Of a DNA stretch of 31,512 nt, positions 1 to 31,512 are shown piece by piece. The stretch comes from Flavobacteriales bacterium UBA1820 (GTDB lineage: Bacteria > Bacteroidota > Bacteroidia > Flavobacteriales > UBA1820): contig DCEW01000014.1 of NCBI GenBank assembly GCA_002314265.1, forward strand, positions 1-31,512, written 5' to 3'. The translations under genes were made by a program, and so were the position numbers. The stretch's first letter is position 1, and each line of letters begins with the position of its first letter. The notes under the pieces are model-generated. The model was not told where the DNA came from, searched no databases, and saw nothing but the letters and a program-made list of their open reading frames with translations.

Positions 1-41
1 CTTGCCCGCCCAACGAGGTTTTGTCTTGCCTGCCTGTAAAG

Positions 42-578
42 TTACCGTTCGATTCCCTCGCGGCTCTCCACGCCTTTGCGGTAGTAATGTTTTACTTCGG
101 TCATCTCGGTTACCAAGTCGGCCGCGTCGATGAGCGCTTGGGGTGCATATCGCCCGGTAACGACTGCTTCTACATGCGTCCCGCGTCCCCTCAAGTCTTC
201 GATGATCTGCTGCACATCCAGCAAGCCGAAGTGCAGAGCGATGTTCAGCTCGTCGAGGATTACCAGATCGTAGGGTTTCCCCGTGAGAGCTTCCCGGCAG
301 CGGTCCCAACCTTCCCGCGCAGCCGCGCGGTCTTCTTCTTCGGCCGACCGGTCCAGAAAGCAGCCCCGTCCGAACTGTTCGGTGTGGATCCGGGGAAGGA
401 GCGATTCGATCCCGGTTTCGTGGTAGCGCATGCTCTTGACGAACTGTCCCACGAATACCCGCTTACCGGCCAGCGCCGCACGCAGGGCCAGGCCGAAGGC
501 TGCCGTGGTCTTGCCTTTCCCGTTGCCGGTATAGACATGCAGGTAGCCTTTTTCCATCGGGGAGTCCGGAGTTTCCAT
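42..578 (-). CDS. cobO: Cob(I)alamin / cob(I)yrinate adenosyltransferase, CobO/BtuR family
   Basis: This 178-residue protein should transfer the adenosyl group of ATP to the cobalt of a corrinoid, in the cytoplasm, to make adenosylcobalamin. The sequence shows a P-loop GNGKGKTT near residue 19, a Walker-B-like stretch VILDELN around residue 105, and the family's C-terminal pattern TGRYAPQALIDAADLVTEM. Length is normal for the family. The start at 578 lies 37 bases after the rfbB stop; an in-frame ATG at 557 (MEKGYLHVYTG) is an equally good start and would shorten the protein by seven residues. It is the last gene of the polysaccharide gene run within the window, yet it has no evident role in glycan synthesis, so its position is probably incidental read-through. 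The family call is secure; the exact corrinoid substrate is not. Confidence 0.93.
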   Translation of the reverse strand: METPDSPMEKGYLHVYTGNGKGKTTAAFGLALRAALAGKRVFVGQFVKSMRYHETGIESLLPRIHTEQFGRGCFLDRSAEEEDRAAAREGWDRCREALTGKPYDLVILDELNIALHFGLLDVQQIIEDLRGRGTHVEAVVTGRYAPQALIDAADLVTEMTEVKHYYRKGVESREGIER

Positions 579-615
579 AGGGTCGGATTTGTTTTTTTCC
601 GTGAGGAAGGATGGC

Positions 616-1761
616 TTATGCTTTCGCCCCGTACATCTTTCGGTAGTAGTTCTGATACTCTCCGCTGGTTACCTGGTCGAGCCACTCTTGGTTGTCCAAA
701 TACCAGCGAACCGTCTTTTCGATCCCCTCTTCGAATTGCAGGGAGGGCTCCCAGCCCAGTTCCCTCTGCAGTTTGGTCGAATCGATCGCATAGCGCAGGT
801 CGTGTCCAGCCCGGTCGGTCACGTAGGTGATCAGGTGTTCGCTCGTCCCCGGCGCATTCCCCAGCAAACGATCGACCGTGCGGATGAGCACGCGGATCAG
901 GTCGATGTTTTTCCACTCGTTAAAGCCCCCGATGTTGTACGTGTCGGCCGTTTTCCCCTGATGGAAGATCAGGTCGATGGCTCGTGCATGGTCTTCGACG
1001 TAGAGCCAGTCGCGCACATTTTCACCTTTCCCATAGACGGGCAGCGGCTTTCCATGGCGGATGTTGTTGATGAAAAGCGGGATGAGTTTTTCGGGGAACT
1101 GATACGGCCCGTAGTTGTTCGAACAGTTGGTAACCACCGTCGGCATGCCGTAGGTATCGTGAAAAGCCCGCACGAAATGGTCGGACGAGGCTTTCGAGGC
1201 CGAATATGGGCTGTGGGGCTGGTACGGGGTATCTTCGTAAAAGAACTTGTCCCCATAGGCCAGGTGATGCTGCGACGAGGAAGCTGTGGTGGTAAAAGGC
1301 GGCTTGATGCCTTCCGGATGGGTCAGTTCCAGCGCGCCGTAAACCTCGTCGGTCGAGATGTGGTAAAAACGCTTCCCCTGGTAGCCTTCCGGGAGAGATT
1401 CCCAGTAGAGTTTCGCTGCCTGGAGGAGGCTCAAGGTGCCCAGGACGTTCGTGCGGGCAAAGGTGAACGGATCCTTGATCGAGCGGTCCACGTGGCTTTC
1501 GGCCGCCAGGTGGATGATACCGTCGATACGGTGTTGCTGCAGCAGCGAGAGGATCGTTTCAAAATCGCAGATGTCGGCCTTTACGAACGTGTAGTTCGGG
1601 GCTTTTTCGATGTCTTTCAGGTTGGCCAGATTGCCGGCATAGGTCAGTTTGTCCAGGTTGACGATGTGGTAGTCGGGATATTTGTTGACAAACAGACGCA
1701 CCACGTGGGTGCCGATAAAACCGGCGCCTCCGGTGATGAGGATATGGCGATTTTCCTTCAT
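616..1761 (-). CDS. rfbB: dTDP-glucose 4,6-dehydratase (RmlB)
   Basis: The enzyme converts dTDP-glucose to dTDP-4-keto-6-deoxyglucose, the second step of dTDP-L-rhamnose synthesis, in the cytoplasm. The 381-residue protein has the NAD-binding TGGAGFIG motif near the N-terminus, the TDEVYG segment with active-site acid residues, the catalytic YSASK (YxxxK), and the NCSNNYGPYQFPEKLIP signature of the extended SDR dehydratases. I chose the ATG at 1761 (MKENRHIL) because it overlaps the rfbD stop as ATGA and places the Rossmann motif at the usual distance; an in-frame start 17 codons upstream would lie inside rfbD. It is the fourth of four adjacent rhamnose genes in the order rfbA-rfbC-rfbD-rfbB. 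The full set implies rhamnose, or a sugar derived from the keto intermediate, in the glycan. Confidence 0.97.
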   Translation of the reverse strand: MKENRHILITGGAGFIGTHVVRLFVNKYPDYHIVNLDKLTYAGNLANLKDIEKAPNYTFVKADICDFETILSLLQQHRIDGIIHLAAESHVDRSIKDPFTFARTNVLGTLSLLQAAKLYWESLPEGYQGKRFYHISTDEVYGALELTHPEGIKPPFTTTASSSQHHLAYGDKFFYEDTPYQPHSPYSASKASSDHFVRAFHDTYGMPTVVTNCSNNYGPYQFPEKLIPLFINNIRHGKPLPVYGKGENVRDWLYVEDHARAIDLIFHQGKTADTYNIGGFNEWKNIDLIRVLIRTVDRLLGNAPGTSEHLITYVTDRAGHDLRYAIDSTKLQRELGWEPSLQFEEGIEKTVRWYLDNQEWLDQVTSGEYQNYYRKMYGAKA

Positions 1762-2618
1762 TTCTCTTGTTGTTTGATCGTTTCCAGGCATCGTCGCAGC
1801 GAATCCTTCCACAGGGGGACGGGGATGCCTTCCTCTTGTATTTTTTCGTTCGAGAGTACGCTGTAGGCAGGTCTTGGGGCTACGGAGGGATATTCTTCCG
1901 TTCGGATGGATTTTACCGGAGTCTTCAGGCCGTACAGTTCAAAGATGGCCCGGGCAAAATCGTACCAACTAACCTCTCCCCGGTCCGTGTAATGATACCT
2001 TCGGAACCCTTTCGAGGGCTTTCCGGCCAACAGCAGGATGGCGCGGGCCAAATCTTCGGCATAGGTCGGCGACCCGATTTGGTCGCATACCACCGATACT
2101 TCGGGACGTTGTTTTCCGAGCCGGAGCATGGTTTTGACGAAGTTGTTCCCGAATTCCGAGTAGAGCCATGCCGTGCGGAGGATCGTCGCATCGCATCCCG
2201 AGGCCTCGAGTGCTTTTTCCCCTTCCCATTTGGTACGCCCGTAGACGCTGCGGGGATCCGGCACATCGTCTTCCTTCAGCGGACGGTTGCCCGTGCCGGG
2301 GAATACATAGTCGGTGGAGATGTGGATCACCCCGATGTGGTTTTCAACGGCAATCTGGGCCAGAACAGCCGGGCCGAAGGCGTTGATCCGCTCGGCGAGT
2401 TCCGGTTCGCTCTCCGCCCGATCTACCGCCGTATAGGCTGCGCAATTGACGATCAGGTCGATACCTTGTTCTTTTACCAGGCGGGAGACGTGCGCTTTGT
2501 CCGTAATGTCCACTTCGGGCATATCGGTGAAAAGATACTCGTATTGCGGATAGTCGGGGCTGATCTTTTGCAGCGAGCGCCCCAGTTGTCCGTTTGCGCC
2601 GGTTACCAATAATTTCAC
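1758..2618 (-). CDS. rfbD: dTDP-4-dehydrorhamnose reductase (RmlD)
   Basis: This is the last enzyme of dTDP-L-rhamnose synthesis; it reduces dTDP-4-keto-L-rhamnose with NAD(P)H. The 286-residue protein begins with the nucleotide-binding motif TGANGQLG, carries STDYVFPGTG, and has the catalytic YGRTK (YxxxK). The start I assign is GTG at 2618 (VKLLVTGANGQ), one base after the rfbC stop. The longer in-frame reading from 2753 would run deep into rfbC and adds residues unlike the family. An ATG 8 codons upstream of the GTG (MTTNRSTEV) is a less likely alternative because it overlaps rfbC. The stop overlaps the rfbB start by four bases, which suggests translational coupling. Confidence 0.95.
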   Translation of the reverse strand: MKLLVTGANGQLGRSLQKISPDYPQYEYLFTDMPEVDITDKAHVSRLVKEQGIDLIVNCAAYTAVDRAESEPELAERINAFGPAVLAQIAVENHIGVIHISTDYVFPGTGNRPLKEDDVPDPRSVYGRTKWEGEKALEASGCDATILRTAWLYSEFGNNFVKTMLRLGKQRPEVSVVCDQIGSPTYAEDLARAILLLAGKPSKGFRRYHYTDRGEVSWYDFARAIFELYGLKTPVKSIRTEEYPSVAPRPAYSVLSNEKIQEEGIPVPLWKDSLRRCLETIKQQEK

Positions 2619-2619
2619 T

Positions 2620-3189
2620 TCAGTAGAGCGGTTCGTTGTCATCGAAGCATTTGGCATGTTCCAACACCGGATGAAGCCGGTCTTTTTCCGAGAGGATCGC
2701 ATCGCCAGTCGGCACGTGCCAATCGATGCCCAGAGCGGGATCGTCGAAGGCAATGCCGGCTTCGCTTTGCGGAGCGTAAAAATTGTCGCACTTGTACGTA
2801 AAGACGGCCTGCGGGCTCAATACGGCAAATCCGTGCGCAAAACCGCGGGGGATGAACAGTTGCAGGTGATTTTCGTCCGAGAGTTCCACCGCCACGTGTC
2901 GTCCGAATGTAGGTGAACCCCTCCGGATGTCCACCGCTACGTCCAATACCCGTCCCGAAACGACGCTGACCAGTTTGGACTGCGCATGAGGGCTTTGCTG
3001 GAAGTGCAATCCCCGCACCACGCCATACGAAGAGCGGGAGAGGTTGTCCTGCACGAAACGGATAGGGCGGCCTACCGCCCGGTCGAAGACCTCCTGGTTG
3101 TAACTTTCCAGAAAATATCCCCGTGCATCCTCGAATACTCGGGGACGCAGCACCAGTACGTCTTTTATGTCGGTTTCGATGATCTCCAT
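2620..3189 (-). CDS. rfbC: dTDP-4-dehydrorhamnose 3,5-epimerase (RmlC)
   Basis: The enzyme epimerises dTDP-4-keto-6-deoxyglucose at C3 and C5, giving dTDP-4-keto-L-rhamnose. The 189-residue protein shows the cupin core of the family: RGLHFQ with the catalytic histidine, VVSGRVLDVAVDIRRGSPTFG, IPRGFAHGFAVLS, and FTYKCDNFY carrying the family tyrosine. I set the start at the ATG at 3189 (MEIIETDIKDVLVL), 13 bases after the rfbA stop; the open frame continues upstream but runs into rfbA and encodes no family sequence. Length matches the usual 180-190 residues. Confidence 0.97.
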   Translation of the reverse strand: MEIIETDIKDVLVLRPRVFEDARGYFLESYNQEVFDRAVGRPIRFVQDNLSRSSYGVVRGLHFQQSPHAQSKLVSVVSGRVLDVAVDIRRGSPTFGRHVAVELSDENHLQLFIPRGFAHGFAVLSPQAVFTYKCDNFYAPQSEAGIAFDDPALGIDWHVPTGDAILSEKDRLHPVLEHAKCFDDNEPLY

Positions 3190-3202
3190 GGCTTTCGTCG
3201 GA

Positions 3203-4078
3203 TTATTTTTCGGCCAGATCGAGCAGGTATCGTCCATAGCTGTTTTTGGCCATCGGTGCAACGGCCTCGCGCAGGGCTTCGCGCGAGATCCATCCTTGGT
3301 TGTAGGCGATCTCCTCGAGGCAGGCGATCTTGAGGCCTTGTCGTTTTTCGATCGTTTCTACGAAAGTCGAAGCCTCCGACAGGCTGTCGAACGTGCCGGT
3401 ATCCAGCCATGCGAACCCGCGTCCCAGCAGTTGCACTTTCAGTTGCCCGTCCTGCAGGAAGGCTTGGTTTACGCTCGTGATTTCGAGCTCTCCCCGCGCC
3501 GAGGGCTTTACCTGTTCGGCAACTTTTACCACCCGGTTGGGATAAAAGTAAAGGCCTACCACGGCATAATTCGATTTGGGGTGTTCGGGTTTCTCCTCGA
3601 TGGATACAGCGTTGCCGCTTTGGTCGAATTCCACTACGCCGTATCGCTGCGGGTCCGATACGTAGTAGCCGAATACGGTAGCTTTCTGCTGGTCTTCGGC
3701 GGTGCGGACCGCCTCGCGGAGCATGGCGGAGAAACTTTGCCCGTGAAAGAGGTTGTCGCCCAGGATCAGGCATACGCTGTCGTTGCCGATAAATTCGCGT
3801 CCGATCAGAAAAGCCTGTGCCAGACCTTCAGGGGCGGGTTGTACGGCGTATTCCAACTGCAAACCCAGCGAGTGCCCGTCTCCCAACAAACGGCGGAATG
3901 CAGCCTGGTCTTCCGGTGTGGTGATGATCAAAATTTCCCGGATGCCGCAGAGCATCAGTACCGACAGGGGGTAGTAGATCATCGGTTTGTCGAAAACGGG
4001 CAACAGTTGTTTGCTGACCCCTTTGGTGATGGGGTACAGGCGGGTGCCGCTGCCTCCGGCCAGGACGATTCCTTTCAT
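3203..4078 (-). CDS. rfbA: Glucose-1-phosphate thymidylyltransferase (RmlA)
   Basis: This enzyme couples dTTP and glucose-1-phosphate to dTDP-glucose and is the first step, and usual feedback-controlled step, of the rhamnose pathway. The 291-residue protein has the nucleotidyltransferase signature [19 protein letters not shown] at residues 8-26, followed by [14 protein letters not shown], and ILGDNLFHG and [13 protein letters not shown] farther on, all typical of short RmlA enzymes. The ATG at 4078 places the signature correctly. It is separated from the upstream glycosyltransferase by 54 bases in which I see no TAnnTTTG box, so it most likely shares the long transcript. Confidence 0.98.
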
Positions 4079-4132
4079 GGCAAAAATTTTCCGTAAAACT
4101 AATGTTTTATCCCGGGATATGCAAAGCGGCGT

Positions 4133-5341
4133 TCAGTGGTTCATGCTTTCCAAGAAGGAGCAAAAACGTGTCATTTGTTTGTCAAAGTTAAAGTCGTTTT
4201 CGCAGACCTTCCCCTCACGGCGGATCATTCGGTCGTATTCTTCCGGAGACATCCCGCAAAGAATCCGGATATTTTTCTCCAGTGCTGGGTAGTCCGAAGG
4301 GGTTGAGGTCAGTCCGATCCCGTATTTTTCCACGATCTGAGCCCCTTCTCCTCCGCCACAAAACAAGATAGGAACCTGTGCAGCGGCCAAGTCGAATATC
4401 TTGGACGGAACGGCTCCTTTTATGGCTGTGGTCAGCGGAACGATAGAGGCATGATACCGAGGTAGAATGGCTGCCAATTCTTTTTTGGGCAGAGTTCCAT
4501 GCAAATGAATATTTGAACGGGGATGTTCTTTCAGGAATGTTTCTATTTCGTCGGCTTGGTTTCCGGAGCCGTACAAGTGAAACTGGCATCCGAGTGCGGC
4601 AAAATCGATGTGCTGCACGATGGAAAGTATATCTTGGGCAATGCCCAACAGTCCGGCATAGACGATCTGGAATCCTTCGGTGCGGGGAGCTTTTTCTGTT
4701 GAAGACGGCCCGGAGAGCCCCCGTTGCAGATTCCGATAGAGGAAGCAGGGTTTCTTCTCTCCGCCAATGGCTTTTATGTGGTCCAAAATTTCTTGCGATT
4801 GTCCGCAGATGGCATCAGCATGGCAGTACATGCTTTTTTCCACTCGGCATAGTATCTTGTGCATACGGCTTCCGGCACGTACGGCACCCAATTCTACGGC
4901 GGAGAGAGGCCACAGGTCGGAAATGTTCAAAATAGTTTTCCGACGGTACAGTCCTTTTAACAGGATCATGGCCGACCAAGCACTGACAATGGGAGGAGAT
5001 TGGACGATTACCCGATCGTACGAGCGGATTTTTTTGATCCGGAGTCCGAATAACCACAGCATCACTCCGAAGGACACCATGCTGATGGCGCGAGGGAGTG
5101 TTTTTTTTGAGTTCGAAGGGTAATGGATATACCGGTAGATGTCGATCCCGTTTATTTTCTCGTGCAGGAAAAATTTTCCTTTGTAAGCATCGAATATCCG
5201 GGCTTTCGGATAGTTGGGCATACAAGTCAATACATCTACCTGACAGCCTTTTTCTTTCAGCCCTTCGGCCAGATTGGTGATCCGTACGGGAGCGGCACCT
5301 ATCTCGGGATAGTACGAACAGGATACGACCAGAATCTTCAT
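4133..5341 (-). CDS. Glycosyltransferase, GT4 family, WbuB/WcaI-like
   Basis: This 402-residue GT-B fold protein probably adds one sugar to the undecaprenyl-linked repeat unit at the inner face of the membrane. The N-terminus (MKILVVSCSYYPEIGAAPVR) and the stretch NISDLWPLSAVELGA are like the WbuB/WcaI group, several of which transfer N-acetylated amino sugars. The C-terminal nucleotide-binding half has PSKIFDLAAAQVPILFCGGGEGAQIV. A hydrophobic stretch around residues 85-100 (MVSFGVMLWLFGLRI) may give membrane contact. The start ATG overlaps the stop of the heparinase-like gene (ATGA), tying it to the heparinase/oxidoreductase/CapK set. Donor and acceptor cannot be read from the sequence. Confidence 0.88.
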   Translation of the reverse strand: MKILVVSCSYYPEIGAAPVRITNLAEGLKEKGCQVDVLTCMPNYPKARIFDAYKGKFFLHEKINGIDIYRYIHYPSNSKKTLPRAISMVSFGVMLWLFGLRIKKIRSYDRVIVQSPPIVSAWSAMILLKGLYRRKTILNISDLWPLSAVELGAVRAGSRMHKILCRVEKSMYCHADAICGQSQEILDHIKAIGGEKKPCFLYRNLQRGLSGPSSTEKAPRTEGFQIVYAGLLGIAQDILSIVQHIDFAALGCQFHLYGSGNQADEIETFLKEHPRSNIHLHGTLPKKELAAILPRYHASIVPLTTAIKGAVPSKIFDLAAAQVPILFCGGGEGAQIVEKYGIGLTSTPSDYPALEKNIRILCGMSPEEYDRMIRREGKVCENDFNFDKQMTRFCSFLESMNH

Positions 5342-6924
5342 AGTATTTCGATATGAGTTTTCAAGGTATCCGAAAATCGGATCCGGATTTTTTTTATCTC
5401 AATAAATTCATTGTACTTTCTGGAAATGCGTTCCGGGACGATTTCTATTTTTTCGGTTCCCCGTATCACGATGCGTGTCCGTTCATTTTGCAGAACATTG
5501 CCTTCGAGAATGAAATCCGGACTTAAGTTCAGAATGGCGATGTGTTCCCGTGCATGGGGGTCAAAAATGCGATCCGTTACCTCGATGCCCGCCGGGGCAA
5601 AATGCCATTCCCTGCGGTGAACGATACCCATCGGGCGATATCCGTTATGCCGGGCGATGATCTCTTCAGGGGTATCTTTTTCTATTTTTACCTCGGTTTT
5701 GCGTCCGACGCGGAATCCTCCCCATACGTCCGACGAATTTTTTCCCGCTACGATAACCGTATTGTGTGCTTGGGTAGAACGTTCGTAGTGTCTCCGCTGG
5801 TTTTTTTCGTATGTAGAGATACCTGTGTCGCATATCGTATCGCATCCATCGACCCTCAGGACAAAGTTGAAGGTATCTGCGTGAGCGTGTCCTGGGATAT
5901 AAGACGGACCGATGCGGCCGATATCGACGAAGCATTCGTACCGGGGGTGGACGATCTTTCGGTATCCGGAACTACTCAAGAAACTGGTAGAAGCCGGGAT
6001 GCCGAGACGGTCGGCATAATCGTCCAATTGCAAGTCCGTATAAGAGATTCCCTCGGCAGAATCGTTCAAAAGGGGGAATGTCCCGTCAGCAAAACGCACA
6101 TGATTCATCCATCCCCGCATCTGTGATGCTTTTTCCCGCAAAAAATGCAACAGGTCTCCTGTGCCGGGCAAAGAATCGGAATATATTTGCACCATGTGGA
6201 TACAGTCCAACAAGCGCCCGAGCAAAATGCGATGGTACATTGGGCTGAGTTCGAAATGTCCCCCATCTTCCAATACTTGCTCGTTCAGTTCGTCGGTTAC
6301 GATCTTCCGCCCTTTTCCAAACCACTTCTTGTTTGAAAAATACAAGCCTCCTATCACCAACGAGAAACCATCCTCCAGCAAATGATTTCCCAGCAGGTGG
6401 TATTCCAAACTCTCGTTGAGTATCCGATACTGGGCAAACAAGGAGTCATGAATGCGGGATCGGAGCATCTCGTCGATCCCTCCCCTTTCGGTCAGCAGAA
6501 ATTTTATCCAGTTGATGCTTCTTAATGCAATCGGGTAAGGTTCATATCCGCAAAAGTTGACAGGGGCCTCCGCAATAAAACGCTCGATCCATTTCAAAGC
6601 TTCTTTTTCATCGAGCTGCTCCTGCAGCAGGTAGTCCATATAGTTGAGGTTGTATGCCCACAATCTTCCGTGGGAAAGATCGTTCCATCCTTGAAATTTT
6701 CCAGGGATGTTCAAAAAGACGAAAGTGTCGTCCCGGAAAAGACTCTTGGTTGGGGCAATGAACCGCGTTATGGGGGCTCTCCGAGAGACAAGGGGAGCCC
6801 GGCACATACGTTTCCCCTTTATGGAGGGATCCCACAGGCGCCTGCGCAGACGATACCATACCTGGTAGTATATCTGGCGGAATTTCAAGTCCCGCAACGT
6901 ATAGAAATACCGGGGGATGTTCAC
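5338..6924 (-). CDS. Heparinase II/III family protein (alginate-lyase-like polysaccharide lyase fold)
   Basis: Members of this family cleave uronic-acid-containing polysaccharides by beta-elimination. The 528-residue protein has an N-terminal all-helical region (about residues 60-300, with LLGNHLLEDGFSLVIGGLYF) and a C-terminal heparinase II/III domain with PGHAHADTFNFVL, CDTGISTYEKNQRRHYERS and TQAHNTVIV, which contain the histidines and tyrosine expected at the active site. The start is GTG at 6924, eight bases after the stop of the oxidoreductase; the next in-frame ATG is about 40 codons later. The N-terminus (MNIPRYFYTLRDLKF) is basic and lacks a hydrophobic signal peptide, so I infer a cytoplasmic or membrane-face location, unlike secreted degradative lyases. 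It sits in a biosynthetic locus, not a utilisation locus. Its product or trimming role is unknown. Confidence 0.88.
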   Translation of the reverse strand: MNIPRYFYTLRDLKFRQIYYQVWYRLRRRLWDPSIKGKRMCRAPLVSRRAPITRFIAPTKSLFRDDTFVFLNIPGKFQGWNDLSHGRLWAYNLNYMDYLLQEQLDEKEALKWIERFIAEAPVNFCGYEPYPIALRSINWIKFLLTERGGIDEMLRSRIHDSLFAQYRILNESLEYHLLGNHLLEDGFSLVIGGLYFSNKKWFGKGRKIVTDELNEQVLEDGGHFELSPMYHRILLGRLLDCIHMVQIYSDSLPGTGDLLHFLREKASQMRGWMNHVRFADGTFPLLNDSAEGISYTDLQLDDYADRLGIPASTSFLSSSGYRKIVHPRYECFVDIGRIGPSYIPGHAHADTFNFVLRVDGCDTICDTGISTYEKNQRRHYERSTQAHNTVIVAGKNSSDVWGGFRVGRKTEVKIEKDTPEEIIARHNGYRPMGIVHRREWHFAPAGIEVTDRIFDPHAREHIAILNLSPDFILEGNVLQNERTRIVIRGTEKIEIVPERISRKYNEFIEIKKIRIRFSDTLKTHIEIL

Positions 6925-6932
6925 AGTGAGGA

Positions 6933-9056
6933 TTATTCGATCTCAATCCAACAGTTTCCTTTCAACGACTCGATGGCAGCGAACGAAGCCTGGGTGACGT
7001 TGATGACCTGCTCAAAGGGGATAATTGGGGCGCCTCCATGTGCCGCAAAATGTGCCAGTGCGGCAAACTGGGCGTTATGCCCTTTGTCTTGCCGTGTCTT
7101 CATTCCGGAAAATCCTTTTACTCCGTAACCTTTCAACGATCTCCAGTTGTCGATCACCAGGGTTTTTTCCTGTGCGTAGGCTTCGATGCGTTCTTTGGCG
7201 TAGGATTTGCTTCCATTGGAAAAGTAATTGATCACGGCATTGGATCCGTTTTCAAACCGAAGAAGGATCGAAGCATTGTCTGTGTTTTCTTCCGGATCGA
7301 GTCCCATGGCATTCATGCACACGGCTGTGATTCGGCTTCCGGCCAGATAGGAGCATAGATCCATGTAATGGCAAGCTTCTCCCACGATACGGCCTCCTCC
7401 TATTTCCAGATCATGTACCCACACATTGGCCGGAATGAATCCGGCATTCATCGTGGCTACGATGTTTTTCGGCCCTTCACCCAGCAGGTGTTTCATTTTT
7501 ACGGCCAAAGGAGAGAACCGGCGGTTGAACCCTACGACAACCGAATATTTCCCTTCATTTTCGTTATAAGCCTTGACAATGTCGTCCATTTGGGTGCGGT
7601 TGAGCGCCAAAGGTTTTTCGACGAACACGTGTTTCCCTGCGCGAAGCGCTTCTACAGCCATCGGCGCATGAAGATTGTGTCGGGTGGTGATCACCACGGT
7701 GCTTATATCCGGATCCTGAAGCAGTTCCCGATAATCGGAAGTGGCAAAAGGTACATCCGATTTTTTGGCCAATATTTTGGCCGACAGTCCGGATGCACTG
7801 GCCAGGTATTTGACATCCGCTCCGGCCTTTTTCAAGGCCGGAAGGATCGTGGATGAAGCGAAATTGCCTGCTCCGATGATCCCCAATGCTCGGCCTGTCG
7901 TTTGGTAATCGTGCGAGGATACCACACGGACGGTTCGGGTTTCCGAGGAATCTTCCGGAAAGATCAGAAGGGAGGCAATGCTGCCGGCTTTGCGCATGTC
8001 GCCATAGATCTCTTGATACTGTTCCAAGGGGACCCGCTCGGTGATCAAAGGATCCACATGCAATTGGCCGCTGGAGAGAGCTTGGAGGATAGCTTGGAAG
8101 TTCCGTTTTTCCGTCCAGCGGACGTATCCGATCGGGTAGTCGTTGCCTCGTTGTTCATAATTTTCATCGTAACGTCCAGCCCCGTATGAGCAGGATACCT
8201 GAAACGAGAGTTCCTTCTCGTAAAAATCCGAACGCATGATGTCCAGCCCAATGACACCGATCAGAACGATCCGCCCTTTCTTGCGGCTCATTTGTGCCGC
8301 TTGATGGATGATTTCGTTGCTTTTGGACGAGGCGGTGATCAGTACCCCATCCGCCCCGACCCCTTCGGTGAGGTCTTCGACAAATTTGACTGGATCGGTT
8401 CCTTCTGCAGGATTAATGGCGATGACCCCCATTTCAGCAGCCATCTTCACTTTTTGTCGGTCGAAATCTATGCCGACTACCCGGCAACCGTTGGCGCGTA
8501 GCAATTGGCAGGCAACCAGCCCGATCAGCCCCAAACCTGTTACGACGATCGTTTCTCCCAAGGTTGGATTGAGCAAACGGATACCCTGAAGTCCAATGGA
8601 TCCGATCACGGTAAAGGCAGCCTGGTCGTCGCTGACATTGTCCGGGATTTTTGCCACCAGATTTTCCGGTACGCATACGTATTGGGCGTGATTTCCATTG
8701 GAGGCGACACGGTCGCCTACTTTTAGGCCGACGACTCCTTTCCCTACGGCTACAACCCGTCCGACGTTGCAGTATCCCAGCGGAAGGGGATGTCCCAGTT
8801 TGTTGAATACGGCTTCCAAGGTAGGCATCAGCCCGTCGGTTTTTATCTTGTCGAGCACTTGTTTTACTTTGTCCGGTTGCTGACGAGCTTTTTCGATGAG
8901 GTTGGCTTTGCCAAATTCCACAAGCATTCGCTCGGTCCCCAACGATACCAGAGTCCGGGTTGTCTTGATCAGGACACAACCTGTTTTTACCAGGGGAGTG
9001 GGGACTTCTTCGAGTATCGTAGCGCCGTTTTTAAGGTCTTGTATGATTTGTTTCAT
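6933..9056 (-). CDS. Bi-domain oxidoreductase: zinc-type alcohol dehydrogenase fused to Gfo/Idh/MocA dehydrogenase
   Basis: The 707-residue protein fuses two NAD(P)-dependent modules. The N-terminal half is a medium-chain alcohol-dehydrogenase-like domain, with the GroES-like part containing GHPLPLGYCNVGRVVAVGKGV and a Rossmann motif TGLGLIGLVACQLL. The C-terminal half, from about residue 390, is a Gfo/Idh/MocA domain with GIIGAGNFASSTILPALK, the family's EKPLAL motif, and GGGRIVGEACHYMDL. I chose the ATG at 9056 (MKQIIQDLKNGATILEEVP), the family's usual beginning; the frame stays open to 9182 but the extra residues look non-coding and overlap the CapK-like gene. The enzyme presumably oxidises or reduces a sugar or sugar nucleotide; no substrate has been worked out from the sequence. 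Fusions of this type commonly neighbour heparinase-like proteins in surface polysaccharide loci. Confidence 0.9.
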   Translation of the reverse strand: MKQIIQDLKNGATILEEVPTPLVKTGCVLIKTTRTLVSLGTERMLVEFGKANLIEKARQQPDKVKQVLDKIKTDGLMPTLEAVFNKLGHPLPLGYCNVGRVVAVGKGVVGLKVGDRVASNGNHAQYVCVPENLVAKIPDNVSDDQAAFTVIGSIGLQGIRLLNPTLGETIVVTGLGLIGLVACQLLRANGCRVVGIDFDRQKVKMAAEMGVIAINPAEGTDPVKFVEDLTEGVGADGVLITASSKSNEIIHQAAQMSRKKGRIVLIGVIGLDIMRSDFYEKELSFQVSCSYGAGRYDENYEQRGNDYPIGYVRWTEKRNFQAILQALSSGQLHVDPLITERVPLEQYQEIYGDMRKAGSIASLLIFPEDSSETRTVRVVSSHDYQTTGRALGIIGAGNFASSTILPALKKAGADVKYLASASGLSAKILAKKSDVPFATSDYRELLQDPDISTVVITTRHNLHAPMAVEALRAGKHVFVEKPLALNRTQMDDIVKAYNENEGKYSVVVGFNRRFSPLAVKMKHLLGEGPKNIVATMNAGFIPANVWVHDLEIGGGRIVGEACHYMDLCSYLAGSRITAVCMNAMGLDPEENTDNASILLRFENGSNAVINYFSNGSKSYAKERIEAYAQEKTLVIDNWRSLKGYGVKGFSGMKTRQDKGHNAQFAALAHFAAHGGAPIIPFEQVINVTQASFAAIESLKGNCWIEIE

Positions 9057-9162
9057 CGTGGGGGTGCTGGTTTTATTTTGCCCTAAGTTAGAGCTTTTTT
9101 CTGATTCTTTATCGTATGGGATGGCTTTTTTCAAAAAGTACCGGAGGGAGTAATGTGCAATT

Positions 9163-10503
9163 TTATGGTAGTTGCTTGACAAGGATATTTATTTTTCCAG
9201 CCGGAGTACGGATGGGTTCTGGAAGGTTTTTGAACGAAAAGTCGATTTGGACGTTGGTCGTGTCAAAAAGGTTCGCCGGATCGAAATCGGAGGGAAGTTT
9301 TTGGTTGAGGACATACAGGATAGTTGCTTCTCCGGGTTTCTGCTGTTGAATTTGGAGGTGTGAGCAGTAGTCGAAAAGCCGGTGGTGGCGTCCGAAGATA
9401 AGCCCGGTGAGCGAAATGTTCTTGCCCTGCCGGTCTGTTATGAATTGTCCGCTTCGGCCGTTTTCCAGTCGGAAACTGTACAATAGCCCTTCTTCTTTTT
9501 GGAAATCGGTTACCGTGTCTTCTGTGTCGTATCGGATCAGAGGACTGGCTCGGTTGTAGTAGGATGTCCCGGTCAAATGTCCTTCGCCTGTTACCTCGGT
9601 AAAACCGTATGTCTGAAACGGGTTGTAGCAGAATTTCTCGTTTTTCTCATATGCCAGAACACATCGTTCGGTATGTCCGTACCAGGATACGGTGTCGAGG
9701 CCGAATGTGCGCTCGATTTCCTCACGAAAATGCGCATAAGGATATTCCGATCCCAAAAAGGCTCCTTTGAAATATTGGGAAAGCATGGCCCTGGATTCCG
9801 GATGCTGTCGGCAATATTGTGCGAAGTCGTACAAGACACTGGGATAACCATGCAGATATTGGCATTTGTATTTACGCACGATTTTTTCCAACGCGTGTAT
9901 GTATGAATCGAAAGGTTTATACATGTCCACTTCGAAACTATTTCGGGCAAAATCGTATTCGATGGCGTTTTTCACGTCGCTCCGTCCAGCAAAATGTACT
10001 TTGGCATTCCAGGGGCGATATCCTAATTTTTCCCAAATGGTGAACATGTGTGCCCATTCGTGTGCGGTCGAGGAAGGTTCGATGTAAAACGAAAGAGGAT
10101 GACCCGATGAGCCGCCGGTGTTTACCACGTGTTTTTTTGCCACACATTCGGCCGTTCGATATTCCAAAGGATAGTTCAGCAAGATTTTTTTGCTGATAAC
10201 CGGGATTCTTTCCAGCTCGTCGAATGTTTCTAGTTTTTCCGGAGAAAATCCGCATTGACGGTAATAATCCCGGTAAAAAGGTACATTGGCTACCGCAAAA
10301 TCCACAATGTTCTTTACTCGGGAAAAGATGAAACGTTTCTTCTGATCGTCGGACAAGGTGTCGAACATACGGATTTCTTGTCGGCGTGTCTGATACAGTT
10401 TTCCCAAAAACGGTTTGTAACGGTTGGGGATACGACCAATGACGATGCCCAATCGAGGGGGTATTTTGAACCCGTTTTTTCGAAGAATGTCCGTTATGCT
10501 CAT
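9163..10503 (-). CDS. CapK/PaaK-like adenylate-forming enzyme
   Basis: This 446-residue protein resembles phenylacetate-CoA ligase and the capsule protein CapK, members of the ANL superfamily that activate carboxylates as acyl-adenylates. It shows the ATP-binding loop NTGGSSGHPLSFY at residues 128-140, an aromatic motif SWYGHTERCVLAY around residue 280, and the adenylate-contacting PLIRYDTEDT. A C-terminal subdomain follows, without a clear conserved lysine that I can name. The stop lies 106 bases before the start of the bi-domain oxidoreductase, and the start overlaps the upstream glycosyltransferase by four bases. In a capsule locus it may attach an acyl or amino-acyl group to the glycan, but this is inference; acid and acceptor are unknown. 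Confidence 0.85.
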   Translation of the reverse strand: MSITDILRKNGFKIPPRLGIVIGRIPNRYKPFLGKLYQTRRQEIRMFDTLSDDQKKRFIFSRVKNIVDFAVANVPFYRDYYRQCGFSPEKLETFDELERIPVISKKILLNYPLEYRTAECVAKKHVVNTGGSSGHPLSFYIEPSSTAHEWAHMFTIWEKLGYRPWNAKVHFAGRSDVKNAIEYDFARNSFEVDMYKPFDSYIHALEKIVRKYKCQYLHGYPSVLYDFAQYCRQHPESRAMLSQYFKGAFLGSEYPYAHFREEIERTFGLDTVSWYGHTERCVLAYEKNEKFCYNPFQTYGFTEVTGEGHLTGTSYYNRASPLIRYDTEDTVTDFQKEEGLLYSFRLENGRSGQFITDRQGKNISLTGLIFGRHHRLFDYCSHLQIQQQKPGEATILYVLNQKLPSDFDPANLFDTTNVQIDFSFKNLPEPIRTPAGKINILVKQLP

Positions 10504-11633
10504 AGCAGGGTTGTGTTATTTTGTATGTTTTCGGAGAGCATCTTGCAAAGTTCCAGATAGTGTTCGGCACGTTTTTGTGCTGAAGGGAATGCTGTAAGAC
10601 GTTTTTTCCCTTTTTCGGCGAGATGTTTTCGTAATAATTTGTCTTCAGCCAGTTTTAGAATCTTGTCTGCAGCATCTTTTGGATCGACAGGATTGAAATA
10701 GAGAGCAGCATCTCGGCAAATAGAGTGTGCAAAATCCAAGTCGGATGTGAGGATAGGCAATTCCATGGCCATGGCTTCCGGATAATTGGCCGAGAAACAT
10801 TCGAGTAATGTGGGAAGAAACATGGCATCACACTCCCGATACAGAGATGGGCACTCTTTTGCGGGAACAGGTCCTGTATTGTGTACTTGATCTCGGTATT
10901 TTAGGGGAATGATCTTTTGATAGTCTTCCGGCTTTAATGTTAATACAAACCGTATGTTTTTCCCCGAAGGATTATTGTTTAGAATGTCGATGACCGAGGG
11001 GATAATTTCCAGATTCTTATGCAGGTAATAAGCACTTACGGTAAGCAGTCGGAATTCGTCGGGTTGCCTTTCAGGAAGCTTTTTTGCAACGGGTTCCGGT
11101 TGAAAATATTGAGCCCCGCATGTATTGGATACAGTATACACGGGATCAAATCCTAGCAATGTCCGAACCCGTTTGTTTGCATCGTCAGTTTCTACCACAT
11201 AAGCATCGGCTTCTTTTTTAAAAAAAAATAATTTGATGTTTTTTTGGAGGTGATAAGAAATTTTCCAACAAAAATCCATCATTTTGAAAAAAGAAGATTC
11301 TGGATAAATCCAGTATCCTCTGGCAAACCCTTCCAAATGTTTGGACTTCGGGCGCCAGTAGGATGGCCCGAAAATGGTGAACACCGCATCCGGCCGGATT
11401 TGTTCTTCCAAAGGAGATAGTACCCTGCTCAACTTCCAGAAGGGAACGGAAGGGATGTCGTAAAAGAAAAAATTCTTTCCGAACGACGTCCGGTCGACTT
11501 GTCGGGCGACATTCGGGGACATGAATACGTGATATTCATTGTCTGTGATTTGGCGGCATTCAGATAGGAAGGAGAGGGCGACTTGCAGGCCTCCACCTCC
11601 TAAGTGATTAGATAGATTGATGAGGAGCTTCAT
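10500..11633 (-). CDS. Glycosyltransferase, GT-B fold (GT4-like)
   Basis: A 377-residue protein with the architecture of a retaining GT4 enzyme. The N-terminus has a glycine-rich acceptor-side loop (NLSNHLGGGGLQVALSFL, residues 7-24). The C-terminal half shows RLLTVSAYYLHKNLEIIPSV, the usual start of the donor domain, and TLLECFSANYPEAMAMELP, a clear version of the E-x7-E nucleotide-sugar motif, followed by ILTSDLDFAHSICRDAALYF. It overlaps both neighbours by four bases (upstream glycosyltransferase and downstream CapK-like gene). It should add one residue of the repeat unit; which sugar cannot be told. Confidence 0.9.
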   Translation of the reverse strand: MKLLINLSNHLGGGGLQVALSFLSECRQITDNEYHVFMSPNVARQVDRTSFGKNFFFYDIPSVPFWKLSRVLSPLEEQIRPDAVFTIFGPSYWRPKSKHLEGFARGYWIYPESSFFKMMDFCWKISYHLQKNIKLFFFKKEADAYVVETDDANKRVRTLLGFDPVYTVSNTCGAQYFQPEPVAKKLPERQPDEFRLLTVSAYYLHKNLEIIPSVIDILNNNPSGKNIRFVLTLKPEDYQKIIPLKYRDQVHNTGPVPAKECPSLYRECDAMFLPTLLECFSANYPEAMAMELPILTSDLDFAHSICRDAALYFNPVDPKDAADKILKLAEDKLLRKHLAEKGKKRLTAFPSAQKRAEHYLELCKMLSENIQNNTTLL

Positions 11634-12724
11634 AATTGATTCAGCGTATCAGCAATTATTTTTTTTGTGTCGTATGCGTTGTAAATCCTGTTGGCATTGG
11701 ATTTGTAGTAAGTATAATCAGATTCCAGTCGTTTTAAACCTTGCTCAATGCTCATGATGTTGTTTTCATCGACGACTACACCAGCTCCCGTGCTTTCGAA
11801 CAAGTATTTTAATCCGGGAATATCGTTCCCGATCATGGGTAGGGAATAGGCGGAATATTCATTTATTTTATTGGGTGCGCAAAATATATTGTTGAGGCTA
11901 TCGGATTTGTAGAAAGCGCATCCTATGTGTGCAACAGTAGCAAATATTAAATAATCTGGAAAGGGAAGGAAAGGAATGTGTATGATGCTATCATCGATAG
12001 ATAGTAGCTTGTCCATCATTCCCGGAGTGGCACGACCTACAAAAAGCATTTGGTATCCTCCGACGTTTTTGGCTGCTTGCACGATCTTTTCCGGAGATCG
12101 ATCAGGATAGATCAAGCCTTGGTATAAAATCACTTTCTTCCCTTGCAACAGGGATAGAGTATCGGTGTATTTTTCTTTGATTTTGTACAATTGTTCTTCG
12201 CTGGGAAGCAGATAAGGTTTATTGGGTAAGACTGTCGGGCGTTTTTCAAGGTGAAACCAGACTTGATACACGACAGTCCGGTTGTATTCGGGCATGAATA
12301 CTGCTTTTGCGGAATGGATCACATGTCTTATGGCGTTGAGTTGCAGTTTGGATCTTTCATGCAATTCGGATATCTGCAAAATGTAGTCGTATTTTTTGAT
12401 GGATTTGCCTAAGGCGAGGATGGTATGCCCCCCTTCGATCCACAAAAGGGGTTGGCTTTTTGCGGTATATTCTTTTGTTGTTTTCGCACAAAATCGTCGG
12501 AAACGATAATAGCTCCATAACTTGCCAATGATCGGAAGCCCGTGCTTGTCCGGTATCTGGTGTACGGTTATTCCCTTTTCTTCCAGATCTTTTTTCAGGC
12601 CATCGGAAATACCGGTAACAATGAGGCTGGGGCGATAGCCTAAGTCAAGAAGAATATGCAGATCGCTGATCACGGGCGGGATCTTTTCCAATGCGGTTTT
12701 GGTGATGAGAATGATTTTCTTCAT
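11630..12724 (-). CDS. Glycosyltransferase, GT-B fold, divergent
   Basis: A 364-residue protein with a Rossmann-like N-terminus (MKKIILITKTALEKIPPV) and a C-terminal domain opening with KKVILYQGLIYPDRSPEKIV, then MLFVGRA, and APNKINEYSAYSLPMIGNDIPGL, which corresponds to the donor-binding E-containing segment of GT4/GT-B enzymes. Sequence identity to well-described families appears low, so the family label is at fold level. It is preceded by a 51-base gap after the polymerase gene and overlaps the next glycosyltransferase by ATGA. The gene is AT-rich like its upstream neighbours. Predicted role: transfer of one sugar to the lipid-linked repeat. Confidence 0.82.
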   Translation of the reverse strand: MKKIILITKTALEKIPPVISDLHILLDLGYRPSLIVTGISDGLKKDLEEKGITVHQIPDKHGLPIIGKLWSYYRFRRFCAKTTKEYTAKSQPLLWIEGGHTILALGKSIKKYDYILQISELHERSKLQLNAIRHVIHSAKAVFMPEYNRTVVYQVWFHLEKRPTVLPNKPYLLPSEEQLYKIKEKYTDTLSLLQGKKVILYQGLIYPDRSPEKIVQAAKNVGGYQMLFVGRATPGMMDKLLSIDDSIIHIPFLPFPDYLIFATVAHIGCAFYKSDSLNNIFCAPNKINEYSAYSLPMIGNDIPGLKYLFESTGAGVVVDENNIMSIEQGLKRLESDYTYYKSNANRIYNAYDTKKIIADTLNQL

Positions 12725-12775
12725 GATGTTTTTTGTATTATCTTTCAGAAAAGGCTAATCTTCGAGTTTTTATTT

Positions 12776-14122
12776 TCATAAAGAATATATGTTGTATAGC
12801 AATAAAACAGCAAATGTACATCCTTGTATAAAGATCACGTTCCTTCGATTGAACTTTTCCCGATGAGTATAATAAGCATTATACAATATGGGAAAAAGGA
12901 TAATGTATCCGATCTTGTGCCGCAATTGCATGGAAATATACGATATGGCTATCAGTGTGGTTAGGAAAAAGAGTATGGCTCCGAAATGTTTCAAGTTTTT
13001 GTCTTTGATCATAATCCAGATGCCCAAAATTATCGGATAGAAACAAAAACTCCATAACAAAATGTTTCCTATTTCCCAAAAACTTTCTGATCGGAATCTG
13101 ACGATCCATCCCCAGGCATCGGAATATTCTGCACGGACAAAGGGCTTTACTTGAATGGGAGAGATCATGGTAATGGGAAGGGCTGCAGCCATCAATATGG
13201 GATTTCCGCTTTGTAGCATTCCTCCGATCCCTCCCATATCTTCATCGAGGAACTTGTCGTATCGGTTTGAAATACGCTCGGTCATGGATATATTATCCGT
13301 AGATCCTTCGCTGTTAAACGATCTCATATAATTGGAGTATCCGATCATTTGGTCTCCCAAAATGGCAACGAGCAAAAAGATGGAGATCACTACACCTGCT
13401 TGGCTTTTGCTTCGGATGAGATTTCGAGAAAAGATAAACATGATGGCAATGTAAAATAAAGCCAAAGCTCCGTTTGCTCCCCGGATCAATCCTGTGAATA
13501 CGGCAAAAACAAGGGCAACAAAATATTTTCCTTCGGTGGCCTTATTCAGGCAAATTAACAGGAAAAAAGCCATAAAACCGTCTCGGTATAAATGCACGGA
13601 TCCTTCCAAAAAATTACTGTTTGCAACAATTAACAGGAAGGCACCAAGGGTATAAATTTTATTTTTCAGCGGATAAAATTGCCTTGCCAATTTTATAGCC
13701 TGCCCTACGGCCAATGATCCGATAAACCAGTTGAATGGCAACAGATCAAGGTGGACGATCTCTTTGAAGGAAGAGAAAGGCAGGTAAATGAGTCCGACAA
13801 TAATTTCATATAGCGTTAGATTCGTATCAAATTCTCCGGAAAGAACATTGTTTATATTCTTAAAATAAAATGTATCATCCACATATGGGGCAAATGTTTC
13901 TCCATACGAAATATAATAGCTCGCAGCAGCAACGATGCCCCAAAATGAAAAGATCAAGTAAGATAGATAGTAAACATCGGTATATTTGCGGTCATAGCGG
14001 AACGAAAGACTCAGGACTACTATATAGAAAAGATAAAAAAAATAGCTATTGCCCGGAAGCAGATACAAATAAATTAGAGTGGTTGCTAAAAACAATATGA
14101 CTTTTAGAAGGGCTTTCAGCAT
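12776..14122 (-). CDS. wzy: Predicted polysaccharide repeat-unit polymerase (Wzy/EpsG-like), integral membrane
   Basis: This 448-residue protein is strongly hydrophobic with roughly ten to twelve predicted membrane segments (for example residues 4-22, 28-40, 54-72, 150-166, 195-225, 240-255 and several near the C-terminus). Between them is a long loop around residues 270-330 that is partly charged. A segment EGSVHLYRDGFMAFFL precedes a membrane helix, as in EpsG-type polymerases, and RHKIGYIILFPILY closes the protein. There is no clear motif, which is normal for Wzy proteins. The call rests on topology and on being the only candidate polymerase in a locus that also has a flippase. Very AT-rich compared with the ends of the locus. 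Confidence 0.75.
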   Translation of the reverse strand: MLKALLKVILFLATTLIYLYLLPGNSYFFYLFYIVVLSLSFRYDRKYTDVYYLSYLIFSFWGIVAAASYYISYGETFAPYVDDTFYFKNINNVLSGEFDTNLTLYEIIVGLIYLPFSSFKEIVHLDLLPFNWFIGSLAVGQAIKLARQFYPLKNKIYTLGAFLLIVANSNFLEGSVHLYRDGFMAFFLLICLNKATEGKYFVALVFAVFTGLIRGANGALALFYIAIMFIFSRNLIRSKSQAGVVISIFLLVAILGDQMIGYSNYMRSFNSEGSTDNISMTERISNRYDKFLDEDMGGIGGMLQSGNPILMAAALPITMISPIQVKPFVRAEYSDAWGWIVRFRSESFWEIGNILLWSFCFYPIILGIWIMIKDKNLKHFGAILFFLTTLIAISYISMQLRHKIGYIILFPILYNAYYTHREKFNRRNVIFIQGCTFAVLLLYNIYSL

Positions 14123-14185
14123 CGTTATTCTTTTTATAGGAAGTCGTTATGCAATGCGCGCAAGACAAAACAATATGGCAGAGCA

Positions 14186-15346
14186 TTATTTCTTTAATAG
14201 ATTCTGCAATTTACCAAATATGTCTTTCTCCCGGCCCTCCGGGAATGCCATTTTTATCTCCGGCATGTGGAGTAAGTCCAATCCGTCCAAGCTCTTGGCA
14301 TTTGATAACTTTATGGCATACTTGTCGGTTCCGTACGCATATTTCGAGAGTCCTTTTGATTTTTCACTGTAAGACAGGAATACAGCCGGGATGCCACAAG
14401 ACAGTGCATTGATGGCACAATGCATCCGGGCTGCAATGACGGTTTTGCATTGTTTTATGTATCTTTTCAGTCCGATGAAACCTGGATCCGTTTTGACAAG
14501 GGTTACGCGGTTTTTGTGTTTTTCCGGGATATTTTCATATATTTTTTCTAAGAAATACAAGTCATTGTCATTTGTGCTGATCGGACTGAGTACGTGAGGA
14601 AGGAGGTAGATATCGGTATTGTATTTTTTTATAATCCCTGTTACGATATGCGCTTGTTGCTTGGCAGCTTCCTCGAGGTCTTTGTAAAAATAAAGCGAAG
14701 ACAGAGGGCTAAGGTTTATTCCTATGTGAGTTTTGTCGGCTTCCTTTGCAGCAGGGAATGGATCCGGGACGGAAAATGCAGGGTCTGGAGCCAATACCAC
14801 ATTTTTTTCTATCCCCAGTCGTTTGAGGTATTCTTGGGTATTTTCTTCCCGGCATACGATCAGGTCGGTTCTTTTCAGGTGATTCTTGAAAAAGTCTTCC
14901 GCTTCCGGGTTTTCGGTAAAAGGTCCGATGGAAGCCCCCCATAAGATGTATTTCAGTCCCAATGCCTGCAGTTTTTCACAAAACAAAGGGAGGGAAGGGT
15001 TGTAATTCTTCTGGGCATCCAAAGTGTAAATATCGCCTCCGATCGAAAATACGGCATCGAAACGATATTTTTTTACCCAGGAAAGCCGGTCATACGGCAT
15101 ATTGTATTTGATCCCCAAGATGGACAACCCTTTTCTTACCACTCGGTGAATGAACGAGGGCTTTCTGTTGATCAGGTGCACGTTACATCCTTCCAATCTT
15201 TTTCGGTCATCTGCGTAATTATAGGATGCATAGTACACTTCGATCTCCGGTATATTCTTTTCCAGTAGAACTGTCGTTCCTCGGACGATTGCTTCGCAAC
15301 CGTAATTGTAGGTACCTCTTATGCCGATAAGCAATACTTTCTTCAT
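14186..15346 (-). CDS. Polysaccharide pyruvyl transferase family protein (WcaK/CsaB-like)
   Basis: Members of this family add ketal pyruvate from phosphoenolpyruvate to sugars of exopolysaccharides or cell-wall polymers. The 386-residue protein shows the N-terminal IGIRGTYNYGCEAIV (residues 7-21), VFSIGGDIYTLD, ILWGASIGPF, and the C-terminal signature AARMHCAINALSCGIPAVFLSYS with the K-rich SEKSKGLSKYA. The start at 15346 lies eight bases after the stop of the FrhB fusion gene; the frame is open upstream but that part is antisense to nothing useful and overlaps the FrhB gene. Pairing with an FrhB-type protein recurs in bacterial polysaccharide loci. Some family members may have other transfer activities, so pyruvylation is probable, not certain. 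Confidence 0.88.
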   Translation of the reverse strand: MKKVLLIGIRGTYNYGCEAIVRGTTVLLEKNIPEIEVYYASYNYADDRKRLEGCNVHLINRKPSFIHRVVRKGLSILGIKYNMPYDRLSWVKKYRFDAVFSIGGDIYTLDAQKNYNPSLPLFCEKLQALGLKYILWGASIGPFTENPEAEDFFKNHLKRTDLIVCREENTQEYLKRLGIEKNVVLAPDPAFSVPDPFPAAKEADKTHIGINLSPLSSLYFYKDLEEAAKQQAHIVTGIIKKYNTDIYLLPHVLSPISTNDNDLYFLEKIYENIPEKHKNRVTLVKTDPGFIGLKRYIKQCKTVIAARMHCAINALSCGIPAVFLSYSEKSKGLSKYAYGTDKYAIKLSNAKSLDGLDLLHMPEIKMAFPEGREKDIFGKLQNLLKK

Positions 15347-15354
15347 GAGTGTCT

Positions 15355-17136
15355 TCAGAACCAGTTTATGTTTTCCTTTATGATGCGCGCGGGGATCCCG
15401 GCTACAATGGTATGTGCTGGTACATCCCCGGTAACCAGTGCCCCGGCGGCGACGATTGCGCCATCTCCAATGGTGACACCTTTGAGGATGATGGCCCGGT
15501 TGCCTATCCATACGTGTTCGCCTATGTGGATGGGTTTGGCAATTTCATAGCCGGGCAGATCTATCGTGTGGCCATCGTAGTCTCGGATGACTACGTCCCG
15601 ACCGATGGTGCATCCTTTTCCAAGGGTAGTGTGAGAAGCACAGGTAATCTGGCAACCTTCGTTGATGAATCCTCCCTCCAGCGTGAGATGACCACCTTTT
15701 ACGACCCGTATGTATGAGCCCGCATAAGCAGTAAAGTTTCCGCGGATCTCCATGCAGCTGTTTTCCTCTATCAGGAGCCGGGTTTCCATGTGGGAAGATT
15801 TGACTTGTTTGTATCCCAAGATAAGGTTTTGGTTCAGGATCATCCTGGCTTTTTCCCGAAGTTCGATGCGCGTGTATTTCAGCGGGAAGAGCCATGAGGT
15901 GCGTTTGCGGCTAACTTTTCCGTTTGCAAAATTGTATCGGATAAATTTCCACCACGAGGCAATGGACCCTCCCATCATCAGAAAGACGCGCCCTATTTTT
16001 AGGGCTTTTCTTTTGTATCGGGAAAAGACAGAGGTCTTCATATATTTTTTTACGACCCTTTCAAAAGGGTATTTGTCCAAATCCTCAAAGAATTCTTTTC
16101 GATTGTTGCTTCGGGGAACGGGAGATGAGAAAAGAGCTTTGTTTTCTTTTTCTGCTTGTTCCAGCGTGAATTCTTTTTTTACCAATACATTTCCCAAGGA
16201 ATCGAAATATCGCATTCCTTTCTCGGAATTGACGATTACCAATGAGGTCCCTTTGTCTTGATCCATCGAAGGGTCGATCTTTTCGATACCCCAAAAATCG
16301 GCCAGCGTAATGTCGGCTTTTCGCGGCATGTCTTTGAAAGAACATTCATAACAGGCAGGTCGCGCAAAGTTTTTTTCTCGCAGATATCCGATAAAAAAAG
16401 AATCCTTATAACGGTCTTTGCAATATTGTTTCCCGTTTTCAAAATTTATCCGCATGGAAAAACGATGCCAACCATGGGTCTTGTCCTTGAATTTGATTTG
16501 GCAGGCTTTGCCTCCATAGGTTCTTTCCTGCATTTCCATGTATTTGAGAAATACTTTGGGGGAGTTGACACCCAGGCAAATGAAATCGCAGGTAATCAGA
16601 TTGTCATAGTCTTTTCCCAATACGAGATACAAGGCCGCTATCTGACAGGGGGCGGCACAAATTAAGACTTTCTCCCCTGCCTGCAACAGTTTTTTTATCT
16701 CGTTGTAGATGTTTTCGGTGTGACTTTGCAAGTATTTTGAACTGCGCAATTCGTCCAAGCGGGTTCGGTCGTTGGTTACGATGTGGGATACGGTATGATC
16801 CGGATTATAAACAGCGCCGCTTACATATCCTCCTAGATCGAACATTTGGTTGGCAAGTGCTGAGAAAACCCCTCCGGAGGTGCTGTCCAAACGGATGTGT
16901 TCATCGGTGTGGTATGCGGCAAACACTTTGGGTTTGTCAAACCGCAGCGTGTATGATTTTTTATTGATCTCGGGACAGACTCTTTCGCACAAGCTGCAGT
17001 CGATGCACAGATCGAGATTGACATGTGGATACCAAAAGCCTTCGGCATCGACCTCCATGGTGATACATTTTTTGGGACAGACTTGTTGGCATGCATTGCA
17101 GCCGCAGCAATCTTCATTTCTCTTTATGTCTATCAT
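15355..17136 (-). CDS. FrhB-type iron-sulfur protein fused to a hexapeptide-repeat acyltransferase
   Basis: A 593-residue two-part protein. Residues 1-60 are a two-cluster ferredoxin domain: C10, C13, C16, C20 and C44, C47, C50, C54 each fit CxxCxxCxxxCP. Then come FrhB/FdhB N- and C-terminal domains ([43 protein letters not shown], to about residue 300), which in F420-reducing enzymes bind FAD. After a linker, residues of about 445-593 form a left-handed beta-helix acyltransferase with IRDYDGHTI carrying the likely catalytic histidine, [19 protein letters not shown] and [13 protein letters not shown] ending. Both halves lie in one uninterrupted frame. The start ATG overlaps the acyltransferase-3 stop (ATGA). 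F420 is not expected in Bacteroidota, so the electron donor is probably something else. Substrate unknown; a joint reduction and acylation of a sugar is inference. Confidence 0.88.
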
Positions 17137-18149
17137 TTTTGAAATCCGATCAGGGTCAGTAATTTAACAGGCAGTATTTTGGATGCGTATTTTACTGTAT
17201 AATATGAAACATACAGGGTTATGGCAAAAATAAGAAAAACGCACAGGATATAAAAAAGAGCCGATATTCCCATCGAATTCGATACGGGATCCGTCATGTT
17301 GTACAGCATCCGAATACCATAGGCAACAAAGGCTATTGCAATGATGTGAAATAGATAAATGCCATAGGACAAGTCTCCTATTTTACTCAATGCATTGGGT
17401 TTTGTGATATGATCTTTCTTTTTGATAAAGATGAGAATAAAAGACATGATGTATACAAAAGGTGTGAATCTCAAGGGGGTGGCCGCAAATTGAGTGTCTT
17501 TGGTGAAAAGCGACAGGATTCCCGTTTCTGTCACTTCCAAGGCGAATCCCAAGCATGCAAGCATAATTAAGCTTTTGGTAGAGTATGTGGGGGTATAATT
17601 CTTCATCTTTATGCCTAAATAATAATAGATAAACCAAGCAGTCGGCATACGTGCTCCTGTAAAATGAAGAGGCCCTATCTCTAATTGATGCCAATAGCAG
17701 TATATTAATGTAACGGGGGTTACTGCGTAGAAAAGAATGTTGATGATTTTGTGATCTTTAAACTTTACTATAAAGGGAGTAAACAATGTGAGATAGAATA
17801 AAACGAGGATGAAGTACAAGGTTCCATATCCAAGGAGGACTTCTCTTGCAATTTCTTCAAAAGAATACCGCGTGCCTCTGATATAAGAGAAGGCGAGGTA
17901 AGAAACAGTCCAAAAGATATATGGGATGATTAGGCGCTTGAAGCGATGTTTTATGAAGCTTAAGGGATTTTCTTTTACCTTTTGTTGATTTGTAAAGTAT
18001 CCGGATAAAAAGATAAATCCGGCTACGCCTATGTTTATGAGATTTTGAATGATGTAATTCGCTTGGATCTGTGTCGGGTCAAATTGTGCATGGGTGAGAA
18101 CCACTGCCATGATGGCGAGACCTCGCAAGGTTTGCATCGAAATATTCAT
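17133..18149 (-). CDS. Acyltransferase family 3 membrane protein (O-acetyltransferase-like)
   Basis: This 338-residue integral membrane protein probably acylates, most often acetylates, the glycan or its lipid-linked precursor. The N-terminus has the AT3 hallmark R-x10-H (R9 and H20 in [17 protein letters not shown]), followed by about ten hydrophobic segments and the typical [16 protein letters not shown] near residue 280. I chose the ATG at 18149, which overlaps the stop of the SGNH-like gene by ATGA and puts R9 at the right place; the longer open frame to 18293 lies within that gene. AT3 proteins often work with an SGNH domain protein, and the next gene upstream encodes an SGNH-like protein. 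Confidence 0.9.
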
Positions 18150-19081
18150 AATTCGCCTAATCGTTTTATGAGCTCTTTTGTAAATCGAGTTCTCCCTTTC
18201 TTGTTGAAAAAGAATGAATTGATGTATAATCCGGCATCGCTGTATTGATCGTCGCGGAAAAAATTGAGAACAGGTTCCTGCTCTGCCTTGCATCGCTCTA
18301 TATTTCCGATGACATATTCTGCAAGATAACTGTCGGGGAAAAAAGACCCCAATTCCTTTGTGACCGGAAGGAGAATAAAAACGGGGCGTAGTTCTTTTTC
18401 CCGGCAGAGCGCAAGAATCTTTTTGACGATCGCAATGTTTTTGTCAATACTCTCTTGGTTTTTTTTTGAAAGATTGATGTGATTCAGGTCATCGAGGGAG
18501 AATTGTTTTTTCCATCCATTCACCCATTTTTTTGCATCGGCCTTTCGTTGCTCTTGGTTCATGGGGTTGTCTTCCAGATCCATACGGGAATCTTTCTTCT
18601 CGTCTTTGACGATCTTCAGTATCCGTTTTCCAGCCATCAGAACAGGAAATCGCAGAATCTTGCATTTTTTCCAACGAGAGTATCCTTCGATGCTTTCCGG
18701 TTGCAGGAAAGGGTAGTATTTGCGGTTTGTCGCATCATTGGCATATTTGTAAACGAAAAATTTGAAGGGGCAGACAGGTATCAACACGAAGGCTCCTTTG
18801 CGCAGGTGTGATACATATTGTTTGAGGATGCGGTAGTCGTAGAGGAAGGGTTGTGGGGCAAGAGCCATGTTCATGCCTTTCCAGGCGGTGTCCTGATAGT
18901 CAAAGGCGAATTTCGGTTGGCTGCTCCCCAGATTGACAATCTGTAAGTTGTTTGGAATGCCTTCTGTGAATTTCCGGGCATCGACAAACAGATTGCGGTA
19001 CCACCAAGTGCGTTTCAATAGGTGGTTGATGATAAAGAGAGCTAGAATGATGGCTAAAAGTAAGATCAGTACAATGGTCAT
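18146..19081 (-). CDS. Membrane-anchored SGNH/DltD-like protein, catalytic residues partly missing
   Basis: A 311-residue protein with one N-terminal membrane segment (residues 2-21) and no cleavage site, so the rest probably faces the periplasm. Residues 48-56 (IVNLGSSQP) resemble block I of SGNH hydrolases, with S54 at the nucleophile position, and PVFILLPVTKEL near residue 235 matches the central strand. The block V region at 282-296 keeps the N-x-x-G end but has N288 and F291 where Asp and His are usual. It overlaps the acyltransferase-3 gene by four bases and follows the SDR gene by two bases. I infer a partner of the acyltransferase. Fold assignment is by motif only and moderate; the gene would otherwise be called hypothetical. 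Confidence 0.65.
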   Translation of the reverse strand: MTIVLILLLAIILALFIINHLLKRTWWYRNLFVDARKFTEGIPNNLQIVNLGSSQPKFAFDYQDTAWKGMNMALAPQPFLYDYRILKQYVSHLRKGAFVLIPVCPFKFFVYKYANDATNRKYYPFLQPESIEGYSRWKKCKILRFPVLMAGKRILKIVKDEKKDSRMDLEDNPMNQEQRKADAKKWVNGWKKQFSLDDLNHINLSKKNQESIDKNIAIVKKILALCREKELRPVFILLPVTKELGSFFPDSYLAEYVIGNIERCKAEQEPVLNFFRDDQYSDAGLYINSFFFNKKGRTRFTKELIKRLGEL

Positions 19082-19083
19082 TT

Positions 19084-19917
19084 TTACAGCAGGGTTTCGC
19101 CTCCGTCACAGGCTATGATTTGACCGGTAATGTGATTGGATGAGTCGTTTGCCAGAAAAAGAGCCAGTTCGGCGATTTCTTCTGCAATGGCTGTACGGTG
19201 CTCTTTGTTGGAGCCGTCGAATACGTTTCCTCGGGGATCGATACCGTTCAGGGGGGTTGCGATAATTCCCGGCGCAATGCCGTTTACAAGGATGCCTTCG
19301 TGGGTGTAATCTCTGGCCAATCCTTTTGTGAGTGCGTTTACTCCCCATTTGGAAATACCATAGGGGCCACAATCTCCCTGAAATCCTCGTGTGGAGGAAA
19401 TGTTTATGATCTTTTTTACCCTCGTTTTTTCTTTTTCCTTTTTGAAGTATTTTACTGCTTGTTGGCAGATGAAGAAAGTGCCCTTTAGATTGGTATGGAT
19501 GATTTTGTCCCATTCCGCTTCGTCGATCTTTTCAAAAGGGAGAAAAGTATACAGGCCGGCATTGTTTACCAAGATGTCGAGCCCTTCCATTATTTGGATG
19601 GCTTCGTTGATTTTCTTCTCAGTACTCGAGATATTGGCTGCGTCCCAGACCAGGGTGTGCAGTCTTGTGCTGTTGAGGTGTGCGGCGACTTGTGCTAATT
19701 TGTCCGGGTTACGTCCGGTAATGGTAACTTCGGCTCCGGAGGATAAAAACTTTTGGGCAATGGCATAGCCGACCCCACTTCCTCCTCCGGTTATGAGGGC
19801 TTTTCTTCCTTTCAGGCATTCTGTGTAGGTTACCTGGGAGACGTTCACATATACGACTCCTCCCTTACGCAGATACTTGATGAAATTTTGAAAGGCGCGA
19901 TATAGTTTCTTTAGCAT
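19084..19917 (-). CDS. Short-chain dehydrogenase/reductase (SDR), classical type
   Basis: A 277-residue NAD(P)-dependent oxidoreductase. It carries TGGGSGVG at residues 43-50, DILVNNAGLY, a catalytic serine in NISSTRGF and the YGISK (YxxxK) motif, then the C-terminal LVNGIAPGIIATPL and ITGQIIACDGG. An extra N-terminal stretch of about 35 residues (MLKKLYRAFQNFIKYLRKGG) precedes the domain and is amphipathic and basic, possibly a membrane-contact helix. It lies 6 bases after the flippase gene and 2 bases before the SGNH-like gene. Substrate unknown: FabG-like acyl substrates or a sugar are both possible; its place next to acyl-modification genes makes a role in making or altering the modifying group plausible. 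Confidence 0.85.
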   Translation of the reverse strand: MLKKLYRAFQNFIKYLRKGGVVYVNVSQVTYTECLKGRKALITGGGSGVGYAIAQKFLSSGAEVTITGRNPDKLAQVAAHLNSTRLHTLVWDAANISSTEKKINEAIQIMEGLDILVNNAGLYTFLPFEKIDEAEWDKIIHTNLKGTFFICQQAVKYFKKEKEKTRVKKIINISSTRGFQGDCGPYGISKWGVNALTKGLARDYTHEGILVNGIAPGIIATPLNGIDPRGNVFDGSNKEHRTAIAEEIAELALFLANDSSNHITGQIIACDGGETLL

Positions 19918-19923
19918 GATGTT

Positions 19924-21462
19924 TTAGTGTTTGGTGAATTTTAGAAATAGTTTCAGGAGGCGCTGGTTTATTTTTTCCCGCAGGTGATGGTCGATACCGA
20001 TCAGGTAGGTGCATAACAAGACGGAACAAACAGAAGAGACCCCCACCACTAACAGCCGGAAGAAAGAACTTTCCATATGATTCTGTACGATGATGGGGAC
20101 GATGGCGGAAAGGATTCCGATGAGCAGGCTGATGAGAAATACTTTCTTGATGAATAGAGGGATCGAATAGCCGACCAGTCGTTGTATCAGATATAGTTCC
20201 ACCCACATGTTCAAGAATGTAATCACAAGAGAAACAATGAATACCGAGGTGGGTCCATATCCCATTTTCAATGCGATGTAGGCAAAAATCACGGTAGAAA
20301 TGAGGATGCTCCCACAGATGACATTGGGGATCTTGATTTTACCGGTGGCGTGCATCGAGGTGATAATTGGCGTACGGAAAGCACTTATTAGCACGATGAG
20401 GATAATGATCCTTGTGAAGGAGGGAGTGTACTCAGGCACTTCTTTCAGCCATAAGTTCAAAATATATTCTATTTCCAGAAAAATGGGTAGTGAGAGCGCA
20501 AAAACCAACAGGAAGGAATATTTCGAGGCATTGAATACCAGTTGGATCATCTTTTGGATTTCTCCGCGGGCATAGTATTTGATAATGGGGGGGCGTACGG
20601 CCGTGATGATGTTGTTGGAAAACTGTGTGATAGCTCCTTGAACCTGATAAGAAATCCCTCTTGCGGCATTGACAGTTGGTCCGAAAAACATGTTTAAAAG
20701 AATATTGAGCCCTTGTCCTTGGGTTAATGTGCTAAAGTCGCCGAACAAAGACCATCCGGAGTATGTAAATAAGGTTTTGTATAGTTTTTTGTCTTTTGGC
20801 AACAGAAAAGCACAGTATGGGAAAGATTTTTTGATATAGATAAAATAAAATGAGAACATAAATCCTGTCTCGCAGAACATCAGCAAGGCGTATAACTTGA
20901 GCTTGTCCACGGGAAAGATTCCTAATAAATAGAGGATGGCTAGTTTAAGCACTGAATCTACAACACTTGCCCAAGCATAAACGTTCATTTTTTCATGCGC
21001 AATGATCGTTGCGATAAACGGAGTTTGCAAGAGCGTGCACAGGCAGGTGAATATCGAAAATTGATACACCGTCAGAGCGGCCGACATCCTTTCCGGCGGG
21101 ATGACCAACTTGTTTTGTACAAACCACAGACCAATGGTTTCTGCCAAAAGAAGAATGATTAAGGCAATGATCAAATGATTGACAAGTGTGGTGTTGAATA
21201 CTTTTCGGAGTTGCCCGTAGTCCTGTTTCCCCAATTCGACGGTGATAAAACGCGAGGTGGAGGCTGCCATGGCTCCATTGAGGAAAGTAAACATGAGGAC
21301 GACGCCGCCTATTACATTGTATATCCCGTAATCGATTTCTCCCAAGGTATTTAAGACCACCCGGGAGGTGTACAAGGCAATAGCCATGATAAGCGCCATG
21401 CGAAAATACAGGATGACTGTATTTTTTGCGATGCGCTTATTGTTTTCGGCATCTGTGGTCAT
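19924..21462 (-). CDS. wzx: Polysaccharide flippase, Wzx/MATE-like superfamily
   Basis: A 512-residue integral membrane protein with about twelve to fourteen hydrophobic segments, beginning with IAKNTVILYFRMALIMAIALYTSRVVL and GEIDYGIYNVIGGVVLMF, the typical opening of Bacteroidota lipopolysaccharide flippases. It should move the undecaprenyl-linked repeat unit across the inner membrane for Wzy-dependent assembly. ATG at 21462 is the only sensible start, 21 bases after the wecB stop. Composition shifts here: wecB is GC-rich while this gene is clearly more AT-rich. Confidence 0.9.
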   Translation of the reverse strand: MTTDAENNKRIAKNTVILYFRMALIMAIALYTSRVVLNTLGEIDYGIYNVIGGVVLMFTFLNGAMAASTSRFITVELGKQDYGQLRKVFNTTLVNHLIIALIILLLAETIGLWFVQNKLVIPPERMSAALTVYQFSIFTCLCTLLQTPFIATIIAHEKMNVYAWASVVDSVLKLAILYLLGIFPVDKLKLYALLMFCETGFMFSFYFIYIKKSFPYCAFLLPKDKKLYKTLFTYSGWSLFGDFSTLTQGQGLNILLNMFFGPTVNAARGISYQVQGAITQFSNNIITAVRPPIIKYYARGEIQKMIQLVFNASKYSFLLVFALSLPIFLEIEYILNLWLKEVPEYTPSFTRIIILIVLISAFRTPIITSMHATGKIKIPNVICGSILISTVIFAYIALKMGYGPTSVFIVSLVITFLNMWVELYLIQRLVGYSIPLFIKKVFLISLLIGILSAIVPIIVQNHMESSFFRLLVVGVSSVCSVLLCTYLIGIDHHLREKINQRLLKLFLKFTKH

Positions 21463-21483
21463 TGTTTAGGGATGGGGATAGAA

Positions 21484-22629
21484 TCATTGCAGACGTGCCA
21501 CGATCCGCCCGCACGCCAACCCATCGCCGTAAGGATTGACCGCCCGGCTCATGGATTCGTAGTAAGTCTTGTCGTCCAGCAGGCGGGATACCTCGCCTGT
21601 GATGCGGTCGTAGTCCGTACCGACCAAGCGCACTGTTCCGGCGGCGAGAGCTTCGGGCCGTTCAGTCGTGTCGCGCATGACCAGTACCGGTTTTCCCAGG
21701 CCGGGAGCTTCTTCCTGGATACCTCCGCTGTCGGTGAGTACCAAGGTGCTTTTTTCCATCAGAAAGACGAATTCCAGGTATTCCAGCGGTTCGATGAAGA
21801 AGAGGTTTGCTCCGTGCTGCTGGCCGAACACCTCGGCGATGGGCCGGCGGACATTCGGGTTGAGGTGCATCGGATAGACAAAATCGACCTCCGGGTATTT
21901 TTCAGAAAGGGTTTTGATGGCTCGGCATATATTGCGGAATCCTTCGCCGAAGTTTTCCCGGCGGTGTCCGGTGATCAGCACCAGCCGTCGTCCTTGCCCG
22001 ATGCGCAACGGATCGTATCCTGCGGCTTGCAGACGTTCGGTCAGTTCTCCGGAAAGGCTTCGATCTTGTTGGATCTTTTCCACCACGGCGTACAGGGCAT
22101 CGATGACGGTATTGCCCGTTACGGTGATGTGTTGAGGGGGGATGTTTTCCTTCAACAGGTTTTCCTGCGCCAAGGGGGTGGGAGCGAAATGGTAGGTGGC
22201 GATGCGTCCCGTGATCTGGCGGTTCATTTCTTCGGGCCAGGGGCTGTAGATGTCGTGGGTGCGCAGTCCGGCTTCGACGTGTCCGACGGGAATCTGCTGG
22301 TAAAAAGCGGCCAGGGCGGCAGCTGTACTGGTGGTAGTATCCCCGTGCACCAGGACGACGTCCGGTTTGGCTTGTTTGAGTACGTCTCTCATGCCCACCA
22401 GTACCCGTGCAGTAACGTCGTACAGGTCCTGTCCCTGCTTCATGATGTTCAGGTCGTAGTCGGGTACGATGTCGAACAGGTGAAGCACTTGGTCGAGCAT
22501 CTCCCGGTGCTGTCCGGTCACGCATACGAGGGTGGTGAAGTCCTGCGGGTGTTTTTCGAAGGCCTTTACCAGCGGGGCCATTTTGATGGCTTCCGGTCGG
22601 GTTCCGAAGACGAGCATGACGGTTTTCAT
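21484..22629 (-). CDS. wecB: UDP-N-acetylglucosamine 2-epimerase (non-hydrolysing)
   Basis: The enzyme interconverts UDP-GlcNAc and UDP-ManNAc in the cytoplasm. The 381-residue protein has [13 protein letters not shown] at the N-terminus, [17 protein letters not shown] and the C-terminal [19 protein letters not shown], all characteristic of the family. I use the ATG at 22629 ([13 protein letters not shown]), 26 bases after the wecC stop; the frame is open further upstream only as a shadow of wecC. Together with wecC it supplies UDP-ManNAcA, predicted to be a building block of the polysaccharide. Confidence 0.97.
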
Positions 22630-22655
22630 GGCAGGGGTGGCTAGGAAGGGGAGGG

Positions 22656-23858
22656 TTATTTCTTGAAGATGCCGCAGAAGTCCAGGATGATTTTCCCGGG
22701 GTCGTAGGGCAGGGTCTTGAACGGATCGTGGGCAACCAGGAAGGCGACGATGTCGGCCTGCTGATAAGCCTCTTGGTAATCCGTGAGTTTGAAGACCTTG
22801 TGTTCCGTGAGGTTGGGCTCGACGATCATGTAGTCCGCGTCTTCGCCTTCCATGACCTTGGAGACGATGTATTTGGCGGGGCTTTCGCGCAGGTCGTCGA
22901 TATTGGGTTTGAAGGCCAGGCCCATCAGGGCGACGCGGGGTTTGCGGCCGTTTTTCAAGGTAAAGTCCTCGATGGCGCGCTTGGTTTTGTCGGCGCACCA
23001 GAAGGCTTTGTAGTTGTTGATCTCGCGTGATTTGGCGATGAGTTGGGATTCGACCGGGAAGTCCGCCGTGATGAAATACGGATCCACCGCGATGCAGTGC
23101 CCGCCTACGCCGCTACCGGGCTGGAGAATGTTTACGCGAGGGTGTTTGTTGGCCAGGGCAATGAGTTCCCAGACGTTGATGCCGGCTTTGTCGCAGATGA
23201 GCGAGAGTTCGTTGGCAAAGGCGATCTGCACGTCGCGCGAGGAGTTTTCGGTCAGTTTGCACATTTCGGCTGTTTTGGCATTGGTGCGGTGCAACTGGCC
23301 TTCGACGAACCGGGAATAAAAAGCGACGGCTTTTTCAGTCGAGGCCGGGTCGATGCCGCCGATCACCCGGTCGTTGTGCACCAGTTCGTACAGGACGTTT
23401 CCGGGCAGCACGCGTTCGGGGCAGTAGGCGATGTGGAGTTTGCCTTGCAGTTCGGGACGGTGTTCGAAGATAAGGTGAGCCATCTTGTCGGTGGTTCCTA
23501 CCGGTGAGGTCGATTCGATGATAAACAGGTCGCCTTCCTTGAGCAGGGGAATGACCGAGCGGGTGGCGGTCTCCACGTACGAGATGTCCGGCTCGTGATT
23601 GCCTTTGAAGGGGGTGGGAACGACGACCAGATAAACGTCGCTCACTACGGGGGTCGTGGTGGCGTGCAGGCGGCCTTCGGCGACAACTTGGTGTACGACT
23701 TGCCGCAGTCCCGGTTCGACGATGTGAATTTCTCCCCGGTTGATGGTTTCCACCACAGTGGGGTTGACATCCACTCCGGTTACTTGCAATCCCCGGCTGG
23801 CGGCTACTGCGGCCGTGGGCAGTCCGATGTATCCCAGTCCTAAAAACAAGGTGTTCAT
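22656..23858 (-). CDS. wecC: UDP-N-acetyl-D-mannosamine dehydrogenase
   Basis: The enzyme oxidises UDP-ManNAc at C6 to UDP-ManNAcA with two NAD+. The 400-residue protein has the Rossmann motif [11 protein letters not shown] at residues 5-15, [30 protein letters not shown], and [15 protein letters not shown] with the catalytic cysteine, which identify the UDP-glucose/ManNAc dehydrogenase family. The ATG at 23858 ([10 protein letters not shown]) is preferred over a start ten codons earlier, because it fits the family start and lies about 25 bases after the expected transcription start of the upstream TAnnTTTG box. It is the first gene of the long minus-strand polysaccharide run. ManNAc as substrate is inferred mainly from the adjacent wecB. 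Confidence 0.95.
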
Positions 23859-23887
23859 TGTCCGAATGATGATGATATTAATCCTCA

Positions 23888-23895
23888 CAAAGGTA
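23888..23895 (-). promoter_or_regulatory. Bacteroidota -7 box (TACCTTTG) upstream of wecC
   Basis: On the minus strand the eight bases read TACCTTTG, an exact match to the Bacteroidota -7 consensus TAnnTTTG. It lies 29 bases before the wecC ATG, so the mRNA leader would be roughly 20-25 bases. The -33 position has only a T-rich stretch (CTTTTA), not a clean TTTG. It is the only well-placed candidate promoter seen for the whole 24-kb run. Confidence 0.65.
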
Positions 23896-24032
23896 GGGAA
23901 AGTATGAAAATTTTAAAAGGATGGCGGTTGATTTTTCATAGACTTAGACAGGGAGTGCTTTCAGTGAGCATTCGAAAAGTTGTATCGGGGGGAATTTTTG
24001 GGCAGGATGCGCCTCGGCAAACTCCTCGGGGA

Positions 24033-24081
24033 AAAACTTCGTTTTCCCTCGCGGCTTTGCCCTCGGCTTTCCCTATCTTTG
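24033..24081 (+). repeat. Promoter-associated repeat, copy A
   Basis: Begins with AAAACTTCGTTTT, itself a short inverted repeat (AAAAC/GTTTT), continues with a C- and G-rich part containing CTCGGCTTTC, and ends with CCTATCTTTG. It matches copy B (24117-24164) at most positions. The TATCTTTG at 24074-24081 fits the Bacteroidota -7 box. Confidence 0.75.
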
Positions 24082-24116
24082 GATAAGACAGGAGGCCCTC
24101 GGCTGCGTTAAGATCG

Positions 24117-24164
24117 AAAACTTCGTTTTCATCTTTCCGCTGCGCTCGGCTTTCACTATCTTTG
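24117..24164 (+). repeat. Promoter-associated repeat, copy B
   Basis: Second copy of the element, offset about 83 bases from copy A, with AAAACTTCGTTTTC at the left end, GCTCGGCTTTCACTATCTTTG at the right end (20 bases of which closely match copy A), and a more variable middle. It ends 31 bases before the permease ATG, so it is the copy best placed to drive that gene. Confidence 0.75.
24157..24164 (+). promoter_or_regulatory. Bacteroidota -7 box (TATCTTTG) upstream of the ABC permease gene
   Basis: Exact match to TAnnTTTG, lying 31 bases before the ATG at 24196, which predicts a leader of about 25 bases. No clean TTTG is seen at the -33 distance. An identical box at 24074-24081 in the other repeat copy could act as a second start. 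Confidence 0.65.
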
Positions 24165-24195
24165 TCAGCGGCTATTGCAAAATCGAGAAAAGGCC

Positions 24196-25455
24196 ATGCG
24201 AAAATCGATCATCCTGTTTACCGAGAGCGTAAAGTTCGCCTGGGATGCCCTGGTGAAGAACAAGTTGCGTACGTTGTTGTCCTTGTTGGGGATCAGCATC
24301 GGTATTTTCTGCATCATTACGGTGCTGGCTGCGGTGGATTCGCTCAAGAAAAATGTGGACGACGACCTGGCTTCGATGGGGGCCGAGGTGGTCTATATCG
24401 ACAAGTGGCCCTGGGGGATGGTGATGAACGCCGAATGGTGGGACATTCAGAAACGGCCTTATCCTACCTTGGAAGAGGCCGCTGCGCTGCGCCGTCAGTT
24501 GCCCGAGATCGCGGATCGGATCGCGTTTTACCTGCAGGGGTACGGCCAGATAAAGATAAACAACGAGAATATTACCGATTTTCAGATCTTGGCAGTCTCC
24601 CAGGAATATGAAAACATCGAGCAGATGAAGATAACCCAGGGGCGTTTCTTTTCGCCGGTGGAAAGCGCGGCGGGGACGCCGGTGGCGGTGGTAGGGTACG
24701 ATATTTATACCAACAGTTTCGGCTCGGACGAGCAGGCTTTGGGCAAAACGATCCTTTACCGGGGACAGAAACTGCGCATCATCGGCACGCTGGAGAAGGA
24801 GGGCGAGCAGATGTTCGGGGTTTCGAAGGACAACCGGGTCTTTATTCCGGTCAATTTCTACCGCAAGTACACCCCCATTACCGACCGTTCGGGGGGCAAC
24901 GTGATCGTCAATCCGACGGACGCCCAGAAGGCCGACATGGATGAGTTCTTGAGCGAATTGCGCGGGCACATGCGTTCGATCCGCCGTCTGGCGCCCGATG
25001 CCAAGGACAATTTTGAGTTGAACGTTCCTTCGGTGATCGCCAATACCTTTGCGCCGTTGTACTCGATGCTCAATCTGGCGGGATTTATCATCGGCGGTTT
25101 TTCGATGCTGGTGGGCGGGTTCGGCATTGCCAATATCATGTTCGTGAGCGTGCGCGAGCGGACCAATCAGATCGGTATCCAGAAAGCCTTGGGGGCCAAG
25201 AACAGTTTTATCCTCCTTCAGTTCGTTTTCGAGGCGGTGTTCCTCTCGCTGATCGGCGGATTGATCGGTATCCTGATGGTATGGGGTGCGATGGCGGCGG
25301 CCGAGGCCCTTTCGGGAATGGCGTTTTACCTGTCGATGACCAATATCAACATCGGGGTGGTGATTTCGGCGGTGATCGGTCTTTTGGCCGGGATCATGCC
25401 GGCGTATATGGGAGCGCGGATGGATCCGGTGGAGGCGATCCGTTCCGGGCAGTAA
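24196..25455 (+). CDS. ABC transporter permease, MacB/FtsX type
   Basis: A 419-residue inner membrane permease. It has one N-terminal membrane segment (about residues 23-45, LLSLLGISIGIFCIITVLAA), a large periplasmic MacB_PCD-type domain (about residues 50-280), and three C-terminal membrane segments forming the FtsX domain, with ANIMFVSVRERTNQIGIQKALGA and the closing GARMDPVEAIRSG typical of the family. I chose the ATG at 24196 (MRKSIILFTES), preceded by an A/G-rich stretch, over an upstream TTG. Such permeases work with a LolD/MacB-type ATPase and often an outer-membrane partner in export or lipoprotein release. No ATPase gene is adjacent here; the next gene, 25 bases on, is trmB. Confidence 0.93.
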   Translation: MRKSIILFTESVKFAWDALVKNKLRTLLSLLGISIGIFCIITVLAAVDSLKKNVDDDLASMGAEVVYIDKWPWGMVMNAEWWDIQKRPYPTLEEAAALRRQLPEIADRIAFYLQGYGQIKINNENITDFQILAVSQEYENIEQMKITQGRFFSPVESAAGTPVAVVGYDIYTNSFGSDEQALGKTILYRGQKLRIIGTLEKEGEQMFGVSKDNRVFIPVNFYRKYTPITDRSGGNVIVNPTDAQKADMDEFLSELRGHMRSIRRLAPDAKDNFELNVPSVIANTFAPLYSMLNLAGFIIGGFSMLVGGFGIANIMFVSVRERTNQIGIQKALGAKNSFILLQFVFEAVFLSLIGGLIGILMVWGAMAAAEALSGMAFYLSMTNINIGVVISAVIGLLAGIMPAYMGARMDPVEAIRSGQ

Positions 25456-25480
25456 AAAGCAGTGCAATATTTTTTTGTCG

Positions 25481-26158
25481 ATGGGAAGCAAACACAAACT
25501 AAAGCGTTTTCAGGAGAACGAGACTTTTTCGCGGTTGCTGCAGCCTTCGCGGGAGGACTTGCTCGAAGGAAATTTTCCGTTGAGGGGGCATTGGCGGGAG
25601 GAATTTTTCGGCAATGACCATCCCATTGTCCTAGAGCTGGGCTGTGGCAAGGGGGAATATACCGTCGGACTGGCGCGGCGCCATCCGGAAAAGAACTTCA
25701 TCGGGGTGGACATCAAGGGGGCCCGTCTGTGGCGGGGTGCCAAGACGGTTACCGAGGAAGGGATGCCCAACGCCGGCTTTCTGCGCACGCAGATCGAGCT
25801 GATCGACCGGTGTTTCGCTCCGGACGAAGTGGACGAGATCTGGATCACGTTCCCCGACCCGCAGATCAAATACCGCCGGACCAAGCACCGGCTTACCGGC
25901 GAAGGTTTCCTGGAGAAATACGCTCGGATCCTCAAGAAAGACGGTTTGATCCATCTGAAGACCGATTCGGCTTTCCTGCATGGCTATACCTTGGGCTTGC
26001 TCCACGGCCTGGGGCATGAGGTGCTCTACGCCCAGCACGACCTGTACCGCGACGACAATGCGCCCGAGGAGCTCAAGACCATCCAGACTTTTTACGAAAA
26101 GAAATACCTCGAAACCCAAACGCCCATTACCTACATTCGTTTCCGGTTGAAACGTTAA
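25481..26158 (+). CDS. trmB: tRNA (guanine-N7-)-methyltransferase
   Basis: This enzyme methylates G46 of tRNAs using S-adenosylmethionine. The 225-residue protein shows the SAM motif VLELGCGKGEYTVGLA near residue 50, FIGVDIKGARLWRGAK, and the family signature WITFPDPQIKYRRTKHRLT near residue 120. The ATG at 25481 (MGSKHKLKRF) is chosen over a TTG two codons earlier. It sits 25 bases after the permease gene on the same strand and probably shares its transcript. The role is unrelated to the permease. Confidence 0.96.
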   Translation: MGSKHKLKRFQENETFSRLLQPSREDLLEGNFPLRGHWREEFFGNDHPIVLELGCGKGEYTVGLARRHPEKNFIGVDIKGARLWRGAKTVTEEGMPNAGFLRTQIELIDRCFAPDEVDEIWITFPDPQIKYRRTKHRLTGEGFLEKYARILKKDGLIHLKTDSAFLHGYTLGLLHGLGHEVLYAQHDLYRDDNAPEELKTIQTFYEKKYLETQTPITYIRFRLKR

Positions 26159-26184
26159 GGTTTTTTCTACCGGGCAAAAGCCCC

Positions 26185-26607
26185 TCACAACTTCTTGCGG
26201 CGGGACTGCGCGGCATACAAAGCCGACAACTCGTCGAACTCTTTGTCCAAGGCCGCTACTTTCACCGGATCTTTCTCAAGCGAAGATGCTGAACGCACAT
26301 ACGATATTTTCACGCTGACATCCTGCACATCGTACTTGCGGATGATTTTTAACCCGGTCATTTTTATATCCGCTGCTATCACCTGCAAATCGCGATCCCA
26401 GAAGGCTTCTCGGTGGTAATTCGCCGCACGCTCTATGGCCCAATATGCCTTTTGCAAAAAAAGCTCGACGTCCTCTTGGGAGATAGGCAATTTCCCCCCT
26501 TCCAGGATTCGGTGAGCAGTATCCCGCAAGAGGTTTAGACCTGATGCAAAATCTTCTTCGGCAAATTTGTCTTTAACGTTTTGATACAAAGAACTAAAAT
26601 CTATCAT
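26185..26607 (-). CDS. Conserved-looking small protein of unknown function, downstream of radC
   Basis: I do not recognise this 140-residue protein. It is soluble and mostly helical by composition, with no membrane segment or signal peptide, and a basic C-terminus (QSRRKKL). The first 80 residues are acidic and aromatic-rich (NVKDKFAEEDFASGLNLLRD; FLQKAYWAIERAANYHREAFWD). Codon use looks normal for the region and the start ATG at 26607 follows the radC stop by 31 bases, so it is likely co-transcribed with radC. It converges on trmB with a 26-base gap. Function cannot be assigned. Confidence 0.75.
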   Translation of the reverse strand: MIDFSSLYQNVKDKFAEEDFASGLNLLRDTAHRILEGGKLPISQEDVELFLQKAYWAIERAANYHREAFWDRDLQVIAADIKMTGLKIIRKYDVQDVSVKISYVRSASSLEKDPVKVAALDKEFDELSALYAAQSRRKKL

Positions 26608-26638
26608 GGCTTTGTTCGGGGATTCTTTGGTGGGGTGT

Positions 26639-27286
26639 TTACAAAAGTCCTCTTTCGGCCAGGCTGATGTATCCTCCGGGGACGAAAATGACGTGATCCG
26701 CCAGGCGGAAGCCCAGCAGGCGGCAGGCGCTGTGGATCTCTTGCGTGGCGCGGATGTCCTGGGGCGATACGGAGAGCGAGCCGGAGGGGTGGTTGTGGCA
26801 CAGGATGATGGCTTCGCTGCCCAAGGCGTATGCCCGGCGGAAGATCATGCGCTGGTCGATGGCGGCGGCGCTGAAACCGCCTTGGCTTACCCGTTGGCGC
26901 ATCAGGATTTTCCCGGAAGGGGCGAGGTGGAGGACCCAGAACTCTTCGTGGTCCAGGTGGCGCATTTCGGGTTCGAGGGCGGTGAATACGTCCTGCGCGG
27001 TGCGGATCATGGGGGCTTCGTTCGTTTCCCGGGCGGCGCGGCGGGCGATTTCGAAACAGGCTCCGATCTCGATGGCGGTGGCTTGGCCGATGCCTTTGAC
27101 CGAGCACAGTTCGCCGGGGCTCATGGCGGCAATGCGTGCGAGGCTGCCCGAGGTGTAGTCCAGGAGTCCGGCGGCGATCTGATGGGCGGACAGGCCGGCG
27201 GTGCCCGAGCCGATCAGGATGGCGAGGAGTTCCTGGTCCGAGAGGCTTTCCGGGCCGCAGCTGACGAATTTTTCACGGGGTTTCAT
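26639..27286 (-). CDS. radC: RadC family JAMM/MPN domain protein
   Basis: The 215-residue protein has an N-terminal helix-hairpin-helix region (SLSDQELLAILIGSGT; VKGIGQATAIEIGACFEIARR) and a C-terminal JAMM metal-binding domain with ILCHNHPSGSLSVSPQD, the two histidines and aspartate expected for a zinc site. It was once linked to DNA repair, but the biochemical role of RadC remains unclear. The ATG at 27286 (MKPREKF) fits the family start; an ATG 11 codons upstream is possible. It is transcribed away from the tRNA-Arg gene. A TACATTTA (one mismatch to TAnnTTTG) lies upstream at 27307-27314 on the minus strand, a weak promoter candidate. Confidence 0.93.
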   Translation of the reverse strand: MKPREKFVSCGPESLSDQELLAILIGSGTAGLSAHQIAAGLLDYTSGSLARIAAMSPGELCSVKGIGQATAIEIGACFEIARRAARETNEAPMIRTAQDVFTALEPEMRHLDHEEFWVLHLAPSGKILMRQRVSQGGFSAAAIDQRMIFRRAYALGSEAIILCHNHPSGSLSVSPQDIRATQEIHSACRLLGFRLADHVIFVPGGYISLAERGLL

Positions 27287-27362
27287 GGCGTTTGTGGCTT
27301 TTGGAGTAAATGTACGCAAATTAGGGCTCGGTCCGCTCGCCTCCGGCAGGCAAAAAGTTTGC

Positions 27363-27380
27363 TTTTCCCCCGGGGGAAAA
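27363..27380. repeat. Perfect 18-base palindrome upstream of tRNA-Arg
   Basis: TTTTCCCCCGGGGGAAAA is fully self-complementary. It is followed at 27383-27401 by a second inverted repeat (CCCCTT, 7-base spacer, AAGGGG), and preceded at 27353-27366 by AAAAGTTTGCTTTT. It lies between the divergent radC and tRNA-Arg genes, about 30 bases before the tRNA promoter box. Confidence 0.7.
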
Positions 27381-27386
27381 TACCCC

Positions 27387-27418
27387 TTGCGTTGTAAGGG
27401 GAAAAAAATGTATCTTTG
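27387..27418 (+). promoter_or_regulatory. Promoter for tRNA-Arg
   Basis: TATCTTTG at 27411-27418 is an exact -7 box, and TTG at 27387-27389 lies 21 bases upstream, near the expected -33 distance (a second TTG at 27392 is also possible). The tRNA begins 10 bases after the box, so transcription would start at or just before its first base. Confidence 0.75.
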
Positions 27419-27428
27419 TCCCGGTATT

Positions 27429-27500
27429 GCCTCCGTAGTTCAACGGATAGAATGATGGTTTCCGGTACCATTGATGAAGGTTCGATTCCTTCCGGGGGTA
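27429..27500 (+). tRNA. tRNA-Arg, anticodon CCG
   Basis: The sequence folds as a cloverleaf. The acceptor stem is GCCTCCG paired with CGGGGGT (two G-U pairs), the D stem is GTTC/GAAT, the anticodon stem is ATGGT/ACCAT with the loop TTCCGGT, and the T arm is GAAGG-TTCGATT-CCTTC. The anticodon at 27462-27464 is CCG, which reads the arginine codon CGG. The discriminator base is A27500 and the terminal CCA is not encoded, as is common in Bacteroidota. Confidence 0.95.
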
Positions 27501-27501
27501 C

Positions 27502-27540
27502 AAAAACGCCGCAGCGCGGGTAGCGCTGCGGCGTTTTTTT
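27502..27540 (+). terminator. Rho-independent terminator after tRNA-Arg
   Basis: An 11-base-pair perfect, GC-rich stem (27507-27517 with 27523-27533) closes a 5-base loop and is followed by seven T residues (27534-27540). An A-tract on the left side could extend the stem. It begins directly after the tRNA, so the tRNA is a single-gene transcript. Confidence 0.93.
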
Positions 27541-27643
27541 CGTACTTTTGGATAAAGCGGCTGGGCTGGGATAAGGCTCGGTGGTGGCTGTTTTGTCCTC
27601 GGTAGGAGGTCGGAAGGGCAAAAAAGAGGAATTTTCGCAGGGC

Positions 27644-27674
27644 TTGCCCGGGCGAGGTAAAAAGGCTACCTTTG
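27644..27674 (+). promoter_or_regulatory. Promoter for gpsA-idi
   Basis: TACCTTTG at 27667-27674 is an exact -7 box, with TTG at 27644-27646 twenty bases upstream as the -33 part. The gpsA ATG lies 27 bases after the box. Confidence 0.75.
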
Positions 27675-27701
27675 CAAAGCAGGGATCGCCCGGCAACAAT
27701 T

Positions 27702-28703
27702 ATGGACGAAAATAACTACAAAGTAGCAGTCGTGGGCGGTGGCAGTTGGGCAACGGCCATCGTCAAGATGCTGTGTGAAAACATGGATCGCGTGGGGTGG
27801 TACATCCGCTCGGAATCGTCGGCGGACTACCTGCGGCGCGAACATCACAATCCGAATTATCTTTCGGCCGTGGAGTTCGATACTTCGAAACTGTGCATCA
27901 GCAGCAACATCAACGAGGTGGTCGAAAATGCCTACACGGTCATCTTTGCGATCCCTTCCGCGTTTTTCTCCAAGGAGATCCGCGGGATGAAGGTCCCGAT
28001 GAAAGGCAAGATCCTTTTTTCGGCCATCAAGGGGCTTCTCCCCGAGAAGAACATCGTGATGGGGCAGTATCTCTCCAAGCGTTTCAAGATAGCTCCCGGT
28101 CGTATCGGAGCCATCACCGGTCCTTGCCATGCCGAGGAAGTGGCGATGGAACACCTCTCGTACCTGACGGTCGCCTGTCAAAACCAACCCATTGCCGAGA
28201 ACATGGCCTCGTACCTCAATGGGCCGTACATCCGTTGCAAGCTCTCCCGCGATGTGATCGGGGTGGAATACGCCGCTGTGCTCAAGAATATCTACGCGGT
28301 GGCAGCCGGGATAGCCCATGGGCTGAATTACGGGGACAATTTTCAGGCGGTGCTCATGTCCAATGCCATCCGGGAGATGGACAATTTCATGTCGGTGGTC
28401 TATCCGATGGAGGGGCGCAACATCATGGATTCGGCCTATCTGGGCGACTTGCTGGTCACCGGTTACAGTTATTTCAGCCGCAACCGAATGTTCGGCACGA
28501 TGATCGGCAAGGGATACACCGTCAAGTCGGCCATGCTCGAAATGAACATGGTGGCCGAGGGATATTACGCTACTTACGGGGTGATGCAGCTCATCCGCCA
28601 GCACGACATCCGCATGCCGATCGTCGAGGCGGTGTACGCGATCCTTTACCAAGGCAAGGATCGGCGCGACGAATTCAAGAAACTGACGGCTTATCTCGAT
28701 TGA
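27702..28703 (+). CDS. gpsA: Glycerol-3-phosphate dehydrogenase [NAD(P)+]
   Basis: This enzyme reduces dihydroxyacetone phosphate to sn-glycerol-3-phosphate, the backbone for phospholipids. The 333-residue protein has the N-terminal dinucleotide loop VVGGGSWATAI, AIKGLLPEKN, GAITGPCHAEEV, and the catalytic region GVEYAAVLKNIYAVAAGIAHG containing the active-site lysine. I chose ATG 27702 (MDENNYKVAVVG), since the open frame upstream begins only with a TTG inside the promoter box. The next gene idi follows by seven bases, so the two are likely an operon. Confidence 0.95.
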   Translation: MDENNYKVAVVGGGSWATAIVKMLCENMDRVGWYIRSESSADYLRREHHNPNYLSAVEFDTSKLCISSNINEVVENAYTVIFAIPSAFFSKEIRGMKVPMKGKILFSAIKGLLPEKNIVMGQYLSKRFKIAPGRIGAITGPCHAEEVAMEHLSYLTVACQNQPIAENMASYLNGPYIRCKLSRDVIGVEYAAVLKNIYAVAAGIAHGLNYGDNFQAVLMSNAIREMDNFMSVVYPMEGRNIMDSAYLGDLLVTGYSYFSRNRMFGTMIGKGYTVKSAMLEMNMVAEGYYATYGVMQLIRQHDIRMPIVEAVYAILYQGKDRRDEFKKLTAYLD

Positions 28704-28710
28704 TCCTGCT

Positions 28711-29247
28711 GTGAAACAAACGGAAGAAGAAAAATCCCTGGTCGTGCTGGTAGACGAAAACGACGCTCCGCTGGGCACGATGGAAAAGATGGAGGCGCAC
28801 CGCGATGGGGGACATCTGCACCGGGCGTTTTCGGTCATCGTGTTTTCTCCCCGGGGCGAGATCCTGCTTCAACGGCGGGCGGCAACCAAGTACCATTCGC
28901 AGAGCCTGTGGACCAATACGTGCTGCTCCCACCCGGCTCCCGGCGAGACGACTTTGGAGGCGGCGCATCGCCGTCTGCGTGAGGAGATGGGCTTCGATGT
29001 TCCTTTGCAGGAGGTCTTTTCGTTCGTGTACCGTGCCGGGCTCGATACCGGTCTGACGGAATACGAATACGACCATGTGCTGGTGGGGGAATTTTCCGGG
29101 GAGCCGCTCTGCAACCCGCAAGAGGTGGACGACTGGCGGTGGATTTCTCCCGAGGTACTCAAGGCCGATATGGAGGCCTTTCCGCAGAAGTATTCCGCGT
29201 GGTTCAAGATCATCATTGGGCGGTACTTCGATTTCGTATCCCGCTGA
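28711..29247 (+). CDS. idi: Isopentenyl-diphosphate delta-isomerase, type I (Nudix)
   Basis: The enzyme interconverts isopentenyl and dimethylallyl diphosphate for isoprenoids such as undecaprenyl phosphate and menaquinone. The 178-residue protein has HLHRAFSVIVF, LWTNTCCSHPAPGE with the catalytic cysteine, the Nudix-like RRLREEMGF, and TEYEYDHVLVG with the catalytic glutamate. The start is a GTG at 28711, seven bases after the gpsA stop; the first in-frame ATG is too far inside. Normal length for the family. Confidence 0.95.
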   Translation: MKQTEEEKSLVVLVDENDAPLGTMEKMEAHRDGGHLHRAFSVIVFSPRGEILLQRRAATKYHSQSLWTNTCCSHPAPGETTLEAAHRRLREEMGFDVPLQEVFSFVYRAGLDTGLTEYEYDHVLVGEFSGEPLCNPQEVDDWRWISPEVLKADMEAFPQKYSAWFKIIIGRYFDFVSR

Positions 29248-29355
29248 CGTTTTTTTCCAGTATTTTTTGAGGGATTTGTTTCTCTGCCGGAGGCTTTTGG
29301 GCTTTCGGGGGATGGGGTTTTTTGTGCTGAAGGTCGGAGGCGGGAGAGGGGGGGG

Positions 29356-31227
29356 TTAAAAGAGTTCGGCGTCGCGGCTCATTTCCACTACTTTCTGCCG
29401 ATAGGTGGAAAGCATCCGCCCGCGTGAGATAAAGCCTGCATAGCGGTTGTGGTAGCCGACCACCGGCAGGTTCCAGGCGCCGGTCTTTTGGAATTTCTGT
29501 GCGATGGTTTCCATCGTGTCGGTCTGGGTGTCGATCACGGCCGGGGGTTGGATCATCAGGTCGCTCACGCCGAGTTTGGTGTAGAGCGAAGGGTCGAACA
29601 TCACCTGCCGAAGGTCGTCGAGCAGTACGACGCCCACCAGGTGGTTGTGCGGGGAGACGACGGGGAAAATGTTGCGGGAGGAACGCGCTACGGCGTTTTG
29701 TACCACTTCGCCCAGGGTGGCATCCACCGGGATCTTGACAAAATCGGTCTCGATCAGTTCGTCGAGTTCCATTTCGCGCAGGATGGCTTTGTCCTTGTCG
29801 CGTCCCGGCAGGTCGCCTTTCTTGGCCAGCTCTTCGGTGTAGACGCTGTACGGGGTGTAAAATTTGGTGATCACGAACGAGAGGGCCGAGACGATCATCA
29901 GCGGGGCGATCAGTACGTATCCTCCGGTGGTTTCCGCGATCAGGAATACGGCCGACAGGGGCGACTGCATCACCCCGGCCATCATCCCGGCCATGCCCAC
30001 CAGCGAAAAGTTGGACAGCGAGAGGTCGGCTTCGGGGTGGACCAGATTGACCGCCTGGGCAAAGGCCAGGCCTGCGACGGCCCCCATGAACAGCGTCGGC
30101 GCGAAAGTGCCCCCCACGCCTCCTGCGCCGAAGGTAACGGTGGTAGCGATCATCTTCAAGTACAGAAGCACCACCAGCAGTACCACGGCCATCCAGGGGT
30201 TGTCCGTCCAGCTGTGCGCCCACGGGAAGTCGATGACCGAGGTGAAGTCGCCGGCCAGCAGGCTGTTCATCGTCGCATAGCCGTCGCCGTAGAGGGGCGG
30301 CATCAGGTAGATCAGGCAGCCCAGTCCGAGTCCGCCCAGCAGCAGGCGGGCCAGACGGGAGTGCAGGCGGTTTTCAAAGAATTTCCCCACCCGGGAGTAG
30401 ATGCGGGTAAAGTGGATCGAAGCCAACGAGGTGAACAGGGCCAGGAGCACGTAGTAGAGGATGTTGCCCGGATGGAACGAGGCGTCCTGGCGGAAATCCA
30501 GGGTGAGAGATTGCCCCATGAAGACGTACGAGACCAGAATGCCGGTAGCCGAAGCCAGAATGAGCGGGATGAGCGAGGCCATGGTCAGGTCCAGGGCAAA
30601 GACTTCGATCACGAAGATGATGCCGGTGATCGGGACTTTGAAGATGGCCGAGAGGGCGGCGGCCGTCCCGCAACCCAGCAGCAGCGAGCGGGTTTTGGCA
30701 TCCAGGTTGAGCAGGCGGGCGAAATTGGACCCTACGGCTGCGCCCGTGCCCACTGCCGGGCCTTCCAGGCCGACCGATCCGCCGAAGCCGATGGTGAGCG
30801 GGGCGGTGATCAGTGCTGCATAGGTGGAGCGGAAGGGCAACAGGGATTTTCCCCGTGAGATGGAATACAGTACGTTAGGGATGCCGTGCCCGACTTCCCG
30901 GCGGATGACGTAGCGGATCACCAGCAGGGTGAGGGTGATGCCGACGATGGGGAAGGCGAAGTAAAACCCGTTGAAGCCCATTTGTCCCACCAGGGTGTTC
31001 TCGACGAAGTGCTGGATGAGGTGGGTGAGGTTTTTCAGGATGACCGAACTGATCCCGCCCAACAGCCCGACCAGCACGGCGGAGAGCAGGATCAGCCGCC
31101 GAAGCGACATGTTCCGGTAACGCCACATGCCGAAGCGGCGGAAGGCTTCCCGGGGAGAAGCGAGGATCCGTCGGAGGTATGCGGCGCGCAGCCTGGCGCG
31201 CTGCCAAAACGAACGTTTGCGTGCCAT
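29356..31227 (-). CDS. CLC-family chloride channel/antiporter with two C-terminal CBS domains
   Basis: A 623-residue membrane protein of the CLC family, moving chloride across the inner membrane, either as a channel or as a Cl-/H+ exchanger. It shows the conserved signatures GHGIP (113-117), GLEGP (153-157, with the gating glutamate E155) and GGTFAP (about residue 380), about ten to twelve helices to roughly residue 455, then two CBS domains (about 490-540 and 550-605) that usually bind adenine nucleotides. At the position of the proton glutamate of E. coli ClcA (E203) there is valine (V209, in VIEVF), as in animal CLC channels. An N-terminal basic extension of about 40 residues precedes the first helix. 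It converges on idi and lies 60 bases after aspS. Confidence 0.93.
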   Translation of the reverse strand: MARKRSFWQRARLRAAYLRRILASPREAFRRFGMWRYRNMSLRRLILLSAVLVGLLGGISSVILKNLTHLIQHFVENTLVGQMGFNGFYFAFPIVGITLTLLVIRYVIRREVGHGIPNVLYSISRGKSLLPFRSTYAALITAPLTIGFGGSVGLEGPAVGTGAAVGSNFARLLNLDAKTRSLLLGCGTAAALSAIFKVPITGIIFVIEVFALDLTMASLIPLILASATGILVSYVFMGQSLTLDFRQDASFHPGNILYYVLLALFTSLASIHFTRIYSRVGKFFENRLHSRLARLLLGGLGLGCLIYLMPPLYGDGYATMNSLLAGDFTSVIDFPWAHSWTDNPWMAVVLLVVLLYLKMIATTVTFGAGGVGGTFAPTLFMGAVAGLAFAQAVNLVHPEADLSLSNFSLVGMAGMMAGVMQSPLSAVFLIAETTGGYVLIAPLMIVSALSFVITKFYTPYSVYTEELAKKGDLPGRDKDKAILREMELDELIETDFVKIPVDATLGEVVQNAVARSSRNIFPVVSPHNHLVGVVLLDDLRQVMFDPSLYTKLGVSDLMIQPPAVIDTQTDTMETIAQKFQKTGAWNLPVVGYHNRYAGFISRGRMLSTYRQKVVEMSRDAELF

Positions 31228-31287
31228 CTTGCGGTGGATAAAAGGGTTATGGAAAACCGTCCGCTGTCCGTAGCTGCTGCGGGGCGA

Positions 31288-31512
31288 CTAACGGGCTTTG
31301 ACCGTCAGGTTCAGTTCGTCGAGCTGCTCGGCGGCCAAAGGAGCGGGGGCGTCGATCATTACGTCGCGTCCCGAGTTGTTTTTCGGGAAGGCGATGAAGT
31401 CGCGGATGATCTCGTTGCCGCCCAGCAGGGCTACCAGCCGGTCGAGCCCGAAGGCCAGTCCGCCGTGAGGCGGTGCTCCGTAGCGGAAGGCGTTCATCAG
31501 GAAGCCGAACTG
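31288..31512 (-). CDS. aspS: Aspartyl-tRNA synthetase, C-terminal part (cut by window edge)
   Basis: Only the last 74 codons are in the window; the frame continues past the right end. The residues [21 protein letters not shown], followed by [10 protein letters not shown] and [15 protein letters not shown], are the class II motif 3 region and C-terminal tail of aspartyl-tRNA synthetase, which charges tRNA-Asp with aspartate. The ending LTVKAR with a TAG stop at 31288 looks intact. It lies 60 bases upstream of the CLC gene on the same strand. Confidence 0.93.

Follow-up and report, generated by a model that had tools for sequence, protein, structure and literature searches.

Proteins of the FrhB type can accept electrons from the reduced coenzyme F420H2 or, as in 7-hydroxymethyl chlorophyll a reductase (HCAR), from ferredoxin, and are known as beta subunits of F420-dependent enzymes. 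A flavoenzyme acting on a sugar is familiar from MurB, which, after MurA, reduces an enolpyruvyl ether to a lactyl ether. Lactyl-ether sugars are also contained in the exopolysaccharides of Butyrivibrio. A further relevant reaction is that of FbiB, whose FMN nitroreductase domain reduces the enol of dehydro-F420-0, which derives from phosphoenolpyruvate (PEP), to the lactyl form (PMC6450877). That the surface sugars of bacteria can bear lactyl ethers has been clear from structural work for decades (the paper on the Klebsiella K22 capsule dates from 1988), and no biosynthetic genes for them were named in the open-licence PubMed Central literature that we found. Here, we analyzed a 31,512-nucleotide stretch of DNA from Flavobacteriales bacterium UBA1820 (contig DCEW01000014.1; the whole stretch is referred to as the window), in which a single gene joins an FrhB-type iron-sulfur flavoprotein to a left-handed beta-helix (LbH) acyltransferase. 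Both this pairing and the pathway that we propose for it are undescribed in the same literature, while the logic of the reactions has precedents.

An FrhB-LbH fusion within a polysaccharide operon

The fusion gene occupies positions 15355-17136 on the minus strand and translates without a stop into 593 amino acids, whereas the forward strand of the same interval contains several stops. A first-pass annotation, made from the sequence alone, had described an FrhB protein and an acyltransferase in one uninterrupted reading frame, and the Pfam domains of both halves bear this out. Fer4 families matched residues 6-56, FrhB_FdhB_N residues 71-140, FrhB_FdhB_C residues 155-314 (E 6.9e-18) and Hexapep residues 536-570 (E 2.2e-12), with both FrhB domains scoring above their Pfam cut-offs (PF04422, 27 versus 22 bits; PF04432, 65.4 versus 23.3 bits). 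Each domain is a member of a known family, and no match to MurB/FAD_binding_4 domains was obtained at E 0.001. An AlphaFold2 model of the whole protein reached a mean pLDDT of 92.6 and a pTM of 0.68. The fusion protein is already listed under a double name in one database.

Three parts can be delimited, all on the minus strand. Residues 1-60 (16957-17136) hold two ferredoxin-type [4Fe-4S] cysteine sets (C10, C13, C16, C20 and C44, C47, C50, C54), residues 67-345 (16102-16938) the FrhB_FdhB N- and C-terminal flavin domain, and residues 397-593 (15358-15948) an LbH O-acetyltransferase domain, in which the hexapeptide-repeat beta-helix expected of such enzymes was recognized. Both cysteine sets follow the pattern CxxCxxCxxxC and are kept in all 62 rows of alignment A3; they are complete, as the first-pass annotation had it, and are predicted to bind clusters. 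Equally invariant in the 62 rows are H523 and W543, as well as four additional cysteines of the FrhB part (C164, C187, C262 and C265), which could be ligands of a third cluster. H523, the histidine that had been put forward as plausibly catalytic, and W543 align with residues of NeuO. Their counterparts are the catalytic residues of NeuO and OatWY.

The gene is part of a polysaccharide operon, whose tightly packed genes all point in the same direction and encode a MATE-like flippase, a short-chain dehydrogenase (SDR), a conserved protein that we call U311, a membrane acyltransferase, the fusion, a polysaccharide pyruvyltransferase (PVT), a 448-aa protein, two glycosyltransferases and further proteins, all on the minus strand. 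PVT (14186-15346; PF04230, E 2.7e-43, 149.4 versus 25.3 bits) comprises 386 aa if counted from the in-frame ATG at 15346; this ATG, 8 bp past the stop of the fusion, is its likely start, although the listed open reading frame extends to 15511. On the other side, the stop of the membrane acyltransferase gene (17133-18293; Acyl_transf_3, Pfam E 7.6e-34) overlaps the start of the fusion by 4 bp. Farther upstream lie U311 (18146-19081), which has relatives in other fusion loci and yielded neither a Pfam match nor a significant PDB sequence match, the SDR (19084-19917; adh_short, E 4e-48) and the flippase of the WZX type (19924-21462), whose MatE match (E 2.4e-4) is below the Pfam cut-off and which is conserved together with the FrhB-PVT pair. 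The 448-aa protein (12776-14122) had no match in the Pfam scan, and the two glycosyltransferases (11630-12724 and 10500-11633) were assigned by Pfam.

Several other features of the neighborhood may be recorded. U311 accompanies the flippase, the SDR and the fusion elsewhere, for example in loci L002, L005, L006, L008 and L009. The polysaccharide operon also encodes a 446-aa protein (9163-10503, minus strand) with weak similarity to AMP-binding proteins and phenylacetate-CoA ligases, and a 749-aa protein (6933-9182, minus strand) in which a zinc-type alcohol dehydrogenase is fused to a Gfo/Idh/MocA oxidoreductase. The latter is followed, in the same operon, by a heparinase II/III-like protein (5338-6924, minus strand) and another glycosyltransferase (4133-5341, minus strand).

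Fused and split forms in other genomes

Searching for the domain pair across genomes, as the first-pass annotation had suggested, revealed that it is widespread. A protein search in which 8000 candidates were scored returned 4589 proteins at E 0.001, and every one of the best 120 of these 4589, all 571-605 aa long, carried both PF04432 and Hexapep. The search of genome contigs led to 170 confirmed loci, of which we kept the best 80. Among these 80, 59 had the fusion, 12 had FrhB and LbH as separate genes at most 400 bp apart and nine had FrhB without LbH within 400 bp, proportions that are biased toward fusions because an alignment of fusions served as the query. Most of the fused loci were 38-60% identical over the whole query. 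Judged by record titles, the 80 loci came from Bacteroidota, Campylobacterota, Clostridia, Lentisphaerae, Omnitrophota, Synergistales, Fibrobacterales and others, with ten of the 12 split loci in Clostridia-type records and the remaining two (L049 and L080) in Bacteroidota.

These counts also bear on the concern that the two halves might be separate genes in relatives and the fusion an artefact of assembly or a frameshift. Separate adjacent genes do exist, in the 12 split loci, but 59 fused loci from many organisms, most of them alike over the entire query, together with the two domains in each of the best 120 homologues, refute this explanation, to which we assign a practically negligible probability. 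The idea that FrhB and LbH act together fared less uniformly: adjacency in the split loci marks them as a natural pair, yet the tie is not strict, given the nine loci without a nearby LbH and the fusions of PVT to FrhB described below. Finally, any FrhB domain was found in only seven of the 40 genomes of a genus sample, which argues for an accessory gene and not for one of core energy metabolism.

A pyruvyltransferase is the steady partner of FrhB

Neighboring genes were labeled with profiles built from the proteins of the window and their relatives. PVT was present in 53 of the 58 loci of at least 15 kb (the five without it being L040, L041, L051, L065 and L075), and a flippase of the window's type in 50. 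As a less biased test, Pfam models were run on the whole genomes of 70 Bacteroidales and 60 Clostridia, and places scoring over the cut-off were counted. The Bacteroidales genomes contained 12 FrhB and 29 PVT places, and a PVT lay within 6 kb of nine of the 12 FrhB places and within 1.2 kb of eight. For the 21 FrhB places of the Clostridia genomes, the corresponding numbers were 16 and 10. The three Bacteroidales places lacking a PVT within 6 kb (in G052, G061 and one in G068) had glycosyltransferases, an LPG-synthase-like protein or an MBOAT protein adjoining FrhB. The five in Clostridia belonged to G430, G448, G432, G421 and G419; FrhB lay near contig ends in G430 (where the whole contig measures 3.7 kb), G448 and G421, and the profiles gave a weak flippase match in G430 and labeled nothing in G448 and G432.

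In two Clostridia genomes PVT and FrhB are even joined in a single frame, as confirmed by Pfam (L136:5645-8053, minus strand, 802 aa; L137:6419-8737, minus strand, 772 aa), and no MurB/FAD_binding_4 domains were detected in these fusions at E 0.1. The first-pass annotation had placed FrhB homologues beside pyruvyltransferases without a defined role. Their proximity is borne out by the above counts, while as to the role, the evidence points to a specific reaction.

Additional arrangements were seen on individual records. The rumen plasmid pNP95 of Pseudobutyrivibrio (L111) carries two pairs of PVT and FrhB, and pRUMAL02 of Ruminococcus albus (L112) carries PVT (annotated in two pieces), a flippase and FrhB together. 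Locus L053 contains a 697-aa PVT frame that also matches the membrane acyltransferase profile and might be a PVT-acyltransferase fusion.

A nitroreductase in the place of FrhB

Among PVTs without FrhB, the first sign of another partner was a 344-aa protein of the nitroreductase (NTR) family directly adjoining the PVT of L090. When all 29 Bacteroidales PVTs were sorted by their surroundings (about 6-7 kb on each side where the contig allows), nine lay by FrhB, four were directly adjacent to an NTR (L090, L103, L104 and L125), one, the second PVT of L103, was 2.7 kb away from an NTR, 15 had neither reductase and none had both. The NTRs of L090, L103 and L104 were confirmed by Pfam and that of L125 by our own profile only. 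The 15 PVTs without a reductase may be ordinary ketal-forming enzymes; six of them (L107, L124, L128, L130, L131 and L133) were found by Pfam and missed by our own profile, and are divergent or partial.

An NTR query matched three of 296 Bacteroidota genomes, in two of which the NTR directly adjoins a PVT (the third, L108, lacks one), and 36 plasmid records, 24 of them from Rhizobium. In seven of ten plasmid contexts a PVT was part of the same cluster or the same protein. The gene order was PVT-acetyltransferase-NTR in Allorhizobium, PVT-flippase-NTR in Enterococcus faecalis (two contexts) and Lactiplantibacillus plantarum, and flippase-NTR-PVT in E. coli, while Gemmobacter (L113:4318-6933) and Paracoccus (L114:4405-6954) encode PVT and NTR as a single protein, annotated as pyruvyltransferase only, in which Pfam recognizes both domains. 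The remaining three contexts, Rhizobium L116 and L118 and Ruegeria L119, had no annotated PVT within about 6 kb of the NTR relative, which may have another role there; as Rhizobium accounts for 24 of the 36 plasmid records, the link between NTR and PVT may be a minority situation if counted per record.

The E. coli polysaccharide cluster was present on plasmids of 30COLEC and HCP30S3_I2 (L115:13312-17016 and L121:12459-15302). Its NTR gene matched three of 5426 E. coli genomes, one of them in part, and on plasmids only. The annotation of L121 marks its PVT as incomplete, and an IS5-like element is located nearby.

In a tree of 95 PVTs, in which many supports are low and three labels were set by hand, the partner state changed between FrhB and NTR at least eight times, and the PVT of the window fell on an early branch together with four other FrhB-linked PVTs. 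The nitroreductases had no MurB/FAD_binding_4 domains at E 0.001 (Pfam). Neither did they reach the FbiB C-terminal family TIGR03553, for which the E. coli NTR scored 19.7 and the Paracoccus fusion 23.5 bits against a cut-off of 249.55; the NTR of L090 gave no match in NCBIfam, and BluB fitted the Paracoccus fusion slightly better than FbiB did. Two unrelated flavin reductases thus replace each other beside PVT and are each fused to it, which argues for one shared job, namely the reduction of the product of PVT.

Lactyl sugars in known polysaccharides

Published Klebsiella capsule structures offer a comparison. Table 1 of PMC6856556 places O-lac on K22 and K37 (on GlcA) and on K66 (on Glc), and on no other K-antigen tabled there. 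The text of that article speaks of 'O-lactose', though its table puts O-lac on single sugars; since the title of the K22 structure paper of 1988 names 1-carboxyethyl, we take the term to mean lactyl. According to PMC4616057, a PVT gene is present in only four of 46 non-pyruvylated Klebsiella types, namely K8, K22, K37 and K66. K8 is tabled with pyruvylated Gal in PMC6856556, so that the unexplained PVT carriers are exactly the lactyl types K22, K37 and K66. Three lactyl types would fall among the four PVT types by chance with a probability of 2.6e-4; this rises to 0.003 when K22 and K37, whose cps locus is shared (PMC3857182, with accessions AB819893 and AB819894), are counted once. Among 1515 cps genes, PMC4616057 lists two nitroreductases and one coenzyme F420 hydrogenase as totals over all types, numbers that match what one would expect of genes serving K22, K37 and K66, and we predict that they will be assigned to these types.

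K22 carries acetyl on Gal and lactyl on GlcA (PMC6856556), and the two groups therefore need not share a residue. In the capsular polysaccharides CPS-C/D of E. faecalis, one and the same Galf bears lactic acid at its O-3 and an acetyl group at its O-5 (PMC3060912), a pattern that would be in keeping with a reductase-acetyltransferase fusion.

A proposed route to lactyl ethers and its alternatives

The observed fusion and operon, the conserved partnership with PVT, the swap of partner and the fusions of PVT to either reductase led us to a proposal whose chemistry is read from gene context: we consider it fairly likely that the fusion provides the reductive and the acetylating half of a lactyl-ether (1-carboxyethyl) pathway acting on a surface polysaccharide. 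PVT would move the enolpyruvyl part of PEP onto the hydroxyl group of a sugar, either in the lipid-linked repeat unit or in a precursor. The electrons, for which reduced ferredoxin is the probable source, would then travel via the two [4Fe-4S] clusters to the flavin of the FrhB half. This half would convert the enol ether into a lactyl ether before the usual pyruvate ketal can be closed by a second hydroxyl; if an enol ether is the product of the first half-reaction, a flavin hydride could trap the lactyl ether in this way. Judging from its fold and the conserved His and Trp, the LbH half may O-acetylate that sugar or the repeat unit, and the flippase encoded next door would export the modified unit. 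In other bacteria, the unrelated FMN nitroreductase would perform the reduction. Acetylation of the same residue that bears the lactyl group is the weakest step of this pathway.

With respect to the electron donor, cofD, a gene of F420 synthesis, was over the cut-off in none of the 15 FrhB-bearing genomes of relatives, which makes ferredoxin likelier than F420. The donor of the window's fusion is thus probably ferredoxin, in keeping with the first-pass suggestion of a donor other than F420, and we regard it as very improbable that the enzyme is a true F420-dependent dehydrogenase of the FrhB type in sugar synthesis.

Two further explanations concern the substrate of the reductase. PVT could make an ordinary pyruvate ketal that the reductase then opens reductively, which would give the same lactyl ether in the other order and which all the FrhB/PVT gene-pair evidence fits equally well. 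We know of no precedent for the flavin reduction of an unactivated ketal. PVTs of known function do form ketals (PMC10435577), but FbiB offers a precedent for an FMN nitroreductase domain that reduces an enol derived from PEP (PMC6450877), and GlcA, which is lactylated in K22 and K37, has no 6-hydroxyl for a 4,6-ketal; we therefore think this order of events quite unlikely. Alternatively, FrhB and NTR might serve to reduce a different sugar intermediate, for instance a keto- or deoxysugar, and be found with PVT only because they modify glycans of one family. The absence of a nearby PVT from five of the 58 long loci and eight of the 33 FrhB places, and the fact that the fusion is accompanied by SDR and U311 genes as well, would be compatible with this, whereas the PVT::FrhB and PVT::NTR fusions and the repeated exchange of reductases beside PVT would be difficult to account for if the reductase did not act together with PVT, and we hence consider it unlikely.

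Reduction of an enolpyruvyl ether remains our preferred reading, and we lean, if only slightly, toward extending it to many phyla. These would share one undescribed two-step route to the lactyl-ether sugars of their capsules, O-antigens and exopolysaccharides, in which a PF04230 enolpyruvyl transferase is followed either by an FrhB protein linked to ferredoxin, which anaerobes might favor, or by an FMN nitroreductase, with FrhB-LbH adding O-acetylation. If this is true, many genes annotated as 'coenzyme F420 hydrogenase' or 'nitroreductase' in capsule and O-antigen loci would gain a function, the 'pyruvyltransferase' genes of non-pyruvylated Klebsiella capsules would be explained and lactyl groups would become predictable from sequence. 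A reaction pair like that of MurA and MurB would have been invented anew by unrelated enzymes, possibly along with the replacement of an oxygen-sensitive enzyme by an ordinary flavoenzyme.

Comparison with known systems

The ketal pyruvyltransferases CsaB, Pvg1p and WcaK belong to the PF04230 family like the PVT of the window (tested for WcaK and the window) and make cyclic pyruvate ketals; no FrhB or nitroreductase gene was found in an 8-kb stretch for E. coli WcaK. The proposed chemistry resembles that of MurA and MurB, which leads from PEP through an enol ether to the lactyl ether of muramic acid. Pfam found no MurA/MurB domains in the scanned PVT, FrhB and NTR proteins, so that these are unrelated proteins and the likeness to MurB is one of working mode only. 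The C-terminal domain of FbiB has the FMN nitroreductase fold in common with NTR, and weak NCBIfam similarity was detected in two of the three NTR proteins scanned. However, FbiB acts on the phospho-enol of a cofactor and not on a glycan, and the NTRs stay far below the cut-off of its family.

For the fusion itself, the closest described relatives are the F420-oxidizing beta subunits of the FrhB/FpoF family, F420-dependent sulfite reductase (Fsr) and HCAR, with which it shares the 2[4Fe-4S] ferredoxin part and the FrhB flavin domain. In structural alignments, residues 1-342 matched the fold of these proteins at 13-22% identity. Unlike them, the fusion sits in a polysaccharide operon and is joined to an acetyltransferase, and related genomes are without cofD over the cut-off. 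Likewise, NeuO and OatWY are stand-alone O-acetyltransferases of polysialic acid, whereas the LbH domain described here forms the C-terminal half of a flavo-iron-sulfur protein.
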